Made by a program: the position numbers and the translations under genes
Source of the DNA: Sphingobacteriales bacterium 46-32
Lineage (GTDB): Bacteria > Bacteroidota > Bacteroidia > Chitinophagales > Chitinophagaceae
Direction of reading: 5' to 3'
NCBI GenBank assembly: GCA_001898485.1
Contig: MKTY01000019.1
Span: 434,001-498,000, forward strand
DNA: 64,000 nt
Notes under the pieces: generated by a model
Seen by the model: only the letters and a program-made list of their open reading frames with translations
Databases searched by the model: none
What the model was told of the DNA's origin: nothing
Shown here: positions 1-64,000 of the stretch, one piece after another
How positions within the stretch are numbered: the first letter of the stretch is position 1
Layout of the letters: the number at the start of each line of letters is the position of its first letter

Positions 1-454
1 CCTGACACAGGGCTACCAGGTAGATGCGCGTACTATTCTGAACTCTGCCAAATTTCATGAGCCGGTGAGTGAAATGATTGTGGTAAAAGATATAGAGTTA
101 TACAGCATGTGCGAGCATCATATGCTGCCTTTCTTTGGCAAGGCACATATTGCCTATATCCCGAATGGCTGGATAACGGGCCTTAGCAAGATTGCCCGTG
201 TGGTAGACGCTTATGCGCGCCGACTGCAGGTGCAGGAACGCCTTACAGTAGAGATCATGAATGCCATAAAAGATACATTGAATCCGTTGGGGGTAGCAGT
301 GGTCATTGAAGCCCAGCATCTATGTATGATGATGCGGGGTGTGCAAAAACAGAATTCGGAGACAACGACATCGGCATTTGATGGGGAATTTCAGAAAAAT
401 TCTACCCGCAGCGAATTTCTGAAGCTGATTTCTTCCGATCTCAGCCGCCGCTAG
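1..454 (+). CDS. folE: GTP cyclohydrolase I, C-terminal part (5' end outside window)
   Basis: Converts GTP to 7,8-dihydroneopterin triphosphate, the first step of folate-type pterin synthesis, in the cytosol. The open frame runs from base 2 without a start and opens with [10 protein letters not shown], typical of the middle of FolE, so the N-terminal third lies upstream of the window. Visible family marks are CEHHMLPF, holding the Cys and His zinc ligands, and HLCMMMRG near the C-terminus, holding the second zinc Cys and the family signature. About 150 residues are present against roughly 200-220 for a whole protein. The stop is followed by a clear hairpin terminator, so folE probably ends its transcript here. 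The GTG at 65 is internal and not the real start. Confidence 0.96.
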
Positions 455-467
455 TTTTTTCTTATTG

Positions 468-509
468 TGCCACAAAGATTTTTTTTCTTAAAACCTTTGT
501 GGCATTTTT
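468..509 (+). terminator. Rho-independent terminator after folE
   Basis: A perfect 10-bp stem, TGCCACAAAG at 468-477 with CTTTGTGGCA at 495-504, encloses a 17-base A/T-rich loop and runs straight into TTTTT. It lies 13 bases past the folE stop and ahead of fabD. The long loop is the only unusual point. Confidence 0.75.
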
Positions 510-533
510 GTCTCCTAACCACCCCCTTTAATC

Positions 534-1424
534 ATGAAGCACGCCTATGTTTTTCCAGGTCAGGGATCGCAATTTCCGGGAATGGGAAAGGAACACTATC
601 AAAACAGCGCATTTGCCAAGAAATTATTTGAACAGGCAAATGAGGTGCTGGGTTTTCGAATTTCTGAAGTCATGTTTGAAGGCTCAGAAGCCGATCTGAA
701 AGAAACAAATGTTACTCAGCCGGCCGTTTTTCTGCATTCTATCATTGCATTTCGCAGTATTGATGCGGCTAAGCCAGATATGGTAGCCGGTCATTCGTTG
801 GGCGAATTTTCCGCGCTGGTAGCCAATGGCACACTTAGCTTCGAAAGTGCATTAGAACTGGTAACCTTACGGGCCAGGGCTATGCAGAAAGCCTGCGAGC
901 TTACACCCTCTACCATGGCTGCAGTACTTGGTCTTGCAGACGAAAAAGTAGAAGAAATTTGTGCACAGGTGCGTACAGAAACCGGTGAAGTGGTCGTAGC
1001 AGCCAACTATAACTGCCCCGGACAACTGGTGATCAGTGGCAGTATAAAAGGAGTAGAGGTTGCCTGCGAGCAACTCAAAGCAGCCGGAGCCAAACGTGCC
1101 CTTCTCCTGCCGGTCGGAGGCGCATTTCACTCGCCTTTAATGGAGCCAGCCCGTGAAGAATTGCAGGCTGCCATTGAAAAAACAACATTCCATACACCAA
1201 CCTGCGCCGTTTATCAGAATGTAGTGGCAAAAGCTGTTTTTGATAAGGAAGAAGTTAAACAAAATCTTATTGATCAGCTTACCGGAGCTGTACGCTGGAC
1301 TCAAAGTATACAGTCTATGATCAAAGACGGCGCTTCACGTTTTACCGAGTGTGGTCCCGGCAAAGTATTGCAGGGTCTGATCGGTAAAATTGATAAGACT
1401 GTTGAAGTGAACGGAGTAAGCTAG
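534..1424 (+). CDS. fabD: Malonyl-CoA:ACP transacylase
   Basis: Moves malonyl from CoA to acyl carrier protein to supply fatty acid elongation. The 296-residue product has the usual family length. It opens with FPGQGSQ (residues 7-13), carries the nucleophile motif GHSLG with Ser88, and the catalytic His199 in AFHSPLM. The C-terminal ECGPGKVLQGLI is also typical. ATG at 534 is the only sensible start because the GQGSQ motif normally sits about ten residues in. It stands alone between the folE terminator and a long inverted repeat, and it is convergent with the leftward acetyltransferase gene. A second fatty acid gene, fabH, lies 3.8 kb away on the other strand and is not in the same operon. 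Confidence 0.96.
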   Translation: MKHAYVFPGQGSQFPGMGKEHYQNSAFAKKLFEQANEVLGFRISEVMFEGSEADLKETNVTQPAVFLHSIIAFRSIDAAKPDMVAGHSLGEFSALVANGTLSFESALELVTLRARAMQKACELTPSTMAAVLGLADEKVEEICAQVRTETGEVVVAANYNCPGQLVISGSIKGVEVACEQLKAAGAKRALLLPVGGAFHSPLMEPAREELQAAIEKTTFHTPTCAVYQNVVAKAVFDKEEVKQNLIDQLTGAVRWTQSIQSMIKDGASRFTECGPGKVLQGLIGKIDKTVEVNGVS

Positions 1425-1430
1425 ATAATT

Positions 1431-1525
1431 GTTTGAAGGGTATAAAAAGTATAAAGCGTATAAAGGGTTATTAAATCAGTACTCTTTAAACCTTTTATAC
1501 GCTTTATACCCTTTAAACTTTTTAT
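1431..1525. repeat. Long A/T-rich inverted repeat between convergent genes
   Basis: The words GTATAAA, AAGGGTATAAA and TTTAAAC recur here. The arm 1449-1466 pairs with 1491-1509 over 18 base pairs with one bulged base, and the flanks add weaker pairing. It starts six bases after the fabD stop and ends next to the stop of the convergent acetyltransferase gene, so it probably acts as a two-way terminator. Similar words recur after sprA at 14262-14340. Confidence 0.6.
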
Positions 1526-1527
1526 CT

Positions 1528-1977
1528 CTATGCAGAAATGCTGCAATTAATCCACCCCGCATCCAACGCAGCGCCGTAGCGTTTATAAAAATCAATAGCA
1601 GATGTATTCCAGTCAAGGACCTGCCACACCATTCCACTGAATTGTTTCTCCTTCATTTCCTCAATAAGACGGTCAAACAGCATCTTGCCAAGGCCTTTAC
1701 CGCGCATGGCATCTGTTACTATCAGATCTTCGAGGTATAGACGCTGCCCTTTCCAGGTGGAATAACGGATATAATAGAGCGCAAAGCCTTCTATATGGCC
1801 ATCTACTTCCGCAACAAATGCCCACCATACAGGCTGTGCTCCGAATCCACTCTCGGTAAAATGTTCGAGTGATACAGTCACTTCATCAGGAGCTTTTTCG
1901 TAAACAGCCAGTTCATGTACGAGTTCCATTAACCGTGGACAATCTTCGCGGCGCGCACGCCTGATCTCTATACTCAT
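1528..1977 (-). CDS. GNAT N-acetyltransferase, SSAT-like
   Basis: Predicted 149-residue acetyl-CoA-dependent N-acetyltransferase. The acetyl-CoA loop is RGKGLG and the motif order, with WKGQRLYLEDLIV before it and LDWNTSAIDFYKRYGA after it, closely follows spermidine/spermine and thialysine acetyltransferases, so a polyamine or related amine is the likely substrate. The open frame extends 20 codons upstream, but ATG at 1977 (MSIEIRRARREDC) matches the usual GNAT start, and it lies four bases after the stop of the upstream hydrolase gene, pointing to co-transcription. The substrate is inferred from resemblance only. Confidence 0.82.
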   Translation of the reverse strand: MSIEIRRARREDCPRLMELVHELAVYEKAPDEVTVSLEHFTESGFGAQPVWWAFVAEVDGHIEGFALYYIRYSTWKGQRLYLEDLIVTDAMRGKGLGKMLFDRLIEEMKEKQFSGMVWQVLDWNTSAIDFYKRYGAALDAGWINCSISA

Positions 1978-1981
1978 TCTT

Positions 1982-3802
1982 TTATTTTTTCTTTTTTGTA
2001 GCAGTAAAAATGCCATTGGGCTGTACAAAATCAACACTCACCGCCTCGCCTTTTTCATTTAGTTTAAATAGAATTGAAAAACCTTCGAGGTCTTTCAGCG
2101 CAAAACGATGGTCGCCGATAGCTTCTGTCGGATAATTTTTTTGTCCGGGTACAAATACATGCAAGACGCTGTTAAGAACAGTTACCTGTACAGTCATATT
2201 ACCCAGTTCATACTCGCCTACGTATTTCGCCATTTCGTCGACAGTGACTTTACGTGCTGCAGGCTTGTATGTGAACTCTATTGGTTTCAGGCTGCCTTCT
2301 ACCGGTACGAAAAAGCTCTGCATCTCACCGTTTTCGCCAAACTGAAAAGTAAACCGGAGATTTTCGTCATCGGTCGTGTCTATCTGATGAGTGTCTTTAT
2401 CATACCCTACCAGTGAAAACACATCATAGTGATAATGTTTTAGCCAGGCAGAATCCTTGCCGAAATAGGTGAAAAGACTGTCGCCTCTGTTTACAACATG
2501 AATAGTACCGTATCCGGCATTGGTATATGATCCGGCATAAGCCGTTGCTGCATGCGAAGGATGTGTGCCGGGGTGGTTGGCCGGTTGAGGATTACTTTTT
2601 TTCTCCTGTGCAGCCGCTTCATCACTGGCCTTTTTACGGATACCATTCCAGTTGATATAGGAAAGACGAAGCATCCGGTCGGCAATAATATTACGGGCCA
2701 GCGAAGGGATATTCGATGCATTTTGGTTGCTGAGTACAACAATTCCGATACTGTCGCTGGGGAAGAAACACGTGCTGGCAGTAAAGCCGTCAATATTTCC
2801 GCCATGCTCCACGCGATAATGCCCTCTGTAAGAATTGATGAACCATCCCAGACCGTAATTAGAAAGATGCACATCGGGATTCTGCCGATCGGGCAATCCT
2901 GTACTGATCACCATTTGAGATCCCATAGCCTGATTAATATAGCCGGGGGGAAGGATTTCTTTGCCGTTAAATTTACCGCCCTGTATCCACAGCATAAGCC
3001 ACTTTGCCATTTCGTCTACACTGCTGTTGATACTACCTGCCGGCCCCATGCCATTAATATTATAGTAATCCACATGGCTGATCAGGCTGTCTTTTTTTAC
3101 AACATATCCTTTAGCGGCGTCACCGTCTTTATCCATGAGGTGAATGTCTGTATTGGAGCGTTGCATACCCAGCGGGTCCAGCAGTTGAGTACGGATATTT
3201 TCTTCCCAGGTGCGCCCCCATAATTTCTCACTTACAACACCCTGAAGCAGAAACATGAAATTGTTATACTGCCATTTTTCACGGATACCGGCACTGGGTT
3301 CCTGGTACTGAATACGCTTTATTAGCGAATCGTGCGAAGAAGTATTGAACAGGTACCAGGAAAGGTCATGCCGGGGCATACCGGTACGGTGTGTCATCAG
3401 GTCGCGCAACGTAAGGGTATTATCCATTTCTTTATTAAAAAAATGAAACCCGGGTAATACATCGGTTACTTTATCGTCAAGTTTGAGTCGTTCCTGTTTT
3501 TCCAGTATACCAAGCAGTGATGAGGTAAAGGCCTTGGTACAGGAGCCGATAGCAAAAAGCGTGTTGGCCGTTACCGGCAGTTTCTTTTCGTAGTCACGAT
3601 AACCAAAGCCTTTACTATAGACAATCTTGTCTTTTTCAACAATAGCCACAGCGAAACCGGCCGCATGCCAGTCTTTCAGCAATTTAGACAGAGCCGTATC
3701 CAGCCCCATCAGCCTTTTGTCGGCAGGCGCTTGTCGGTTTTTTTGTGCCTGTACAGCATTGGTGAGCAGGAATGCTGCGAGAATAGTAAAGAAAATACGC
3801 AT
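1982..3802 (-). CDS. Secreted serine hydrolase, class C beta-lactamase-like, with C-terminal DUF3471-type region
   Basis: A 606-residue exported protein of the beta-lactamase/penicillin-binding fold. A signal peptide (MRIFFTILAAFLLTNAVQAQ) is followed by the catalytic S87-C-T-K90 motif, Y179-N-N181 and H333-G-G335 in place of KTG, the usual triad of class C-like esterases and peptidases. After about residue 390 comes a beta-rich region resembling the DUF3471 extension found on many bacterial relatives. True antibiotic hydrolysis cannot be claimed: this family covers D-aminopeptidases, esterases and lactamases of unknown substrate. It likely acts in the periplasm. The acetyltransferase gene begins four bases downstream, so both are probably made from one transcript. 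Confidence 0.88.
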   Translation of the reverse strand: MRIFFTILAAFLLTNAVQAQKNRQAPADKRLMGLDTALSKLLKDWHAAGFAVAIVEKDKIVYSKGFGYRDYEKKLPVTANTLFAIGSCTKAFTSSLLGILEKQERLKLDDKVTDVLPGFHFFNKEMDNTLTLRDLMTHRTGMPRHDLSWYLFNTSSHDSLIKRIQYQEPSAGIREKWQYNNFMFLLQGVVSEKLWGRTWEENIRTQLLDPLGMQRSNTDIHLMDKDGDAAKGYVVKKDSLISHVDYYNINGMGPAGSINSSVDEMAKWLMLWIQGGKFNGKEILPPGYINQAMGSQMVISTGLPDRQNPDVHLSNYGLGWFINSYRGHYRVEHGGNIDGFTASTCFFPSDSIGIVVLSNQNASNIPSLARNIIADRMLRLSYINWNGIRKKASDEAAAQEKKSNPQPANHPGTHPSHAATAYAGSYTNAGYGTIHVVNRGDSLFTYFGKDSAWLKHYHYDVFSLVGYDKDTHQIDTTDDENLRFTFQFGENGEMQSFFVPVEGSLKPIEFTYKPAARKVTVDEMAKYVGEYELGNMTVQVTVLNSVLHVFVPGQKNYPTEAIGDHRFALKDLEGFSILFKLNEKGEAVSVDFVQPNGIFTATKKKK

Positions 3803-3900
3803 GATGGTAAAGGTTTAGTGGTAAAGGAAAGCTACGCCATTTCAGGCAATGTGCTATTCCTGTCAACAATAAATATATCCGGGCAAAAGGCAGCTCCTTA

Positions 3901-5106
3901 TTAGTGCAGTGCCTGATCAAGGTCTGCGATGATATCCTGGGCCTGTTCTATGCCCACATTCATGCGGATAAGCCCATCGGTAATACCATACTGTTCGCGC
4001 AGTTCTTTGGGTACTCCGTAATGTGTCATAGAAGCGGGGTGGGAGAGAAGTGTATCGCAGGTGCCGAGTGATACGGTACGGATACACATTTTCAGTTTAT
4101 TCATAAAATCGATGCCACCCTGCAGTCCTCCTTTCAGTTCGAAGCTAAGCATGGCCCCGGGATGACGCATTTGCTTAAGCGCTACATAATGATCGGGATG
4201 GTCAGACAGGCCGGTGTAGTTTACTTTAGCTACCTGCGGATGCTGTTGCATATAGTTGGCTACTTCCATGGCATTATGACAATGCCGCTCCATGCGCAAT
4301 TCGAGGGTTTTGATGCCATTGATCAGTAAAAAAGCATCAAAACCATTGCTGTTGCCGCCAAGCAGCCGATGTACTTTCGTCACGCGTGTTTTCATGAACT
4401 CCACATCGCGACCGAGCAGTATACCGCCAATAGCAGTGCCATGGCCATTCAGAAATTTGGTGGTTGAGTGCATTACATAATCTACACCGTATTTGAATGG
4501 CTGCTGCAGGTAAGGCGTGGCGAACGTATTGTCGCAGGCAACAAGTACATTGTATTTTTTAGCAAGTTTGGTGAGTTCTTCTATATCCACACATTGAATA
4601 GTGGGATTGGCAGGTGTTTCAATATAAAGCAGCCGGATACTCTTGTCCTGTTTCAGCAGTTCTTCTGCCTGGTTAAGATCACGCAGGTCGGCAATAGTGG
4701 CCTCAATACCTAAAGGAGGCAGTACACGGTGAATCAATTCTTCGGTGCCGCCATAAAGGGAGAAGTGGGTAAGTATACGGTCGCCGCTTTTAAGGGTACT
4801 CAGCATGAGCGTACTGATAGCTGCCATACCGGAGGCGTGTAGTATGCCCTTTACTTCCAGGTCGAGACCCAGTGTTTCCAGTGCAGCAATTTTTTCCTCT
4901 GCTTCTGTCATGGTAGGGTTACCCCAGCGGCTGTAGATAAAACCTTCTTCCTGACCGCTAAACCGGCGCATGCCCTGCTCAGCTGTATCGAATACATAGG
5001 TACTGCTGGCATAAATAGGTACCAGGTGAGCATAGTTGGGGTCCTGATGGTGACCACTGTGTACGGCATGAGAACTGAAGCCGCTATAAATTTTTTTTTC
5101 TGCCAT
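3901..5106 (-). CDS. Cys/Met metabolism PLP-dependent enzyme (cystathionine gamma-synthase/lyase family)
   Basis: A 401-residue fold-type I PLP enzyme of trans-sulfuration. YSR (58-60) and the cofactor lysine K217 in STTKFLNGHG are intact, with SGMAAIST at residues 92-99 binding the cofactor phosphate. Methionine gamma-lyases usually carry a Cys in the YGC segment near residue 118; here it reads LYGGT, so a cystathionine synthase/lyase or sulfhydrylase role is at least as likely as methionine gamma-lyase. The exact reaction cannot be settled by eye. It lies between fabH and the hydrolase gene on the same strand, with gaps of 78 and 98 bases. Confidence 0.88.
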   Translation of the reverse strand: MAEKKIYSGFSSHAVHSGHHQDPNYAHLVPIYASSTYVFDTAEQGMRRFSGQEEGFIYSRWGNPTMTEAEEKIAALETLGLDLEVKGILHASGMAAISTLMLSTLKSGDRILTHFSLYGGTEELIHRVLPPLGIEATIADLRDLNQAEELLKQDKSIRLLYIETPANPTIQCVDIEELTKLAKKYNVLVACDNTFATPYLQQPFKYGVDYVMHSTTKFLNGHGTAIGGILLGRDVEFMKTRVTKVHRLLGGNSNGFDAFLLINGIKTLELRMERHCHNAMEVANYMQQHPQVAKVNYTGLSDHPDHYVALKQMRHPGAMLSFELKGGLQGGIDFMNKLKMCIRTVSLGTCDTLLSHPASMTHYGVPKELREQYGITDGLIRMNVGIEQAQDIIADLDQALH

Positions 5107-5184
5107 GACGCTTTATTGGTTTAATAGTGTGCAGGCAGGCTGCACGGGTTATATGCAGGACAAGGCAAGGTAACAGGCAAACTG

Positions 5185-6183
5185 TCAGGAGTTATAAGCC
5201 CAGGTAATGAGTGTGGCGCCCCAGGTAAACCCGCCACCAAATGCGGCCAGTACCAGGCGATCACCCTTCTTAAGCTGGTTTTCCCACTCCCAGAGGCAAA
5301 GCGGAATAGTACCGGCAGTTGTATTGCCGTATTTCTGAATATTGATCATTACTTTTTCTTTGGGAAGACCAATACGGTTGGCTGTGGCATCAATAATGCG
5401 CAGGTTGGCCTGGTGAGGGACCAGCCAGGCGATATCATCGCCGGTGAGCTGGTTGCGCTCCAGCAGTTCAGCACTTACATCGGCCATACCTTTTACAGCA
5501 AACTTGAATACAGTTTGTCCCTCCTGATAAACATAGTGTTCGCGGTTGGCCACGGTTTCGGCAGAAGCGGGGTAAGCTGAGCCTCCGGCTTTCATCCGCA
5601 GGAACTGGCAGCCACTGCCATCACTTTTGAGGATACTGTCCTGTACACCCAGGCCTTCTGTATTTGGTTCAAGCAAAACAGCACCGCCTCCATCGCCGAA
5701 TATGATGCAGGTAGTACGGTCGGTATAATCAATAATCGAACTCATTTTATCGGCACCCGCCACGACTACTTTTTTGTAACGGCCGCTTTCTATAAGTGCA
5801 GCTCCCTGGGTGAGTGCGTATAAAAAACCTGAGCAGGCAGCTGATACATCATAGCTCCAGGCATTTTTGGCACCGACCTTATCGCATACAAGATTGGCAG
5901 TAGCCGGGAAAACCATATCCGGAGTAACGGTAGCGACAATCAGGCAATCGATTTCGAGGGGATCAATGCCTCGCTTCTCACACAGTAGCTTAACTGCCGG
6001 GGCAACCAGTTCGGATGTGCCTTTGCCTTCGCCTTTTAGAATTCTTCGCTCTTCAATACCTGTGCGGCTGCGTATCCACTCATCTGTTGTATCTACAATT
6101 TTTTCAAGGTCAAAGTTGGTAAGGCGGTCTTCAGGAACATAGCCACCAACAGCAGTAATGGCGGCAGTTATTTTACTACTCAT
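5185..6183 (-). CDS. fabH: 3-oxoacyl-ACP synthase III
   Basis: Condenses an acyl-CoA primer with malonyl-ACP to start fatty acid synthesis. The catalytic triad is visible: Cys117 in SAACSGF, His257 in [10 protein letters not shown] and Asn287 in [21 protein letters not shown] is also typical. The open frame could begin at a GTG at 6201, but ATG at 6183 ([10 protein letters not shown]) gives 332 residues and the standard N-terminus, so it is preferred. The gene is divergent from ruvA. A TACCTTTG promoter box lies about 31 bases upstream. Confidence 0.95.
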
Positions 6184-6214
6184 CTTAAGATTGGTTTTCA
6201 CTACAAAAAGTGAG

Positions 6215-6222
6215 CAAAGGTA
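6215..6222 (-). promoter_or_regulatory. Possible -7 promoter box for fabH
   Basis: Read on the minus strand this is TACCTTTG, an exact match to the Bacteroidota -7 element TAnnTTTG. It would give a leader of about 25 bases before the ATG at 6183. No good TTG box was seen at the expected spacing upstream, so confidence is limited. Confidence 0.45.
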
Positions 6223-6380
6223 AAGGGGTTTTGGGAAAATGCGGGGCTATAAGTTTTGGATGAGGCTTAGGGTTAAGGGTAGAAGGTCAAAGGGAAAATC
6301 CTTGTCTTGTCTGTTTATTATTTTCTGACTGGTTCCTTTACCTTCTGGCTTTGGCCTTTCACCTTTCCCCCTGTTTCTCT

Positions 6381-6388
6381 TATTTTCG
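6381..6388 (+). promoter_or_regulatory. Possible -7 promoter box abutting the ruvA start
   Basis: TATTTTCG matches TAnnTTTG at seven of eight bases and lies only four bases before the ruvA ATG, so the transcript would begin at or very near the start codon. The upstream region, 6241-6380, is rich in GAAGGT/ACCTTC words in loose inverted symmetry, and no clear TTG box was found at the usual distance. Confidence 0.35.
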
Positions 6389-6392
6389 CGGC

Positions 6393-6974
6393 ATGATAGC
6401 CTATCTGAAAGGAGATTTTGTTTATAAAAGTCCTGCACTGGTGCTGGTAGAAGTCAATGGAGTAGGATATGAGGTGCAGATCAGTTTACATACCTATGCG
6501 CAGGTGCAGAACCTGGAAAAAGGCCTGTTGCATACCGTACAGATCATCCGCGAAGATGCCCACATCCTGTTTGGGTTTGCTGAACCCGCTGAAAAAGAAA
6601 TGTTTCAGCAATTGCTGAGTGTTTCTGGCATTGGCGCCTCCACTGCCAGAGTAATGCTTTCATATATGAAACCGGACGAACTGGCCCGGGCTATCGTGCA
6701 AGGCGATGTACGCAGTCTGGAAGCTATAAAAGGCATCGGTAAAAAAAGCGCCGAAAGAATTGTTCTCGAACTCAGGGATAAACTCGCAAAACATGGTCCT
6801 GAGGCAAATATTGCACCTATGAAAAACAATACTTTGCAACAAGATGCGTTAAATGCTCTGACAGCACTGGGGATTAACCGGACAGCAGCAGAACAGGCCC
6901 TTAAAAAGGCACTGACAGCCGAGGCCGGACTCCCGGTAGAAGAGTTGATTAAGAGAGCACTCCGTATCCTCTGA
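6393..6974 (+). CDS. ruvA: Holliday junction branch migration protein RuvA
   Basis: Binds Holliday junctions as a tetramer and loads the RuvB motor. The 193-residue product begins MIAYLKGDFVYKSP, the usual RuvA N-terminus. The middle holds two helix-hairpin-helix DNA-binding motifs, LLSVSGIGASTARVML and IKGIGKKSAERIVLELRDKL, and the C-terminal small domain that contacts RuvB begins around LQQDALNALTALG. The open frame extends 14 codons upstream, but ATG at 6393 matches the family. No ruvB or ruvC is in view. sprA follows after 40 bases, a pairing I have seen described in Bacteroidota, so the two may share a transcript. Confidence 0.96.
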   Translation: MIAYLKGDFVYKSPALVLVEVNGVGYEVQISLHTYAQVQNLEKGLLHTVQIIREDAHILFGFAEPAEKEMFQQLLSVSGIGASTARVMLSYMKPDELARAIVQGDVRSLEAIKGIGKKSAERIVLELRDKLAKHGPEANIAPMKNNTLQQDALNALTALGINRTAAEQALKKALTAEAGLPVEELIKRALRIL

Positions 6975-7014
6975 TTGCCATTTATTTCTGGAACTAATTG
7001 ATCCTGAGAACATT

Positions 7015-10000
7015 TTGAATCGCACGACTGCTCATATCTCCCGTTTGGCGGTAGTTATCGTCCTTCTATGCTTTGCCTGGACCGGTAATGCCCGTAATTA
7101 CAGGGATACTATTTTTAAGGGGAATCACGTAGATACCATCCCTGCCGATAGTCTGCGTTATCCCATCAGGGATCGTTATGGCGACCCCTATAGTCAGCCC
7201 AACCGCAACACTTTTGACCTGAAGGATACCGCATTTATCAAAAGAAATGTGGAATACGATCCGGTTACCGGCGAATATTATATCACCGAAAAGATTGGTA
7301 ATAAATATTACCGCACTCCCGTATCATTCCGGCGCGATGAGTTTATCCGGATGCAGGGGCAGAAAGATGAAGCGGAATATTTCCGTAAACGCTCAGCCCT
7401 GCTTACGGATATGAACCGTCGCCTTTTTAAGCCCCAGTTCAAAACCAGCAATAGCTGGTTTAACCGCATTGTAGGGGTAGGTAAGGTCGATATCCGCCCC
7501 TCGGGTTTTGTGGACCTTTCGGCCGGCTACCAGGGACAAAATATCAAGAACCCTACTTTACCCGAACGCGCACGCCGGTTTGGTGGTCTTGACTTTAACA
7601 TGAACTCGCAGCTGCAGGTAGATGCCAGCATTGGCGATAAACTGCGTCTTCCCATTAACTATAATACCCTGGCCAATTTTGAGTTTGAGAACCAACTCAA
7701 CCTCAATTACGTGGGCAAGGATGATGAGATCGTCAAGCAATTTCAACTGGGTAATGTCAACTTCACTACCAAGAGTACTTATATCCCCAGCGCTCAGTCG
7801 TTGTTTGGTGTAAAGACTCAATTGCAGTTTGGTAAACTCTTCGTGACAGGTGTGCTGGCCAATCAACGGGCACAGCGCCAGAACCTGGGGCTGCAGGGCG
7901 GAACGGCTACGCAGAACTTCTCACTCAAAGCTGACGAATACGAGGAAAACCGCCACTTCCTGATGGCGCAATACTTCCGCGGCAAATATAATCAGGCAAT
8001 GAGTCAGCTGCCGGTTGTGAATTCAACCATCCAGATATTGCGCGTGGAAGCATGGGTTACTAACCGTACCGGTGCTACTACCGATACCCGTGATGTGGTG
8101 GGATTGATGGATCTGGGTGAAGGTGCACCCTTTGGTCCATGGGGTGGGAACGCCAATGCTTTGCCCGACAACAGAGCCAATAACCTGTATAATTTATTAA
8201 CAGGACCTGGCGGCACCCGCAACTCCAGCTCTATTCAGTCATTCCTGACCAGCAACGGTCTTACTCCGGTGCAGGATTTTGAAAAGACTTTTGCCCGCAA
8301 ACTGCTGCCTACTGATTTTTACTTCAATCCGCAGATAGGTTTTATTTCACTCAACCAGCCATTGCAGCCTGATGAGGTGCTTGGCATCGCTTTTCAGTAT
8401 ACCTACAATGGACGTGTATACCAGGTAGGTGAATTTTCGCAGGATGTGCCTCCCGATACTTCGGGAGCTACACAGCGGGTACTTTTTCTGAAGTTGCTGA
8501 AGGCAACATCGCAGCGTACGTATCTTCCTATCTGGGATCTGATGATGAAAAACGTGTATTCGGTTGGTTATGGCCAGCTGGACCGTACCGATTTTCAACT
8601 GGATGTATTATATGAAGAACCCAGCCTGGGCGAAAAACGTTATTTGCCTCCAACAGATGTATTGCCCCAGTACGAAGGCCAGCCAATCATTTCATTATTA
8701 AACCTTGACCGGTTAAATAATCAGAATGATCCGCAACCCGATGGTAAGTTTGACTTCGTGGAAGGATATACTGTGATCTCAAGCATGAGTCGCATCATCT
8801 TCCCGGTACTGGAACCTTTCGGACGAGATCTGGAATATATCTATCCCTCTGCGGTGGAACGACAGAAATACCTCTATTATCCGCTCTACGATACTATCAA
8901 AGCCATCGCACAAACCTATGCCAACCTAAACCGGTTTAAACTCAAGGGCCGCTCGCGCAGCAGTTCTACCGGTGGCGGACGTTATCAGTTAGGATTTAAT
9001 GTGCCGAAAGAATCGGTAACAGTTACGGCCGGAGGCCAAACGCTTATTGCGGATGTTGACTATATTATAGAGGCCGGAGAAATACAGATTATCAACCAGG
9101 CCATCCTTAGTTCCGGAGTACCGGTAAATGTGAGTTATGAAAACCAGGAAGCATTCGGTATACAGCAACGCAACTTTATGGGATTGCGGCTGGATTATAT
9201 TGCCAGTAAAAAATTGACCCTTGGCGGTACAATAGCCCGCCTGGGTGAGCGACCATTCTTCATCAAACAACAATATGGTGAAGACCCCGTACGTAACACT
9301 ATGTACGGATTGGATATGGATTACCGGAGCGACTGGCCACGACTTACCAAATGGCTCGATAAACTGCCGTTCTACAACACCAAGACCATGTCGTCGATTA
9401 CGGCTTATGCCGAGGCGGCGGTATTGCAGCCTGGCCACGCACCCCAGATCGGCCGTGGATCCAGTGGCCTTGCTTATATTGACGACTTTGAAGGTACACG
9501 CTCGGCAATTGATCTCCGTTTTCCGCTCATCAACTGGACACTGGCTTCTGTACCTCAACGCTTCCCCGAAGCCACGCTCAATAATGACTTGGCCAGCGGT
9601 TACAACCGGGCTAAACTGGCCTGGTATAATATTGAACCTGTATTGCAGGAAAAAAGTAATACCAATAACCCATTGCGTGGAAATATAGCAGAGCTATCAA
9701 AACCTGAAACAAGACAGGTATTGCAGCGTGAAATCTTCCCGCAGCGTACAACCGATTTTGGTCAGGGATTACTCACCACATTTGATATGGCTTTTTATCC
9801 GCGCGATAAAGGCCCCTATAATTTTGAGAACCGCGCAGGTCGTATCGATGGCAACGGTCATCTCATTGATCGCCGCAGAGCCTGGGGTGGTATTATGCGT
9901 AATATCGACCAGATCGATTTTGAGACCGGCAATATGGAATATATCGAGTTCTGGTTGCAGGATCCCTTTATCACCAATCCTGGCAGTACGGGCGGTAAAC

Positions 10001-13000
10001 TCTTTTTTAACCTGGGTAATATTTCCGAAGATGTGCTGAAAGATGGTAAACGCCAGTACGAAAACGGATTGCCTACTCCCACAATCAATGCACCTGTCGA
10101 TAACTCTACTGTATGGGGTAAAGTACCTTCCAATCCCATGCAGGTGACCAATGCCTTCAGCAACGATCCCAACGATCGCCAGTATCAGGATGTTGGTTTT
10201 GATGGATTGACTGACGAAGAAGAACGTACCAAGTTCAGCACTTACCTGGCTGGTCTGGCAGCCGTGGCGCCTGCGGCCGCTGCACGCGCACAAAACGATC
10301 CATCGGCCGATAACTTTAAACCTTACCGCGATGCCAGCTATGATGCAGGCAATGTAGGCATCCTGGGGCGTTATAAAGACATTAATAACCCGCACGGCAA
10401 CTCGCCTGTATCCAACAATACACAGTTTGTAAATGCTTTTACTCAGTATCCGGATGCAGAAGAGCTAAACAGAGATAATACACTCAACGAAGTAGAAGAG
10501 TATTTTGAATATGAGGTAAACATTCAGCCCAATATGATGCCGGGCAGCAATTTTATTACAGACGTGCGAACTCCGACGGTTAAACTGGTCGATGGCAGCG
10601 AGCGCGTGGAGAAATGGTACCTGTTTCGTATTCCTGTTGCCGAGTTTACAAACAAGGTGGGTAATATCCCGGATTTCAAGTCTATTCGTTTTATTCGGAT
10701 GTATGTTACCGACTTTGAAGATTCTGTAGTCATGCGCTTTGGTAAACTGGAGCTGGTGCGTAACCAGTGGCGTAAATTCAAATATGAGATTGATACCACC
10801 GGCAATATCACCAACCTGCCGGCCAACGATCCGGTTGAGTTCAATACCCTGGCTGTAAACCTCGAAGAGAATGATCAGCGCGAGCCTATTCATTATGTGA
10901 TGCCTCCAGGTATTGATCGTCAGCAACAGCTGAGTAATAATAACGTTCAGCTTTTCCTGAATGAGCAATCATTGAGTGTGCAGATGTGTGGTATGCCTGG
11001 CGGCGAAGCACGTGGTGTGTTTAAGACGATGAACATGGATATGCGCCAGTATGGCCGCATGCGTATGTTTATTCACGCAGAAGGTCGCGGATCGAATGGG
11101 GCTATCTCCGACAACTCACTTGTAGCCATCGTGCGCCTGGGTAGCGATTTCCAGAGCAACTATTATGAAATACGTATTCCGCTGAAAAAATCAGACTGGG
11201 GTGTACGGGATAGTTTGTTGGTATGGCCCGAGATCAATAACCTGGATTTCGAACTCGATGAACTTACCCGTCTGAAGTCGAGACGAAACAGCCAGGGTGT
11301 TTCATCTGCTCAATACTATCGTGAAATACTGGCCAATGGCCGTTCTTATGCTGTAATCGGAAATCCTAACCTGGGTGAGGTAAGGGGCATGCTGTTATCT
11401 GTAGAAAATGCCAGCAGTGAGCCTGCCTGTGCTGAGGTTTGGTTTAATGAACTCCGTTTTTCAAATCTCGATGAAAAAGGAGGTTATGCCGCTACCGGTC
11501 GTGTGGATATCAAACTGGCCGACCTGGGTAGTATAACACTTGCAGGTACAGCCAAAACACGTGGTTTTGGTACACTGGAACAACGGGTGAATGAACGGAG
11601 CAGGGAAGATGTATATACATATGATTTGTCGGCCAACCTGGATGCGGGTAAACTCCTGCCCCGGCAGTTGGGTATTCAGATACCTGTCTATGCCGGTATC
11701 AGTCGTATTATCAGCACACCGGAATACGATCCCTATGATCTGGATATTACATTAAAAGATAAGCTGGCCGCGGCCAATTCAGGAGATAAGGATTCTATCC
11801 GGAGCGATGCACAGGATATCACTACTATCCGTACCATCAACTTCACCAATGTGAAGAAATTAAAAATTGATGGTAAGCAACCGAAAATATGGAGTCTCAG
11901 CAATTTCGATTTCAGTTATTCCTATATAGAAACCAAACAGCATAATCCGTTAATAGAGGCCTACGAGATGCGGCGAACACGGGCTGCTATAGGATATAAT
12001 TATATGCCGCAGCCACGGTATGTAGAGCCATTTAAACGAATGATCAAATCAAACTCACGCTGGCTGAGTCTGATTAAAGATTTTAACTTCAATTATGTGC
12101 CCACTCAACTTTCATTCCGGGCAGATGTGTTCCGCCAGTTTGGCGCTACACGTCCCCGCAATGTGGGAGGTGGACCATATAAGATACCTGAGACCTACGA
12201 CAAGTATTTCACCTTTGACCGTTATTATATCGTGCAGTGGAATCTGACCAAATCTATTTCACTCGATTATACGGCTACTAATAATGCACGTGTAGATGAG
12301 CCATTCGGACGCATAGATGATCGCATAAAGAAAGATTCTGTACGTAAAAATCTTTTCAAAGGCGGTCGTAATACACAGTTTGCGCAGGAGCTGGGACTTT
12401 CGTATACATTGCCGATGCAGAAAATACCGCTGCTTGACTGGACCTCGGTGCGTGCCACTTATAAAACGAGCTACAACTGGCTGGCCGCTTCTTTGCTGGC
12501 CCGTAATCTCGGTAATACGCTTTCTAATACTCAAACACGCGATATTACTGCAGACCTGAATTTTGATCAGCTGTACAATAAGTCGCGTTTCCTTCGTGCG
12601 GTAGGCAGCGGGCCTCAGCCCCGCAACAACCAGCCGGTTAACAATGCGATACCTGGTCAGGATACAGCTAAACGGAAAATAAGAAGCATACGCGATGAGA
12701 TACCTGACAGTGTATGGTCAAAAATGAGTGCAAAGGAAAAACGCCTGGCACGCAAAGAAGCCCGTAAGCGCAAGCGTGAAGAACGTCGCCGTCAGCGTGA
12801 ACTCAACCGTAATAAGCTGCCCGAAGTAAATGGCGCAGTACGTGCCATTACGAGCCTGGCTACTTCGCTTAAACGGGTGGGTATTCAATACAACGAAGAC
12901 TTTGGTACGACCATACCTGGCTATATGGACAGTACCCGCGTATTGGGCGCGAACCTGAAGAGCGGGCAGCCTGGCTTCAACTTCATATTCGGCTACCAGC

Positions 13001-14262
13001 CCGATACCAGTTGGATCAATCGCTTTGGAAGTAAGGGATTACTATCGCGCGACTCGCTGGTGTCTGCCATGATACAACAGCGATACAAGCAGCAATTGAA
13101 TATTACGGCACAACTTAATCCCGTGCGTGATCTTATCATCGATCTCAAACTGGATAAGAGCTTCAGCAAGCAATATTCAGAGTTATATAAGGATACTACC
13201 GGATCTTCTGGTTTTGCCCGTCTGAACCCCTATGCGATGGGTAGCTTCAGCATCAGCTACATCTCTTATCAGACCCTGTTCGAAAAATTTGATCCGAATG
13301 TTGTATCCAATACATTCAAAGAGTTTGAAAATAACCGCCTGATATTATCTAAGCGGTTGAGTGACCTCAATGGATACCAGGGGGGCGTTAAGGATCCCAA
13401 TGATCCGAATTATTACCAGGGTTATGGACGTTATGCTCAGGATGTGGTTATTCCTTCTTTCCTGGCAGCATATACTAAAAAGGATCCCACATCTGTTAAA
13501 CTGTTTAAGAACAGCAATCCCGGTATCCGGTCAAATCCCTTTGCAGGCCTGCTGCCCAAACCAAACTGGGATATCACATACAACGGGTTGTCCAATATTC
13601 CCGGTCTTGACAAAATATTTTCGAATGTGACCATTCGTCATGGGTATCACAGTACACTTAGCATGAATAGTTTCAACACGGCGCTGCTGTTTACAGATCC
13701 TAACCGTATTGGTTATCCTTATTTCCGTGACACTCTTACCGGAAACTATGTGCCCTACTTCCTGGTACCGAATCTTACCATCGAAGAGTCGTTTGATCCT
13801 ATGATCTCGCTTGATGTTACTTTCACCAATCAGCTGACAACACGATTTGAGTTCAGTAAGAGAAGACAACTCAGCCTTAGTCTCATCGACTATCAGCTGG
13901 CCGAAAACCGTTCAACCGAATTCCGTTTCGGTTTTAATTACCGCAAAAAAGGATTACCGCTGCTGAAAAATGTACGCATAGGCAAGAAAGGAATGAAGCT
14001 GGATAATGATGTTACATTCCGGCTTGACTTCTCGCTGCGCGATGATGCTACCGCCAACAGTAAGCTCGATCAGGGTACATCTTTCGGAACGGCTGGTCAG
14101 AAAGTGATTATCATTCAGCCTTCAATTGATTACGTTCTCAACAACCGCGTGAGCCTGAAACTCTATTTCGATCAGACACGCAATATTCCAAAGATCAGTA
14201 ATGCATTTCCGATTACTAACACGAGAGGCGGATTGTCGGTAAGAGTGTCGCTCGCACAGTAG
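7015..14262 (+). CDS. sprA: T9SS outer-membrane translocon / gliding motility protein SprA
   Basis: SprA forms the giant outer-membrane beta barrel through which type IX secretion cargo leaves the cell. The 2415-residue length agrees with known SprA proteins (about 2400). Features seen are a signal peptide (residues 1-26, ending GNAR), long beta-strand-rich stretches with many aromatic/Asn repeats, a KRKREERRRQRELNRNKLP basic loop about two thirds along, and the barrel-type C-terminus. The start appears to be TTG at 7015, since no ATG or GTG in frame lies near and the signal peptide begins there; an initiation codon of this kind on so large a gene is slightly unusual. The gene probably follows ruvA on the same transcript. 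Two T9SS cargo-like proteins and a PorE-like protein occur later in the window. Confidence 0.95.
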   Translation: MNRTTAHISRLAVVIVLLCFAWTGNARNYRDTIFKGNHVDTIPADSLRYPIRDRYGDPYSQPNRNTFDLKDTAFIKRNVEYDPVTGEYYITEKIGNKYYRTPVSFRRDEFIRMQGQKDEAEYFRKRSALLTDMNRRLFKPQFKTSNSWFNRIVGVGKVDIRPSGFVDLSAGYQGQNIKNPTLPERARRFGGLDFNMNSQLQVDASIGDKLRLPINYNTLANFEFENQLNLNYVGKDDEIVKQFQLGNVNFTTKSTYIPSAQSLFGVKTQLQFGKLFVTGVLANQRAQRQNLGLQGGTATQNFSLKADEYEENRHFLMAQYFRGKYNQAMSQLPVVNSTIQILRVEAWVTNRTGATTDTRDVVGLMDLGEGAPFGPWGGNANALPDNRANNLYNLLTGPGGTRNSSSIQSFLTSNGLTPVQDFEKTFARKLLPTDFYFNPQIGFISLNQPLQPDEVLGIAFQYTYNGRVYQVGEFSQDVPPDTSGATQRVLFLKLLKATSQRTYLPIWDLMMKNVYSVGYGQLDRTDFQLDVLYEEPSLGEKRYLPPTDVLPQYEGQPIISLLNLDRLNNQNDPQPDGKFDFVEGYTVISSMSRIIFPVLEPFGRDLEYIYPSAVERQKYLYYPLYDTIKAIAQTYANLNRFKLKGRSRSSSTGGGRYQLGFNVPKESVTVTAGGQTLIADVDYIIEAGEIQIINQAILSSGVPVNVSYENQEAFGIQQRNFMGLRLDYIASKKLTLGGTIARLGERPFFIKQQYGEDPVRNTMYGLDMDYRSDWPRLTKWLDKLPFYNTKTMSSITAYAEAAVLQPGHAPQIGRGSSGLAYIDDFEGTRSAIDLRFPLINWTLASVPQRFPEATLNNDLASGYNRAKLAWYNIEPVLQEKSNTNNPLRGNIAELSKPETRQVLQREIFPQRTTDFGQGLLTTFDMAFYPRDKGPYNFENRAGRIDGNGHLIDRRRAWGGIMRNIDQIDFETGNMEYIEFWLQDPFITNPGSTGGKLFFNLGNISEDVLKDGKRQYENGLPTPTINAPVDNSTVWGKVPSNPMQVTNAFSNDPNDRQYQDVGFDGLTDEEERTKFSTYLAGLAAVAPAAAARAQNDPSADNFKPYRDASYDAGNVGILGRYKDINNPHGNSPVSNNTQFVNAFTQYPDAEELNRDNTLNEVEEYFEYEVNIQPNMMPGSNFITDVRTPTVKLVDGSERVEKWYLFRIPVAEFTNKVGNIPDFKSIRFIRMYVTDFEDSVVMRFGKLELVRNQWRKFKYEIDTTGNITNLPANDPVEFNTLAVNLEENDQREPIHYVMPPGIDRQQQLSNNNVQLFLNEQSLSVQMCGMPGGEARGVFKTMNMDMRQYGRMRMFIHAEGRGSNGAISDNSLVAIVRLGSDFQSNYYEIRIPLKKSDWGVRDSLLVWPEINNLDFELDELTRLKSRRNSQGVSSAQYYREILANGRSYAVIGNPNLGEVRGMLLSVENASSEPACAEVWFNELRFSNLDEKGGYAATGRVDIKLADLGSITLAGTAKTRGFGTLEQRVNERSREDVYTYDLSANLDAGKLLPRQLGIQIPVYAGISRIISTPEYDPYDLDITLKDKLAAANSGDKDSIRSDAQDITTIRTINFTNVKKLKIDGKQPKIWSLSNFDFSYSYIETKQHNPLIEAYEMRRTRAAIGYNYMPQPRYVEPFKRMIKSNSRWLSLIKDFNFNYVPTQLSFRADVFRQFGATRPRNVGGGPYKIPETYDKYFTFDRYYIVQWNLTKSISLDYTATNNARVDEPFGRIDDRIKKDSVRKNLFKGGRNTQFAQELGLSYTLPMQKIPLLDWTSVRATYKTSYNWLAASLLARNLGNTLSNTQTRDITADLNFDQLYNKSRFLRAVGSGPQPRNNQPVNNAIPGQDTAKRKIRSIRDEIPDSVWSKMSAKEKRLARKEARKRKREERRRQRELNRNKLPEVNGAVRAITSLATSLKRVGIQYNEDFGTTIPGYMDSTRVLGANLKSGQPGFNFIFGYQPDTSWINRFGSKGLLSRDSLVSAMIQQRYKQQLNITAQLNPVRDLIIDLKLDKSFSKQYSELYKDTTGSSGFARLNPYAMGSFSISYISYQTLFEKFDPNVVSNTFKEFENNRLILSKRLSDLNGYQGGVKDPNDPNYYQGYGRYAQDVVIPSFLAAYTKKDPTSVKLFKNSNPGIRSNPFAGLLPKPNWDITYNGLSNIPGLDKIFSNVTIRHGYHSTLSMNSFNTALLFTDPNRIGYPYFRDTLTGNYVPYFLVPNLTIEESFDPMISLDVTFTNQLTTRFEFSKRRQLSLSLIDYQLAENRSTEFRFGFNYRKKGLPLLKNVRIGKKGMKLDNDVTFRLDFSLRDDATANSKLDQGTSFGTAGQKVIIIQPSIDYVLNNRVSLKLYFDQTRNIPKISNAFPITNTRGGLSVRVSLAQ

Positions 14263-14297
14263 TAGACAAGTATAAAGATTTTAAAAGTTTAAAGGTA

Positions 14298-14340
14298 TAA
14301 AGGGTATTTGTTGAAAAGACTTTTCAACAAATACCCTTTA
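14298..14340. terminator. Perfect 21-bp inverted repeat after sprA
   Basis: The arm 14298-14318 is exactly complementary to 14320-14340 with a single base between, so the folded RNA would lose a few central pairs to form a loop. It lies 35 bases past the sprA stop, after a run of GTATAAA/TTTAAA words. It probably ends sprA transcripts, though no strong T tract follows on the plus strand. Confidence 0.6.
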
Positions 14341-14719
14341 GTAAATCAGCACATCACATTTATCCAGGGAAAAATCGGAAAAACCGTTGCTTTTATCTGT
14401 ACCTGAATAAATATTTGGATACACTGGTTAATTGACCTTTTTGCCTCTGCGGCCGGCGGGCCAGGTGCTGTGTTTTTCTCCGGTCTCTGATAGTTGTATG
14501 GTACTAAAGATTCAATCGGAGAAAAACAAGGCAGCTTGTGAACCACAAGAATAAATAAGGGAATATGGCAGGGAAATAGCGATAAAATAGTTCGCGTCCT
14601 GTACTGAAGGGCCAACAATGTTAAAAGGGGCTTGCTTTTCCCAGAGCCTACAAAAGCATCTGTACAAATCTGATTATCAAACTCTATTTTTAGCGTATTT
14701 ATTTTCCCCGGACAACAGT
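14341..14719. other. Unassigned intergenic stretch with clustered inverted repeats
   Basis: No convincing gene is seen. A 12-bp perfect inverted repeat, TGTTTTTCTCCG at 14471-14482 and CGGAGAAAAACA at 14517-14528, encloses 34 bases and is flanked by GCTG/CAGC, and CTTGTG-AAC-CACAAG follows at 14535-14549. A G/C-rich patch (GCGGCCGGCGGGCC) lies just before at about 14449. This could be a structured RNA, or a decayed gene or element; a minus-strand frame of 90 codons here shows no family likeness. Confidence 0.35.
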
Positions 14720-14830
14720 GATTTGAAAGTTTGAAGATGACCAGAAAGTATTAAGTTCTAAGTAATAAGTTTTAAGTTTTTCGATGTATAGAGTCGCTAT
14801 ACATTAGAACTATCTTCAAATTTTCAAATC
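14720..14830. repeat. Inverted repeat with nested hairpin
   Basis: Arm 14720-14738 pairs with 14812-14830 at 18 of 19 positions. Within the 73-base loop an 8-bp hairpin, ATGTATAG (14784-14791) with CTATACAT (14797-14804), has a five-base loop, and a TAAGTTCTAAGTAATAAG word cluster precedes it. It lies between the convergent sprA and GT-C genes and probably helps end transcription from the GT-C side. Confidence 0.55.
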
Positions 14831-14863
14831 GTCAAATCGTCAAATCGTCAAATCTTCAAATCA
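14816..14863. repeat. Six tandem copies of an 8-bp unit (TCAAATCG and variants)
   Basis: Units start at 14816, 14824, 14832, 14840, 14848 and 14856. The three inner units are identical (TCAAATCG); the others differ only in the last one or two bases. The array begins inside the 3' arm of the larger inverted repeat and ends five bases before the stop codon of the leftward GT-C gene. Such short arrays are prone to slippage. Confidence 0.85.
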
Positions 14864-14868
14864 TCCTG

Positions 14869-16680
14869 TTACTTGCCTGCCGGAATCAGAATACTGAAGA
14901 CCTTATTCGTCCATACTTCGCGGTACTGATATTTTTGAATAAACTGATCGAGTGCCTGGTCTCTTTTTTCATTGATCTTATCCCAGTTGTCATCAAATTT
15001 GGCCGGAGGATCGGGCCACATGGAGGCATCGTCTACTGTTTTGATAAGCTGGCGGATAATTACAGGCAGGCGGCCGGTTTTTTCTGCAGTAGTATTAAGC
15101 TCATTGGCAAAAAAACTTCCTTCATAAAGCCAGGGCATGGCATTGCGCAGATAAGGCCTGGTATTGGTCATGTAATGAAGCAGTGGTACGCTGTGATAGA
15201 TCAGCACCGCATCGCCCGGGTGAATGTATTTGGAAGATTCATCTAATAATTCATTAATAGCGGTAGCACGTTCTTTTGTGGTGAATACGCCCCGCGTATA
15301 AGTATTGTTGACCTGGGCTGTCATACGGGCGCGGTCGTTCCAGTCAAAGAAAGGATAGTAGTATGCCTGGCGAAGCAGTGCCAGAAAGACCAAAAGGATA
15401 CCGACCTGTCCGATTGTGCGCAATTGTTCGGGTCTTAATAGTAATGAAAAACGCATGTTTTCCGAACGGCTCTGAATATTCCATTGGCTATCGAGTCTAA
15501 GCCATTTATTAAAATAGTCTACAGCAATGGGTACGCCAATCCAGAGAGTATATAATCCTACTGTATAGATGCCGTCCGAACTGCCCAGGGGGTAAGTGAG
15601 GATGATATACAGACCCATTAGCGCCAGCACTTTCAACTCCTTGTTTTTTTCTGAGATAAAAATGCAGATGGCTCCTAAAGTAGCAAGATCTGTAAGCAGG
15701 AAAACCATCATCAGGTGATTGATGGTGTCTGTCCAGATGAGCCATACAAAAGCGGCAATTATACCGAGTGTGAGCAGTTGAATCAGGGGTTTCCGGTAGG
15801 AGGGCCTGTAGGTAACAAGGTTACAGATCATAGCTGCACTGATTACGGGCAGTGCGATCAGTAAACCGTGTTTTACCGAAGAGCCATAGAGTACAAAGAA
15901 CTGTTTAAGTAATTTACTCAACCCGTAATGGCTGCTGGCTCCGCCACTACCCATTTCCATCACCAGTTTTACGGCACCAACATAATTGTCGTACTGATTG
16001 GTGATTTTCATGAATACTATCATGGCAGCCAGGCCGGCTATAAAACCTGCACCGTAGATAAGAGCCAGCCGGAACTGGCGGGCAAATGAATATTTGTGTA
16101 AAATGCCGTAATAAAAAATGGCGAGGGCCAGACCAAGATTTACGATACTGGGAATACGGGCCAGGGTCTCGAGTGCAACCATTACCCCGGCCAGGAAGAT
16201 CAGCCAGGGGTTATTGCGGGTAAGGCCCCGCAACAAAAAAAGCGCACATAACATGTACAACAACATGCACAGGTAGTTGTAATGGAATATGCGGATATTA
16301 TTGGAAATAACGAGAAGCGTAAACAACAGGCCCAGTCGCAGAGCACCTTTATTGAGGTAGGGACGCAGCAGTCTGTAACTCAGCAGACAGGTGCAGGTGA
16401 GCGTAATGGCCCCCAGGATTCGCAATCCAAGCAGACCCAGCGAAGGAAATAAATAATCAAAAGCGCCTCCGATAACACCTGTCAGCCAAAACATGAAGGA
16501 GTATTGAACGGATTCGGGATTGCTATAAATATTCCGGTAAAAAACGGCATTAAAACCTTCATCGGACAGATCAAGGCCCTGAAATGTCATCAGAACGGTG
16601 TAGAGAAGTATAATTCCGGCAAAAACCCAGGCAGGCAATTTTTCCAACAGTGCCGGAATTGAGATCTTTTGTAAAAACAT
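14869..16680 (-). CDS. Polytopic membrane glycosyltransferase-like protein (GT-C / PMT superfamily)
   Basis: A 603-residue inner-membrane protein with about ten or more hydrophobic helices in its first 450 residues and a soluble C-terminal part. LDLSDEGF, with D40-E41 just after the first helix, is the acidic motif expected in the first periplasmic loop of GT-C enzymes, which use polyprenyl-phosphate sugars as donors. The family includes ArnT and the protein mannosyltransferases; the acceptor here is unknown. It is transcribed divergently from the rightward amino-sugar gene run that encodes an ArnC/GtrB-like GT2 and a small flippase-like protein, so it is a good candidate for the final transferase of that pathway. 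That link is an inference from position and family. Confidence 0.75.
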   Translation of the reverse strand: MFLQKISIPALLEKLPAWVFAGIILLYTVLMTFQGLDLSDEGFNAVFYRNIYSNPESVQYSFMFWLTGVIGGAFDYLFPSLGLLGLRILGAITLTCTCLLSYRLLRPYLNKGALRLGLLFTLLVISNNIRIFHYNYLCMLLYMLCALFLLRGLTRNNPWLIFLAGVMVALETLARIPSIVNLGLALAIFYYGILHKYSFARQFRLALIYGAGFIAGLAAMIVFMKITNQYDNYVGAVKLVMEMGSGGASSHYGLSKLLKQFFVLYGSSVKHGLLIALPVISAAMICNLVTYRPSYRKPLIQLLTLGIIAAFVWLIWTDTINHLMMVFLLTDLATLGAICIFISEKNKELKVLALMGLYIILTYPLGSSDGIYTVGLYTLWIGVPIAVDYFNKWLRLDSQWNIQSRSENMRFSLLLRPEQLRTIGQVGILLVFLALLRQAYYYPFFDWNDRARMTAQVNNTYTRGVFTTKERATAINELLDESSKYIHPGDAVLIYHSVPLLHYMTNTRPYLRNAMPWLYEGSFFANELNTTAEKTGRLPVIIRQLIKTVDDASMWPDPPAKFDDNWDKINEKRDQALDQFIQKYQYREVWTNKVFSILIPAGK

Positions 16681-17158
16681 TGATAAGGGTTTGGCTTTGG
16701 TTCAATTCGCCGTTAAATATAGGGCGGTCTTTCCGAATTCTATAATCCGGCTTATGCAGGATAGCCGGAAAACCGCCACAGTGGCGCTTTTCCAAAGATT
16801 TAATATTAATTTTTTTTGCCTTTCCGAGTGGGAATAGTAGGATTAAAGAAGTTTTTTTTATACATTTGACCCGCAGTGCTTAAAGCATTGACCTTCATCT
16901 GATTGGTAGCACAATAAATCCAGGTCGCATTCCTGACCTGCAGGTTTAGTTCTGAGATTGTACCAATAGTATTCAGTTAAGTACCCAATGTTCCTATTGT
17001 TTATTCCACACTACTTTGATTGAGTGACTTGTTGGCATAAATGGTCATCAATGTAAAAATTAATGCCAAATCCAGCTTATTCCTGTCAGAAGCCCGGGTA
17101 AATCAAATTATCCAACGTAAACCGTAACTATTTAAACTGATATAACCGAATCATCAAA
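16681..17158. promoter_or_regulatory. 478-bp divergent control region of the glycan locus
   Basis: No gene is seen. It separates the leftward GT-C gene from the rightward glycan run. Hairpins are CCGGCT/AGCCGG at 16747-16768, CGCCAC-A-GTGGCG at 16774-16786, and CAGGTC/GACCTG at 16921-16940. A TACATTTG promoter-like box at 16861-16868 would leave a plus-strand leader of roughly 285 bases ahead of the dehydrogenase gene, long for a simple leader. Regulation is inferred only. Confidence 0.4.
16861..16868 (+). promoter_or_regulatory. Possible -7 promoter box of the glycan gene run
   Basis: TACATTTG matches TAnnTTTG exactly. No TTG was found 17-23 bases upstream, where the sequence is an A/T run. 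If used, transcription starts near 16874 and the third hairpin (16921-16940) falls in the leader. Confidence 0.35.
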
Positions 17159-18172
17159 ATGGCAAACATTTCAATTGGTGTAATAGGCTATGGATATTGG
17201 GGGCCTAACATCGTCCGGAATTTTTTCAATGTCTCCAACTGTACAGTAAAAAAAGTGGCAGACGCGCGCCCTGAGCGACTTAATCAACTACATAAGATTT
17301 TTCCCGGTATAGAAGGTGTGGCAAGTGCCGATGACATATTGCAGGATCCAACGATTGATGCAGTAGTTATCGTAACACCTGTATTTACCCATTTCGAGCT
17401 GGCCAGGAAAGCTCTTTTGCAGGGAAAACATGTGCTGGTGGAAAAACCCATGACAGCATCTGTGGCAGAGGCAGATGAACTGATGAACCTGGCAGAGCAG
17501 AAAGGGTGTACCCTTATGGTTGACCATACTTTTCTCTATACCGGTGCTGTATCAAAAATCAAGGAGCTGATTGAGGATAAATCAATCGGCACACCCCGTT
17601 ATTTTGATTCAACACGTATTAACCTGGGACTGTTTCAGCCGGATATCAATGTGCTGTGGGATCTTGCTGCGCATGACTTATCAATCCTCGCCCATCTTAT
17701 CGATGAAGAACCGGTGAGCGTTAATGCAACCGGTATTTCGCATACAGGCAACGGTATTGAGAATATTGCTTACATGACGGTCAATTATGCTTCCGACTTT
17801 ATTGCGCATTTTCACTGCTCCTGGACCTCGCCTGTAAAAATCCGCCAGATGCTTATTGGAGCCGATAAAAAAATGCTGCTCTACAACGATCTTGAAATTA
17901 CGGAGAAAGTGAAAGTATATGATACCGGTTATAGTCTCAAAACAGAAGAAGACCGTAAGCAGATTCTGGTCGATTATCGTACCGGCGATATTTTCATCCC
18001 CAAACTTTCCAGCAAAGAAGCTCTCTTTGGAGTTGCAGACGATTTTGTACAGTCTATTGTGAATAAGCGGCAGCCTGTAGCGAGTGCCGCGTTGGGAAGA
18101 CGTGTTGTACAACTGCTGGAAGCATCACAAACCTCTATCAGTAACAAAGGAAAAGAAGTAAAAATCAGTTAA
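17159..18172 (+). CDS. Gfo/Idh/MocA-family nucleotide-sugar dehydrogenase, WlbA/WbpB-like
   Basis: A 337-residue NAD-dependent oxidoreductase. The Rossmann loop GVIGYGYWGPN is at residues 7-17 and the family motif E95-K96-P97 follows in VEKPMTAS. The gene order dehydrogenase, hexapeptide acetyltransferase, DegT aminotransferase matches the Wlb/Wbp enzymes that turn UDP-GlcNAc uronate into UDP-GlcNAc(3NAc)A, where this protein would oxidise C3. It opens the rightward run, three bases ahead of the acetyltransferase gene. The substrate is inferred from context; sugar oxidoreductases of other pathways share the same motifs. Confidence 0.85.
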   Translation: MANISIGVIGYGYWGPNIVRNFFNVSNCTVKKVADARPERLNQLHKIFPGIEGVASADDILQDPTIDAVVIVTPVFTHFELARKALLQGKHVLVEKPMTASVAEADELMNLAEQKGCTLMVDHTFLYTGAVSKIKELIEDKSIGTPRYFDSTRINLGLFQPDINVLWDLAAHDLSILAHLIDEEPVSVNATGISHTGNGIENIAYMTVNYASDFIAHFHCSWTSPVKIRQMLIGADKKMLLYNDLEITEKVKVYDTGYSLKTEEDRKQILVDYRTGDIFIPKLSSKEALFGVADDFVQSIVNKRQPVASAALGRRVVQLLEASQTSISNKGKEVKIS

Positions 18173-18175
18173 TAT

Positions 18176-18664
18176 ATGGAACTGGTCACCATCAACAACG
18201 ATCGCCAAAGCCTGAACAATGTATCTCTCGGACAGGGTGTACGCATCTTCAGTTTTGTAAACGCCTATGGATGCAGTATTGATGACAACAGTAAAGTCGG
18301 AGCCTTTGTAGAAATACAAAAAGGAGTTACTATTGGTAAGAACTGCAAAATATCAAGTCATACGTTTATCTGTGAAGGTGTTCACATAGAAGATAATGTA
18401 TTTGTGGGTCATGGGGTAATGTTTACCAACGATCTTTTTCCACGGGCTACCAATGACGACGGAAGTATGCAGACAGAAGCTGATTGGAAGTGTATTGAGA
18501 CCTTCGTGAAAAAAGGAGCTTCCATTGGCAGCAATGCGACCATTTTATGCGGCATTACTATTGGCGAAAATTCTATGATAGGAGCGGGCGCCGTTGTTAC
18601 CCGCGATGTGCCGCCAAATACGATCGTTGCCGGAAACCCTGCGAAACCCATCAAAACCATCTAA
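18176..18664 (+). CDS. Hexapeptide-repeat N-acetyltransferase, WlbB/WbpD-like
   Basis: A 162-residue left-handed beta-helix acyltransferase. Hexapeptide turns run through most of the chain, such as IGKNCKISSHTFICEGVHIEDNVF split over residues 50-80 and later IGSNATILCGITIGENSMIG. The ending VPPNTIVAGNPAKPIK is the usual C-terminal turn of this family. The loop near FTNDLFPRATNDDG is typical of 3-N-acetyltransferases acting on UDP-amino sugars. It would acetylate the 3-amine made by the downstream aminotransferase. It starts three bases after the dehydrogenase stop and the aminotransferase follows after 21 bases. Confidence 0.88.
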   Translation: MELVTINNDRQSLNNVSLGQGVRIFSFVNAYGCSIDDNSKVGAFVEIQKGVTIGKNCKISSHTFICEGVHIEDNVFVGHGVMFTNDLFPRATNDDGSMQTEADWKCIETFVKKGASIGSNATILCGITIGENSMIGAGAVVTRDVPPNTIVAGNPAKPIKTI

Positions 18665-18685
18665 TCCTCCTGAATAGTTACAATC

Positions 18686-19786
18686 ATGAACAAGAAAATC
18701 AATTGCCTTGACCTGAAAGGGCAGCATCAGCAGATAAAGAGCGAAGTATTTGAAGTATTTGAAAAGGTGTATGAACAAACAGCCTTTTCGGGAGGCTCAT
18801 TTGTAGAAAGTTTTGAAAAGGATTTTGCCGCCTTTTGTGATACCCGGTATGCCGTTGGCATCAACAATGGTACGTCTGCCCTTCATTTAGCCATGCTTAC
18901 CCTGGGCATAGGAGCGGGCGATGAAGTAATAGTGCCTGCAAATACATTTATTGCTACCGCCTGGGGCGTTTCCTATGTGGGTGCTACGCCTGTATTTGTA
19001 GATTGTCTGCCAGACACCTGGGAAATTGATCCTGCCAAAGCAGAAGCCGCCATCACTCCCCGCACGAAGGCGATAATTGGCGTACATCTCTACGGACAGC
19101 CTTTTAATATAGATGCTATTAAAGCAATTTGTGATAAACATAAACTGTTTATGGTAGAAGATGCGGCTCAGGCCCAGGGTGCGCGCTACAATGGCAAACC
19201 CGTAGGTGGGTTTGGCGAAATGGCCTGTTTCAGCTTTTACCCCGGAAAAAACCTGGGTGCATGCGGCGAAGCCGGAGGAATGACAACAAATAATGAAGCT
19301 TATTATAAACACCTGCTCAGCCTGCGCAGCCATGGTATGACGGTTCGTTACTACCATGACGAACTTGGTTTTAATATGCGAATGGGTGGACTGGAAGCGG
19401 GTTCACTGTCTGTTAAACTGAAATATCTGCCCGGCTGGAATAAACGTCGCCAGGAAATTGCCAAACGTTATCTTGCCGAAATCAAGAATGATAAGTTGCG
19501 CATGCAGGCTCAGCCCGAAAATGTATTATCGGTTTTTCATCTCTTCGTAATTACTACACCAGATCGCGATGGGATGATCAAATATCTCAATGAACATAAT
19601 ATCTATCCCGGACTGCATTATCCTGTGCCCTGTCACTTACAAAAGGCATACTCACACCTGGGATACAAAGAAGGTGATTGCCCGAATTCAGAATACCTGT
19701 CTTCACATTGCCTTTCATTGCCCATGTATGCAGAGCTTACAGATGAGGAAGTGGACTATGTGATAAAAACGATCAACAATTATTGA
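18686..19786 (+). CDS. DegT/DnrJ/EryC1-type sugar aminotransferase, WlbC-like
   Basis: A 366-residue PLP enzyme that transfers an amine from glutamate to a keto-sugar nucleotide. The cofactor lysine is K188 in SFYPGKNLGACGEAGG; VEDAAQAQGARYNG and NNGTSALHLAM are family marks. Its place directly after the dehydrogenase and acetyltransferase genes suggests it aminates C3, giving the substrate for the acetyltransferase. A second DegT-type gene lies at 24034-25164, so the locus probably makes two different aminated sugars, or one sugar aminated at two positions. Confidence 0.9.
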   Translation: MNKKINCLDLKGQHQQIKSEVFEVFEKVYEQTAFSGGSFVESFEKDFAAFCDTRYAVGINNGTSALHLAMLTLGIGAGDEVIVPANTFIATAWGVSYVGATPVFVDCLPDTWEIDPAKAEAAITPRTKAIIGVHLYGQPFNIDAIKAICDKHKLFMVEDAAQAQGARYNGKPVGGFGEMACFSFYPGKNLGACGEAGGMTTNNEAYYKHLLSLRSHGMTVRYYHDELGFNMRMGGLEAGSLSVKLKYLPGWNKRRQEIAKRYLAEIKNDKLRMQAQPENVLSVFHLFVITTPDRDGMIKYLNEHNIYPGLHYPVPCHLQKAYSHLGYKEGDCPNSEYLSSHCLSLPMYAELTDEEVDYVIKTINNY

Positions 19787-19788
19787 GT

Positions 19789-20817
19789 ATGCTGGCACGC
19801 AAATTAAAAGAAAGGGTAGAAGCGCTGAAGTTGAATCTGCAGGGTAAAACTGTGCTGACAGAAGCGGCTTCAGGACCTTATGTGGTGACGCCGGTACTGG
19901 CGGCTCTTGCCGGCGCCAGAGTATTTGCCTACTCCCGTACAACCCGCTATGGCACAGTAGAAGAAGTATTTGAATCAACCCGTAAACTGGCAGACGAAGC
20001 GGGTGTGGAAATCAACCTGATCACAGAGATTACACCAGAGATTGTTGCTGAAGCCGACATTATTACCAATTCAGGACATCTTCGGCCATTGAACCGCGAG
20101 AAACTGCAATATGCCAAAAACGGCCTGGTCATACCCCTCATGTATGAAGCCTGGGAATGGCGCGAAGCAGATATGGATATTCAATATATCAGGGAACGCG
20201 GATTTCAGCTGGGTGCTACCAACGAACGCCATCCGGATATTGATGTATTCAACTACCTCGGCGATATGGCCGTAAGGCAAATATTTGATGCCGGTACCTG
20301 CCCTTATCAGAACAGATTTATCCTTTTGTGCAACAATGATTTTGGCCCCTATATGGCGAAGGTCATTGCGCGCAATTGTGAAGAATTGCTTGTGATTGAT
20401 AAAGACGAAAACCGCGACAAATACGAACTCTCCGATAATATAGTTTGGGCGGGAGGTTTTCCGGAGATTGATATCCCCGGCAACTTCAGAAATGCGGAGG
20501 CTGTAATATTTACAGCGTATCCGTTTGATAAGGTATGGATTGATCATGGCGGCCCGATAGAAGTGGCTGATCTGGCCCGTCAACTCAATGATCCGTTCAT
20601 ACTCCGTTATGCCGGCGATGTGAATACTGATGCCTTGCAAAAACAAGGCATACGTTATTTTCCCGAACATGTACATAGCGGTCATATGGGCATTCTTCCT
20701 TCAGCAGTGGGCAATGATCCTATTATTCGCTTGCAGGCAGGAGGTTTAAAGGCAGCTGAAGCCTTGGTGACAGGACAACATTTTTATAAAGATCTTCCGA
20801 TCGTTGAATTGATATGA
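19789..20817 (+). CDS. Unrecognised two-lobed Rossmann-like protein in glycan locus
   Basis: A 342-residue soluble protein I do not recognise. Two Rossmann-like beta-alpha units are visible: GKTVLTEAASGPYVVTPVLA near residue 20, followed by an ARVFAYSR strand, and RFILLCNNDFGPYMAKVIA near residue 170, followed by EELLVIDKD. In general shape this recalls the NAD-domain enzymes related to adenosylhomocysteinase or D-2-hydroxyacid dehydrogenases, but no catalytic signature was identified. FPEHVHSGHMGILPSAVGND near the C-terminus holds two His and may be functional. The ATG at 19789 comes two bases after the preceding stop, though a TTG at 19783 is possible. Its end overlaps the formyltransferase start by four bases (ATGA), so their products are probably made in step. 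A role in sugar or sugar-cofactor chemistry is inference. Confidence 0.7.
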   Translation: MLARKLKERVEALKLNLQGKTVLTEAASGPYVVTPVLAALAGARVFAYSRTTRYGTVEEVFESTRKLADEAGVEINLITEITPEIVAEADIITNSGHLRPLNREKLQYAKNGLVIPLMYEAWEWREADMDIQYIRERGFQLGATNERHPDIDVFNYLGDMAVRQIFDAGTCPYQNRFILLCNNDFGPYMAKVIARNCEELLVIDKDENRDKYELSDNIVWAGGFPEIDIPGNFRNAEAVIFTAYPFDKVWIDHGGPIEVADLARQLNDPFILRYAGDVNTDALQKQGIRYFPEHVHSGHMGILPSAVGNDPIIRLQAGGLKAAEALVTGQHFYKDLPIVELI

Positions 20818-21749
20818 CAACAGAGAGAAACATAATTGCTATTGGGCGTTCCCGTTACCTGTATGATGGTATCCGTCATGTGCAGCAGCATGGATATAAA
20901 GTGCGGGCTATTGTTACTGAAGAAGCTTACGACGAGTATGATATCAAACACCAGGATTTTGAACGCCTGGCAAAGGAGATAGGGGCCGCTTTCTTTATGA
21001 TACGCTCACTTGAAAATGAAGAGTTAATCAGCATATTGCAGCAGCACAATGTACGTGCTGCTATCAGTGCGAACTGGAAGTATACTATCCAGCCTTCGGT
21101 GCTGGATCGGTTTGAATGCGGCATTCTTAATTTTCATTTGGGCAACCTGCCGGATTATAAAGGAAATGCTACCGTAAACTGGAGTATTATCAACGGCGAG
21201 CGTTATATCAACGGAAATATTCACAAGATGGACCCCGAGCTGGATGCCGGCGATATTCTGTCGCGTAAATCCATTCCGATCCAAAATGACTCTTATATCG
21301 CTGATGTGCTGGCTGAGGCCGAAAAAATAGCACCCGATTTGTATCGGCAGGCGCTTGACCGCGTATGGAATGATCCGCAGGCATACGAACTTAAAGGCTC
21401 TGTCCAGGGCCTGCGTTGCTACCCCCGTTTACCCGAAGACGGACGCATCAACTGGCAGCTACCGGCAGAGCAGGTAGTGCGGCTTATACGGGCCTCTTCT
21501 CACCCTTATCTTGGTGCATTCAGTTATCTCAATGAGGAGAAAGTGGTGATCTGGAAAGCAAAAGTCTGGATGCCTGAAAGCCGTTTTCTGGCTATCCCGG
21601 GGCATGTGGTTGAAATACGGAAACAGGCAGGTACTGTGCTGGTAGCTGGTCCTGATGCAATGATAGAAGTAGAGGAAATAGAAGTAAATGGCACTGTAAT
21701 GCGTCCGACCGATTATATTAAAAGCATTCGTGTACGATTCAAATCATGA
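20814..21749 (+). CDS. Sugar N-formyltransferase (Fmt/ArnA_N family)
   Basis: A 311-residue protein of the 10-formyltetrahydrofolate-dependent formyltransferase family. The catalytic Asn-His-Asp set is complete: N106 and H108 in LNFHLGNLPDYKG and D144 in PELDAGDIL. The 38-residue step between the Asn and Asp is the same as in ArnA. Length and the C-terminal OB-like part (residues 200-311) also fit sugar and Met-tRNA formyltransferases; the surrounding genes favour an amino-sugar nucleotide as acceptor. ATGA overlaps join it to the unrecognised gene before it and to the GT2 gene after it. folE and folD, which feed the folate pool, are in this window but far from the locus. Confidence 0.82.
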   Translation: MTTERNIIAIGRSRYLYDGIRHVQQHGYKVRAIVTEEAYDEYDIKHQDFERLAKEIGAAFFMIRSLENEELISILQQHNVRAAISANWKYTIQPSVLDRFECGILNFHLGNLPDYKGNATVNWSIINGERYINGNIHKMDPELDAGDILSRKSIPIQNDSYIADVLAEAEKIAPDLYRQALDRVWNDPQAYELKGSVQGLRCYPRLPEDGRINWQLPAEQVVRLIRASSHPYLGAFSYLNEEKVVIWKAKVWMPESRFLAIPGHVVEIRKQAGTVLVAGPDAMIEVEEIEVNGTVMRPTDYIKSIRVRFKS

Positions 21750-22699
21750 GTATGCCGGATACAACAAGCTCCATACAGGTTTCGGTTATCATCCCCATCT
21801 TTAATGAATACGATGGTATTCCTTTTCTGGTTGACAGCCTTAACGATTTCTTTGCACAGCATCCGCTGCGGGCAGAAGTGATTTTTGTGAACGACGGATC
21901 ACGCGATAATTCTGTTGAGCGGCTTTCGGCAATGGAACATAAAAGCTATAAAGCAAAACTCATCAGCTTTTCCAGAAACTTCGGCTCACATGCGGCCCTG
22001 CGTGCCGGCATTGCTGAGGCTTCAGGAGAAATGATCTGTTTTAATTACGCTGACCTGCAGGATCCGCTTGAGCTGATCCTGACGATGAAAGAAAAAATGG
22101 AGCAGGGCGCTGATATCGTCTGGGCCCACAGAGAGAGCACTAAAGTGTCCTGGAGCGAAAAGGCATTCTCACAGTTTTATGCCTACCTCATGAAAAAATT
22201 TGCTTTCCGCAACTTTCCTGAGAAGGGATTCGACATCGTGATGTTCAACCGCAAAGTGGCCCGGGAAGTGAATAAAAATGTAGAAGCCAACTCATCAATC
22301 TTTTTACAGATACTGGGCATGGGATTCCGGCAGGAATCTATTTCATACAAAAAGAGGGAACGCCAGACAGGTGTCAGCAAATGGACGCTGTCTAAAAAGA
22401 TCAAACTCTTTATTGATTCTTTTGTAGCCTTTTCCTATGCCCCCATCCGGTTTGTGACTATTGTGGGGATCATATTCTTTTTTGTAGGCATATTGTGGAC
22501 CATCTACATTATTGTGCGGAAGATATTCTTCCAGGATCTGGCAGCCGGATGGCCTGCACTGATGTCTATTCTGATGATTGGATTTGGTATTACCAATATA
22601 TCGCTCGGTATTATCGCCGAATATCTCTGGCGTACCCTTGACGCCAGCCGCAAACGACAGGTGTTTATCATTGATGATATTAAAAATCTGAATGAATGA
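21746..22699 (+). CDS. Polyprenyl-phosphate glycosyltransferase, GT2 family (ArnC/GtrB/DPM1-like)
   Basis: A 317-residue GT2 enzyme with an N-terminal GT-A domain and two C-terminal membrane helices (about residues 232-256 and 265-292), as in ArnC and GtrB, which join a sugar to undecaprenyl phosphate on the cytoplasmic face. SVIIPIFNEYDGIP, FVNDGSRDNS and SFSRNFGSHAALRAG are conserved family segments. The metal-site segment reads YADLQDP where the family usually has DADLQDP, so the first Asp is Tyr while the second Asp and Gln remain. It overlaps the formyltransferase before it and the flippase-like gene after it by four bases each. Confidence 0.87.
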   Translation: MSMPDTTSSIQVSVIIPIFNEYDGIPFLVDSLNDFFAQHPLRAEVIFVNDGSRDNSVERLSAMEHKSYKAKLISFSRNFGSHAALRAGIAEASGEMICFNYADLQDPLELILTMKEKMEQGADIVWAHRESTKVSWSEKAFSQFYAYLMKKFAFRNFPEKGFDIVMFNRKVAREVNKNVEANSSIFLQILGMGFRQESISYKKRERQTGVSKWTLSKKIKLFIDSFVAFSYAPIRFVTIVGIIFFFVGILWTIYIIVRKIFFQDLAAGWPALMSILMIGFGITNISLGIIAEYLWRTLDASRKRQVFIIDDIKNLNE

Positions 22700-23067
22700 T
22701 AAAAGCGGTTGTTTTCTGCCTGTTGTATGCCATTCTCAATGTGACTGGCGCTGCTCTCATTAAATGGAAGCTGAAAGGACGCACGTTGTCGGCGGTTAAT
22801 GACTGGCTGAAACTCCTGTTTGAACCACAGGTAATTGCCGCATTTGCATTGATATTCCTTTCCATGCTGGTAATCTTCAAAGCATTGTCGCTGGCCAATT
22901 TTACGTTTGTAATTCCCGTGTCGGCAGGTATCAACTTTGTACTTACCGTAATAGCAGGATATTTTATTTTTAAAGACTCACTTAATTATATTTCATTTAT
23001 AGGTTTTGCATTGATCATATCCGGTATTTTATTACTAAGCCTTAACAATACACAACATGCACAATAA
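22696..23067 (+). CDS. Small four-helix membrane protein, ArnE/SMR-like
   Basis: A 123-residue protein with four predicted membrane helices at about residues 3-22, 43-65, 69-92 and 98-116. The hydrophobic pattern, the VIPVSAGINFVLTVIAGYFIF segment in two parts around residues 73-93 and its size fit the small EamA/SMR-type proteins such as ArnE, which act in flipping undecaprenyl-phosphate sugars. It lies between a GT2 that would make such a lipid-linked sugar and a sugar epimerase, overlapping the first by four bases and the second by eleven. Flippase activity is inferred from size, fold and neighbours. Confidence 0.78.
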   Translation: MIKAVVFCLLYAILNVTGAALIKWKLKGRTLSAVNDWLKLLFEPQVIAAFALIFLSMLVIFKALSLANFTFVIPVSAGINFVLTVIAGYFIFKDSLNYISFIGFALIISGILLLSLNNTQHAQ

Positions 23068-24028
23068 AGTAAAGGACAGTACGATCCTGGTAACCGGCGG
23101 CGCTGGTTTTATCGGATCTTATGTAGTGGAAGAGCTATTGCAGCTGCAACCTGCAAAGATCGTAATCATTGATAATTTTATCCGCGGAAGCCGCGAAAAC
23201 ATGAAGTTGTTTGCTGCCGATCCGCGTATTGAGTTTCACCAGGGAGATATACGTGATACAGCGTTGCTCGAAAGCTGTATCAGTGGCTGCGATTATATTT
23301 TCCATATGGCTGCACTTCGTATCAACGCGTGTGCTGCCAATCCTGCTGATGGTTTTGAAGTAATGCTGAAAGCTACTTTTGATGTGGCGCAGCTTGCAGT
23401 AAAGCATAAAATAAAGAAAGTTATCTATAGCTCCAGTGCCTCTGTATACGGACTGGCGCAGCATTTTCCAACACCTGAGACCGACAATCCGTATAATAAC
23501 CAGACTTTTTATGGTGCGGCCAAAATGTGGGGCGAGCAGCTGTTTCGCAGCTTCAAATTCATGTATGGACTTGATTATGTAGCCCTACGTTATTTCAATG
23601 CTTATGGCCCCCGCATGGATACAGATGGTAAGTATACCGAAGTAATGATCAAATGGCTGGATTGTATCCGCGATGGCCGCAATCCATTGATCTATGGAGA
23701 CGGCTCTACTACCATGGATTTTGTATATGTAAGGGATATTGCCCGGGCAAACATAGCCGCTTTACAGGCAGATATTTCCGATGAAGCATTTAATATCGGC
23801 AACTGCGAAGAAACGAGTCTTAAACAATTGCTGGATGTACTGCTGAAAGTAAATGATTCCACGCTTGAGCCGGAGTTTCGTGAAGAAAACAGTATTAACC
23901 CGGTAAGCCGCCGCCTGGCCGATATCAGCAAGGCAAAACAGCTGTTGTCGTTTTCACCTTCTGTAAGTCTTGAACAGGGTATGAAAGAACTGAGTGCCTG
24001 GTATTTTGAAAAAATAAAAACAGCCTGA
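23057..24028 (+). CDS. NAD-dependent sugar epimerase/dehydratase (extended SDR)
   Basis: A 323-residue extended short-chain dehydrogenase. The NAD loop GGAGFIGS is near residue 14, and the catalytic Tyr-Lys pair lies in FYGAAKMWGE, preceded by the SSSASVYG segment. It resembles UDP-glucose/UDP-GlcNAc 4-epimerases and related 4,6-dehydratases; the epimerase type seems more likely from RYFNAYGPRM, but the product sugar is unknown. It overlaps the small membrane protein gene by eleven bases and is followed after five bases by the second aminotransferase gene, so they are clearly in one operon. Confidence 0.88.
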   Translation: MHNKVKDSTILVTGGAGFIGSYVVEELLQLQPAKIVIIDNFIRGSRENMKLFAADPRIEFHQGDIRDTALLESCISGCDYIFHMAALRINACAANPADGFEVMLKATFDVAQLAVKHKIKKVIYSSSASVYGLAQHFPTPETDNPYNNQTFYGAAKMWGEQLFRSFKFMYGLDYVALRYFNAYGPRMDTDGKYTEVMIKWLDCIRDGRNPLIYGDGSTTMDFVYVRDIARANIAALQADISDEAFNIGNCEETSLKQLLDVLLKVNDSTLEPEFREENSINPVSRRLADISKAKQLLSFSPSVSLEQGMKELSAWYFEKIKTA

Positions 24029-24033
24029 ATAGT

Positions 24034-25164
24034 ATGATACCTATAGCCAAACCTTACCTGACTGCCGAAGATGCACAGGCCGCCTACGATACTATTTTAA
24101 CAGGGTGGATTACGCAGGGCCCCCGCGTGGCAGAGTTCGAAGAGAAATTCGCACAGTATACCGGCGCCCGCTATGCAGTGGCGGTTTCTAACTGTACCAC
24201 AGCATTGCATCTGTCAATGATTGTTGCCGGTATTGGCCCCGGCGATGAAGTCATTTGTCCCTCCATGAGTTATATTGCTACAGCCAACTCCATCAAATAT
24301 GTAGGAGCCAAACCCGTATTTGCCGAAGTAAATCCGGTAACGTACAATTTAGATGCAGAAGATGTGGCCAGGCGCATAACACCCCGTACAAAAGCCATAT
24401 TGCTGGTACACCAGATCGGTATGCCTGCAGACATCGATGCCTTTTCTGCACTGGCACAAAAGCATAACCTGCATCTTATAGAAGATGCAGCCTGTGCAGT
24501 CGGCTCTTCCTATAAGGGAAAGAAAATTGGCAGCCATAGCAGCCTCGTATGTTTTTCTCTTCACCCGCGCAAAGTGATTTCTACGGGCGACGGAGGTTTT
24601 ATTACAACCGACAATGAGGCCTATTATAACCGCCTCCGGTTATTGCGCCAGCACGGTATGTCTATCAACGACCGAGTACGGCATGAATCTGCCAAAGTAA
24701 TGTTTGAAGATCATGTAGAAGTCGGTTACAATTACCGCATGACGGATATTCAGGCAGCCGTGGGCATTCAGCAACTGGCCAAGCTCGACTGGATCGTGGA
24801 AGAAAGAAGAAAGATTGCTAAGCAATACCAGGCGGCATTTGCTGATATTCCCTTTATCCGCGTGCCCCGGGAAGCTGATGGCTATTTTACCAATTTTCAG
24901 TCATTCAGTATTTATCTGAAAAAGGATTGCCCTGTATCACGTAATGATCTGATGCAACTGATGCTCGATGCTGGTGTCTCCACACGCAGAGGTATCATGA
25001 CTGCACATCGTGAAACAGCGTATAAACAGGAATGTGCAGGATTGTCATTACCGGTTTCTGAAGATGCGGCCGACAATAGCATAATCCTGCCATTATATAT
25101 TCCCATGCAGCAATCAGATATTGATAAGGTGATCCAGGTTTTCAGAAGCAGCCTGGGCGTATAG
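24034..25164 (+). CDS. Second DegT/DnrJ/EryC1-type sugar aminotransferase
   Basis: A 376-residue PLP enzyme with cofactor lysine K180 in SLHPRKVISTGDGG and the segments VSNCTTALHLSM and IEDAACAVGSSYKG. It differs clearly from the first aminotransferase of the locus and resembles 4-aminotransferases that act on 4-keto sugars. Following an SDR epimerase/dehydratase, it could aminate a 4-keto intermediate, and the formyltransferase upstream could then formylate the new amine. It is the last gene before a strong terminator, so it closes the main transcript. Confidence 0.9.
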   Translation: MIPIAKPYLTAEDAQAAYDTILTGWITQGPRVAEFEEKFAQYTGARYAVAVSNCTTALHLSMIVAGIGPGDEVICPSMSYIATANSIKYVGAKPVFAEVNPVTYNLDAEDVARRITPRTKAILLVHQIGMPADIDAFSALAQKHNLHLIEDAACAVGSSYKGKKIGSHSSLVCFSLHPRKVISTGDGGFITTDNEAYYNRLRLLRQHGMSINDRVRHESAKVMFEDHVEVGYNYRMTDIQAAVGIQQLAKLDWIVEERRKIAKQYQAAFADIPFIRVPREADGYFTNFQSFSIYLKKDCPVSRNDLMQLMLDAGVSTRRGIMTAHRETAYKQECAGLSLPVSEDAADNSIILPLYIPMQQSDIDKVIQVFRSSLGV

Positions 25165-25206
25165 AGACCATTTTTCCTGTTGTCAATTGTTTGAAACGGT
25201 ATAAGA

Positions 25207-25246
25207 AATAAGGCGGATATTTGCAGAAATGTCCGCCTTATTTTTT
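25207..25246 (+). terminator. Rho-independent terminator closing the main glycan run
   Basis: The stem AATAAGGCGGATATTT (25207-25222) pairs with AAATGTCCGCCTTATT (25227-25242), 16 base pairs with one G-U, with a GCAG loop and a following T tract. The nucleotide-sugar dehydrogenase gene that follows is thus probably expressed from its own promoter or by read-through. Confidence 0.9.
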
Positions 25247-25269
25247 GCGCGACAGTAAGCTGATAGCCT

Positions 25270-26547
25270 ATGCAAAAAATCAGTATTGTTGGTTTTGGGA
25301 AAATTGGCCAGGCCATGGCGGCCCATATTCTGCGGCAGGGCTGGCAGGTCACCGCTATTGACAATAATGCAGAACAGCTGAATTTTTATACCACTAGCGG
25401 GTTTCATTCTGTCGAACCCGGTGTGGAAGATATTATTCAGCCAGCCCTTTATGCCGGTCACTTACAGCTTTCTCCCGATTACGCTTCGGTCAGCGGCAGC
25501 GCTGCGATTATTCTATGTATACCATTACTCGTAGATGAGCAAAAGCAGATCAATAAGACTCCGTTTCTCGACTGTGTGCAACAGCTTGCCCCATGGCTGC
25601 AGCAAAAGGTGCTGTTGATGGTGGAGACATCTGTGCCGGTTGGTTTTTGCAGAAAGGATATTCAGCCGGTTCTTACCAGCACTGGTAAAACGCATGGCAC
25701 AGACTATTTACTCGCTGCAAGCCCGGAACGTATTAAGAGTGGTACAATGCTGGAGCAGTTACAAAATATTCCTCGTGCCCTGGGAGGGCTGGATGCTGAG
25801 GCCGGACAGGCGGCATTGAAAGTCTATGGACATTTTTTCAGAAATGAACAATTGATCCTGCTACCAGGTGCTGAAGCAGCCGAGTTTATGAAGCTGGCAG
25901 GAATGGTTTATCGCGATGTCAATATAGCCCTCTCCAATCAACTGGCGATGTTTGCACAGGCAACAGGTCTTGATCTGGTTGACCTTATTCCATTGATTAA
26001 TGCAGATCGGGAAGCTGCGTTATTGCAACCCGGTATAGGGGTAGGAGGACACTGCACGCCGGTTTATCCCTATTTTATGATGGAGAATTTCAGAGAGGCC
26101 GGGCTCGATTTTTCGCTGGCGGCCGAAAGCCGGCGAATTAATGAAGCCATGGCTGCGTTTGCCTGGTCTCAGTTGAAGACACATCTCCATAAAAAGAAAG
26201 TGCTGATACTGGGTTTATCATTCCGGCCGCAGGTAAAAGAAGATGCGCTGAGTGTAACATATAATTTACAGAAAGTACTGGAAAGTGAAAATGTCTCCGC
26301 TCAGTTACATGATCCTTATTATTCGGCTGAAGAGATAAGGGGTAAAGGATTTGATCCCTGCCCGGATATTTATGCAACAACAGCGGAAGCAGTTATTCTT
26401 GTCACGATGCATAAAATGTATCATGAAATCGACTGGCTTGTAATGAAAGAAAAGGGAGTTCGTTTTGTTCTAGATGGGCGTAATCAGCTTGACAGAGCAG
26501 CAATAGAAAAGGCGGGGCTGCAATACACAGGTATTGGGAAATTATGA
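25270..26547 (+). CDS. Nucleotide-sugar 6-dehydrogenase (WecC/WbpA/Ugd family)
   Basis: A 425-residue enzyme that oxidises C6 of a UDP-sugar to the uronic acid with two NAD. The NAD loop is GFGKIGQAM (8-16), the catalytic Cys262 is in GVGGHCTPVYPYF and the supporting lysine is K208 in EFMKLAGMVYRDVN. The family includes UDP-Glc, UDP-GlcNAc and UDP-ManNAc dehydrogenases; the WlbA/B/C-like genes just upstream suggest UDP-GlcNAc as substrate. It is separated from them by a strong terminator and is followed by another, so it may be a single-gene unit. Confidence 0.9.
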   Translation: MQKISIVGFGKIGQAMAAHILRQGWQVTAIDNNAEQLNFYTTSGFHSVEPGVEDIIQPALYAGHLQLSPDYASVSGSAAIILCIPLLVDEQKQINKTPFLDCVQQLAPWLQQKVLLMVETSVPVGFCRKDIQPVLTSTGKTHGTDYLLAASPERIKSGTMLEQLQNIPRALGGLDAEAGQAALKVYGHFFRNEQLILLPGAEAAEFMKLAGMVYRDVNIALSNQLAMFAQATGLDLVDLIPLINADREAALLQPGIGVGGHCTPVYPYFMMENFREAGLDFSLAAESRRINEAMAAFAWSQLKTHLHKKKVLILGLSFRPQVKEDALSVTYNLQKVLESENVSAQLHDPYYSAEEIRGKGFDPCPDIYATTAEAVILVTMHKMYHEIDWLVMKEKGVRFVLDGRNQLDRAAIEKAGLQYTGIGKL

Positions 26548-26558
26548 AATGAGTAATA

Positions 26559-26588
26559 AAAAAACTGGCAGAGCTCTGCCGGTTTTTT
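26559..26588. terminator. Two-way terminator between convergent genes
   Basis: GGCAGAGCTCTGCC at the centre is a perfect 14-base palindrome and is flanked by A6 before and T6 after, so it can end transcripts in either direction. It separates the rightward sugar dehydrogenase from the leftward hypothetical gene. Confidence 0.85.
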
Positions 26589-26604
26589 GTTGAAATAAAT
26601 ATGT

Positions 26605-27102
26605 TTATTCCGGTTTGGGAGTTACGCTCGCTGTATCGGGAGCCGTTTTTTTGAACAGCATCACATAACCACAGAGGTTTTTCTTTTTCTTTTTATTGAC
26701 CTGCACCGGTTTCATCATATGAAACTCAGAAAATTTGGGGATGTATGAATAGGAAATAATATTACCATCTACATCTCCCCATCGGTTTTGTTTAAATACT
26801 ACCTGCCGCTCACTCCAGTCAAACATACGGACTTCATAAAGCTTGGAGCTATAGTCGCCGATAAAGACAAACTGGTACCAGCTGCCTTCAGTGAGTGGCA
26901 TTATCACCGGCATTTCAAATTCGCTTTCCATCGCAATGGATGCTTCTTTGAGCAGTGTGTATCCTCCTTTATTGTAAATGGATTTTAGACTATCTACCTG
27001 TTTGCTTATCAGATCGTCCTGGCATGTTTGGATGCGTATATCCTGCGATTGCACTGCGGTAGCGCCAAGGCAAAACAGGAACAGGTACAGTAACGTTTTC
27101 AT
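26605..27102 (-). CDS. Exported hypothetical protein
   Basis: I do not recognise this 165-residue protein. A signal peptide (residues 1-19, ending in AVQSQ) points to export; there is no lipobox. The middle is mixed strand and helix, and a run of five lysines precedes LCGYVMLFKK near the C-terminus. Two Cys (in QTCQDD and NLCGY) could form a disulphide. It is convergent with the sugar dehydrogenase gene and 205 bases separate it from the next leftward gene, so it appears to be transcribed alone. A TATCTTTA box, one base off the promoter consensus, lies 48 bases upstream. Confidence 0.6.
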   Translation of the reverse strand: MKTLLYLFLFCLGATAVQSQDIRIQTCQDDLISKQVDSLKSIYNKGGYTLLKEASIAMESEFEMPVIMPLTEGSWYQFVFIGDYSSKLYEVRMFDWSERQVVFKQNRWGDVDGNIISYSYIPKFSEFHMMKPVQVNKKKKKNLCGYVMLFKKTAPDTASVTPKPE

Positions 27103-27307
27103 GAGCGGATTTTTACGGAAAATGGATTCTGATATAAAGATAGCACACTCATGTTTTTATACAAGATTTTGGCATGACAAACTAGTGAGGCAACGGGTAT
27201 TTTCTACGTAAAAGAACGTGGCTAAAAAGTTCCGCTATCCTGCTGCAACAATCTGTACGGAAAAGTTAATATAAAGTTTGCGTGTAATCAATTATTTACT
27301 GGCTATC

Positions 27308-28066
27308 CTACTGCCGGTGAAAATAGATCGCATCCGCCTGTTGCGTGCAGGTAAGCACCAGGTCATTGATGCAGACATGTGGTGGCAGCGAGGCGCAGTA
27401 GTAGATTACATCGGCCACATCAGCAGCTGAAAGCGCATGGAGGCCCTGGTATACAGAAGAAGCTGTTTGTGTATCTCCTTTGAAGCGGACCGTCGAAAAT
27501 TCTGTTTCAGCGGCTCCGGGATGTATGCCCGTTACTTTGATATTATGCCGGAGAAGATCAATACGCATGGCCTGGTTGAGTGCATCTACAGCAAACTTGG
27601 TGGCACAATAAGCATTTCCTTTTTCATAAACCTGTTTACCGGCAACGGAGCCCATATTGATAATATGCCCCTGCTTGCGGATGGCCATTAGCTGCGAAAC
27701 GGCTTTCGCTACATAGAGAAATCCTTTTACATTGGTATCAATCATCGTATTCCAGTCTTCAAGACTGGCTTCATCAAAATAGTCTCTGCCCAGTGCAAGG
27801 CCGGCATTATTGATCAGTACATCAATACTCTTCCATTCAAAAGGCAATGATTCAATAGAATTGAAAACGGCTTTTTCATCACGTACATCAAAGGGCAGTT
27901 GGAATACTGCTACCTTATGCTGCTGTTCCAGTTCTGTGGCAAGAGCAGCCAGGCGATCCTGGCGACGGCCATTGATAATAAGATTGTAACCATTTGCTGC
28001 AAATTTTTCAGCACAGGCTTTTCCAAATCCGGAAGTAGCTCCGGTGATAAATGCAATTTTTGACAT
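27308..28066 (-). CDS. Short-chain dehydrogenase/reductase, YdfG-like
   Basis: A 252-residue classical SDR. GATSGFGK (9-16) binds the cofactor, NNAG follows at 87-90, and the catalytic Ser140, Tyr153 and Lys157 are in place, with the NAYCATKFA signature. The overall motif set resembles the NADP-dependent 3-hydroxy acid (serine) dehydrogenase YdfG, but the substrate is not provable by sight. It is a single leftward gene. Upstream bases 27103-27307, before the previous gene on this strand, hold nothing recognisable. Confidence 0.9.
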   Translation of the reverse strand: MSKIAFITGATSGFGKACAEKFAANGYNLIINGRRQDRLAALATELEQQHKVAVFQLPFDVRDEKAVFNSIESLPFEWKSIDVLINNAGLALGRDYFDEASLEDWNTMIDTNVKGFLYVAKAVSQLMAIRKQGHIINMGSVAGKQVYEKGNAYCATKFAVDALNQAMRIDLLRHNIKVTGIHPGAAETEFSTVRFKGDTQTASSVYQGLHALSAADVADVIYYCASLPPHVCINDLVLTCTQQADAIYFHRQ

Positions 28067-28070
28067 AACG

Positions 28071-28078
28071 CGAAATTA
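28071..28078 (-). promoter_or_regulatory. Possible -7 box abutting the SDR start
   Basis: On the minus strand TAATTTCG, seven of eight matches to TAnnTTTG, lies four bases before the ATG. A TTTG lies 16 bases further upstream, close to the expected -33 spacing. This would give a transcript with almost no leader. Confidence 0.4.
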
Positions 28079-28145
28079 ATAAACCGTAAACAGTCAAAGA
28101 CTGTTTACCGCAACAGGGAAATTAAGATATAGAGCAACAGAATCG

Positions 28146-30770
28146 TTAGCGGATAAGCGTAGCAGTACCTTTCAGGAAAACAGGCCGGCCCAGGTAATCA
28201 ACAGCGCTTACCATCCATACATATACGTTTGAAGCCTGCGGGGTGCCGCCAATTCGGCCATCCCAGCCATGCCCGTTAACGGTAGTATTAAATACCATTT
28301 GCCCCCAGCGATTATATATCCGGAAATAATTAATACGCGAAATACCCACGGCTATCGGACGAATGACGTCATTGAGCCCATCTCCATTTGGTGTAAAGGC
28401 AGTTGGAACAAATACTGTTGGCTGGGTTTTGAATACCGTCACTTTTACAGAAGCCGAATCATAACAACCGGCAACATTATAAACCCGCACTGTGTAACGT
28501 ACGCTATCCGTTTCGGGCCCATATATACCGATAGGGTTTTGAATAGCCGGGTTACTGAGCCCGGTCGCCGGAATCCACAGATAACTGTCTCCGCCCTGTG
28601 CATTCAACTGCAATGGTTGTCCTACAACCACCATGGTGTCATTACCCGCATAGGGTATAATCCTGGGTAATACAGTTACCAGTACGGTGTCTCTTCCAGG
28701 TTTGGGACAGCCCCGGGTATCGAAGGAACTCAGGATATAGGCCTGCGTACGTGCCGGGTAGGCAGTAGGATTGAGTGTAGTGGCATTTAGCAGCGATGAT
28801 GCGGGCGACCAGTTAAAACTACTTCCATCGTGAAACCCGTGAAGCTGCGCAGGTGTATTATAACAAATAGTGGTATCGGGTCCTGCATTGGCCAGAGGAT
28901 AAGGCACAGTATTGATCCGTATACTGGTAGAAGCCGTGCAGCTACCAATACGCCCCGTTACCTGATATACCGTATTGCCCGTAGGGGTGGCAACAGGATT
29001 GGGTATAGTGGCATCATCAAGCGTGTTTGCAGGCGTCCATACATATTGAAGCGCATCGCTGACTACATTTAACTGCACCGCATCTGTAAGACAGATCGTA
29101 GTATCTGACAAAGGAATAATAGTAACAAAATTGACCACGCGCACCTGTACCGAATCGCGGTTGATACAACCTTCCTGTTCCAGTTGCACATGGTAGGTAG
29201 TCGTAGCAGTTGGGGTTACAGTGGGAGTACCTGTATTTGGATTGCTGATACTCACCAATGGTGTCCAGGTAAAATTTCCCGTACCGGTGGCCTGTAATTG
29301 CACGGCATCGGGTACGCAAATGAGGGTGTCTTTAAATGCAAGCGTGATAGGAGGCTTATCAATAATGTCAATCGGTTTTATAAGGGTATCGAGACAGCCC
29401 ACACTATTGCCTACTATCAGCCGTACATTTTTAGTACCGGGACTTTGATAGAGGTAAGAGGGGTTTTTCTGATCAGAAACGTCGGTATTGCCGGCATCGC
29501 CAAAATCCCATTGCCATTTATCCACCACACCAAAGTTGGTAGTAGTGGCATCGGTAAAATGCACCGGGTTCTGAATACATACGCCGGTATTGTTAAACGC
29601 CGGGAAGAATCCGGGAAATACGCGTACGGTGGCTATTGACGAATCTGAACATTCCTGGCCACGATTGGCTACTACTTTTACAGTATAAATTCCGGCAGCT
29701 GAGAAAACGTGTGTAGGGCTTTGCAGTGTAGATGTGTTATTGCCGGCTCCGGATCCGGGGTCACCAAAGTCCCAGAAATAGGAATTGATGAGCGGATTAT
29801 TGGGCTGCGTGAAAGTATAGGAATAGCCATCACACTGCCGGATATCAGGATCAAGTTGTGGTTTGGCAATATCGCAACCACTAGCTTTAATCTGCAGATC
29901 CTTTCGTTGCACCGCTATTACACGGCCGTCTCTAATCTCTTCCACACATACGGTCACTACATATATTCCCTGGTCGGGAGCTCGTCCGGTTATAATGCCG
30001 GTAGCGGGATCGATCGTAACATTTGGTCCCAGTGGCTGGCTGCTGTTAAATGGAAAGTTATAACTCACGCCGGGATAAGGAGGAGGCGGGGGCGGACTGG
30101 GTGAAGTATTATTCGGACCGGTACCGGGTGAAGGGCCACCACCGGGAAAAGCAGTACAAAAAGAATACCGCAGATTGTCAGATGCATCCGGATCAATTGC
30201 GCCGAAATTATATGTAAACATATAGCCTGCACATACAATTACGGTATCTACTCCTTCAAATTTTGCACTGTTGTTTTCCGGGCCACTTGCTACCGGGTTG
30301 GTGCCTGGTATTATAGCAGTATATGTTGCGCCGATATTGCCCGAAGACAGCACATTGTTGATGCCGTTGATCCGGCAGCAACGCTGATATACGATGATAT
30401 AACCGTTGGGCGAAGCAGGTACTGATACAGGAAAGTTATAGAATCCCACCTGATAGCATACTTCAGGTGCATTGCTGATACAGGGGCCGGGCGTTGATAG
30501 CCTTAGTTCGCGCGAGGAGCTTAAATTCTGCTGTATCTCCTGCACAAGCCTGTTGGTGCCCAGTTCGTATACGGCAATGGATGCAGTGGCATCGAGCGGG
30601 GCTCCCACGTTACCACAATTACGAAACAGTTTTAGTGTAACATTATAAGTGAATGTACCATTGGACTGACCGCCGAATGTATAGTAGATTTCTCCACCGG
30701 TAATATGCTCAGCAGCGGCCTGCTGAATGAAACTGAGTAAAATGAAAAGTATGGTGGTTATCCGTTTCAT
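28146..30770 (-). CDS. T9SS type-B sorted surface protein with PKD domains
   Basis: An 874-residue exported protein. It begins with a signal peptide (MKRITTILFILLSFIQQAAA), then HITGGEIYYTFGG, typical of large gliding-associated surface proteins. A proline-rich run of six residues separates two parts near residue 240; two PKD-like domains follow, each with a WDFGD motif. The last 90 residues are the CHU_C gliding/T9SS C-terminal signal: FTPNGDGLND, then YNRWGQMVF and a final GTATLIR. The open frame extends 57 codons upstream, but ATG at 30770 gives the signal peptide. It is 7 bases downstream of the hydrolase gene, so both are probably co-transcribed. Adhesion or surface function is likely; the ligand is unknown. 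Confidence 0.88.
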   Translation of the reverse strand: MKRITTILFILLSFIQQAAAEHITGGEIYYTFGGQSNGTFTYNVTLKLFRNCGNVGAPLDATASIAVYELGTNRLVQEIQQNLSSSRELRLSTPGPCISNAPEVCYQVGFYNFPVSVPASPNGYIIVYQRCCRINGINNVLSSGNIGATYTAIIPGTNPVASGPENNSAKFEGVDTVIVCAGYMFTYNFGAIDPDASDNLRYSFCTAFPGGGPSPGTGPNNTSPSPPPPPPYPGVSYNFPFNSSQPLGPNVTIDPATGIITGRAPDQGIYVVTVCVEEIRDGRVIAVQRKDLQIKASGCDIAKPQLDPDIRQCDGYSYTFTQPNNPLINSYFWDFGDPGSGAGNNTSTLQSPTHVFSAAGIYTVKVVANRGQECSDSSIATVRVFPGFFPAFNNTGVCIQNPVHFTDATTTNFGVVDKWQWDFGDAGNTDVSDQKNPSYLYQSPGTKNVRLIVGNSVGCLDTLIKPIDIIDKPPITLAFKDTLICVPDAVQLQATGTGNFTWTPLVSISNPNTGTPTVTPTATTTYHVQLEQEGCINRDSVQVRVVNFVTIIPLSDTTICLTDAVQLNVVSDALQYVWTPANTLDDATIPNPVATPTGNTVYQVTGRIGSCTASTSIRINTVPYPLANAGPDTTICYNTPAQLHGFHDGSSFNWSPASSLLNATTLNPTAYPARTQAYILSSFDTRGCPKPGRDTVLVTVLPRIIPYAGNDTMVVVGQPLQLNAQGGDSYLWIPATGLSNPAIQNPIGIYGPETDSVRYTVRVYNVAGCYDSASVKVTVFKTQPTVFVPTAFTPNGDGLNDVIRPIAVGISRINYFRIYNRWGQMVFNTTVNGHGWDGRIGGTPQASNVYVWMVSAVDYLGRPVFLKGTATLIR

Positions 30771-30777
30771 GAGCGGG

Positions 30778-31578
30778 TCAGAATAAAGTGGCTTCGGATG
30801 CAAATTGCAGGAGGATTTTTCCTGATAAAGCAGGCTGTTCCAGCATGCCCATATGGCCCGAAGAAGCCAGTGTATAAATATAAGACTTTGCGGGCAGGCT
30901 GCATAATCGTAAACTGTCGGCCATGGGTACCGCCTGGTCATAAGGTCCCATCACAAACAGCACCGGATAAGTAGCTTCGCGAAGTACCTGTGTATGATCT
31001 GCTCGGGTCATCATCGCTTTATAGTACAAAACGAGCGCACTGGCTGAAAAGTTGCTCAAACTTTCTACAAATTCATCTATTAATTCCGGTTGATTCTCCC
31101 GGGTAAGCGGGGAGAACAGATTGGGGCTGCTGGTTTTGAGAAACGCATATGCACCATGTTCCTCTATAAAACCAATACCTTTTTGGCGCACCTGTTTTTT
31201 CTCTTCACTATCAGCATAGGCTGTGGAATGAAATAAACCCAGCCCAGCAAGAAATCGGGCATGCAATGCCGCAAATGCGAGCGCCGCATAACCGCCCATA
31301 CTATGGCCGATGAGTATACAGCGGGAAATATTCTCGTGATTCAATAAATGAAACAGTACATCTGCAAGGCCTTCCATACTCATATCTTCGGTAATGCCGG
31401 ATCGGCCACTACCCGGCAGGTCGGGTATCAGTACGCGGAAATGTGATGCCAGTACCGCTGCCTGCTGATCCCAGACATCGCCCGTTTCGCCAAATCCATG
31501 AAGCAGCACCACCACATCGCCCTTACCCTTATCACGATAGTAAACAGGCTGTCCGTTATGGATGACCGATTTCCACAT
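30778..31578 (-). CDS. Alpha/beta hydrolase
   Basis: A 266-residue alpha/beta-hydrolase. The oxyanion segment LLHGFGETGDVWD is at residues 25-37, the nucleophile is Ser93 in GHSMGG and a late His is in SSGHMGMLEQP. The reaction could be ester, lactone or C-C hydrolysis; nothing visible narrows the substrate. It starts 10 bases after the lnt stop and ends 7 bases before the T9SS surface protein gene, so it belongs to one leftward run. Confidence 0.85.
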   Translation of the reverse strand: MWKSVIHNGQPVYYRDKGKGDVVVLLHGFGETGDVWDQQAAVLASHFRVLIPDLPGSGRSGITEDMSMEGLADVLFHLLNHENISRCILIGHSMGGYAALAFAALHARFLAGLGLFHSTAYADSEEKKQVRQKGIGFIEEHGAYAFLKTSSPNLFSPLTRENQPELIDEFVESLSNFSASALVLYYKAMMTRADHTQVLREATYPVLFVMGPYDQAVPMADSLRLCSLPAKSYIYTLASSGHMGMLEQPALSGKILLQFASEATLF

Positions 31579-31588
31579 ACTGATTATT

Positions 31589-33229
31589 TTATTTCTTTGA
31601 AGGATTTGTACCGGCAGTTAATTGCCGTTTTTTTCTCCAGTCCATAATGGATTTGCCTGTCAGACATCCTAACAACAAAAGAGCCAGCACCGTTGCAGCC
31701 CTTGACAACAGATCGCCATAACGTACATAAAAAGTAATACGGTTGGAGGCGGGCAGTGTCATCTTGATCGCAGTAGCTGTATCCCACGGTTGGGGTTGTA
31801 ATACATTACCCAGCGGATCAATAAAACAGCTAATGCCTGTATTGGCGCTGCGTGCTACCCACAGGCGTGTTTCAATAGCGCGGAGACGCGCATAGTTCAT
31901 ATGCTGTTTATAGCCGGGTGTATTTCCCCACCAGCCATCGTTGGTAATAATAGTAAGCAGGTTAGCACCTTTACGAACATATTCTGTGATATAGTCGCTG
32001 TAAATACTTTCATAGCAGATAATAGGAGCCGATTTAAAGTATTCATCCCATGGCACAAATACCTTCCGTTCGGAGTCGCGCCCAAGCGTACCGCTGATGC
32101 CTCCAAAATCTTCAAACCAGCTACCCATAAAACCCAGAAAGGAGGGAAGTGTTTCTACTCCTGGTACCAGTTTGGCTTTATGATATAGCTGGTAACTGCT
32201 GTCCGGTTCCATAAAAGCAGCGGTGTTGTACAGGTCGTAATAAATACCGCTGGGGGCATGCAGGCGGGCGGTCACAGAAGCATCTTTTTTATTTTTCCCA
32301 TACTCGCGGTAGCTGTCAATACCCGTCAGCAGGCTGAGTCGCTGATGGCGCAACAGGAATGACCAGACTGCATGATAGCGGAAATCTTCTTTCAACTGAT
32401 CTTCGCGTACCTGGGCAGGAATAGCCGTTTCAGGCCATACAACCAGCGAAGTGAATTTATCAATCTGCTTTTCAGAAAGTACAATCAGCTTTTGAATCTG
32501 GGCTTCTACTTCGCCCGTAAATTTTTCGGTATAAGGGTCAATATTGGGCTGGACCACCACTACATTACGGGTACTTTGTGCCAGGTCTGCGGCTGCCAGT
32601 TTTCGTTCGTTGATGGCAATAAATCGTGATGAAAGCAATGGAATGGCAAGGATGAGTACAAGGCTGATAAGATTAATACGATAGGCGGCCGAGCGGCCTT
32701 CCTGCTGAAACCGCTGAAACAAGGTAAAAGCAAGTATATTGGTCACAAGTACCCAGGTAGTGCCTCCCGAAGTACCAGTATACTGGTACCATTGCACCCA
32801 TTCGGGGTGGGTGGCAAAAACATTACCCAGTGTTAGCCAGGGCCAGCTTAGCTCCCAGTTATGATGCAGAAACTCAAAAGCCAGCCAGAAAAGCACGAGT
32901 GCCGGATAGGCAATGCGTGTTCCCCATTTTTGTCGTGTGGCATAAAAAAGCATCCAGGGCACACACATGACCAGGCTGTTTACAAAGAAGGCACCAAAAG
33001 CGCCCGGCAGGCTGGCATTCCATATCCACCAGGTGGTAAGTACATTCCAGCCAACCATCTGGAGCCATGTAAGCCACAATAGTTTTTTCCAGCTTGTAGC
33101 GTGTGTGCTCAGCCAGAGTTGTGGTATCCAGGCCACGAAGATCAGCAGGGTAAGGGGCGATACCGGCCATGCGGCCCACAGCAGCAATGATCCGGATAAT
33201 GCAACCAGTACGGGAGGAATTCGTTTCAC
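31589..33229 (-). CDS. lnt: Apolipoprotein N-acyltransferase
   Basis: Adds the third acyl chain to the N-terminal Cys of lipoproteins at the outer face of the inner membrane. The N-terminal half has about six or seven membrane helices; the C-terminal half is a nitrilase domain with the catalytic Glu267 in VVWPETAIP, Lys351 in YHKAKLVPGVE and Cys405 in IICYESIYSD. GTG at 33229 (MKRIPPVLVALSG) is preferred, as a TTG at 33259 would add ten polar residues before the first helix. It lies 70 bases after the nucleotidase gene and ten before the hydrolase. A lipoprotein and SusD elsewhere in the window would be its substrates. Confidence 0.92.
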   Translation of the reverse strand: MKRIPPVLVALSGSLLLWAAWPVSPLTLLIFVAWIPQLWLSTHATSWKKLLWLTWLQMVGWNVLTTWWIWNASLPGAFGAFFVNSLVMCVPWMLFYATRQKWGTRIAYPALVLFWLAFEFLHHNWELSWPWLTLGNVFATHPEWVQWYQYTGTSGGTTWVLVTNILAFTLFQRFQQEGRSAAYRINLISLVLILAIPLLSSRFIAINERKLAAADLAQSTRNVVVVQPNIDPYTEKFTGEVEAQIQKLIVLSEKQIDKFTSLVVWPETAIPAQVREDQLKEDFRYHAVWSFLLRHQRLSLLTGIDSYREYGKNKKDASVTARLHAPSGIYYDLYNTAAFMEPDSSYQLYHKAKLVPGVETLPSFLGFMGSWFEDFGGISGTLGRDSERKVFVPWDEYFKSAPIICYESIYSDYITEYVRKGANLLTIITNDGWWGNTPGYKQHMNYARLRAIETRLWVARSANTGISCFIDPLGNVLQPQPWDTATAIKMTLPASNRITFYVRYGDLLSRAATVLALLLLGCLTGKSIMDWRKKRQLTAGTNPSKK

Positions 33230-33299
33230 GCAGGAGTTTATTTGCGTAAAAATAACCAAAACCGCTTAGCTACCTGTGCAGGAATGATTAAATGATTGC

Positions 33300-33818
33300 C
33301 TATAAAAGCAGGCGGGCAATTTCTTCCCAGTTATGCACGCGCTTATTGCGGCCGGCATCTGCGAGCGCATTATGTGGCTGTGTAAAAAGTATGCCGGTAC
33401 TTCCGGTAAAGTGATCGAGATTTTTGAAATGATCATCGATCATAATATCGGCCTGTATAATTTGTTTGGATCCGCAAAACACTGTTTTTTGCCAGGGAAT
33501 AAAAGGGAAATGTTCCTGTAGCCAGGCCTGCTTTTCTCCCGGACTTAGGGGGAACTCCATGGCGGCCGATACGATATAAAGATCATATCTGTCATACAGT
33601 TCACGCACTATTTCCCGGCTGCCGGCTATAACGGGGAGTGTCCGGAAAAAACCTGGTTCGAAAAGATATTTACGGATGTTGGGAAAAATCTCTTTCTCCG
33701 GTTTTCCGGTCACTTCATCGAGAGTACGCCGGCGTCCGAAATCCTTTTCATCAAGGCTGAATAATTGCTCATACACATCGGCAATGACGCCGTCCATGTC
33801 CAATGCTATTCGTTGCAT
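33300..33818 (-). CDS. 5'(3')-deoxyribonucleotidase-type HAD phosphatase
   Basis: A 172-residue HAD-family phosphatase. It begins MQRIALDMDGVIADV with the catalytic Asp-x-Asp pair, has the second motif near VSAAMEFP and the acidic motif in DIMIDDHFKNLDHF. The length and motif set match the NT5C family that dephosphorylates deoxynucleoside monophosphates. ATG at 33818 matches the motif start; the frame is open 20 codons further but without likeness. It follows guaB and its terminator, so a separate promoter or read-through is required. Confidence 0.85.
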   Translation of the reverse strand: MQRIALDMDGVIADVYEQLFSLDEKDFGRRRTLDEVTGKPEKEIFPNIRKYLFEPGFFRTLPVIAGSREIVRELYDRYDLYIVSAAMEFPLSPGEKQAWLQEHFPFIPWQKTVFCGSKQIIQADIMIDDHFKNLDHFTGSTGILFTQPHNALADAGRNKRVHNWEEIARLLL

Positions 33819-33843
33819 TTGTATAGGGTATTTTAGATAAAAC

Positions 33844-33871
33844 AACGGGTGCCTGTATGCGGGCACCCGTT
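33844..33871 (-). terminator. Rho-independent terminator after guaB
   Basis: A 10-bp perfect stem, 33844-33853 (AACGGGTGCC) with 33862-33871, has an eight-base loop and, read on the minus strand, is followed by TGTTTTATC. It lies six bases past the guaB stop. Confidence 0.8.
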
Positions 33872-33877
33872 CATCCA

Positions 33878-35404
33878 TTAACGCCGGCTGTAGTTGGGCG
33901 CTTCTTTCGTAATTTCTATATCATGCGCATGGCTTTCGCGCATACCTGCATTGGTGATTTTTACAAACCTGGCTTTTTTCAACTCCTCCATGTTGGCAGC
34001 ACCGCAGTATCCCATACCTGCACGAAGTCCGCCCACATATTGGTAAACGATTTCTTTCAGTGATCCTTTATAGGCTACCCGGCCTTCAATACCTTCGGGT
34101 ACAAATTTCTTTACATCATCTTCCACGTCCTGAAAATAACGGTCACTGCTACCGGTAGCCATGGCACCCAGTGATCCCATGCCGCGATATTCTTTAAACT
34201 TACGGCCTTCGTAGATAATTGTCTCACCGGGGCTTTCTTCGGTGCCGGCAAAAACACTTCCCATCATTACGCAACTTGCACCGGCTGCCAGGGCCTTGAC
34301 CATGTCGCCTGTGTAGCGGATACCGCCATCGGCAATGATCGGAATATTACGTTTCTGCAATGCGCCGAAGGCTTCCATAACAGCAGTAAGCTGTGGTACA
34401 CCGGCACCGGCAACAATACGTGTAGTACAAATAGAGCCGGGGCCAATACCGACCTTCACCGCATCGGCACCAGCATCGGCCAGTGCCAGAGCCCCCTCTG
34501 CTGTGCCAACATTGCCGGCTATTACATTCATATTTTTGAAATTCTTTTTTACCTGTTTCAAAGCAGTGATTACGCCTTTGCTATGCCCATGTGCACTATC
34601 CAGCGCTATCACATCCACACCGGTATTTTGCAAGGCGTATACACGGTCGAGGAGATCTTTGGTAATACCTACGCCTGCACCTACCAGCAAACGTCCAAAT
34701 GCGTCTTTTACAGCATTCGGAAAACTCTGCAGTTGCAGAATATCCCGGTAAGTGATCAGTCCGATCAGTTTTCCAGACTTATTGACAACGGGCAGTTTTT
34801 CAATTTTATGTTTACGGAGAATAGCTTCCGCTTTTTTAAGATCTGTGCCCTCGGGAGCAGTGATCAGATTTTCGTGGGTCATCACCTCACTTACCTTTCT
34901 TTTCTTATCGTCTTCAAAACGAAGGTCGCGGTTGGTAAGGATGCCTGCCAGTTTACCGTTTTTGTCAACAATGGGAATGCCGCCTATTTTGTTTTCACGC
35001 ATGAGGCGAAGCGCATCACCGATAAGCGAATCTTCCTGCAGGGTGATGGGGTCGAGGATAAGACCACTTTCACTTCTTTTTACTTTCCGTACCTGCTCGG
35101 CCTGCTGCTCAATAGTCATATTCTTGTGCAGGATACCCAGGCCACCTTCACGGGCCAGTGCCATAGCCAGGTTGGCTTCGGTAACCGTATCCATTGCAGC
35201 CGAGAGCAGCGGTACGTTAAGTGTAATATTACGGGTGAGACGGGATCTGATATCTACATCGCGGGGTAGTACCTGGCTGAAGCCGGGCACCAGCAGTACA
35301 TCATCAAACGTTAGACCTTCACCGAAAAATTTGTCGCCATTGACCAGCGTATGGCGTTGTTGAGAGGGTTTGCTTTTTACAGCGGGGGAAATCTTTGTTG
35401 CCAT
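33878..35404 (-). CDS. guaB: IMP dehydrogenase
   Basis: Oxidises IMP to XMP, the committed step of GMP synthesis. The 508-residue product has the TIM-barrel segments [13 protein letters not shown] at the start and GPGSICTTR, with catalytic Cys326, in the middle, a two-CBS Bateman insert at about residues 110-225, and the mobile flap with Arg422-Tyr423 in SSDRYFQ. The open frame is longer by 17 codons, but ATG at 35404 ([10 protein letters not shown]) gives a more normal start and lies directly after an excellent promoter box. A terminator follows the stop, so it is likely a single-gene unit. Confidence 0.95.
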
Positions 35405-35407
35405 GTG

Positions 35408-35440
35408 CAAAGATAGCGCAGCTACTAAATTCCTTCCAAA
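35408..35440 (-). promoter_or_regulatory. guaB promoter placed against the start codon
   Basis: On the minus strand TTTG at 35440-35437, then 21 bases, then TATCTTTG at 35415-35408 match both parts of the Bacteroidota promoter (TTG, 17-23 bases, TAnnTTTG). The -7 box ends three bases before the ATG at 35404, so the message would have no or almost no leader. Confidence 0.65.
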
Positions 35441-35536
35441 AAGAATTTTAAGCAATACTACTTAGTGGTAGTTTTTATGCTGATAGCGTCCTCAGAATCA
35501 CACGGAATGGCCATTTTCAGGAAACGTCGGCGCCAG

Positions 35537-35544
35537 TACTTTTG
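35537..35544 (+). promoter_or_regulatory. Promoter -7 box for the lipoprotein gene
   Basis: TACTTTTG matches TAnnTTTG; TTTTC about 19 bases upstream (35514-35518) is one base off the TTTG box. It leaves about 28 bases of leader before ATG at 35578. Confidence 0.5.
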
Positions 35545-35577
35545 TACCTCAATTAATCATTCCATTAAAACTTATGT

Positions 35578-36102
35578 ATGAAAACACTTCGATTTCCTGC
35601 CCTGCTTTCATTTAGCCTGGTGCTGTTGATGGCCAGCTGCAAAAAAGGTGATACCGGTCCTGCCGGCCAGGATGGCAATGCCAATGTGCGTTTGTTTACC
35701 TATTCAAATATTACTTTTACAGGTGTTTATAATCTGCAATTGTCAGGTATTTCGCAGGGGCAAATGGATTCCAGTATGGTACTGATCTATTACAATCCAT
35801 CCTCTGAAGTGGCCAGCAGCTGGTATCCCGTACCCGGTCTCGGCTCAGGCAGCACCTACGATATGCGTTACCTGCTTTACCAGAGCAGTCCTTCTCCCAG
35901 TATCTATACAATCAGCCTGCGGGCAATGCTGCCGAATGGGTCTGGCTCTTATGGCTCGCAGCTCACTTTCACCAAAGTAAGGGTCTTCCTGGTTCCAGCA
36001 TCCAGTGTTACAGTTGGCGGACGTGGGGTGGCAGATAGTGAATCAATCCTGAATACGGAAGATTATTATTCTGTATGTCGTTACTTCAACGTACAACCCT
36101 GA
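35578..36102 (+). CDS. Lipoprotein with short collagen-like linker
   Basis: A 174-residue lipoprotein I do not recognise beyond its general form. A signal sequence ends in the lipobox MASC (Cys21), followed by KKGDTGPAGQDGN, three Gly-x-y triplets such as those often found just past the acylated Cys of Bacteroidota surface lipoproteins. The remaining about 135 residues look like a beta-rich domain with many Ser, Tyr and Gly. It is a single gene with its own promoter, convergent with the T9SS protein gene, only 12 bases between their stops. A surface location is likely; function is unknown. Confidence 0.75.
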   Translation: MKTLRFPALLSFSLVLLMASCKKGDTGPAGQDGNANVRLFTYSNITFTGVYNLQLSGISQGQMDSSMVLIYYNPSSEVASSWYPVPGLGSGSTYDMRYLLYQSSPSPSIYTISLRAMLPNGSGSYGSQLTFTKVRVFLVPASSVTVGGRGVADSESILNTEDYYSVCRYFNVQP

Positions 36103-36114
36103 TAGTGTAAAATA

Positions 36115-38139
36115 TTATCGGATCAAAGTAGTGGTGCCTTTTTGGAACACCTTTTCTCCTGTGTCCCTGTGTGTATAACTGAGGTACCAGACATAGACAC
36201 CACTGCTTTGCATTACTCCATTCACACGCCCATCCCATTTGCGGGTCCAGTCGCGCGTATGAAATACCTGCTGTCCCCAGCGGTTGTATACGCTGAATTC
36301 AAGATTGTCTGCTTTAAAAGCGTCATTCGGGTACAGGTAATCATTCAGCCCGTCGCCGTTAGGAGTGAAAGCCGTGGGCACGGCAATAAAACAATTGCTG
36401 AGTACGCGCACTTTTTTACGCATACTGTCGCTACAACCCAGCGTGTTGTTGGTGGCAACAAGTTTCACATTGTAATAGGCTTCCCTGTTGGTCTGCGGAA
36501 AACGGAAAGGAGCCGGGTCGCGAACTGTACTGCTGCCGGTTGGCTCAAAATTCCAGCGCCAGTTATCAATCAACCCTGTGCTGGTGTTGGTAATAGTCAG
36601 CGCATCTTCAGGACAAATAATATCGGGAATAATAAAGGATGCTATTACTTCATTATCCATTACGATAGTGCGGGTTACCTGATCTGTGCATACGCCATTG
36701 CTTACTGCGAGTGTTACGGTGCTGGTGCTGGATGCGCTTACCTGTGTGGTAAATTGCCGGGTGGTGGAAATGGGTGAGTTATTTAAACTCCAGTTCCAGC
36801 TATTTACCTGATGAGCGCCGTCATGTGTAAATGTCAGCGTGTTTTTTCTGCAATCAAGTACTGTGCTGTATGTAAAATTGGCGGAAACGGTATCAGCAGT
36901 TGTAAAGGTACGGCTGTGTACCGGCAGTTCCAATCCGCATTCATCCACGATCGTACTTCCATCCACACCTGCTTTCAGCGTTAACGTATATATGCCGCCA
37001 ACATAAATGGGGCCAGAAAAACGAACCGTCACCATATTGGTTTCCCCATTGGTGCAGTCAGCTTGGATGCCGGTGACCGTGACAGGAGAAGGACCTGTTA
37101 CCACAAAATCACTTCCATCGGCAGCTACAGTAGAGCAGATGATTTTTTTGGGGAAATATACCCTGACTTCTGTAGGCGCACAGCCTGGTGTACCCACACT
37201 GTCTGCAAAAATGGGCTGCGGCACCGTGTATTGAAAATTTACATGTTCGCCCTGTGGAATGGCATTACCGCAGTTGTCGAGCAGCGTATTGCCATCGCTT
37301 CCGTTGTTGATGACCAGTTGGTAGCTGCCTGGCGGAAGGGGGTTAGACAGGGTAATCGTCAGCTCCTGCAGATCAAATCCGGTATTACAGGCAGGCGCAC
37401 TTACGCCGGTAACGGTGGCAGCAGCAGGCAACAGACTAAACTCGCTTCCCGAAAGCGAGTTACAACGCATGTCTTTATTCAACTTTATTGTAATGACAGT
37501 TCCGTCACAATCCGGGTCTGCTTCTTTGAGGTGGGGAGCGAGCGGATCGGTGATTACGGCAGTACCTCCGCCAAAGGAAAGCCCGTAACCGCTTTGACTA
37601 TCGGTAAAATGACTTACGAGCAGGATATAATCATGCCCCGCAATAAGATTGGGCATTTGGGCAAAAGTTGGTGCATTTGCGGCAGGATTGGAGGCGCACT
37701 GAATGAAATTGACGCCTGCTGCACTGGCTCCTGTTGGGCCATAAGTACCAGCCCAGTTGGCCGTTACTATGATATTCCGGTTGGTAAAAACCTGGTTGGG
37801 ATCAAGCCCGGTTACATCGTAGAGCTGCCAGTCGTAATCATCGTTGGGATTGGTGGGGTTGATCACAAAACCCAGCGTGCCGGATACATAACAATGAAAC
37901 TTATACCAGAAAGGATTCTTGTTGGCATACAGGGCCCCATCATCGCAACCCGGTACAAAAAGATCATTTGTACTGCAGATAGGAACGTTGTTTTGTTGAA
38001 AAGTGGTTGTACCACATACGGGAAAAGCCGTGGTGGGTGTTTGCCCCAGCGTGGTGCAGGATTGTGCAGCTACGGGTGACAGGTCGTAGCAGAATAAAGC
38101 GACAATAAGAAAAAATACAAGCCTGTGTCCCGGTCTCAT
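36115..38139 (-). CDS. T9SS type-B sorted surface protein with PKD-like domain
   Basis: A 674-residue exported protein. The signal peptide (residues 1-25, to VAAQ) is followed by a Cys-rich domain (CTTLG, VCGTT, ICSTN, PGCDDG) with FWYKFHCYVSG, common at the start of gliding-associated surface proteins, then Ig-like strands and a PKD-like domain around residue 500 (NWRWNFEPTG). The last 90 residues are the T9SS type-B signal with FTPNGDGLNDYLYP, YNRWGQQVF and final GTTTLIR. It shares its C-terminal pattern with the protein at 28146-30770 but the rest differs. A TATCTTTG box lies about 30 bases upstream. The ligand is unknown. Confidence 0.87.
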   Translation of the reverse strand: MRPGHRLVFFLIVALFCYDLSPVAAQSCTTLGQTPTTAFPVCGTTTFQQNNVPICSTNDLFVPGCDDGALYANKNPFWYKFHCYVSGTLGFVINPTNPNDDYDWQLYDVTGLDPNQVFTNRNIIVTANWAGTYGPTGASAAGVNFIQCASNPAANAPTFAQMPNLIAGHDYILLVSHFTDSQSGYGLSFGGGTAVITDPLAPHLKEADPDCDGTVITIKLNKDMRCNSLSGSEFSLLPAAATVTGVSAPACNTGFDLQELTITLSNPLPPGSYQLVINNGSDGNTLLDNCGNAIPQGEHVNFQYTVPQPIFADSVGTPGCAPTEVRVYFPKKIICSTVAADGSDFVVTGPSPVTVTGIQADCTNGETNMVTVRFSGPIYVGGIYTLTLKAGVDGSTIVDECGLELPVHSRTFTTADTVSANFTYSTVLDCRKNTLTFTHDGAHQVNSWNWSLNNSPISTTRQFTTQVSASSTSTVTLAVSNGVCTDQVTRTIVMDNEVIASFIIPDIICPEDALTITNTSTGLIDNWRWNFEPTGSSTVRDPAPFRFPQTNREAYYNVKLVATNNTLGCSDSMRKKVRVLSNCFIAVPTAFTPNGDGLNDYLYPNDAFKADNLEFSVYNRWGQQVFHTRDWTRKWDGRVNGVMQSSGVYVWYLSYTHRDTGEKVFQKGTTTLIR

Positions 38140-38168
38140 TATTATACAGTAGGTGTGTAGCTATAAGA

Positions 38169-38176
38169 CAAAGATA
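38169..38176 (-). promoter_or_regulatory. Promoter -7 box for the T9SS surface protein gene
   Basis: On the minus strand TATCTTTG, an exact TAnnTTTG match, lies 29 bases before the ATG at 38139. No clear upstream TTTG was seen, so this is moderate evidence. Confidence 0.45.
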
Positions 38177-38206
38177 TTTGCTATATCGTTGCCTCTGCAC
38201 AGAATA

Positions 38207-39313
38207 TCAGGCTATTCTGAAAACACTGCCGGGAAGGGCCTTTATCTGGTTTTTTAATTCAAGCGAAAGCAGACCGGCAGCTACCTGGCTGTTGCTGAGC
38301 TGGCTATACCAGTTGAGTTCATCCATACTCAACTGACCTTTGTCGCGCAGCAACTGCATTAGCTTCTTTTCATCATCTGTAAGTTCTACAAACAGTTCCG
38401 CTTGCCTTACGGTCTGCAAAGGGGAATCATTGTTCCAGTTCATATAGGCAACTAAATCGGAAGCCTGTGTAATAAGGGCTGCTTTGTTATTGCGTATCAG
38501 CTCATTACACCCCTGGCTCCGAAAGTCGGTACTGCGACCGGGAAAAGCAAAGACATCCCGGTTATAACCATTAGCCAGTTCAGCAGTGATCAGGCTTCCA
38601 CCGGAGGGGCCTGTTTCTACTACCACCACAGCATCGCTAAGGCCGGCCACTATGCGGTTGCGTATGGGAAAATTATGGCGGTCTGGGAGGGTGCCGCTGC
38701 CGAATTCTGTAAGCAGGCTGCCTCGGTTTTCCAGCATGGTAGCTGCCAGGCTGCTATGGCGCGGGGGATATAACGCATCGAGACCATGGGCCAGCACACC
38801 TACTGTTGGCAGTCCATGCGCAATGGCGGATTTATGAGCCAGCGCATCAATGCCGTAGGCAAGACCGCTGATCACCAGCACCTGCAGAGGCGCCAGGTCT
38901 GCAATCAGTTTTTCGGTGAGTTGCCTGCCATAATCTGTATGATGGCGGGAGCCTACGACCGCAATTACATGTGATGCATTTAAAGACGTTTCGCCTTTCT
39001 GATAAAGCAGCAAGGGGGCATCGGCACAATTAAGAAGACGCTGGGGATAAGCCCGTGATCGGATAAACAAAGGTGTAATATTGTTGGCTTCAATAAAGCG
39101 AAGCTCTTCCTCTGCGTGTATCCACGATTTGAAACGATGAATGGCATGTGCCCTTACTTCGCCTACGCCCTCCAGTTTGCATAACTGCGCAGTATTGGCT
39201 TTGAAAACGGAGTGAGCATCTCCAAAATGCTCCACCAGCAGTCTGCCACACACAGTGCCAATCTGCGGTATATGCGTAAGTGCAATCTGATATAGTATAT
39301 CCGGCTCCATCAT
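38207..39313 (-). CDS. dprA: DNA-processing protein DprA
   Basis: Binds incoming single-stranded DNA and loads RecA in natural transformation; also conserved in non-competent bacteria. The 368-residue protein has an N-terminal helix-hairpin-helix/SAM-like region (LEGVGEVRAHAI), the Rossmann-like core with VAVVGSRHHTDYG, ISGLAYGIDALAHKSA, FPIRNRIVAGLSDAVVVVE and GSLITAELA, and a C-terminal winged-helix region (DKGQLSMDELNWYSQ). It starts with two Met codons; either may be used. It lies 47 bases after the PorE-like gene on the same strand and may be co-transcribed with it. Competence itself is not shown. Confidence 0.94.
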   Translation of the reverse strand: MMEPDILYQIALTHIPQIGTVCGRLLVEHFGDAHSVFKANTAQLCKLEGVGEVRAHAIHRFKSWIHAEEELRFIEANNITPLFIRSRAYPQRLLNCADAPLLLYQKGETSLNASHVIAVVGSRHHTDYGRQLTEKLIADLAPLQVLVISGLAYGIDALAHKSAIAHGLPTVGVLAHGLDALYPPRHSSLAATMLENRGSLLTEFGSGTLPDRHNFPIRNRIVAGLSDAVVVVETGPSGGSLITAELANGYNRDVFAFPGRSTDFRSQGCNELIRNNKAALITQASDLVAYMNWNNDSPLQTVRQAELFVELTDDEKKLMQLLRDKGQLSMDELNWYSQLSNSQVAAGLLSLELKNQIKALPGSVFRIA

Positions 39314-39360
39314 TTCGTAATCACTGTACGAAATTAATGCATGTGCCGGCCTGATTGGGT

Positions 39361-41277
39361 TTAAAGCGAAAGTACTTTCAACTCCGTTCGCCTGTTTTTT
39401 GCACGCCCATTTTCGGTGTTATTATCATCAATTGGCTGTTTTTCACCATAGCCTTTGTAGGTAAGGCGGTTTGCCGCAATGCGGCTATTGATCAGGTAGC
39501 TTACTACAGCCTTAGCCCGGTTGTTGCTTAATACCTGATTGTCTGCGGGTTTGCCGATATTATCGGTATGCCCGCTGATTTCAATCTTTAATGTAGGGTT
39601 TTCCTGCAGCAACAAAACCACTTTGTCCAGTTCAGCTTTTGATTCGGGTTTCAGTTCAAACTTATTGAGGTCAAAGAAAATATTGTTGAGTACTACGCTG
39701 GCATTGGCTTCGAGTGGTTGCAGGGCAATATTCTTTTCGTAGGTAGAATCTGGGGCTTCCCGGCTCAGCATGAAGTTGTCTGAATAAAAGAGGTAGTTTT
39801 TCCTATTTACATTAAATGCATAGTCTTTTCCTATGGGAAGAGTAACGAGGTATTGGCCTTTCTCATCTGTTTGCAGCGTTGAAACTGGCTTTCCGGATGA
39901 GAGATCGATTAGTTCAATGCCCGATGGTAATCCTTTTTCGGTTTTTTTGTCATACACACGACCTCTTACCCACAGTGTGCGCAAGGGCTTAACAGATTCG
40001 CGCAGTTCAAAATGATAAATGTCCCAGCCACCGCGGCTGTCGGCCCGGTCGCTCGCATACCATGCGGTATTGCCATCGGTCGTCACAAAGAGGGTTCCTT
40101 CCTTATTAATCGTATTAATAGGATAGCCCAGATTTTCCGGGGTGCTCCAGTCGCCGCCAGGCCCTTTACGTACATAAAACAGGTCATCATCTCCGTAACC
40201 AGGCCAGCCATTGGAAGTAAAATAGAGTGTCTGATTATCGGCATGAATGAAAGGGCACTGGTCATCGCCACTTGTATTGATTTGCGGACCCAGATTTTCG
40301 GGGGTGCTCCATTTTCCGTTTGGCTGAAGGTGACTCACATAAATATCAGCACCGCCATAGCCGCCCGGACGCCGGCTCGCAAAATAAAGGTCTTTTTTGT
40401 CGGGCGAAAGGCTGGGTTGAGATTCCCATTGCTGCGAATTAATGGTACCGCCCAGGTTGCTGGCCTCCGACCAGCCCCTGTCATCGAGATAGGAGATATA
40501 AAGGTCGCAACTGCCAAAACCATCGGGCCGTGTACAGGCGGTGAAGATGACCCACTGTCCATCCTGCGAAATGGTTTGAGCACCTTCATTCATCACTGTA
40601 TTGATACCACCGCTCAATGGGCGGGCAGGTTGCCACTTGTCGTCCTGTTGTACACTGCTGTAAAAATCTTCGTTCCGGTCGTTTACGACACGGGTAAAGA
40701 TGAGTTCTTTGCTGTCGATGGTCAAAGAGGGAAAATATTCGCTTTGAGCGGTGTTGATCTCGGGCCCTGCATTTTGCGGGGCGAATACATAGTTGTCGTT
40801 CGCATGCCTGCGGGCATACTCAACAGCAAATTCATAGCTGCGTTTCCTGTACTGAGCCGCTTTTAACGAATTGGGATTACGGGGTGGCTTTTTATCGAGT
40901 AGTTCATTAATGGCGGCCAGTGCTTTTTCAAACTGCCCGTCGCCTGCCAGGTTGATAGAGTAAGGCAATTTGTAATCCATGGTATAGGCCGTATCAATAG
41001 CGAATGCTTTTTCATAATAATCGGTGCTGGCGCGGTAGTTTTTCATTTGGCCATATACGCCTGCCAGCGAGAGGTAGGCATCTACATACCGGGCATCGAG
41101 CTCAATACATTTCAGCAGAAGGCCGGCTGCCTGTGGCAGGTGTCCGTCACCCGCACGTTCCAGCGCCTGTTCATAAAGGGGAATAGCTTTTTTATTGACT
41201 TTGGAGGGATCGTATGGCTGGGCGTACGCACATACGCTTATTAACAACAAAAAAGAAAGGAGCATTCGGGTCTTCAT
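39361..41277 (-). CDS. OmpA-family protein with TPR and beta-propeller, PorE-like
   Basis: A 638-residue exported protein. Domain order: signal peptide (1-19), TPR-like helices (about 27-130), a PD40/WD40-like propeller (about 165-425, with repeated segments such as PSLTIDSKELIFTR and PSLSPDKKDLYFASRRPGG), a carboxypeptidase-regulatory-like beta domain (about 445-515, WVRGRVYDKKTEKGLPSG) and an OmpA peptidoglycan-binding domain (about 525-638, with ISGHTDNIGKPADN and NNRAKAVVSYL). This is the domain order reported for PorE of the type IX secretion system, which links the machine to the cell wall. Many Bacteroidota have several paralogues with this order, so the PorE role is a reasonable guess rather than certain. 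SprA and two T9SS cargo-like proteins are in the same window. Confidence 0.85.
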   Translation of the reverse strand: MKTRMLLSFLLLISVCAYAQPYDPSKVNKKAIPLYEQALERAGDGHLPQAAGLLLKCIELDARYVDAYLSLAGVYGQMKNYRASTDYYEKAFAIDTAYTMDYKLPYSINLAGDGQFEKALAAINELLDKKPPRNPNSLKAAQYRKRSYEFAVEYARRHANDNYVFAPQNAGPEINTAQSEYFPSLTIDSKELIFTRVVNDRNEDFYSSVQQDDKWQPARPLSGGINTVMNEGAQTISQDGQWVIFTACTRPDGFGSCDLYISYLDDRGWSEASNLGGTINSQQWESQPSLSPDKKDLYFASRRPGGYGGADIYVSHLQPNGKWSTPENLGPQINTSGDDQCPFIHADNQTLYFTSNGWPGYGDDDLFYVRKGPGGDWSTPENLGYPINTINKEGTLFVTTDGNTAWYASDRADSRGGWDIYHFELRESVKPLRTLWVRGRVYDKKTEKGLPSGIELIDLSSGKPVSTLQTDEKGQYLVTLPIGKDYAFNVNRKNYLFYSDNFMLSREAPDSTYEKNIALQPLEANASVVLNNIFFDLNKFELKPESKAELDKVVLLLQENPTLKIEISGHTDNIGKPADNQVLSNNRAKAVVSYLINSRIAANRLTYKGYGEKQPIDDNNTENGRAKNRRTELKVLSL

Positions 41278-41389
41278 GGATAGTATTAATAAGTTATTAA
41301 AATTAAATATTCCTGCGGCTGTAACAACTATTTTTATTTATTAATCCTGTGTAAATTTTAATTGTTGGGCATCTTAACAAAAAATTGGG

Positions 41390-44300
41390 ATGAAAAAACT
41401 GTTGCTGCTATTATTGGTGACCATGTTTTGGCGCCAGGGACTCGCTCAAACCGGGAACCTTACAGACTGGGCCGAACTGGAGAAGCAGGTTAAGGAAAGG
41501 CGTTTGTTGGATCAGGCAGCATCACAGCTGGATAGCATTTTTTTCATGGCTTATCGGGCAAAAGATTATTTGGCAACTGCCCGTGCGGGCTTTCTGCGAA
41601 TGCAGATAAAAGATCTTCGCACAGAGGATACACTTTTCTTTATTAACCAATCAACATTTGATAGCCTTATCAGCGATCCGAAAACACCGGTACAGTTACA
41701 GTTTTGTATTCATTTGATACTGGCCAAAAGGCTGGAAACTTTCAATACAATATATAAGAAATTTCCTGTCAGCCGCTATCGGGTTAAAGAGTATCAATCT
41801 CCCTATCCTTATCTGGATAAGCAGCAAACAGACAGTCTGATAGAAGATCATTATGAGCGGGCACTGCAACTTGCGCCAATCATGGGGGCATATCCGGTTA
41901 TTGCCGGGTTATGGCTGAGTAATAACCCCGCTCAATTTCTGGTCAAACCCATTTGGGGAGATATCGTGTTGTCGAACCAGGCATCTTATTTGTCTCGAAC
42001 CGGAATCAATAGTAGGGAGTTGTTTGGTGAACAAAACGATTGGATTGATTGGACACCACAACAAATGGCGGAGCAAATAGATAGCCTTATCAAAAAAAAA
42101 GCTGAAGGTGCTGCAGCATTTTCCATATACAGAAGATGGTTGCGGTTACATGGCGAAGCAGCAGAGCCTTCAGCATATATCAATTTGTTGCTAAAGCAGG
42201 CAATGTTTTATGAGCAGGAGTATTTGGGAGGTAAATCGCTTCGGAATAGGTATATAAGTTTTCTGAAAACTGAACTTCAAAATGAAGAAGTGGGTGTAAG
42301 GGCATATGCTTTGTACCATATTTTTTATTTACTCGTAAAAGCGGGCAACCTTTATGCACCTGGTGAACGTAATTATTATGCCTCATATTCTGCAGATACG
42401 CAGGGAAGGGAGTTTATTCCGGCATATCGTTATCTGATAGACAGCGCGGTTGCAATGGTAGATAAGCAGGAGGCTTTGTTAGATAGTTTTCCGTTGGTTA
42501 AAAACCTGTTGAAAAAAGCTGTGACGGCAACTAAAGTATCTCAAGCAGAGATAAGGTTACAGCAATATCAATTACCGGGAAAATCCATTTTGTGCGAAGT
42601 CCGATTTAGGAATGTAGATTCTATGCGATTGAAAATTTGGAAAGCGCCATATTATGCTGAACATTCATCTGTTAACGATACGCTGCTGAAAAGATGCCTC
42701 TTGATTCAAAGCCGGGACATGAAATTGCCGGCGGCAAATGATCTGAATGAACATATTACTTATATAAATCTGGCAGGATTAAGTACTGGAAAATATATAC
42801 TTGAATATTGGGAAAATAATGCTACTGAAACAAAGAGTAAGGCATATATAGTGTTTACGGTTACGACGCTGACGGTCACGGTTGCCGATGATTGGCTCCT
42901 GGTATTTGATAAAATTACCGGTCGGCCGGTCAGGGATGCTATTGTGTTATCTCTGGGACGATTACAGGGGACAACGGAAAGGGGGCCATCCATGTCCGGA
43001 AAATCGTATAAAACAAACGGGAAAGGGGTTGTTCAAATAAATGATAAAGACTTCCCGAATTTATTGATTATACGTGGTAATGATTCGGTAATTGTGAGCA
43101 TGGGAAGCCATAGCGATTACCTTACTCCTGATATCTACGATAAGGAAGAGTATGATAATTTGACTGAGTATTACTATGAAAATACGGAGGTGTTTTTTTA
43201 TACAGATAGAAGTATTTACAGGCCTGGTCAAATAGTGCAGTATAAAGCGTTTTTCTTTACTCGGAATCCTAAGACGGGCGAGTATTTGCTGTTAACAGCC
43301 AAAAATCTACGGAAAGGAGCGTTTAAGAATTATTTGAAAAAACTTCTTAAAGAAGAAGACCCATTTCTGTATTTGGAAGACGCACACGGACATGATATTG
43401 ACTCTGTTCGTATTTCTCCCGATGAATGGGGGGCGATGAGTGGAAAGTTTCATTTGCCAGTCACTGCAGCTACGGGTGAATGGAGTTTCTATACAGACTT
43501 TTTTAATGATAAAACAAATACATTTCTGGTAGAGGAGTATAAACGACCAGGATTTGAAGTAAAGCTCATAAATCCCCGTCAGGAATTATTGCCTGGAATG
43601 CCTTTTGAGTTTAAAATCGAAGCAACCGGCTATTCAGGAGTACCGATGGCGGGAATAAAGCTCATTTGTAATCTACGGAGTGGGGGTAAGGGGCAGATAA
43701 AGAGTAGTGGCGAATTTATTGATGTTCCTGAATACAGGGACAGCCTGGTTGTTTTTACAAATGCAAAGGGGCAGGCAAAGATTTACGTAAATGATAGTCT
43801 GGCAAAACAGATTTTGAATCAGGAATTGGATATGCTGGACATTAATTATAGGCTTTGGGTACGGGCCGTAACACCTGGAGGTGAAGTACAGGATGAGAGA
43901 ACAGGTTTTGGAGTAACGCTTCATCCTGTTTCGGTTAAATGGATGGGCGAACAAATATGGGATGGAAATAAAGAAAGAACCATAAAATGGCAATTTAACC
44001 ATTCTATTGCTGGTATTTTGAGCAGACCTGCCCGGATTATAATCAGATCAGCAAACCCAGGTATTCATCCCAAAAGTAATTTATTCTTTCCCGCAGATCT
44101 TTCTGATGACACGACGCTACTGCGTGATGTAACAGTCTCTTTAAGTAAAGAAGACACCAATGCTATTTTGCTGGATACCTTATTGCCTGCTACGGCCTCT
44201 TCGTTCACATTGCCATTTAATTTACGGACGGGTCATTATACCATAAATATCTCTGCAATACAGGACAGACGTAGTATTGGAGAAATTGAAAAAAAAGTGA

Positions 44301-47300
44301 CTGTTTTTGAGGACGGCGATAAGGGGCTGGGTGGTTTTGATCTTTTTCATATAGCTCCCCGCCTATATAAGTCAGGCGACACCGTCGCAATTGTTATCAA
44401 TAATGCTGAAAGCGACCAGGCATTATTACTTAGGATTATCTACCGGGATAAAAAACGACGAAATCAGACGATCAATGAATTCTATGCATTGTCAGGCGGT
44501 TATGGAGTTCGGGTATTTAAATGGAAAATCCCCGCAGGAGTGGAATCGGAGGCTCTGATACAAAAATTTAGTCTTGAAGATGGGGTATTATCGGGTATGG
44601 AGAAAAGAATTTCTGTTTATGGCGGACAGGACAATCGTATTGATATTAAAGTGGATAGATTCAGGAAATTATTACAACCCGGTGCAAAGGAAGAATGGAA
44701 CGTGCAGTTGACTGCGAACGGAAAACCCGCATCAGGTCAGCTAATGACGGTGCTATATGATGCCAGTCTTGATAAATTGAATGAACACAATTGGCAGCCA
44801 CCTTCTATCGATAAGGTAAAACGATTATACAGCGATTTTAGAGCGAGCGATAATAATCTGGTTTCGGGGCGCTTAACATTTTATAAAAAATACCTGCGAG
44901 GCGCTGTAAAATCTGAGAAAAGCAGTATGCTTCCTTTCTGGTGGATGGCTTCTATCCCAGATCAGGATTCAGTACAGAATCTCTTTTCAATTGAAATTTC
45001 AGATCCATATAGCATTTCACAACAGCTGGTATTTTCCGAAGAAATCTTTTTAGCAGGTGGTTGGGTCCCTCGACAATTATTAGGCAGAGTGTCTGGTGTG
45101 CAGGTTACAGGGACAAATGATCTCAGTGAACTTGTTGTAACTGGACTTAGTGTCAGTCGGAAAGCGGTAACATCTGCTATGTCTATAATACAAGGTACAG
45201 TTATTTCGCTTAGTAGTTACGCTCAACCACTTGTCATTTTGGATGGAGTTCCGTTTACAGGAAACCTTGATTCCTTAAACAGAGTTGCATCTGTTCAGGG
45301 ATTACTGGTGGGGCCGGGCAAGGGTGATGCATTATTTGGGGCTAGTGGGAGCAAGGGTGTGTTAATTTTAAGTACAAAAGGGCCGATAGTGTTGCCAGAG
45401 CCTACTGTTATCCAGCCTGAGGTTGTAGCTAATATGTTAGCTGTCCGGAAAAATTTTAGAGAGACGGGTTTCTTTATGTCAGCGCTTGTTTCGGATAAAA
45501 AAGGGATGATTAACATACCGTTTGAGATGCCGGAAAGTCTTACCCGCTGGAACTGGAAAATGCTGGCTCATGACAAGAAGCTGAGATTCGGATACGGGGA
45601 GGAAAAAGTTTACACTTCACTTCCGTTGATGATACAGCCCCATTTACCGGCATATATACATGCTGGCGATAGTATTTGGATGTCGGCGCGGGTTACAAGC
45701 CTGGATTCTTTTCCGTCTAAAGCAACTGTACGTATCATGCTGGAAGATCCGGTAACCGGACAATCGCTGAATAATATGCTGAAACAAGCGGACACATTAC
45801 AACTGTACCTGGATGCAGGTGGATCAGCAACAGCAGGATTTTGGATAAAAGACCCAGCCAATGGGGCTACCCGTTTTATAGTTAAGATGTATGCAGGGAC
45901 CGCATCATTTACTGACGGAGAACAACATGAAATAGTCATTTTACCACGTTATCAGCTACGCCAGATTTCTGAAGACAGGCGTCTGCTGGCTTCAGAAGGA
46001 CAGGTATTGTTGCCTTTTCCGGAAAAATTGAAACCTTTTGGCGCCAGTTTTACAGTACCCGTGCAACCCGTTTCTGCATTGTTGAAACACCTGCGGTATC
46101 TTTCGACCTACCCATTTGATTGTGCTGAGCAGTTGAGCAATAAGTTGTTGGGCGATTTAATCGCAATACATTCTGTAAAAAGCAATAAAACAGTTCAGGC
46201 ATCTTATGCCAGAGCCACCTCTCAAATAATGACAGACGGAAAAGCGATTCAGCAGGCAGATGTTTTGTGGTCGGGGACAACTCCCTGGCTTGACGCCCGG
46301 GAAAAAAATCTAACAGAACAAAGAGAAACATTTGCACTGCTTGATAGTAATCGGGCGTTAAATCGTATCACGGCCAATTGGAAGAAATTGCAGGCATTAC
46401 AAGTAAATACGGGTGGTTTAAGCTGGTTTCCCGATATGCCTGCCGATTATCATATTTCAGTATATGTGGCCGGTGTGCTAGCACGTATGATACGCGACTC
46501 CTTACTGGTACCTGGTATGATCAATAGCCTGGATGTTCAGCAATTTACCCAGAAGCTGAGCAATTATATTGTTTATGATCGTGCGGCAGAGGAATACATA
46601 CGTAATACTAAAGGTTTTTTGAATGTGATATATGTACTATCGCAACTTGGCACAGTTTCTAAAACCGACTCGTTGCAGGCATCGTGGCGTGAAAGGATAA
46701 TCCGTATCTGGCCTGACGCTTATAAATTACCACTGCCTCAACAGGCAAGGTTGATAGCGGCTACTCTACGTCTTCCCGCTATGGATCATCTGTTGCCGAC
46801 GGCCGATAGTTTATTAAAATCCATCATGCAGTTGGCTATAACAGACGATAAAGGAATGCGCTGGAAGGATATTGCAAATAATACCGGGATGAGCGAGTCG
46901 GCTGAAGAACTATTATATCTGCTGAATGATGCTATCTCCATCCGCGGTTCATTCGCTAATGAAAGAAGGCAGATTGCCCGATGGATACTGCAGACACGTG
47001 AAGGAGAAATCTGGAGTAGTACTATGGCCGTATCAGCTGCTGCTTCTTTATTGCAACTTAATGGCGATGCGTTGATAATGCCATCGCAAACGGCACAGGT
47101 AAGAACCAGTAGCCGGGAAATAGAGTTGACCAATGATCCGTTGCGTGGGATGAGCACGGGCTATTTTCCGCTTGCAGGCCTACAGACACAGATAAAAGTA
47201 GAAGCAAAAAGTGACTCTCCCGTGTCGCTTACGACTACCTGGCACTATTGTGATAGCACGGGGGAAGGGTGGGGAGATAAAGGAGTAACACTTCAGAAAA

Positions 47301-47698
47301 AGTATATGATAAAGCATCAGGGTCAGGGAGAGTGGAAAACCTGGACTTATGGACAGGCGTTGCAGACAGGAGATGAGTTAAATGTCAGATTACTGATAGG
47401 AACGGACAGGGAATTGAGATATGTAGTGATAGAAGATGAGCGGGCGGCAGCATTTTCTCCAGTGGATGTGTATAGCGGCCAGGAATATGGAACCCGTTTC
47501 AGTGCGTATAAAACGATACGGGACGCTACTACGCAGTTTTTTGTCGCATCCATGCCTGAAGGATCATCTTACATAGACTATACGGTGAAGGTCGAACATA
47601 CAGGTTTATTTAAAGACGGAGCGGCAATATTACGTTGTCTTTATGAACCTTCCGTAGGGGCCGGATCGGGTAGTGGAAATGTGTATGTAGAAAAATAG
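41390..47698 (+). CDS. Alpha-2-macroglobulin family protein with internal TonB-plug-like segment
   Basis: A 2102-residue exported protein; signal peptide MKKLLLLLLVTMFWRQGLAQ. A long helical N-terminal part is followed by an MG2 domain near residue 604 (YTDRSIYRPGQIVQYKAFFF), further macroglobulin domains, the A2M domain near 1380 (TRWNWKMLAHDKK) and the thioester motif C1578-A-E-Q1581, after which comes the alpha-helical TED part. Such proteins trap proteases in the periplasm. Between the middle domains and the A2M domain, residues about 1235-1335 read like a SusC plug: SELVVTGLSVSRK, then PLVILDGVPF and LLVGPGKGDALFGASGSKG. The gene looks richer in A and T, especially at third codon positions, than its neighbours. 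No penicillin-binding protein partner is adjacent. It stands alone before the convergent queE. Confidence 0.85.
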   Translation: MKKLLLLLLVTMFWRQGLAQTGNLTDWAELEKQVKERRLLDQAASQLDSIFFMAYRAKDYLATARAGFLRMQIKDLRTEDTLFFINQSTFDSLISDPKTPVQLQFCIHLILAKRLETFNTIYKKFPVSRYRVKEYQSPYPYLDKQQTDSLIEDHYERALQLAPIMGAYPVIAGLWLSNNPAQFLVKPIWGDIVLSNQASYLSRTGINSRELFGEQNDWIDWTPQQMAEQIDSLIKKKAEGAAAFSIYRRWLRLHGEAAEPSAYINLLLKQAMFYEQEYLGGKSLRNRYISFLKTELQNEEVGVRAYALYHIFYLLVKAGNLYAPGERNYYASYSADTQGREFIPAYRYLIDSAVAMVDKQEALLDSFPLVKNLLKKAVTATKVSQAEIRLQQYQLPGKSILCEVRFRNVDSMRLKIWKAPYYAEHSSVNDTLLKRCLLIQSRDMKLPAANDLNEHITYINLAGLSTGKYILEYWENNATETKSKAYIVFTVTTLTVTVADDWLLVFDKITGRPVRDAIVLSLGRLQGTTERGPSMSGKSYKTNGKGVVQINDKDFPNLLIIRGNDSVIVSMGSHSDYLTPDIYDKEEYDNLTEYYYENTEVFFYTDRSIYRPGQIVQYKAFFFTRNPKTGEYLLLTAKNLRKGAFKNYLKKLLKEEDPFLYLEDAHGHDIDSVRISPDEWGAMSGKFHLPVTAATGEWSFYTDFFNDKTNTFLVEEYKRPGFEVKLINPRQELLPGMPFEFKIEATGYSGVPMAGIKLICNLRSGGKGQIKSSGEFIDVPEYRDSLVVFTNAKGQAKIYVNDSLAKQILNQELDMLDINYRLWVRAVTPGGEVQDERTGFGVTLHPVSVKWMGEQIWDGNKERTIKWQFNHSIAGILSRPARIIIRSANPGIHPKSNLFFPADLSDDTTLLRDVTVSLSKEDTNAILLDTLLPATASSFTLPFNLRTGHYTINISAIQDRRSIGEIEKKVTVFEDGDKGLGGFDLFHIAPRLYKSGDTVAIVINNAESDQALLLRIIYRDKKRRNQTINEFYALSGGYGVRVFKWKIPAGVESEALIQKFSLEDGVLSGMEKRISVYGGQDNRIDIKVDRFRKLLQPGAKEEWNVQLTANGKPASGQLMTVLYDASLDKLNEHNWQPPSIDKVKRLYSDFRASDNNLVSGRLTFYKKYLRGAVKSEKSSMLPFWWMASIPDQDSVQNLFSIEISDPYSISQQLVFSEEIFLAGGWVPRQLLGRVSGVQVTGTNDLSELVVTGLSVSRKAVTSAMSIIQGTVISLSSYAQPLVILDGVPFTGNLDSLNRVASVQGLLVGPGKGDALFGASGSKGVLILSTKGPIVLPEPTVIQPEVVANMLAVRKNFRETGFFMSALVSDKKGMINIPFEMPESLTRWNWKMLAHDKKLRFGYGEEKVYTSLPLMIQPHLPAYIHAGDSIWMSARVTSLDSFPSKATVRIMLEDPVTGQSLNNMLKQADTLQLYLDAGGSATAGFWIKDPANGATRFIVKMYAGTASFTDGEQHEIVILPRYQLRQISEDRRLLASEGQVLLPFPEKLKPFGASFTVPVQPVSALLKHLRYLSTYPFDCAEQLSNKLLGDLIAIHSVKSNKTVQASYARATSQIMTDGKAIQQADVLWSGTTPWLDAREKNLTEQRETFALLDSNRALNRITANWKKLQALQVNTGGLSWFPDMPADYHISVYVAGVLARMIRDSLLVPGMINSLDVQQFTQKLSNYIVYDRAAEEYIRNTKGFLNVIYVLSQLGTVSKTDSLQASWRERIIRIWPDAYKLPLPQQARLIAATLRLPAMDHLLPTADSLLKSIMQLAITDDKGMRWKDIANNTGMSESAEELLYLLNDAISIRGSFANERRQIARWILQTREGEIWSSTMAVSAAASLLQLNGDALIMPSQTAQVRTSSREIELTNDPLRGMSTGYFPLAGLQTQIKVEAKSDSPVSLTTTWHYCDSTGEGWGDKGVTLQKKYMIKHQGQGEWKTWTYGQALQTGDELNVRLLIGTDRELRYVVIEDERAAAFSPVDVYSGQEYGTRFSAYKTIRDATTQFFVASMPEGSSYIDYTVKVEHTGLFKDGAAILRCLYEPSVGAGSGSGNVYVEK

Positions 47699-47710
47699 GG
47701 CAGAACGCAT

Positions 47711-48334
47711 TTATGGCACCTGAATATACTTATGAATCTGCAGGCTCAGTTCCCATTTGGGATTGGCCTTTATATAGTCTACAATTAGTGGTGTCATCGC
47801 CGCAGCTTTTTCCCACTCCGGTTGCAAAAAAAGCTTACAGGCAGGCGATACCTGTGCGGCATATTTTTCGGCCCAGTCGAAATCAGATTTGTTGAATACG
47901 ACAATCTTTAGCTCGTTGGCAAAAGGAAGAATACCCGGTAGGGGGGCTTTAAATTTTTTAGGTGAAAGGCAAATCCAGTCCCATTCCCCGCTAAGTGGAT
48001 GTGAACCGGATGTTTCAATATTTGTTTGCAGGCCGGCTTCTTTTAATGCAGCGGTAAGCGGAGCCAGGTTATGCATGAGGGGTTCACCGCCTGTGATCAC
48101 GACCAGTTGTGCCGGTGTGGCTTTGATAGTATCGACTATTGCTGCAATGCTCATATGCGGGTGCGCGGTGGCATCCCAGCTTTCTTTTACATCGCACCAT
48201 ACACAGCCCACATCGCAGCCGCCCAGCCGCACAAAATAGGCGGCTGCGCCCTGGTAAAATCCTTCTCCCTGGAGCGTGTAAAAATGCTCCATTACGGGAT
48301 AGGAAACAGCAGCTATGGCTGGTGATACAGTCAT
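47711..48334 (-). CDS. queE: 7-carboxy-7-deazaguanine synthase
   Basis: A radical SAM enzyme of queuosine and 7-deazaguanine synthesis. The iron-sulphur ligands are C40, C44 and C47 in GGCDVGCVWCD, and VITGGEPLMHN holds the SAM-binding glycines. The 207-residue size and YTLQGEGFYQGAAAYFVRLGG start are QueE-typical. It begins at ATG 48334, 40 bases after folD on the same strand. QueC, QueD and QueF are not in view; FolE, whose product is also the precursor of this pathway, lies at the window start. Confidence 0.92.
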   Translation of the reverse strand: MTVSPAIAAVSYPVMEHFYTLQGEGFYQGAAAYFVRLGGCDVGCVWCDVKESWDATAHPHMSIAAIVDTIKATPAQLVVITGGEPLMHNLAPLTAALKEAGLQTNIETSGSHPLSGEWDWICLSPKKFKAPLPGILPFANELKIVVFNKSDFDWAEKYAAQVSPACKLFLQPEWEKAAAMTPLIVDYIKANPKWELSLQIHKYIQVP

Positions 48335-48374
48335 GATCGGGAATTAGAACACAAAGATAGGCAGAATGTCGTCC

Positions 48375-49250
48375 TTAGTTTTTGGCAGCACACGAATTGA
48401 AGGTATTCTTCATCAGCGCAGCAATGGTCATTGGTCCCACACCACCCGGTACGGGCGTAATCCAGGAGCAATGCGGAGCAACTGCCTCAAAGTCAACATC
48501 GCCCTTAAGGCGGAAACCACTTTTACGGGTGCTGTCCTGCACACGCGTGATGCCCACATCAATTACCACAGCACCTTCTTTGACCATATCGCCTTTTACA
48601 AATTCGGGGATGCCGAGGGCGGCTACAATGATATCGCCCTGCAGACAGATTTCTTTCAGATTCTTTGTATGTGAATGACAGATGGTGACAGTGCAGTTGC
48701 CGGGATTGCTATTGCCGCTGAGCAGGATGCTCATAGGTCGTCCTACAATATTGCTACGGCCAATCACCACCGCATGTTTTCCTTTTGTCTCGATTTTATA
48801 ATGTTCGAGCAGCAGCATGATGCCATAAGGAGTGGCGGGGATATAAGAGGGTATACCTTCTACCATTTTACCCACACTTACCGGATGAAAACCATCTACA
48901 TCCTTATCGGGGTGAATGGCATTAATTACTTTTTTATCATCAATATGTTTGGGAAGCGGTAATTGTACCAGTATGCCATCCACGTCTGTATCTGTATTCA
49001 GCTCTTCAATAACCTCCAGCAATTTGTATTCAGAAATATCGGCATCCAGGCGGATCAGGGTTGACTTGAAACCAGTCTCTTCACAGGCTTTTACCTTGGC
49101 TGCCACATATGTTTCGCTGGCGCCGTTATTACCTACCAGAACGGCGGCCAGGTGGGGGATTTTTTTGCCTTCATTGGCCCTTTGAGCTACGTCAATACGG
49201 AGTTCGTCCTTTATGGCCTGGGCGGCCTTCTTACCATCTAAAATTTGCAT
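48375..49250 (-). CDS. folD: Methylenetetrahydrofolate dehydrogenase / cyclohydrolase
   Basis: Bifunctional enzyme that interconverts 5,10-methylene- and 10-formyl-tetrahydrofolate using NADP. The 291-residue product has catalytic Tyr48 and Lys52 in [30 protein letters not shown] and the Rossmann segment [15 protein letters not shown] at 49250 ([13 protein letters not shown]) fits the family; the frame is open for 14 codons further. A TAGGTTTG promoter box lies three bases before this ATG. It is followed by queE after 40 bases, probably on one transcript. 10-formyl-THF would serve the sugar formyltransferase as well as purine synthesis. Confidence 0.95.
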
Positions 49251-49253
49251 GCG

Positions 49254-49276
49254 CAAACCTACAGAAAGTTTTCCGA
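49254..49276 (-). promoter_or_regulatory. folD promoter placed against the start codon
   Basis: On the minus strand TAGGTTTG (49261-49254) matches TAnnTTTG and lies three bases before the ATG at 49250. TTG lies 16 bases further upstream, one base short of the usual 17-23. Transcription would start at or next to the ATG. Confidence 0.5.
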
Positions 49277-49372
49277 TCAACAGAGAATGCATAAGGAATT
49301 TCGCTTCATTTTCAATCAGGAAAAAAACGGAAATGAATGTTTTTTTCCCATGGTCACCAAAAACTGCTCTGA

Positions 49373-49380
49373 TAGTTTTG
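49373..49380 (+). promoter_or_regulatory. Possible -7 box for the outer-membrane protein gene pair
   Basis: TAGTTTTG matches TAnnTTTG and lies 17 bases before ATG at 49398. No clear upstream TTG at the right distance was seen. Confidence 0.4.
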
Positions 49381-49397
49381 ATCCGAAAAATGTGCGT

Positions 49398-50237
49398 ATG
49401 CGGTTGGTGATGCTTTTGTGCCGGATATTTTGGGGGCTTTTGCTCTGTGTTGTTCCTGCCAGTCTGTGGGGGCAGGGGAGGCCCCTCAGCAGCAGGTGGA
49501 TATCACTTGATGCTTATAATGACAGCCTTCTGTTGTCTGTGCCAACTGCAACAGCCAATCCGGGAGCTTTAGCCCGGCAGCAGGTGATGGCATTACATTT
49601 CACAGGCGAGCGTCGGTATATGCTGCCGGGGCTTTATCGTTTTCAGGCAGGGGGAGCTGTGCCATCCTCCGCTGGGGGCTGGGGATTTATGGCCGACCAC
49701 GAAAGATTGGAGCGCTATAGCCGGCTCTCTGCCGGGTTAGCATATGCGCGCGTTTTGTACGATGGTCTGCAATTAGGCGGTGTTTTCAATTATACCACAA
49801 TCAGCTATGCAGGTATCAGCCGGGTATCAGCAGCGAGTATGGGAATGGGAATGTTATTCCGGTTTTCGGATCATGTTCGCATTGGGTTCCATTTTCAAAA
49901 TGCAGCTGGTTTGCGATTTTCTGCCGGATCTGATCAGGTGGCAGGTACCGTGTATGCTGCTGGACTGGGATGGGATATTTCATCGCTGTTATCACTATCA
50001 GTTGAATTTGTAAAACAGGCATATGGGCCAGTTCAATTAAATGCGGGGTTGGTCTACCGGCCTGCGCAGCGGATACAGGTGCGGCTGGGTGTTTCAGATG
50101 GTGTTCAAAGTTTTTTTGCAGGAGCGGGAATGTCGTTAAAAACAATACGTTTTGAGCTGGTCAGTAATTTTCATCCGTATCTGGGCAGTAGTCCAGCTTT
50201 GCGGGTTGGGTGGGTAATCAAAAGCAAACGTTTATGA
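49398..50237 (+). CDS. Outer-membrane beta-barrel-like protein
   Basis: A 279-residue protein with a signal peptide (residues about 1-25, ending SLWGQG) and a chain of alternating hydrophobic and polar short strands ending in WVIKSKRL, as in small outer-membrane barrels. [11 protein letters not shown] early in the mature part recalls the NPA-type segment of FadL/PorV-like barrels, but I cannot assign a family. The open frame is longer by 51 codons; ATG at 49398 gives the signal peptide. It overlaps the next gene by four bases (ATGA), so the two products are probably coupled in translation and may work together. Confidence 0.65.
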
Positions 50238-52231
50238 AAGAAGTAATAACGCTGGTTGTATACCTGCTGTTGTCGGCTACTGCCATGGGGCAGGAACCTG
50301 AATTGCCCGAAGCAGATTTCGAAAACCTCACAGCATCAGCGGAAGAAGCACCGGATGATGAAGACATGCTGCTTCGGTTGGGGCAATTCAAAAAACACCC
50401 GATTGATCTGAACAGTGCAGATGCCGATGAGTTGAAAGAACTCGGATGGGTTACAGAACGCATGATTCATTCGCTGTTAGCATATCGTGATCTGCTGGGG
50501 CCGCTTATTCATGTAAATGAATTGCTGGCAGTACCTGGTTGGGAGCCTGGTATTATACGGAAAGTACTACCCTATGTGCAGGTGGTTACTGAAGAAGCAT
50601 TGTTGCCTGCCGGGCAGGACGATTTTACTAAACGAAATCATGAGTTGCTGATCCGGCATTCACGTAGTGCGGAGCAGCAGGAAAAGTATGCCGGTAGTCC
50701 CGATAAGATTTTAATCCGTTACAGATTTCATTTCAGCGATAAATGGCAGGCCGGCCTTACAGCAGAAAAAGATGCCGGAGAGGCTTTTTTCAAAGGAGCG
50801 CAACGCTGGGGATTTGATTTTTATTCAGTTCATCTTTTTATTAAAAAATGGAAAAGGTTTCGAAATATTGCGTTAGGTGATTTTACTGTCAATATGGGGC
50901 AGGGGCTTATACACTGGCAGCGGCTGGCATTTGGTAAATCAACTGATATAGCTCAGATGAAACGTCAGTCGGCTGTGCTGGCACCCTATGGATCATCCGG
51001 TGAATATAATTTTCATCGCGGCATAGGTACCACAGTCGGGTTGGGGGCATTTACCATCACCGGATTTGCTTCTTTCAGAAAGTTAAGTGCAACCTTGCAG
51101 GCAGATAGTACGGCTGCAGCAAATGCTTTTTCCGCTTTCCGTACCTCCGGTTATCATCGTACAGGCAATGAAATAGCTGCGAGAAATAAACTGAAGCAAT
51201 TGGCCGGAGGAGTGGTGATTCAATACCGGAAGAAAAATTTTGCTGCAGCGCTTAACCAGGTTACACATTTCTTTTCGCTGCCACTTCAAAAAGAAGAGCG
51301 GCCATCGAATCTTTATGCTATGCGCGGCAGTAACTGGTACAACGCCAGTGTTGATTATTCCTGGGTGTTCCGGCAGGTTCACATTTTTGGAGAGGCAGCG
51401 GTTAGTAAAAGTGGTGGAACAGCTTTTTTACAAAGTATGCTTATAAGTATGGATAGCCGGGCAGATATATCACTTCAATGGAGGAGATTGTCGCCGGGCT
51501 ATCAGTCGGTGGCCGGGAGAGCGATTACAGAAAACAGTCAGCCAACCAACGAAAGGGGGTGTCTGATGGCGGTGAACCTTCGTTTATTTCCACGTTTAAA
51601 GTGGGATGGTTATGTTGATTTTTATTCCTTTCCCTGGCTTGGTTATTATACAGATGCGCCTGCCCGGGGTCGTGATTACCAGTTTACTTTACGCTATTCG
51701 CCACGTAAGCAGGTGGAGATGTATTTACGCTACCGTAATGAGGAAAAGGAAAGAAATGAAGGAGGGATAACCAACAAACTGGCAGTAAATAAAAGAAACA
51801 GCTGGCGTTTTCATATTGATTATATGATAAGTGGTACGCTAAGGCTGAGGCAGCGAATAGAGTGGGTTAAGTTCCAAAAAGACGATCAACCTGCTGCTCA
51901 GGGGTTCCTGTATTATGCCGATATAGGTTGGAAGCCGAAGGGCCGGGCGTCTTTATCGGTACGCTGGCAGGTATTTGATACAGACGATTATGACACACGA
52001 CTGTATGCTTTTGAGCAGGATGTGTCGTATAGTTATTCATTACCAGCATCTTATGGAAAAGGGTATCGGTATATAGTGCTGGCAAAATATGTTATCAGCA
52101 GACATTTATCGGCCTGGGTGCGCTGGTCAAATACCGGCAATACAGGGCTGGCAGGGGAAGAGCCCGTTTACGCAAACGATAGCGTTGTCAAAAGTTCGGA
52201 TATCCGGTTGCAATTGATGCTGGATTTTTAA
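50234..52231 (+). CDS. Outer-membrane barrel protein with N-terminal helix-hairpin-helix
   Basis: A 665-residue exported protein. After the signal peptide (1-19) and an acidic linker (residues 20-48) come two helix-hairpin-helix units: IDLNSADADELKELGWVTERM (split at residue 67) and LLAVPGWEPGIIRKVLP, the same fold as the DNA receptor ComEA. From about residue 125 onward the chain is a large beta-barrel-like region with repeated aromatic-ended strands, ending in LQLMLDF. ATG at 50234 is preferred over GTG at 50210 because it gives the signal peptide and an ATGA overlap with the gene before. Binding of DNA on the periplasmic side is possible but not shown; HhH also serves other roles. Confidence 0.75.
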   Translation: MKEVITLVVYLLLSATAMGQEPELPEADFENLTASAEEAPDDEDMLLRLGQFKKHPIDLNSADADELKELGWVTERMIHSLLAYRDLLGPLIHVNELLAVPGWEPGIIRKVLPYVQVVTEEALLPAGQDDFTKRNHELLIRHSRSAEQQEKYAGSPDKILIRYRFHFSDKWQAGLTAEKDAGEAFFKGAQRWGFDFYSVHLFIKKWKRFRNIALGDFTVNMGQGLIHWQRLAFGKSTDIAQMKRQSAVLAPYGSSGEYNFHRGIGTTVGLGAFTITGFASFRKLSATLQADSTAAANAFSAFRTSGYHRTGNEIAARNKLKQLAGGVVIQYRKKNFAAALNQVTHFFSLPLQKEERPSNLYAMRGSNWYNASVDYSWVFRQVHIFGEAAVSKSGGTAFLQSMLISMDSRADISLQWRRLSPGYQSVAGRAITENSQPTNERGCLMAVNLRLFPRLKWDGYVDFYSFPWLGYYTDAPARGRDYQFTLRYSPRKQVEMYLRYRNEEKERNEGGITNKLAVNKRNSWRFHIDYMISGTLRLRQRIEWVKFQKDDQPAAQGFLYYADIGWKPKGRASLSVRWQVFDTDDYDTRLYAFEQDVSYSYSLPASYGKGYRYIVLAKYVISRHLSAWVRWSNTGNTGLAGEEPVYANDSVVKSSDIRLQLMLDF

Positions 52232-52325
52232 TTATCTGGTAATAATTTTTACAGACGGCGATAACGATTTGTTAAAAAAATCTTTACATTGCCGCAGCAT
52301 TTTTAAGGTTAGGGCTGTCTCTTAT

Positions 52326-52359
52326 AGGTAACCTTACCTGTGAAATGGACGGATTTCAC
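52326..52359 (+). promoter_or_regulatory. Two adjacent inverted repeats in the susC leader
   Basis: AGGTAA-CC-TTACCT (52326-52339) is followed directly by GTGAAAT-GGACGG-ATTTCAC (52340-52359), a 7-bp stem with six-base loop. They lie 40-70 bases before the susC ATG. Either can be a protein-binding site or an RNA element controlling susC expression. A possible -7-like TACATTGC is at 52285, weakly matching the consensus. Confidence 0.45.
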
Positions 52360-52398
52360 TGACAATCATTACGTTTTAAATCAAAAATTGACGTTCAC

Positions 52399-55300
52399 AT
52401 GAGAAAACTCGCATCACTGCTTGCAGTGCTGATGCTATTTAATGCATTAGCATTTGCACAACAACGGGAAGTCTCGGGCTCAATTAAGAGCGAAGAGGGC
52501 ACCAACATCCCATTTGCCTCAGTCACGGTTAAGGGCACTGCAACCGGTGTTTCTGCCGATGCCAATGGCAAATTTTCCATTCAGGCCGCACCCAACGCCA
52601 CACTGGTTATCAGTGCCGTTGGTTATGAGCCAAAAGAAGTTTCAGCACGTTCAACTACTATTACAGTATCACTGAAAGCTGCAGGTAACCTGCAGGAAGT
52701 AGTTGTAACCGCCCTGGGTATTTCTAAGCAAAAGAAATCGCTGGGTTATCAGATCGCTACAGTATCTCCTGAAGACTTCAACAAAGTTCGCCCAACAGAC
52801 ATCACTGCAGCTCTGGCTGGTAAAGTAGCGGGTATGCAGTTATTGGGTACTCCCAGCTCAAACTTTGGCGAGGGGCAGATTCGCTTACGCGGTATCTCCA
52901 GCCTCGGTGGTACGGACCCGATTTATGTAGTAGATGGTACTATAGTATCATTGAGCGCTATCAATCTGGACGAAGTAGAGAGCATTTCTGTTCTGAAAGG
53001 ACCTGTTGCATCAGCTCTGTATGGACTTCGCGCTCAGAATGGTGCTATTGAAGTAAAGCTGAAAAGGGGGGCAAAACGTAAGCCTGGTGTTACAGTTAAC
53101 TCTCTCACAGAGTTCGGTAATGTAGCGCTGCTGCCTAAATACCAGAATGAGTATGGTGGTGGTTATTCTCAGGACTGGCAGACTTTCACTTACAATCCTG
53201 CCATTCACCCCGCTTCATGGGCTGCATTCAACGGTCAGAAACTGGTTGAGTACGGTGCTGATGAAAGCTGGGGTCCCCGTATGGATGGTACCCTGGTTCG
53301 TGAATGGTTTAGCTGGTATCCTGGCGATGATTTTGGTAAGGAGACTCCATTCTCTCCCCATCCCAATAACGTAAAGGATTTCTACACAACTTCCAAACGT
53401 TACAATAATAGTGTGGCTTTTGAAGGTGGTGGTGACAATTCCAGTTTCCGTTTCAATTACAATAACCGCTATCAGGAACTGCCTTTCCCCAACACGCAAC
53501 GTCAGGAAAACCTGTTCTCATTCCGCGGTAACCTGAATGTTACTCCCAAACTGACTATCTCTACCAATGTAAACTATTCGGTAATTGATCAACTGGGTGA
53601 CCGTTCAGAAGGTTATACTAACGATGGTCAGAATATTACACAGAACTTCAACCAGTGGTTCCAACGCCAACTGGATATCAAGAAGCTGAGAGACTATAAA
53701 AACCCCGCCGGTGGTTATAAAACATGGAATATCCGCAGCCCAATAGATACCCGCGCTGCTTACTGGGATAACATGTACTACCAGGTATATGAGAGCTTCC
53801 GCCGCAGCTGGCAGAACCGTGTATTCGGCGATATCAACATTTCTTACAAAATTCTCCCTTACCTGACCTATACCACAATTGCCCGTGCCAGCATTCTCAA
53901 CTATGGTGGTGATGGTCGTATTGCATCTTATGGTCTGGAGATTCCCAGCTATAATATCAACAATGGTACCTTCCAGGACTATAACTTCGAAAATCGCCTG
54001 GAATTCAACAAACGTTTTGGCAACTTCGGTGTTCGTCAACTGGTCGGTTCTAACTTCATGAGACAAACACGGAAGTACAATTCTGCCAGCACAGTTGGTG
54101 GTCTTTCTGTTCCTGACCTGTACAGCATTTCTGCTAGTATCGATCGTCCATCAGTAGGCAATACCTGGCTTGATTTTCGGATGAATTCACTTTATACAAA
54201 TGGTAGCTACGATTATAAGAACTTCCTGTTCTTAGATGTTACACTGCGTAATGACTGGACATCATCATTGCTGCCTGGTAGAAAGAATACGTTCCTGTAT
54301 CCGTCAGTTTCAACCAGTTTTGTATTTACCGATGTACTGGAAACCAGTGCCAAGTTTAAAGAGATTCTCTCTTATGGTAAACTGCGTGCAGGTTATGGTA
54401 GAACTGGTACAGATCCTGGTGCATATGCCCTCAATCCTACTTATGGTCTGGGTACTCCTTATGGCAGCAACCCTACCATGTCAGTACCTACAACAGTATA
54501 TGATATTGCGATCAAGCCTTCTCTGACTAAGGAATATGAAATCGGTACAGAGTTGAAATTCCTGAAAAATCGTATTGGATTGGATTTTGCCTGGTATCGT
54601 AAAGATGGTGTGGATCAAATCGTTAATTTGGGTGTGACAAATTCATCTGGCGCTAGTTCTGTGTGGTTGAATGCAGGCCTGATTCGCAGCCAGGGCTTTG
54701 ATTTGGCGATTGATGCGAGCATCATTAAAACACGTGACTTTAGCTGGGATGTTCAATTCAACATCGCAAGAAATATTTCTAAAGTAATTGATCTGGATTC
54801 TGCGAAAGGACTTCGCAACCTGAACCAGGGTACAGCATCTTTTGGCCCCAGTGTTAACGCACGCATAGGTGAAAAATGGGGTGCTATCATCGGTACACGT
54901 CCGCTGATTGATGAAAAAACAGGTCTTCCTGTGATCACAGCTGCGGGTAACTGGGTACGTCAAACTAACCAGATTCTTGGTTATTCACTGCCTGAGTATA
55001 TGGGCGGTGCTGTAACGACTTTCCGTTATAAAAACCTGAGTTTATCCGGTACCCTGACGTTCCAAAGAGGCGGTATGTTCTACTCTACTACACGCCTGTG
55101 GAACCTGTACTCTGGTCTGAGTGCTGAAACTGTAGGCAACAACGATAAAGGAAATCCGCTGCGTGATGATCCAGCCGATGGTGGCGGTATCCGCGTAGAT
55201 GGTGTACTGGCTGACGGAACACCTAAAACAGTATACGTAGAGGCTCAGACTTACTATAGTAATATGTATGGTCTGCATACGCCATTCCTCTCCAAATCTT

Positions 55301-55536
55301 CTTTCCTGAAACTTGCAGAGCTGAAACTTGCGTATACGATCAAAGCTAATACGCTGATCAAAGGTATTAAGGACATCAACATTGCTGCAAGCTGCCGTAA
55401 TCCCTGGTTGATTTCTGCACCTGCTAAAAAATGGGGTATCGATCCTTCAGAGCTGGAAAACGCCAACTCTTATTACGAAGGTGGCCAGTTGCCGATGGTT
55501 CGTAGCTATGGTATTAACGTAACATTCGGATTCTAA
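52399..55536 (+). CDS. SusC/RagA-type TonB-dependent receptor
   Basis: A 1045-residue outer-membrane transporter. Order: signal peptide (1-20), a carboxypeptidase-regulatory-like domain (about 23-92: VSGSIKSEEGTNIPFASVTVKG), TonB box (EVVVTALG, 100-107), plug domain with IRLRGISSLGG and DPIYVVDG, then the barrel ending INVTFGF. The coding sequence has a very even, optimal-looking codon use (many GGT, CGT, CTG), as in highly expressed genes. It is followed after 26 bases by susD. No glycoside hydrolases, sigma factor or FecR-type anti-sigma gene lie nearby, so the substrate may be a peptide or a common glycan rather than a polysaccharide-locus target. The substrate cannot be told. Confidence 0.93.
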   Translation: MRKLASLLAVLMLFNALAFAQQREVSGSIKSEEGTNIPFASVTVKGTATGVSADANGKFSIQAAPNATLVISAVGYEPKEVSARSTTITVSLKAAGNLQEVVVTALGISKQKKSLGYQIATVSPEDFNKVRPTDITAALAGKVAGMQLLGTPSSNFGEGQIRLRGISSLGGTDPIYVVDGTIVSLSAINLDEVESISVLKGPVASALYGLRAQNGAIEVKLKRGAKRKPGVTVNSLTEFGNVALLPKYQNEYGGGYSQDWQTFTYNPAIHPASWAAFNGQKLVEYGADESWGPRMDGTLVREWFSWYPGDDFGKETPFSPHPNNVKDFYTTSKRYNNSVAFEGGGDNSSFRFNYNNRYQELPFPNTQRQENLFSFRGNLNVTPKLTISTNVNYSVIDQLGDRSEGYTNDGQNITQNFNQWFQRQLDIKKLRDYKNPAGGYKTWNIRSPIDTRAAYWDNMYYQVYESFRRSWQNRVFGDINISYKILPYLTYTTIARASILNYGGDGRIASYGLEIPSYNINNGTFQDYNFENRLEFNKRFGNFGVRQLVGSNFMRQTRKYNSASTVGGLSVPDLYSISASIDRPSVGNTWLDFRMNSLYTNGSYDYKNFLFLDVTLRNDWTSSLLPGRKNTFLYPSVSTSFVFTDVLETSAKFKEILSYGKLRAGYGRTGTDPGAYALNPTYGLGTPYGSNPTMSVPTTVYDIAIKPSLTKEYEIGTELKFLKNRIGLDFAWYRKDGVDQIVNLGVTNSSGASSVWLNAGLIRSQGFDLAIDASIIKTRDFSWDVQFNIARNISKVIDLDSAKGLRNLNQGTASFGPSVNARIGEKWGAIIGTRPLIDEKTGLPVITAAGNWVRQTNQILGYSLPEYMGGAVTTFRYKNLSLSGTLTFQRGGMFYSTTRLWNLYSGLSAETVGNNDKGNPLRDDPADGGGIRVDGVLADGTPKTVYVEAQTYYSNMYGLHTPFLSKSSFLKLAELKLAYTIKANTLIKGIKDINIAASCRNPWLISAPAKKWGIDPSELENANSYYEGGQLPMVRSYGINVTFGF

Positions 55537-55562
55537 TAGTTTGGAAACCTAAAAAGAATTAA

Positions 55563-57047
55563 ATGATGAAAAAAAATAACATTAATATAAAGCTGTTGGC
55601 CCTGCCAGCCATGGGAGCTCTGCTTTCACTCGGTTCGTGCAAAAAAACCTTCGATTTCGAAGGTGCCAACCTTAATCCTTACGGTGCTACTGTGCCTGTA
55701 ACGCAGAACCTGCTTACCAATGCGCTGCGTAGTGTGCCTTCACCGGTTAACGAAGCTCTCGGTTCATTGTATTCTCAGCACCTCGGTGAGGTGCAGTATA
55801 CGGATGCGTCACGCTTCAGCGGTCTTAACTTTGCCTATGGCGGTTACTATACCGGACCGCTGTTGTCACTGACCAAAATTATCGAGTTGAATAGTGACCC
55901 GGCTACCGCATCTTCTGGCCCTGTTATCAATGGCGGTTCCAATGCCAACCAGATTGCTGTAGCGCGTATTCTGAGGGCTTATTTCTTCTTCCATATCACG
56001 AATCGCTGGGGAGATATTCCTTATTCAGAAGCCCTGAAGCAAACAGCAAACATGGTTCCGAAGTTTGATCGCCAGCAGGATGTATACAATGCCCTGTTTA
56101 CAGAGCTGAAGGAAGCTGCTAACCAGTTTGATGCCGGTGTAGCGGTGAAAGGAGATATCTTCCTTTCGGGTAATGCTTCCCGTTGGAAACTCTTTGCCAA
56201 CTCCCTGCGCCTGATCATGGCTCTGCGGATATCTAAAATTGATCCCGCTAAAGGAAAGGCTGAGTTTCTGGATGCGAAAGCAGGTGGTGTGATCACCGCC
56301 AGTTCTCAGGATTTCAAATACGCTTATCTTTCAGAAACCGCTAACCAGAACCAATGGTATGCCCGTTACCTCACCCGTTTCGACTATGCCATTAGCAAAC
56401 CTTTCCTGGATTATCTGGTTTCTGTAAGTGATCCCCGTATTCCCAAATTTGCTGACAAACCCACTAACCCGGTTGCCGGCAATCCTGAATACGTAGGTAT
56501 GCCTTACGGTCTGGTAAATACATCAGGTATTCCTAATACCTCTGTATCATTCATCGGTAGTAGCCTCCGCACTCAAAGTGCACCCGAGTATATCATTCCT
56601 GCTGCACACGTACTCTTCACCCTGGCTGAAGGTGAAGCACTGGGCTGGAATGCTGCCGGTACTCCTGACCATGTAGCAGCTGCCAACTATTACCTGCAGG
56701 GGATTGAGCAGTCTATGCGCCAGTATGGTGTATATGATGCTACTGCCTTTGCTACCTATGTAGCAGGCGCTAACGTTGCTTACACTCCTGCCCGCGCTAT
56801 CGAACTGATCTCTTATCAGCGCTGGGTGGCTCTGTATCTCAACGGTTATGAAGCCTGGAACGAATGGAAAAGAACTGGTTTCCCCGTTCTTAGCCCCGGA
56901 CCAGCTCCTGTTAATACTACACAGATTCCCCGTCGTCAGGCTTACTCCACCCAGGAGCGTGACCTGAACAATGCGAGCTATCTGGAAGTAGTTGCCCGTC
57001 AGGGTGCAGATAACCTGGATACCCGTATGTGGTGGGACAAACAATAA
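55563..57047 (+). CDS. SusD/RagB-family surface lipoprotein
   Basis: A 494-residue lipoprotein that caps the SusC barrel and binds the ligand. The signal sequence ends in SLGSC with lipid Cys26. IARILRAYFFFHITNRWGDIPYSEAL is the highly conserved SusD helix (in two parts near residues 135-160), and TPARAIELISYQRWVALYLNGYEAWNEWKRTG near the C-terminus (also in parts) is typical of SusD-like proteins. The TPR core matches the SusD-like family with unknown ligand. Codon use is optimal, as in susC. It ends the two-gene transcript at a strong terminator. Confidence 0.92.
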   Translation: MMKKNNINIKLLALPAMGALLSLGSCKKTFDFEGANLNPYGATVPVTQNLLTNALRSVPSPVNEALGSLYSQHLGEVQYTDASRFSGLNFAYGGYYTGPLLSLTKIIELNSDPATASSGPVINGGSNANQIAVARILRAYFFFHITNRWGDIPYSEALKQTANMVPKFDRQQDVYNALFTELKEAANQFDAGVAVKGDIFLSGNASRWKLFANSLRLIMALRISKIDPAKGKAEFLDAKAGGVITASSQDFKYAYLSETANQNQWYARYLTRFDYAISKPFLDYLVSVSDPRIPKFADKPTNPVAGNPEYVGMPYGLVNTSGIPNTSVSFIGSSLRTQSAPEYIIPAAHVLFTLAEGEALGWNAAGTPDHVAAANYYLQGIEQSMRQYGVYDATAFATYVAGANVAYTPARAIELISYQRWVALYLNGYEAWNEWKRTGFPVLSPGPAPVNTTQIPRRQAYSTQERDLNNASYLEVVARQGADNLDTRMWWDKQ

Positions 57048-57071
57048 TCCTCAGATTATTAACAACCCAAT

Positions 57072-57110
57072 AAAAGAAACTGCCTCCTGCAAAGGAGGCA
57101 GTTTCTTTTT
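57072..57110 (+). terminator. Strong Rho-independent terminator after susD
   Basis: AAAAGAAACTGCCTCC (57072-57087) pairs with GGAGGCAGTTTCTTTT (57094-57109) over 16 bp with a six-base loop, and a T tract follows. It lies 24 bases past the susD stop. Confidence 0.93.
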
Positions 57111-57177
57111 ATAGCACACGATAAAAGAATTAAATCGCCAGATCATAGTTCATTTCCGGTCATAATCTAAAAACCAG

Positions 57178-57185
57178 TAGCTTTG
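57178..57185 (+). promoter_or_regulatory. Promoter -7 box for the DUF3467 gene
   Basis: TAGCTTTG matches TAnnTTTG; TTTCC about 20 bases upstream is close to the TTTG box. It lies 17 bases before ATG at 57203. Confidence 0.5.
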
Positions 57186-57202
57186 AAATTCAATTAGATC
57201 TT

Positions 57203-57511
57203 ATGTCTGAACAACAACCCAATCAGCTTAATATTGAAATATCTGAGGAAGTAGCTGAAGGTGTATATGCTAATCTTGCTATTATCACCCACTCACACGC
57301 CGAGTTTGTAGTGGATTTTGTAAATGTAATGCCCGGTACGCCCAAAAGTAAAGTGAAGAGCCGCATCATACTCACCCCACAGCATGCCAAAAGGTTTATG
57401 AAAGCCATGCAGGAGAATATTGCCAAATTTGAATCGGTAAGTGGTCCCATCAAAGATCTCGAGGAAATGCAACTGCCTGTTAATTTCGGCGGACCTACCG
57501 CACAGGCCTGA
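57203..57511 (+). CDS. DUF3467 family protein
   Basis: A 102-residue cytosolic protein of the DUF3467 family, which has no known function. Family features are the NLAIITHSHAEFVVDFVNV segment (residues about 24-42), the SRIILTPQHAKRFMKAM helix and the C-terminal LPVNFGGP. It resembles a small two-layer beta-alpha protein. A promoter-like box precedes it, and its stop lies 20 bases from the convergent RadC gene. It may be a single-gene unit; no partner is evident. Confidence 0.88.
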   Translation: MSEQQPNQLNIEISEEVAEGVYANLAIITHSHAEFVVDFVNVMPGTPKSKVKSRIILTPQHAKRFMKAMQENIAKFESVSGPIKDLEEMQLPVNFGGPTAQA

Positions 57512-57531
57512 AATGGAGTGTATTCCTAATA

Positions 57532-58221
57532 CTATAACAAGCCTTCATCTGCAAAGCTCGTATAACCATTCTTTGTAACGATCAGGTGGTCCAAAACCTG
57601 GATATCAAATAATGAAGCGGCCTCCATTAGTTTCCTCGTAAGTGTTTTGTCGGCCATGCTGGGTTTCAGATTGCCGGAAGGGTGATTATGACAAAGTATG
57701 AGGCCTACAGCCTGATGATCGAGTGCTTTGCTGATTACTATCCGCGGGTCGACAATAGTTGCTGTGATACCGCCCTGGCTGATTATTTCGAAATGTACAA
57801 CCCGGTTGGCACGATTCAGGAAAATGACTCCAAATACCTCAATCCGATAGTCCTGTAAATGGGCTTTAAGGTAATTGGCCACATCTTCGCTGGAAGCTAA
57901 CTGTTGCTGCACCTGCCCACTGGTTTCCATTCGCCTTCCTAATTCCAGACCCGCCTGCAGCAAGAGGGCTTTGGCTTCACCCATACCATCAATTTCCTGC
58001 ATCTCCTTCAACGTAAATTGAGACAGATTAGTCAACTTTCCACCCGCCCGCTGGAGCAGCTCGCGGGCAATTTCCATTACACTACGGGTCTTACTGCCGT
58101 TACGAAGCAGAATGGCAAGTAATTCCGCATCGCTAAGCGCCTGAACCCCAATGGAAAGTAGTTTTTCCCGGGGACGATCGTCTTTTGCCCATTCCTTAAT
58201 CGAGTATTTCTGCGCTTGCAT
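57532..58221 (-). CDS. radC: RadC-family JAB/JAMM protein
   Basis: A 229-residue protein of the RadC/DUF2466 family. The N-terminal helix-hairpin-helix-like part (EIDGMGEAKALLLQAG) is followed by the JAMM domain with the zinc ligands H178, H180 and D191 in CHNHPSGNLKPSMAD. Although named radC, the family is no longer regarded as a proven DNA repair factor; zinc-dependent isopeptidase-like activity is suggested by the motif. Leftward single gene, convergent with the DUF3467 gene and divergent from the small membrane protein gene. Confidence 0.92.
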   Translation of the reverse strand: MQAQKYSIKEWAKDDRPREKLLSIGVQALSDAELLAILLRNGSKTRSVMEIARELLQRAGGKLTNLSQFTLKEMQEIDGMGEAKALLLQAGLELGRRMETSGQVQQQLASSEDVANYLKAHLQDYRIEVFGVIFLNRANRVVHFEIISQGGITATIVDPRIVISKALDHQAVGLILCHNHPSGNLKPSMADKTLTRKLMEAASLFDIQVLDHLIVTKNGYTSFADEGLL

Positions 58222-58329
58222 AAAACAAGTTTAGCTTATATTTTTATTCTAATAATGTGTTTTTTCTGATTTAAAAACAGAAAAACACCAGCATCCAAAC
58301 TTTTGAAAAACCGATAAAATCTGTATTTT

Positions 58330-58545
58330 ATGAAATCCAGGTCCTCCAGCGTAGGGGCATTGCACCCCATACTTTTCGTGGCTGTGATGTACGTTGTTGT
58401 ATTGTTTCTCTCGATTTTTATTTGCTCATCTATCTTTTACACTCTGAATGGAGATTCCGCATCGGGTGCCAGCAATACTAGCCAGGCAGCTGTGCAGAAA
58501 AAAACAGTACCTGCACATATGGCTACCGCTGTAGTGGTACGTTGA
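58330..58545 (+). CDS. Small single-helix membrane protein
   Basis: A 71-residue hypothetical protein with one long hydrophobic helix (about residues 14-39, IFICSSIFY at its end) and a polar C-terminal tail rich in Ser, Ala and Gln. It is preceded by a leader without clear promoter box and ends 98 bases before prs. It has few marks of a known family; its reality rests on ATG, length, position in an otherwise empty gap and coherent hydrophobic pattern. Function unknown. Confidence 0.5.
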   Translation: MKSRSSSVGALHPILFVAVMYVVVLFLSIFICSSIFYTLNGDSASGASNTSQAAVQKKTVPAHMATAVVVR

Positions 58546-58643
58546 TAAACAGCTCAATTTTTTCCGTGGCAGGCTGGGGTCTATTGCAGTGATATTAATA
58601 TCTTCGCGGCACCAAAGAGTTCCTTTGGATATATTTTGATCCC

Positions 58644-59594
58644 ATGCAGTCTGCTAAAATCTTTGCCGGCACCAGTTCCGGCGAACTGGCCGATAGTATT
58701 TGTAAAAAATATGGAGCCCGGCCGGGTAAGATAGCTATTCAGCGTTTCAGCGATGGCGAAATCTGCCCTGTTTTTCTCGAAAGTATCCGTGGAGACTTTG
58801 TTTTCCTCGTACAAAGTACCAATTCACCGGCCGATAACCTGATGGAGTTGCTTCTCATGATCGATGCCGCCCGCCGCGCTTCGGCCTACAAAGTGATCGC
58901 TGTTATTCCCTATTATGGTTATGGACGCCAGGACCGGAAAGATAAACCCCGGGTAGCGATTGGCAGTAAGCTGGTAGCCAATATGTTAACTGCAGCCGGA
59001 GCGGATCGCATTATCACCATGGATCTCCACGCACCTCAAATTCAGGGTTATTTTGATATTCCCGTAGACCACCTGGATAGCCATGCAGTTTTTATCCCCT
59101 ATATAGAGAATTTACGGCTCGAAAACCTTACCTTTGCGGCCCCCGACGTAGGTGCAACCAACCGTATCCGCGAAATCGCCAACTATTTCAACGCTGAAAT
59201 GGTTATCTGCGATAAGCACCGGAAACGCGCCAACGAAATTGCCAGTATGGTGGTGATAGGGGATGTAACCGGTAAAGACATTGTGATTATTGATGATATC
59301 TGTGACACCGGTGGTACGCTGGCCAAAAGCGCCGCACTGCTGATGGAAAAGGGAGCTCGTAGCGTACGGGCGCTGATCACCCATCCGGTATTAAGCGGTA
59401 AGGCCTATGAAAACCTTGAAAACAGTGTGCTTGATGAGGTTGTTGTTTGTGACACCATTCCCATTAAGCCCGGCAGTAGCAAGATAAAAGTGATCTCGGT
59501 AGCCGAACTGTTTGCAGTAGCCATCCGCAATGCGTTTGAAAATAAGAGTATAACAAGCCTCTTTATTCATTCACAAAGAAGGACCAGCCTCTGA
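58644..59594 (+). CDS. prs: Ribose-phosphate pyrophosphokinase
   Basis: Makes PRPP from ribose 5-phosphate and ATP, feeding purine, pyrimidine, His, Trp and NAD synthesis. The 316-residue length is usual. Motifs include DLHAPQIQGYFDIPVDHL (127-144) and the PRPP loop DDICDTGGT (217-225), plus RQDRKDKPR in the flexible ATP loop. The C-terminal VISVAELFAVAIRNAFENKS is typical. rplY follows after 35 bases. A TATCTTCG promoter-like box lies at 58599, 38 bases before ATG. Confidence 0.96.
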   Translation: MQSAKIFAGTSSGELADSICKKYGARPGKIAIQRFSDGEICPVFLESIRGDFVFLVQSTNSPADNLMELLLMIDAARRASAYKVIAVIPYYGYGRQDRKDKPRVAIGSKLVANMLTAAGADRIITMDLHAPQIQGYFDIPVDHLDSHAVFIPYIENLRLENLTFAAPDVGATNRIREIANYFNAEMVICDKHRKRANEIASMVVIGDVTGKDIVIIDDICDTGGTLAKSAALLMEKGARSVRALITHPVLSGKAYENLENSVLDEVVVCDTIPIKPGSSKIKVISVAELFAVAIRNAFENKSITSLFIHSQRRTSL

Positions 59595-59629
59595 ATCAAC
59601 GAACGTCATCTTTTAAACAAAAAAATAAA

Positions 59630-60247
59630 ATGAAATCAATTACAATCGAAGGACAACTGAGGACCGGATTCGGGAAAACCGCCACCCGCCAGCTCCGCTC
59701 TCAGGAACAAGTGCCAGGTGTAATTTACGGGGGTGCAGCCGAAATCAATTTTTATGCTCCGGCTGCGGCTTTAAAGCCACTGGTTTACACATCCAGCTTC
59801 CAGATTGCCGAGGTATCAGTAGATGGTAAAACATACCGCACTATCCTTAAGGACCTGCAGTTTGACAAAGTAAATGATCAGCTGATCCACGTAGATCTGC
59901 TGGAACTGGTAGAAGACAAACAGGTAGTTGCCGACATTCCGCTGAAACTGGTTGGCGCCTCCAAAGGCGTAAAAGACGGTGGTAAGCTGGTAAGCAAAAT
60001 GAAATCACTGAAGGTAAAAACTTACCCCAAGTACCTGAAAGAACATATTGAAGTTCCCATCGATGACCTGGAGCTGAATGGTAATATTCGTGTGGAAGAT
60101 GTACAGGAAGCCAACTACGAAATCCTGAACTCTCCCCGTATCCCCATCGCTTCAGTAGTGATGACCCGCCAGCTGAAACAGGAAGAAGCAGCCGCTCCGG
60201 CGAAAGCTGCTCCGGCCAAAGCCGCTCCTGCAGCTGCCAAGAAATAA
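59630..60247 (+). CDS. rplY: 50S ribosomal protein L25/general stress protein Ctc
   Basis: Binds 5S rRNA in the large ribosomal subunit. The 205-residue Ctc-type form has the L25 domain first (IEGQLRTGFGKTATRQLR, VPGVIYGG), the TL5-type beta C-terminal domain (VVADIPLKLVGASKGVKDGG onward) and an Ala/Pro/Lys-rich tail (AAAPAKAAPAKAAPAAAKK). The tail is a low-complexity run common in this clade. It follows prs closely, and the order prs-rplY-pth is a usual bacterial arrangement. Confidence 0.95.
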   Translation: MKSITIEGQLRTGFGKTATRQLRSQEQVPGVIYGGAAEINFYAPAAALKPLVYTSSFQIAEVSVDGKTYRTILKDLQFDKVNDQLIHVDLLELVEDKQVVADIPLKLVGASKGVKDGGKLVSKMKSLKVKTYPKYLKEHIEVPIDDLELNGNIRVEDVQEANYEILNSPRIPIASVVMTRQLKQEEAAAPAKAAPAKAAPAAAKK

Positions 60248-60267
60248 ATAAGGTAATGAACGACCTG

Positions 60268-60298
60268 AACCCGCATCGGACTGATGCGGGTTTTTTTT
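60268..60298 (+). terminator. Rho-independent terminator after rplY
   Basis: AACCCGCATC (60268-60277) pairs with GATGCGGGTT (60283-60292), loop GGACT, and T8 follows. It separates rplY from pth, so pth may need its own start or read-through. Confidence 0.93.
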
Positions 60299-60329
60299 AA
60301 ACCTTAATAGAAATCCAGAATTTTACCAC

Positions 60330-60905
60330 ATGAAATTCCTGATCATTGGATTGGGCAATGTTGGAAATGAATATGCTCATACCCGTCACAACATCGGTTT
60401 TGATGTGGTGTATGCCTTTGTGTCCAAACATGGCGGCAACTTCCGTACAGACCGCCTGGCTTATGTGGCCGAAGTGAAGTGGAAAGGAAAACTCTTTATC
60501 TGCATTTGTCCTACCACCTACATGAACCTAAGTGGTAAAGCCGTTAAATACTGGATGGATAAAGAAAAGATCGCCCTCGATCATTCCCTGGTGATAGTCG
60601 ATGATCTGGCCCTGCCCCTCGAAAAACTCCGGATCAGACCCGGCGGCAGCGATGCCGGCCACAACGGTCTCAAAAGTATAGCCGAAACCCTGCAAACAGC
60701 CGAATACCCCAAATTGCGTTTCGGAATAGGCAACAATTATCCCAAAGGAATGCAGGCCGACTTTGTACTCGGAAAATGGCAAAAAGACGAGGAACCCCTC
60801 GTGAAGCTTAAGATCGAAAAATCGGTGGAAGCCATCGAATGCTTTGCTAGTCAGGGCATAACAGCAGCTATGAACCAGGTAAATAATAAAGTCTTTTCTT
60901 TATGA
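60330..60905 (+). CDS. pth: Peptidyl-tRNA hydrolase
   Basis: Frees tRNA from peptidyl-tRNA released by stalled ribosomes. The 191-residue protein carries GLGNVGNEYAHTRHNIGF with catalytic His20, CPTTYMNLSGKAV and the RIRPGGSDAGHNGLKSI segment that includes the family signature. It is separated from rplY by a terminator, and the FAH-family gene follows after 146 bases with no clear motif between. Confidence 0.95.
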   Translation: MKFLIIGLGNVGNEYAHTRHNIGFDVVYAFVSKHGGNFRTDRLAYVAEVKWKGKLFICICPTTYMNLSGKAVKYWMDKEKIALDHSLVIVDDLALPLEKLRIRPGGSDAGHNGLKSIAETLQTAEYPKLRFGIGNNYPKGMQADFVLGKWQKDEEPLVKLKIEKSVEAIECFASQGITAAMNQVNNKVFSL

Positions 60906-61051
60906 GAAATCAGACTGATTACTTATTTTAGCAGCCTGACACCCCCCTGGTTTTTGAAATCCAATTAACTTATTGATTATTAGTGAATATATGGGATGAA
61001 CAGTCCTGAGATAATGTATCCGATGTATTTAAACAACAACCATCCTGGATT

Positions 61052-61663
61052 ATGAAGATTTTTTGCGTAGGCCGCAATTATGCCGAACATGCCAAAGAGC
61101 TGGGTAATGAAATTCCCGATGAGCCTGTCATATTCATGAAGCCCAAAAGCGCGCTTCTTCAACCGCATACCCCTTTCTATTATCCCGAATTTACCAATGA
61201 GCTCCATTATGAATGCGAACTGGTGATCCGGATCAGTAAAAACGGAAAGTATATCCAGGATAAATTTGCCAGCAAATACTACGATGCCATTACAACAGGA
61301 ATCGATTTTACTGCCCGCGATATCCAGAACGAACTCAAATCAAAAGGTCTGCCCTGGGAAAAAGCCAAAGCCTGGGATAACTCTGCAGTCATCGGAAAAT
61401 GGGTTCCTTTTACCGATGTAAAAAATAAAAAGGACATTAATTTCGGTCTCTATAAGAATAAAGAACTGGTACAACAGGGCAACTCTGCCCAGATGATCCA
61501 CAATTTTGATAGTATCGTGTCCTATATCTCCAATTTCTTCTCCGTTAATATCGGCGATATCATCTTTACAGGCACCCCCGCTGGTGTGGGCGAAGCCGTA
61601 GTAGGTGACGAACTGGAAGGCTTCCTGGAAGACAACAGCATGTTTAAACTGGAAGTGAAGTAA
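61052..61663 (+). CDS. Fumarylacetoacetate hydrolase family protein
   Basis: A 203-residue single-domain FAH-fold enzyme. VGRNYAEHAKELGNE begins the fold, and YECELVIRISKN (metal-binding Glu pair) and GIDFTARDIQNELKSKGLPW follow. Single-domain members act as acylpyruvate hydrolases or oxaloacetate decarboxylases/tautomerases in central carbon metabolism; which applies is not visible. It stands alone ahead of the fused E1 gene, with a promoter-like box between them. Confidence 0.9.
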   Translation: MKIFCVGRNYAEHAKELGNEIPDEPVIFMKPKSALLQPHTPFYYPEFTNELHYECELVIRISKNGKYIQDKFASKYYDAITTGIDFTARDIQNELKSKGLPWEKAKAWDNSAVIGKWVPFTDVKNKKDINFGLYKNKELVQQGNSAQMIHNFDSIVSYISNFFSVNIGDIIFTGTPAGVGEAVVGDELEGFLEDNSMFKLEVK

Positions 61664-61711
61664 TTCCACCGAAAAGAACAGGCAGGACTGGTAACTGACG
61701 AATGTTCGTCT

Positions 61712-61719
61712 TACATTTG
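61712..61719 (+). promoter_or_regulatory. Possible -7 box for the E1 gene
   Basis: TACATTTG matches TAnnTTTG and lies 21 bases before the ATG at 61741. No TTG was seen at the expected distance upstream. Confidence 0.4.
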
Positions 61720-61740
61720 CTAATACCTTGCTTGTATTTC

Positions 61741-63807
61741 ATGACGGACCATTCTCTCTTGCTAAAAGGCTTTGATCTGATGTGCCAGGCACGTGCCATG
61801 GCAGCTGTGTATGAAGCTAACAGATCAATCTGTAAATATGTACACTCCACCTCCCGTGGACACGAAGCCATACAGCTCGCTACTGCCTGGCAATTGATGC
61901 CACATGATTTTGTGAGTCCTTACTATCGCGATGAAAGCCTGCTGCTGGGCCTAGGATTTACTCCTTACCAGCTGATGCTGCAGTTACTCGCCAAAGGAGA
62001 TGATCCTTTCACAGGCGGACGCGAATACTATTCACATCCCAATTGGCGTGGTACCGATAAACCAACTATTATTCATCAAAGCAGTGCCACCGGTATGCAG
62101 GCAATTCCCACTACCGGCATTGCACAGGGCATCCGCTATTGGGAGCAAATAGATGAACAACGCCTGCAGAAAGATCCGCAGGGCGAGAAGCCCCTTGTGA
62201 TCTGTTCATTGGGCGATGCCAGCGTTACAGAAGGAGAGGTAAGTGAAGCGTTTCAGTTTGCAGCACTTAAACAATTACCGGTCATATTCCTGGTACAGGA
62301 CAATGACTGGGGCATCAGTGTATCTGCCGGTGAAGCAAGAGCGATGAATGCATATGAGTATGCGGCTGGTTTTGCCGGGTTGAATCGTATTCAGGTCGAT
62401 GGCAGTGACCTCGAAGCCAGTTACGCTATTATGCAACAGGTATGCGCCGATACAAGAAATACACGTCGCCCATGGCTGGTACATGCGCGCGTGCCTCTGC
62501 TGGGCCATCATACGAGCGGTGTACGAAAAGAATTTTACCGGGATGACGCAGACTGGCAAAAACATGAACAAAACGACCCATTTTCCCGGCTAAGACAACG
62601 ACTGCTCGACTTACAGGTAAGCGAACAAACCCTGCAGGAGCTCGAAGAAAAAGCCAGTCAGTATATACGTGCCCAGTTTGACCAGGCAGTGGCAGCTTCC
62701 GAACCGTTGCCGGAAACAGCAACAAGCCATGTGTTTGCGCCCAGCCCCGTTACCACAGAAAAAGGCGAGCGTGAGCCGGCGGGAGCCGCCCGCATTATGA
62801 TGGTAGATGCTGCCTTGTTTGCTATCCGTGAACTGATGGAGCAGCATCCGGAACTCGTACTGTATGGTCAGGATGTAGGCCGCAGACTCGGCGGCGTATT
62901 TCGCGAAGCGGCTACGCTGGCACAACAGTTTGGCGATCATCGGGTATTTAACACAGCTATCCAGGAAGCGTACATCGTAGGCTCAACTATAGGCATGAAT
63001 GCAGTAGGCCTCAAACCCGTGGTCGAAGTACAATTTGGCGATTATATTTATCCCGCATTCAATCAGCTTGTCACCGAAATATCAAAGAGCAGTTATCTCA
63101 CCTGCGGACGTTTTCCGGTATCTATGATCCTGCGTGTACCAGTGGGGGCTTATGGTGGAGGCGGGCCTTACCATAGCGGTTCGGTAGAAAGTACCTTGCT
63201 GTCTGTCAAAGGTATTAAAGTAGCATACCCCAGTAATGCTGCTGATATGAAAGGACTGCTGAAAGCTGCTTATTACGATGGCAACCCTGTTGTTATGCTC
63301 GAGCATAAGGGCCTTTACTGGAGCAAGGTACCAGGCACGGATGCAGCACGCACACCAGAGCCTGCCAGAGATTATATACTTCCCTTCGGAAAAGGACGTA
63401 TCGCGCTTGCTGCCAGCAACAATCTGATCAACGAGGGAGATAGCGCTGTTGTTATTACATATGGCATGGGAGTATACTGGGCAATTGCCGCAGCACAGAG
63501 TTTACCGGGAAAAATTGAGATTATCGATTTGCGTACCCTGTTTCCGCTCGATGAAGAATTGATTTATGAGCGGGTAAAAATACATGGCAAATGCCTCGTG
63601 CTTACAGAAGAGCAGCAAAACAATTCTTTTGCCGAAGCACTCAGTGGCCGAATTGCCCGTCATTGTTTTACATGCCTCGATGCTCCGGTGCAGGTGCTCG
63701 GGGCCGCGAATGTGCCCGCTATTCCCATGAATATGATTCTGGAGCAGGCTGTTTTGCCCAACGCAGATAAAGTAAAAGCAGTACTGGAATCATTATTAAA
63801 TAGCTGA
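61741..63807 (+). CDS. Branched-chain 2-oxoacid dehydrogenase E1, fused alpha and beta subunits
   Basis: E1 decarboxylates branched-chain 2-oxo acids with thiamine diphosphate and passes the acyl group to the E2 lipoyl domain. The 688-residue chain holds the alpha part first (TPP motif starting GDASVTEGEVSEAFQFAAL with QDNDWGIS, about residues 150-190) and the beta part after about residue 350 (LYGQDVGRRLGGVF, GYGGGGPYHSG-like segment GAYGGGGPYHSGSVES). Most bacteria encode two genes; single-chain forms are known in Bacteroidota. ATG at 61741 (MTDHSLLLKG) is preferred over TTG at 61702. The gene is convergent with the kinase gene, only five bases apart. Branched-chain acyl-CoA made by this route would prime FabH for iso-fatty acids. 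Confidence 0.92.
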   Translation: MTDHSLLLKGFDLMCQARAMAAVYEANRSICKYVHSTSRGHEAIQLATAWQLMPHDFVSPYYRDESLLLGLGFTPYQLMLQLLAKGDDPFTGGREYYSHPNWRGTDKPTIIHQSSATGMQAIPTTGIAQGIRYWEQIDEQRLQKDPQGEKPLVICSLGDASVTEGEVSEAFQFAALKQLPVIFLVQDNDWGISVSAGEARAMNAYEYAAGFAGLNRIQVDGSDLEASYAIMQQVCADTRNTRRPWLVHARVPLLGHHTSGVRKEFYRDDADWQKHEQNDPFSRLRQRLLDLQVSEQTLQELEEKASQYIRAQFDQAVAASEPLPETATSHVFAPSPVTTEKGEREPAGAARIMMVDAALFAIRELMEQHPELVLYGQDVGRRLGGVFREAATLAQQFGDHRVFNTAIQEAYIVGSTIGMNAVGLKPVVEVQFGDYIYPAFNQLVTEISKSSYLTCGRFPVSMILRVPVGAYGGGGPYHSGSVESTLLSVKGIKVAYPSNAADMKGLLKAAYYDGNPVVMLEHKGLYWSKVPGTDAARTPEPARDYILPFGKGRIALAASNNLINEGDSAVVITYGMGVYWAIAAAQSLPGKIEIIDLRTLFPLDEELIYERVKIHGKCLVLTEEQQNNSFAEALSGRIARHCFTCLDAPVQVLGAANVPAIPMNMILEQAVLPNADKVKAVLESLLNS

Positions 63808-63812
63808 GTCAT

Positions 63813-64000
63813 CTAAGAAAACTGTAAAAGAAAAGCCGTGCCTTCTCCTTCGGCAGATTGCACCTGTATATTCCCTTTGTGCAGCATCATGATCTGCTTG
63901 CACAAACTTAGCCCTATACCACTTCCGTTTTTCTTGGTACTAAAGAAAGGGATAAAGATTTTATCAACTACTTCAGCAGCCATACCGGTACCATTATCAG
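63813..64000 (-). CDS. Sensor histidine kinase, C-terminal end (partial)
   Basis: Reading leftward from the window edge the frame gives the ATP-binding boxes of a histidine kinase: DNGTGM (G1), FIPFFSTKK (F box) and GSGIGLSLCKQIM (G2), followed by GNIQVQSAEGEGTAFLLQF and a stop. About 62 codons are present; the sensor and dimerisation parts lie outside the window. The short tail after the G2 box fits an ordinary HATPase_c end with no fused receiver domain. Stop codons of this gene and the E1 gene are five bases apart. Its partner regulator is not in view. Confidence 0.9.
   Translation of the reverse strand, partial: DNGTGMAAEVVDKIFIPFFSTKKNGSGIGLSLCKQIMMLHKGNIQVQSAEGEGTAFLLQFS

Follow-up and report, generated by a model that had tools for sequence, protein, structure and literature searches.

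The 342-residue product of the gene at positions 19789 to 20817 of the window (the whole 64,000-nucleotide stretch of DNA that was analyzed), for which we coin the name TWOR, belongs to an enzyme family without a name; its fold is known, and the pathway it sits in is a variant of an established type. TWOR is an add-on step that is paired with a swappable N-acyltransferase in a single slot, outside the backbone of its operon. Judging from gene content and sequence, we think the balance tips slightly toward TWOR being a dedicated enzyme in the synthesis of an Arn-like, undecaprenyl-phosphate-linked, multiply aminated and N-acylated sugar, perhaps as a cofactor-free isomerase or epimerase acting before N-acylation. 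Sugar pathways are usually read from the names of the families that compose them, and the TWOR step is named by no family library, yet the same partners accompany it in four phyla, and its coupling to N-formylation runs one way. Such a pathway could yield a new reaction on a dehydrogenase fold, along with the structure of an Arn-like surface sugar that is so far probably undescribed.

The TWOR open reading frame is intact (ATG at 19789, TGA at 20815 to 20817), confirming the 342-residue protein of the first-pass annotation, and is single copy in its own genome. The gene overlaps claimed there are likewise all present: the last four bases of TWOR, ATGA, form the overlap with the formyltransferase gene FMT (ATG at 20814), the start codon of GT2 (21746) overlaps the FMT stop codon (21747 to 21749), and GT2 overlaps the SMR flippase gene (22696 versus 22699). 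To these can be added an overlap between SMR and EPI (23057 versus 23067) and, on the other side, a DEGT1 stop only 2 bases 5' of the TWOR ATG, on which that annotation was silent (Table 1). Relative to its nearest relative (L002; 93% identity), TWOR has a dN/dS of 0.077, as expected of a functional protein-coding gene under purifying selection; this low ratio, together with relatives that extend to 30% identity and retain colinear motifs in four phyla, shows TWOR to be more than a chance open reading frame. When the two loci are compared (window 19789 to 20814, L002 4698 to 5723), TWOR diverges far more than its operon neighbors, silent sites included: its pS is 0.39 versus 0.23 to 0.28 for DEGT1, FMT, GT2, and EPI, and the neighbors are 98 to 100% identical, with the exception of UGDH (93%). 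The excess could reflect local recombination or a faster change of this single gene.

Table 1. TWOR and neighboring genes of the window
Feature	Description	Position	Strand	Basis or remark
	603-aa membrane protein, weak PMT_2 match (25.5 bits, cutoff 26.1)	14869..16680	-	Upstream, divergent from operon
GFO	Gfo/Idh/MocA oxidoreductase	17159..18172	+	Nearest NCBIfam model UDP-GlcNAc 3-dehydrogenase, 125.7 bits versus cutoff of 450
HEX	Hexapeptide (left-handed beta-helix) acyltransferase	18176..18664	+	Family scans
DEGT1	DegT aminotransferase	18686..19786	+	Nearest solved structure QdtB (3frk, E 2.2e-102)
TWOR	342-aa two-Rossmann protein, unnamed family; gene of the finding	19789..20817	+	ORF, family scans, fold model
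FMT	Sugar-type formyltransferase, N- and C-terminal formyltransferase domains	20814..21749	+	Family scans
GT2	ArnC/PgfS-like glycosyltransferase family 2	21746..22699	+	Family scans
SMR	Small membrane transporter, weakly ArnE/SMR-like	22696..23067	+	Family scans
EPI	Extended SDR, epimerase-type SSSASVYG...YGAAK motif	23057..24028	+	Family scans, motif
DEGT2	DegT aminotransferase	24034..25164	+	Nearest models PseC (328 bits), ArnB (300 bits)
UGDH	Nucleotide-sugar 6-dehydrogenase	25270..26547	+	Family scans; detected near TWOR only in window, L002, L007

From the families of its members, we infer that the operon specifies a pathway that is Arn-like in outline and carries an added 3-amino branch, with amines expected at C3 and C4 of the sugar. 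The divergently oriented membrane protein is a candidate ArnT-like final transferase, and homologues of it occur in 11 of the 28 TWOR loci described below as well as in one locus that has no TWOR (L097). With respect to a Wlb assignment, WlbA structures of Thermus and Chromobacterium are absent from the best 60 of the 87 PDB matches to GFO, which excludes nothing. Upstream of the sugar cluster, the window also encodes a 2415-residue SprA homologue (7015 to 14262; SprA_N, gliding/type IX secretion).

As first annotated, TWOR bears no catalytic signature that can be named. Searches with the single protein returned no match in Pfam (E ≤ 10), PHROGs, or the sequences of the PDB and only one, attributable to chance, in NCBIfam (E = 0.068). 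Five relatives scanned against Pfam gave one match, to PF00389 (E = 0.22, 11.6 bits versus a cutoff of 24.6); neither these relatives nor TWOR itself matches the D-2-hydroxyacid dehydrogenase families (PF00389/PF02826) above the curated cutoffs, nor does TWOR match the SAH hydrolase family PF05221. When profiles were aligned with hhalign to the SAH hydrolase, 2-hydroxyacid dehydrogenase, alanine-dehydrogenase-like, and control proteins of the same genome, nothing significant emerged: the SAH hydrolase scored probabilities of 0.6 with profile A1 (22 relatives) and 2.6 with profile A3 (24 sequences from four phyla), and the best single-sequence probability was 4.0 (E = 0.01, L062). No paper on the protein was found among open-licence publications, where absence proves little.

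A scan of genome contigs recovered 21 relatives at 55 to 93% identity, 20 of which are annotated as Bacteroidota or its subgroups, the remaining one being the actinobacterium Pedococcus cremeus. TWOR was present in 1 of 395 genomes sampled from the phylum (its own genome only), 3 of 396 from the order, and 17 of 394 from the taxonomic family, the last including two divergent copies (G592 and G731; 30 to 32% identity). Plasmid-borne relatives occur in Planctomycetota (Isosphaeraceae, 43%) and Alphaproteobacteria (Paracoccus, 36%), and 4 of 297 genomes from the order around Pedococcus, itself counted, possess the gene. The family is thus rare and spans at least four phyla (Bacteroidota, Planctomycetota, Alphaproteobacteria, and Actinomycetota). 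A partial relative (L045, 7754 to 8062; 38% identity across some 98 residues) stands at the end of one contig that is catalogued as viral, which no count includes; a search of phage records gave no match to TWOR, and a viral fold library gave no useful one.

Conservation in the TWOR family is centered on the first of two domains. Residues invariant in 24/24 sequences of A3 lie mostly in domain 1 (T24, E25, Y31, T93-N94-S95-G96, R99-P100, L117-M118, E120, W122-E123, D128, and E146) and less often beyond it (F185, G276, P292, M300, G308, L315-Q316, G319, and K321), and the columns of domain 1 have a lower mean entropy (1.17 bits) than those of domain 2 (1.68 bits). The C-terminal ends of strands are the usual site of Rossmann active sites, and 10 of the 14 invariant polar residues fall within nine-residue stretches at such ends (p about 0.01); the conserved E25, N94-S95, R99, E120, E123, and E146 lie along the ends of the strands in the N-terminal domain. 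The histidine-containing segment noted previously near the C terminus is HVHSGHMG (residues about 294 to 301), whose GHM is invariant in A1; in the wider A3, His299 varies and M300 is invariant. When profiled separately, the two domains align with each other across 37 columns (hhalign E = 0.00068 in one comparison, probability 27), which is suggestive of a repeated half-Rossmann.

The two Rossmann-like units proposed in the first-pass annotation are recovered in an AlphaFold2 model (pLDDT 86.7), which places them at residues about 14 to 150 and 170 to 310, along with a linker helix and a C-terminal helix; its pTM of 0.71 makes the geometry between the domains uncertain. Among PDB entries, the matches that Foldseek lists for the whole model comprise formate and other 2-hydroxyacid dehydrogenases, alanine dehydrogenase/transhydrogenase domain I, SAH hydrolase, and dipicolinate synthase A (E of 1e-8 to 1e-6, 9 to 14% identity). 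VIA-align similarly recovers the two-Rossmann fold with linker and closing helix (Z of 13 to 15, rmsd of about 7 to 8 over about 260 residues), with 3d4o (Z 15.0, rmsd 8.4, 262 aligned) and 1b3r (Z 14.1, rmsd 7.6, 300 aligned) as the best structural matches. Such large rmsd values suggest that the angle between the domains is not the same. Where GxGxxG would be expected, the first loops of the window protein read TEAASG (domain 1, with the invariant E25 inside the loop) and CNNDFG (domain 2), and the second-domain loop is DNPF in several divergent relatives, with DDEF also seen; none of the 24 sequences of A3 has GxGxxG in either domain. As modeled, TWOR is a dehydrogenase-type fold from which the usual dinucleotide loop has gone in both domains. 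This, and the lack of a significant match to any oxidoreductase family, leaves the sugar oxidation or deoxygenation first suggested for it unsupported.

To place TWOR in its genomic setting, we considered 28 loci outside the window (L002 to L022, L041 to L044, and L056 to L058), leaving aside its own genome, a Pedococcus contig with DegT genes (L059), and the viral-listed fragment; 14 of the 17 TWOR genomes in the family sample correspond to contigs already among the scan loci and were counted once. Partners in these loci are GFO (24), DEGT1 (23), DEGT2 (22), and an FMT of the window type (20), so that the survey bears out the formyltransferase association that had been suggested; the absences include loci at contig ends (L003, L008, L014, and L044), and in the Pedococcus locus L019, both DegT genes lie on another contig of the genome. 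FMT directly follows TWOR in 19 of the 20 loci that have it, the exception being L042, where roughly 5 kb separates the two genes and FMT is on the opposite strand. The gene order of the window operon is kept in most relatives, and in an actinobacterium (L058), the genes form one run in the order GFO-EPI-DEGT2-TWOR-FMT-DEGT1. A distant relative on a 7.6-kb contig (L044) has a methyltransferase and a glycosyltransferase near TWOR and no aminotransferase. Two distant loci have genes for asparagine-synthase-type amidotransferases, enzymes that can make amidino sugars, near TWOR (L043, 7455 to 9350; L041, 21762 to 23717). Some genes are split over two overlapping frames, GFO and an SDR on the Paracoccus plasmid (L042, 10368 to 11628 and 12782 to 13775) and GFO and FMT in L007 (6046 to 6979 and 11017 to 11972), suggesting frameshifts or sequencing errors in these records.

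An SDR with the EPI motif is present in most TWOR loci. In L007, it is replaced by an ArnA/UXS-like SDR of the TSE type, adjoined by a nucleotide-sugar dehydrogenase, and L020 and L042 have other SE-bearing SDRs in the EPI role. TWOR is constant across these variants, and its step is therefore probably independent of the treatment of C5/C6. UGDH was detected in the cluster in a single genus (window, L002, and L007), and its position beside the ArnA/UXS-like SDR of L007 hints that the sugar changed from hexose to pentose inside that genus.

The link between TWOR and FMT runs in one direction: FMT implies TWOR, and TWOR persists without FMT. With the window FMT as the query (E ≤ 1e-60), 14 of 388 genomes of the taxonomic family contain a window-type FMT, and all 14 are among the 17 that bear TWOR, the opposite of the loss of TWOR from most FMT-keeping loci that would have spoken against a shared role; these genomes are relatives from 6 genera, so the 14 do not amount to 14 independent events. 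The reverse dependence fails, since window-type FMT is missing from 8 of the 28 TWOR loci, and the supposed lock to the formyltransferase accordingly stands from the side of FMT and not from that of TWOR. In 6 of these 8 loci, another N-acyltransferase is at hand. A GNAT adjoins TWOR in L008, L014, and L021 (Pfam was run on L021 alone, and the other two are classed by their homology to it), an LpxD-like hexapeptide enzyme adjoins it in L016 and L043, and a NeuD-like acyltransferase lies one gene on from it in L017, so that TWOR does not simply exclude the NeuD-like class. The other two of the 8 loci hold distant relatives that depart from the usual arrangement: L020 lacks a clear N-acyltransferase in the position just downstream of TWOR, and L044 is the contig with a methyltransferase and a glycosyltransferase described above.

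Genomes that keep the rest of the pathway place TWOR outside the backbone. A search with the window DEGT1 (E ≤ 1e-110) found the aminotransferase in 10 of 117 genomes, of which 4 have TWOR (G000, G436, G433, and G470) and 6 do not; a direct search of these 6 with the TWOR profile gave only a 34-residue chance match (E = 0.32). Two of the 6 have only GFO and DEGT1 (G480) or these and HEX (G427). The backbone is retained in the other 4: G397, G440, and G423 have GFO-HEX-DEGT1, a NeuD-like acyltransferase, GT2, an SDR, and DEGT2, and in G491, GFO-HEX-DEGT1-GT2-SMR-EPI-DEGT2 are present and the slot between DEGT1 and GT2 is empty. The TWOR-less locus of G423 (L095, 11766 to 15889) has a divergent SDR in the place of EPI and two DegT/SDR pairs in tandem. 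Thus, 3-amination, and indeed the whole two-amine backbone, is possible without TWOR. The earlier argument for a needed step in a sugar pathway consequently holds as to membership of the pathway and the tie to FMT, and not as to need, given the four genomes that retain GFO-HEX-DEGT1-GT2-SDR-DEGT2 in its absence.

The glycosyltransferase varies with the content of the slot. Identity to the window GT2 is 67 to 87% in FMT loci (12 loci, omitting the near-identical L002 and L015, which has no GT2), 60 to 63% in TWOR-less loci (4 loci), 50 to 53% in loci with a GNAT or LpxD-like enzyme (4 loci), and 33 to 34% in L017 and L020, values that include an effect of kinship, the divergence being partly phylogenetic. 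DEGT2, in contrast, remains 71 to 81% identical to that of the window wherever a locus reaches it (L008 and L014 do not), a pattern that would follow if the variable step came after DEGT2 and before GT2. In effect, the slot that separates DEGT1 from GT2 offers a natural variant series (TWOR with FMT, GNAT, or an LpxD-like enzyme; a NeuD-like enzyme alone; or nothing) in which the diversification of a sugar can be compared.

These observations suggest a scheme in which the early roles are taken from family membership. GFO would oxidize C3 of a nucleotide-linked sugar, DEGT1 would aminate it, and HEX would acetylate the resulting amine; EPI, or another SDR, would make a keto group at C4 for amination by DEGT2. 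TWOR would then work on the nucleotide-linked amino or keto sugar, after one or more of the backbone aminations and before the last N-acylation, changing a stereocenter or the position of a carbonyl without NAD(P). The partner N-acyltransferase (FMT in the window, a GNAT or LpxD-like enzyme elsewhere) would cap an amine, GT2 would place the capped sugar on the lipid, and outward transport would fall to SMR and the PMT_2-like protein. The FMT and GNAT acyltransferases of the Arn and pseudaminate pathways use 4-amino sugars of L configuration, and those of the NeuD/PglD type act on D-configured ones; these preferences hint at a stereochemical change by TWOR, with which L017, having TWOR together with a NeuD-like enzyme, fits poorly. 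Roles as an oxidative decarboxylase or a 4,6-dehydratase were considered for TWOR and rejected, both being SDR roles that EPI or its replacements fill.

The type of reaction, taken on its own, is a tentative guess. We favor cofactor-free acid/base isomerization or epimerization because acids and amides are conserved at the strand ends, the dinucleotide loop is missing, and redox chemistry can be assigned to GFO and EPI. About as likely, TWOR could be an oxidoreductase that uses NAD(P) through an unconventional loop to oxidize or reduce a sugar nucleotide or to recycle the NADH of GFO, a reading to which we likewise give well under even odds. The whole-model fold matches listed are all dehydrogenases or related NAD proteins, and domain 1 modeled alone (pLDDT 88.9) resembles NAD-binding domains, that of dipicolinate synthase A (2rir, Z 10.6, rmsd 2.8, 118 aligned) as well as those of shikimate and alanine dehydrogenases. 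Weak profile matches point the same way, the best for A1 among PDB sequences being quinate/shikimate dehydrogenase (E = 0.088, not significant) and that for A2 (10 diverse sequences) being PdxB over its linker and NAD domain (E = 0.39). The overwhelming majority of this fold family depends on NAD(P), and the loss of both loops may signify only an unusual mode of cofactor binding. Against an oxidoreductase stand the absence of GxGxxG from both domains in all 24 sequences, with an invariant glutamate inside the first loop, the want of a significant oxidoreductase family match, and the fact that each keto step already has its oxidoreductase in GFO or EPI.

That TWOR is instead a two-Rossmann group-transfer enzyme, transcarbamoylase-like or GT-B-like, placing a substituent on the amino sugar, is distinctly unlikely. 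Domain 1 alone does match aspartate and ornithine transcarbamoylases (3csu, Z 9.9, rmsd 3.7, 134 aligned, and several others), a result tied with that for dipicolinate synthase A insofar as matches within one Z unit are treated as equal; the transcarbamoylase-type fold is often cofactor-free, and transferases are always found around TWOR. However, transcarbamoylases are absent among the matches listed for the whole model, which are headed by proteins of the dehydrogenase fold, the STRT motif that binds carbamoyl phosphate is not seen in TWOR, and a separate N-acyltransferase is nearly always at hand. Least probable of all is a noncatalytic partner such as a scaffold or chaperone for the N-acyltransferase or the aminotransferases: TWOR is paired with several unrelated acyltransferases and, relative to L002, changes faster than its operon neighbors, but binding hardly explains one constant partner for unrelated acyltransferase folds, and the invariant polar residues lie at catalytic-edge positions. 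Returning to the cofactor-free isomerase or epimerase, its boldest form, which we hold with slightly less assurance than the reaction type itself, is that TWOR founds a new family whose two-Rossmann fold, of dehydrogenase type, gave up both of its dinucleotide sites to become a cofactor-free sugar-nucleotide isomerase or epimerase. Such an enzyme would convert what a triamino-sugar backbone produces into a form for capping by formyl-, GNAT-, or LpxD-like N-acyltransferases, and insertion of the TWOR-acyltransferase pair into a single operon slot would thereby re-code the exported sugar.

Parts of this system resemble known ones. GnnA and GnnB carry out the 3-amination of UDP-GlcNAc, and the window has the same combination of a Gfo/Idh/MocA dehydrogenase with a DegT aminotransferase, GFO scoring well under the cutoff of the UDP-GlcNAc 3-dehydrogenase model. 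At the level of fold, the modeled TWOR would share its two Rossmann domains, linker, and closing C-terminal helix with dipicolinate synthase subunit A, D-2-hydroxyacid dehydrogenases, alanine dehydrogenase, and SAH hydrolase; it is unlike this group in its low identity to them (9 to 14%), the lack of a significant sequence match, its degenerate dinucleotide loops, and a conservation centered on domain 1.

A further likeness is to the Arn pathway (ArnA, ArnB, ArnC, ArnD, ArnE/F, and ArnT), with which the TWOR operon shares an aminotransferase near ArnB, an N-formyltransferase, an ArnC-like GT2, an ArnE-like transporter, and a PMT_2-like protein. Published passages on Arn give the order as amine, N-formyl, undecaprenyl transfer, and periplasmic transfer (PMC12650200), which is also the order of the scheme above. 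The TWOR operon differs in its extra 3-amino branch (GFO, HEX, and DEGT1), in an EPI with the epimerase-type SSSASVYG in place of the ArnA-type TSE motif of the oxidative decarboxylase, and in TWOR itself, which has no Arn counterpart; Pfam scans of the operon and its adjacent genes detected no ArnD-like deformylase. The O-antigen of Psychrobacter cryohalolentis contains 2,3,4-triacetamido-2,3,4-trideoxy-L-arabinose, in an account from 2021 that calls its biosynthesis unknown (PMC8040287). By analogy only, the sugar of the window being either a pentose or a hexose, the three neighboring acylamino groups of that arabinose are of the kind that GFO and DEGT1 together with EPI and DEGT2 would give.

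Follow-up and report, generated by a model that had tools for sequence, protein, structure and literature searches.

We identified, at the bait site of an alpha-2-macroglobulin from Sphingobacteriales bacterium 46-32, a segment derived from the plug of a SusC-type TonB-dependent receptor. Judged from sequence comparison and modelling, the insert (residues ~1230-1332) is real and comprises a SusC-type Ton box and the C-terminal half of a plug, which folds. In a sister family of macroglobulins the Ton box and plug are complete and adjoin a gene for a SusC-like barrel that is missing exactly this part, and there the transporter looks like one divided between two genes. No description of a macroglobulin combined with a plug, TonB or SusC was found in the literature searched, subscription papers being outside its coverage.

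The gene lies in the window, by which we mean the whole 64,000-nucleotide stretch of DNA analysed here. The open reading frame at 41390-47698 translates into a 2102-residue alpha-2-macroglobulin, as an initial annotation made from the sequence alone had correctly reported; the stretch singled out there, 44990-45400, corresponds to residues ~1201-1337. Features shared with bacterial type I macroglobulins are MG2 and A2M (MG7), both above their Pfam cut-offs, a C-terminal bMG10 domain, and the CxEQ thioester motif (CAEQ at residue 1578). The N-terminus has a signal-peptide-like stretch, as judged by eye, and no lipobox cysteine. The protein is a thioester macroglobulin and would, in our best explanation, be periplasmic. 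It carries no beta barrel of its own as SusC/RagA proteins do, since macroglobulin domains follow the plug and a barrel match is absent; on this point the initial annotation was also right. Features, in window coordinates, are as follows.

41390..47698, + strand: alpha-2-macroglobulin, 2102 aa (ORF; MG2, A2M and bMG10 in Pfam)
43190..43495, + strand: MG2 domain, residues 601-702 (Pfam PF01835, 55 bits)
44630..44839, + strand: MG6-like macroglobulin domain preceding the insert, residues ~1081-1150, ending ...LYDASLDK (alignment with plug-less relatives; strands in the model)
44840..45085, + strand: hypervariable unfolded linker, residues 1151-1232, likely the cleavable bait (21% mean identity in the window clade; pLDDT < 50)
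45077..45106, + strand: LLGRVSGVQV, residues 1230-1239, like the SusC plug stretch LQGKVAGVxV (alignments; motif order count)
45122..45151, + strand: Ton-box-like motif LSELVVTGLS, residues 1245-1254 (alignments, hhalign; SusC Ton box defined by mutation in PMC7782687)
45185..45385, + strand: plug core, residues 1266-1332 (AlphaFold2, Foldseek to TonB receptors, hhalign)
45440..45733, + strand: MG7 / Pfam A2M, residues ~1351-1448, directly after the plug (Pfam PF00207 at 1361-1448; PDB profile search)
46121..46132, + strand: CAEQ thioester motif, residues 1578-1581 (sequence)
47282..47650, + strand: bMG10 domain, residues 1965-2087 (Pfam PF17973, 69 bits)
52399..55536, + strand: complete SusC in which NTE, Ton box, plug and barrel are all present, a comparison gene and candidate partner at most (TIGR04056 full length; plug 136 bits)

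The order of elements around the insert is thus the MG6-like domain, the linker (1151-1232), LLGRVSGVQV, the Ton box LSELVVTGLS, IIQG, LVILDG...GVLILSTKG, and MG7. Positions 50210-52231 of the window encode a protein of 673 aa that contains a helix-hairpin-helix motif like that of ComEA.

The window insert scores 13.8 bits against Pfam Plug (PF07715), below the curated cut-off of 23.9, because its plug is shortened and its motifs are reordered. Since the window member taken alone falls under this cut-off, we call it plug-derived and not a complete plug. A profile built from the SusC plugs of its own genome gives it 18.5 bits, where the best of 1000 shuffles reaches 6.4. Used as a query over the whole window genome, the insert finds itself and 27 other stretches, all of them in open frames of TonB-dependent-receptor length. 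Individually, 31 of 38 aligned relatives match Plug at E<=0.01, 17 match CarbopepD_reg_2, and all 38 match A2M. Profile-profile comparison of the macroglobulin inserts with SusC plugs (hhalign) gives 99.95% and an E-value of 9e-38. In a PDB profile search, columns 214-302 correspond to SusC plugs and the adjacent columns 303-411 to MG7 of human and other macroglobulins, which bears out the earlier placement of the segment in the bait region before the A2M domain. AlphaFold2 models residues ~1281-1328 as strand-helix-strand-helix-strand with pLDDT ~80-93 and leaves the Ton box part unfolded. The model of the whole region resembles macroglobulin structures; with the plug alone, the best 23 Foldseek matches in the PDB are all TonB receptors, their E-values being weak (best 0.05) for so short a model. 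At the level of the family, therefore, homology and fold are those of Plug. Chance likeness of an ordinary macroglobulin domain would fit the sub-threshold Pfam score of the window member alone, but it is already refuted by the shuffles, the hhalign comparison, the relatives' own Plug matches, the PDB profile, Foldseek and the genome-wide search, and we assign it practically no probability.

The window member does not contain a complete plug in the usual order. A stretch resembling LLGRVSGV stands after the Ton box in SusC, and the window's LLGRVSGVQV precedes it, according to the alignments and a count of motif order; we therefore conclude that pieces have moved and that the N-terminal half of the plug is missing. 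The description of the segment as plug-like in the initial annotation thus holds, both by score and by the full plugs of relatives at the same place, and the structure prediction proposed there returned a plug fold and not an ordinary macroglobulin domain. The segment is, however, an incomplete plug, with an N-half-like piece displaced to before the Ton box. The annotation had compared it specifically with the SusC at 52399. While the likeness to a plug is genuine, this SusC is absent from the 27 genome-wide matches and is not the closest relative of the insert. Recent copying from a susC gene of the same genome was considered and rejected: the best match is 53% (in genome G686) and those within the window genome are ~31-39%, so no recent donor is seen.

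The Ton box precedes the plug core. LSELVVTGLS is diverged (35% identity to its own clade) and passes a threshold that about 2 in 1000 shuffles pass. The corresponding VDEVVV Ton box region of SusC Bt1763 has been shown by mutation to be essential (PMC7782687). Nineteen further macroglobulins have a Ton box without a plug, where shuffled inserts give about 1 in 740, and 20 have a plug without a detectable Ton box. We infer that the Ton box of the window protein binds TonB. The earlier suggestion that the segment could contact TonB gains support of this kind, as SELVVTGLSV falls in the Ton box region and the motif recurs in some macroglobulins that lack a plug.

The seven proteins of the window clade share on average 59% identity in the Ton box, 51% in the plug fold and 55% in MG7, and 26-47% in most other domains. 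Linker 1151-1232 has a mean identity of 21%, compared with 42-55% on both flanks. Because the Ton box and plug are kept better than most of the macroglobulin, they are not a drifting bait; by these alignments the plug looks to be under constraint in this clade, and it is the hypervariable linker that resembles a free, cleavable bait. The initial annotation had also offered a protease-sensing insert as an explanation, and its position is consistent with this, but the plug is conserved in the clade and the linker is the more bait-like stretch. In Flavobacteriaceae-type relatives the N-terminal half of the plug is the fastest-changing part, as expected of bait.

The recurrence of plug inserts in homologues, which the initial annotation had thought likely, is supported by a survey of the window's family, the phylum and named carriers. 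A full Ton box and plug occur at the same site in window-type macroglobulins of other genomes and in a second family (~1940 aa), which additionally has a SusC N-terminal extension. Of 399 genomes of the window's family, 17 gave matches spanning the plug and MG7; a profile of the second family gave such matches in 12 of 396 genomes drawn from the whole phylum. Among the carriers known by name are Flavihumibacter, Mucilaginibacter, Niastella vici, Parafilimonas terrae, Polaribacter, Flavobacterium, Lutibacter and Chryseolinea. We classed 148 distinct macroglobulins, some of them chosen for having plugs, with a first SusC profile that included non-SusC ORFs and the plug-less barrel itself: 51 have a Ton box and plug, 20 a plug only, 20 a Ton box only and nine another plug motif, and in 48 there is none of these. 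Because its plug has diverged, the window member falls among those with a Ton box only. The motif excess and the split-pair coverage described below were recomputed with a clean profile of 16 SusCs, with the same result. With it, inserts lacking a plug give 27 matches to plug columns against 0.28 expected, and seven to all other SusC columns against 1.3 expected; in the subset of 28 inserts unselected in any way, plug-column matches are three against 0.08 expected, which are small numbers. As far as these profiles tell, macroglobulin inserts draw on no part of SusC other than the plug. Fragments of it stand in varied order across many plug-less members, and the reading frame is kept in every insert. 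On a tree built from the region that runs from MG7 through the thioester domain, at least 12 changes are required to explain where the plug label falls, seven of them forced by well-supported branches.

Several observations were made alongside this survey. A Bacteroidota-type plug-bearing macroglobulin (L169) stands in a record titled Williamsia sp., an actinobacterium, the title probably belonging to a mislabelled MAG. In a Flavobacterium-like genome (L138) the macroglobulin is spread over two frames, one of 688 and one of 1477 aa, and may be broken. The window genome also encodes a barrel-less protein (L164:3-821, contig C17) with a half plug near its N-terminus, adjoining a von Willebrand A-like protein.

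A third macroglobulin family, the sister family (~1500 aa), is exemplified by P0003 in L140, which has a Ton box, a complete plug, MG7 and the motif CFEQ. The gene upstream of it encodes P0004, a SusC-like protein with the N-terminal extension and a barrel but without a Plug match. This pair is present in 9/9 loci reached through the macroglobulin, with the genes 2-5 bp apart. To test the pairing from the other side, we derived a probe (A8) from the junction in the plug-less barrels and searched 299 genomes of the window's family and 396 from across the phylum. The probe recovered 15 further barrels, of which 14 have a readable next stretch, and all 14 adjoin a plug-bearing macroglobulin, in one case 1.2 kb away. 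Altogether the macroglobulin follows the barrel in 23/23 readable loci (L140, positions 2244-9655, L270-L277 and L308-L322), within 5 bp or with an overlap of <=20 bp in 19 of them, in Flavobacteriaceae-type and Chitinophagaceae-type genomes. Matches of the barrels to SusC lie in columns up to ~90 and/or from ~246 onwards, several f1 barrels being significant only near the C-terminus, and those of the macroglobulins run from ~83-100 to 241-265. CxEQ and a Ton box are found in every one of the 23 macroglobulins. From this complementarity, trap and channel appear to work as one device, and the macroglobulin most likely supplies in trans the plug that closes the barrel. This arrangement, a neighbouring SusC barrel without just the plug piece, was beyond what the initial annotation could see; the interpretation given in that annotation is, as a whole, partly supported. 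Just upstream of the pair in L140, positions 1623-2093 encode a 156-aa protein with a signal-like N-terminus and two tandem half plugs (VDGK...NGVVLITTK twice).

A comparable partner for the window protein was sought and rejected. The plug-less barrel probe, which covers SusC-type barrels, has no match in the window genome, and all 37 SusCs over the cut-off there are full length. A comparison of neighbourhoods revealed no gene, PBP1C included, common to the window-type plug macroglobulins. For these reasons we do not claim that the window protein plugs a barrel, and the missing plug-less SusC leads us to favour for it a trap docked at TonB and the outer membrane. Four genomes (G158, G229, G291 and G332) hold both a window-type plug macroglobulin and a split pair.

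The window protein resembles the type I macroglobulins E. coli YfhM/ECAM and Salmonella SaA2M in MG2, MG7, CxEQ, the MG10-like C-terminus and an insert at the bait site. Those proteins are anchored in the inner membrane as lipoproteins, their bait is short and disordered, and pbpC is often a neighbouring gene (PMC4498604, PMC5764988). In the window protein, by contrast, a lipobox is not seen, a PBP1C neighbour was not noticed, and the bait site holds a Ton box and half plug. These two elements are homologous to those of SusC/RagA (NTE, Ton box, plug, barrel), but the window protein has no barrel, lacks the N-terminal half of the plug, has reordered motifs and has macroglobulin domains on both sides. 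With the split pairs it shares a thioester and the placement of the Ton box and plug within the macroglobulin; they differ in having a complete plug in SusC order, an adjoining barrel gene and a macroglobulin of another family. Complement C3, also a thioester protein, has a folded extra domain in the equivalent position, the anaphylatoxin domain, which is unrelated to the window plug in fold and origin. The window genome also encodes three short MG2 proteins of 794-905 aa (L282:4343-6724, L283:4381-6774 and L284:6966-9680), which share with the window protein a Ton-box/plug-like stretch before an MG7-like end, as seen by eye, and differ from it in having no thioester domain. None of the three matches Pfam Plug at E<=0.1, and one adjoins DUF4249 genes and a plug-bearing receptor.

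Our best explanation, which we hold tentatively and just short of calling it probable, is that the window protein is a thioester macroglobulin of the periplasm in which a SusC-derived Ton box and half plug have taken over the bait-region segment, making it a docked trap. Its computed support is the homology to SusC plugs, the placement of the insert after the MG6-like domain and before MG7, the conservation seen within the clade, the return of the insert in several macroglobulin families and the reciprocal split in the sister family. For bait cleavage followed by thioester trapping we rely on work on E. coli and Pseudomonas macroglobulins (PMC4498604, PMC5764988). In the proposed mechanism the Ton box would bind TonB and the plug fold would dock to an outer-membrane barrel from the periplasmic side, which would place the trap at import channels; an entering protease would cut the flexible bait beside the plug and then be bound via the thioester. 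An unlikely alternative to this docked trap is that the plug-like segment is itself the bait, a decoy that plug-attacking proteases cut, springing the thioester trap with TonB uninvolved. Its location fits, since the PDB profile puts it at the bait site of human and bacterial macroglobulins (bait mechanism in PMC4498604), and so do the unfolded Ton box, the fast-changing N-half in Flavobacteriaceae-type relatives and the varied-order fragments in many plug-less members. A decoy is, however, hard to reconcile with a plug that is among the best-kept parts in the window clade beside a hypervariable linker, and it leaves unexplained why the neighbouring barrel has lost the very plug and Ton box that the macroglobulin carries in the split pairs.

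We consider it quite unlikely that the window macroglobulin acts as a trans plug closing some outer-membrane barrel of its own genome, as proposed for the sister family. The 23/23 reciprocal split pairs, with the plug at the same macroglobulin site, and the four genomes holding both types argue for it, but a plug-less SusC was not found in the window genome and the window plug is half-sized and reordered. The window plug may close a barrel, though we rate docking, whether at TonB or at an ordinary barrel, as more probable than true plugging. A neutral relic, in which pieces of numerous susC genes recombined into an unconstrained bait loop and then decayed, seems very unlikely. The scatter of the plug label on the tree, the fragments in varied order and the 37 full-length susC genes of the window genome are what such a process might leave. 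It does not account for an excess confined to plug columns when the barrel makes up most of a susC gene, for the conservation within the window clade or for the reading frame always being kept, and the one donor check gave no close donor (best 53%).

A trap with a Ton box and plug at its trigger would link a macroglobulin to outer-membrane import. We consider it a possibility, held with somewhat less assurance than the docked trap itself, that Bacteroidota have TonB-driven channels whose plug is built into the trigger site of a thioester trap, so that channel opening and trap arming would be mechanically coupled, the window protein being a diverged relative that keeps a TonB-docked trap. The split pairs would be TonB-dependent transporters whose plug is supplied by another protein, and they would make plug exchange, the action of TonB on a free plug and defence of the import gate directly testable in ordinary Flavobacteriaceae and Chitinophagaceae.
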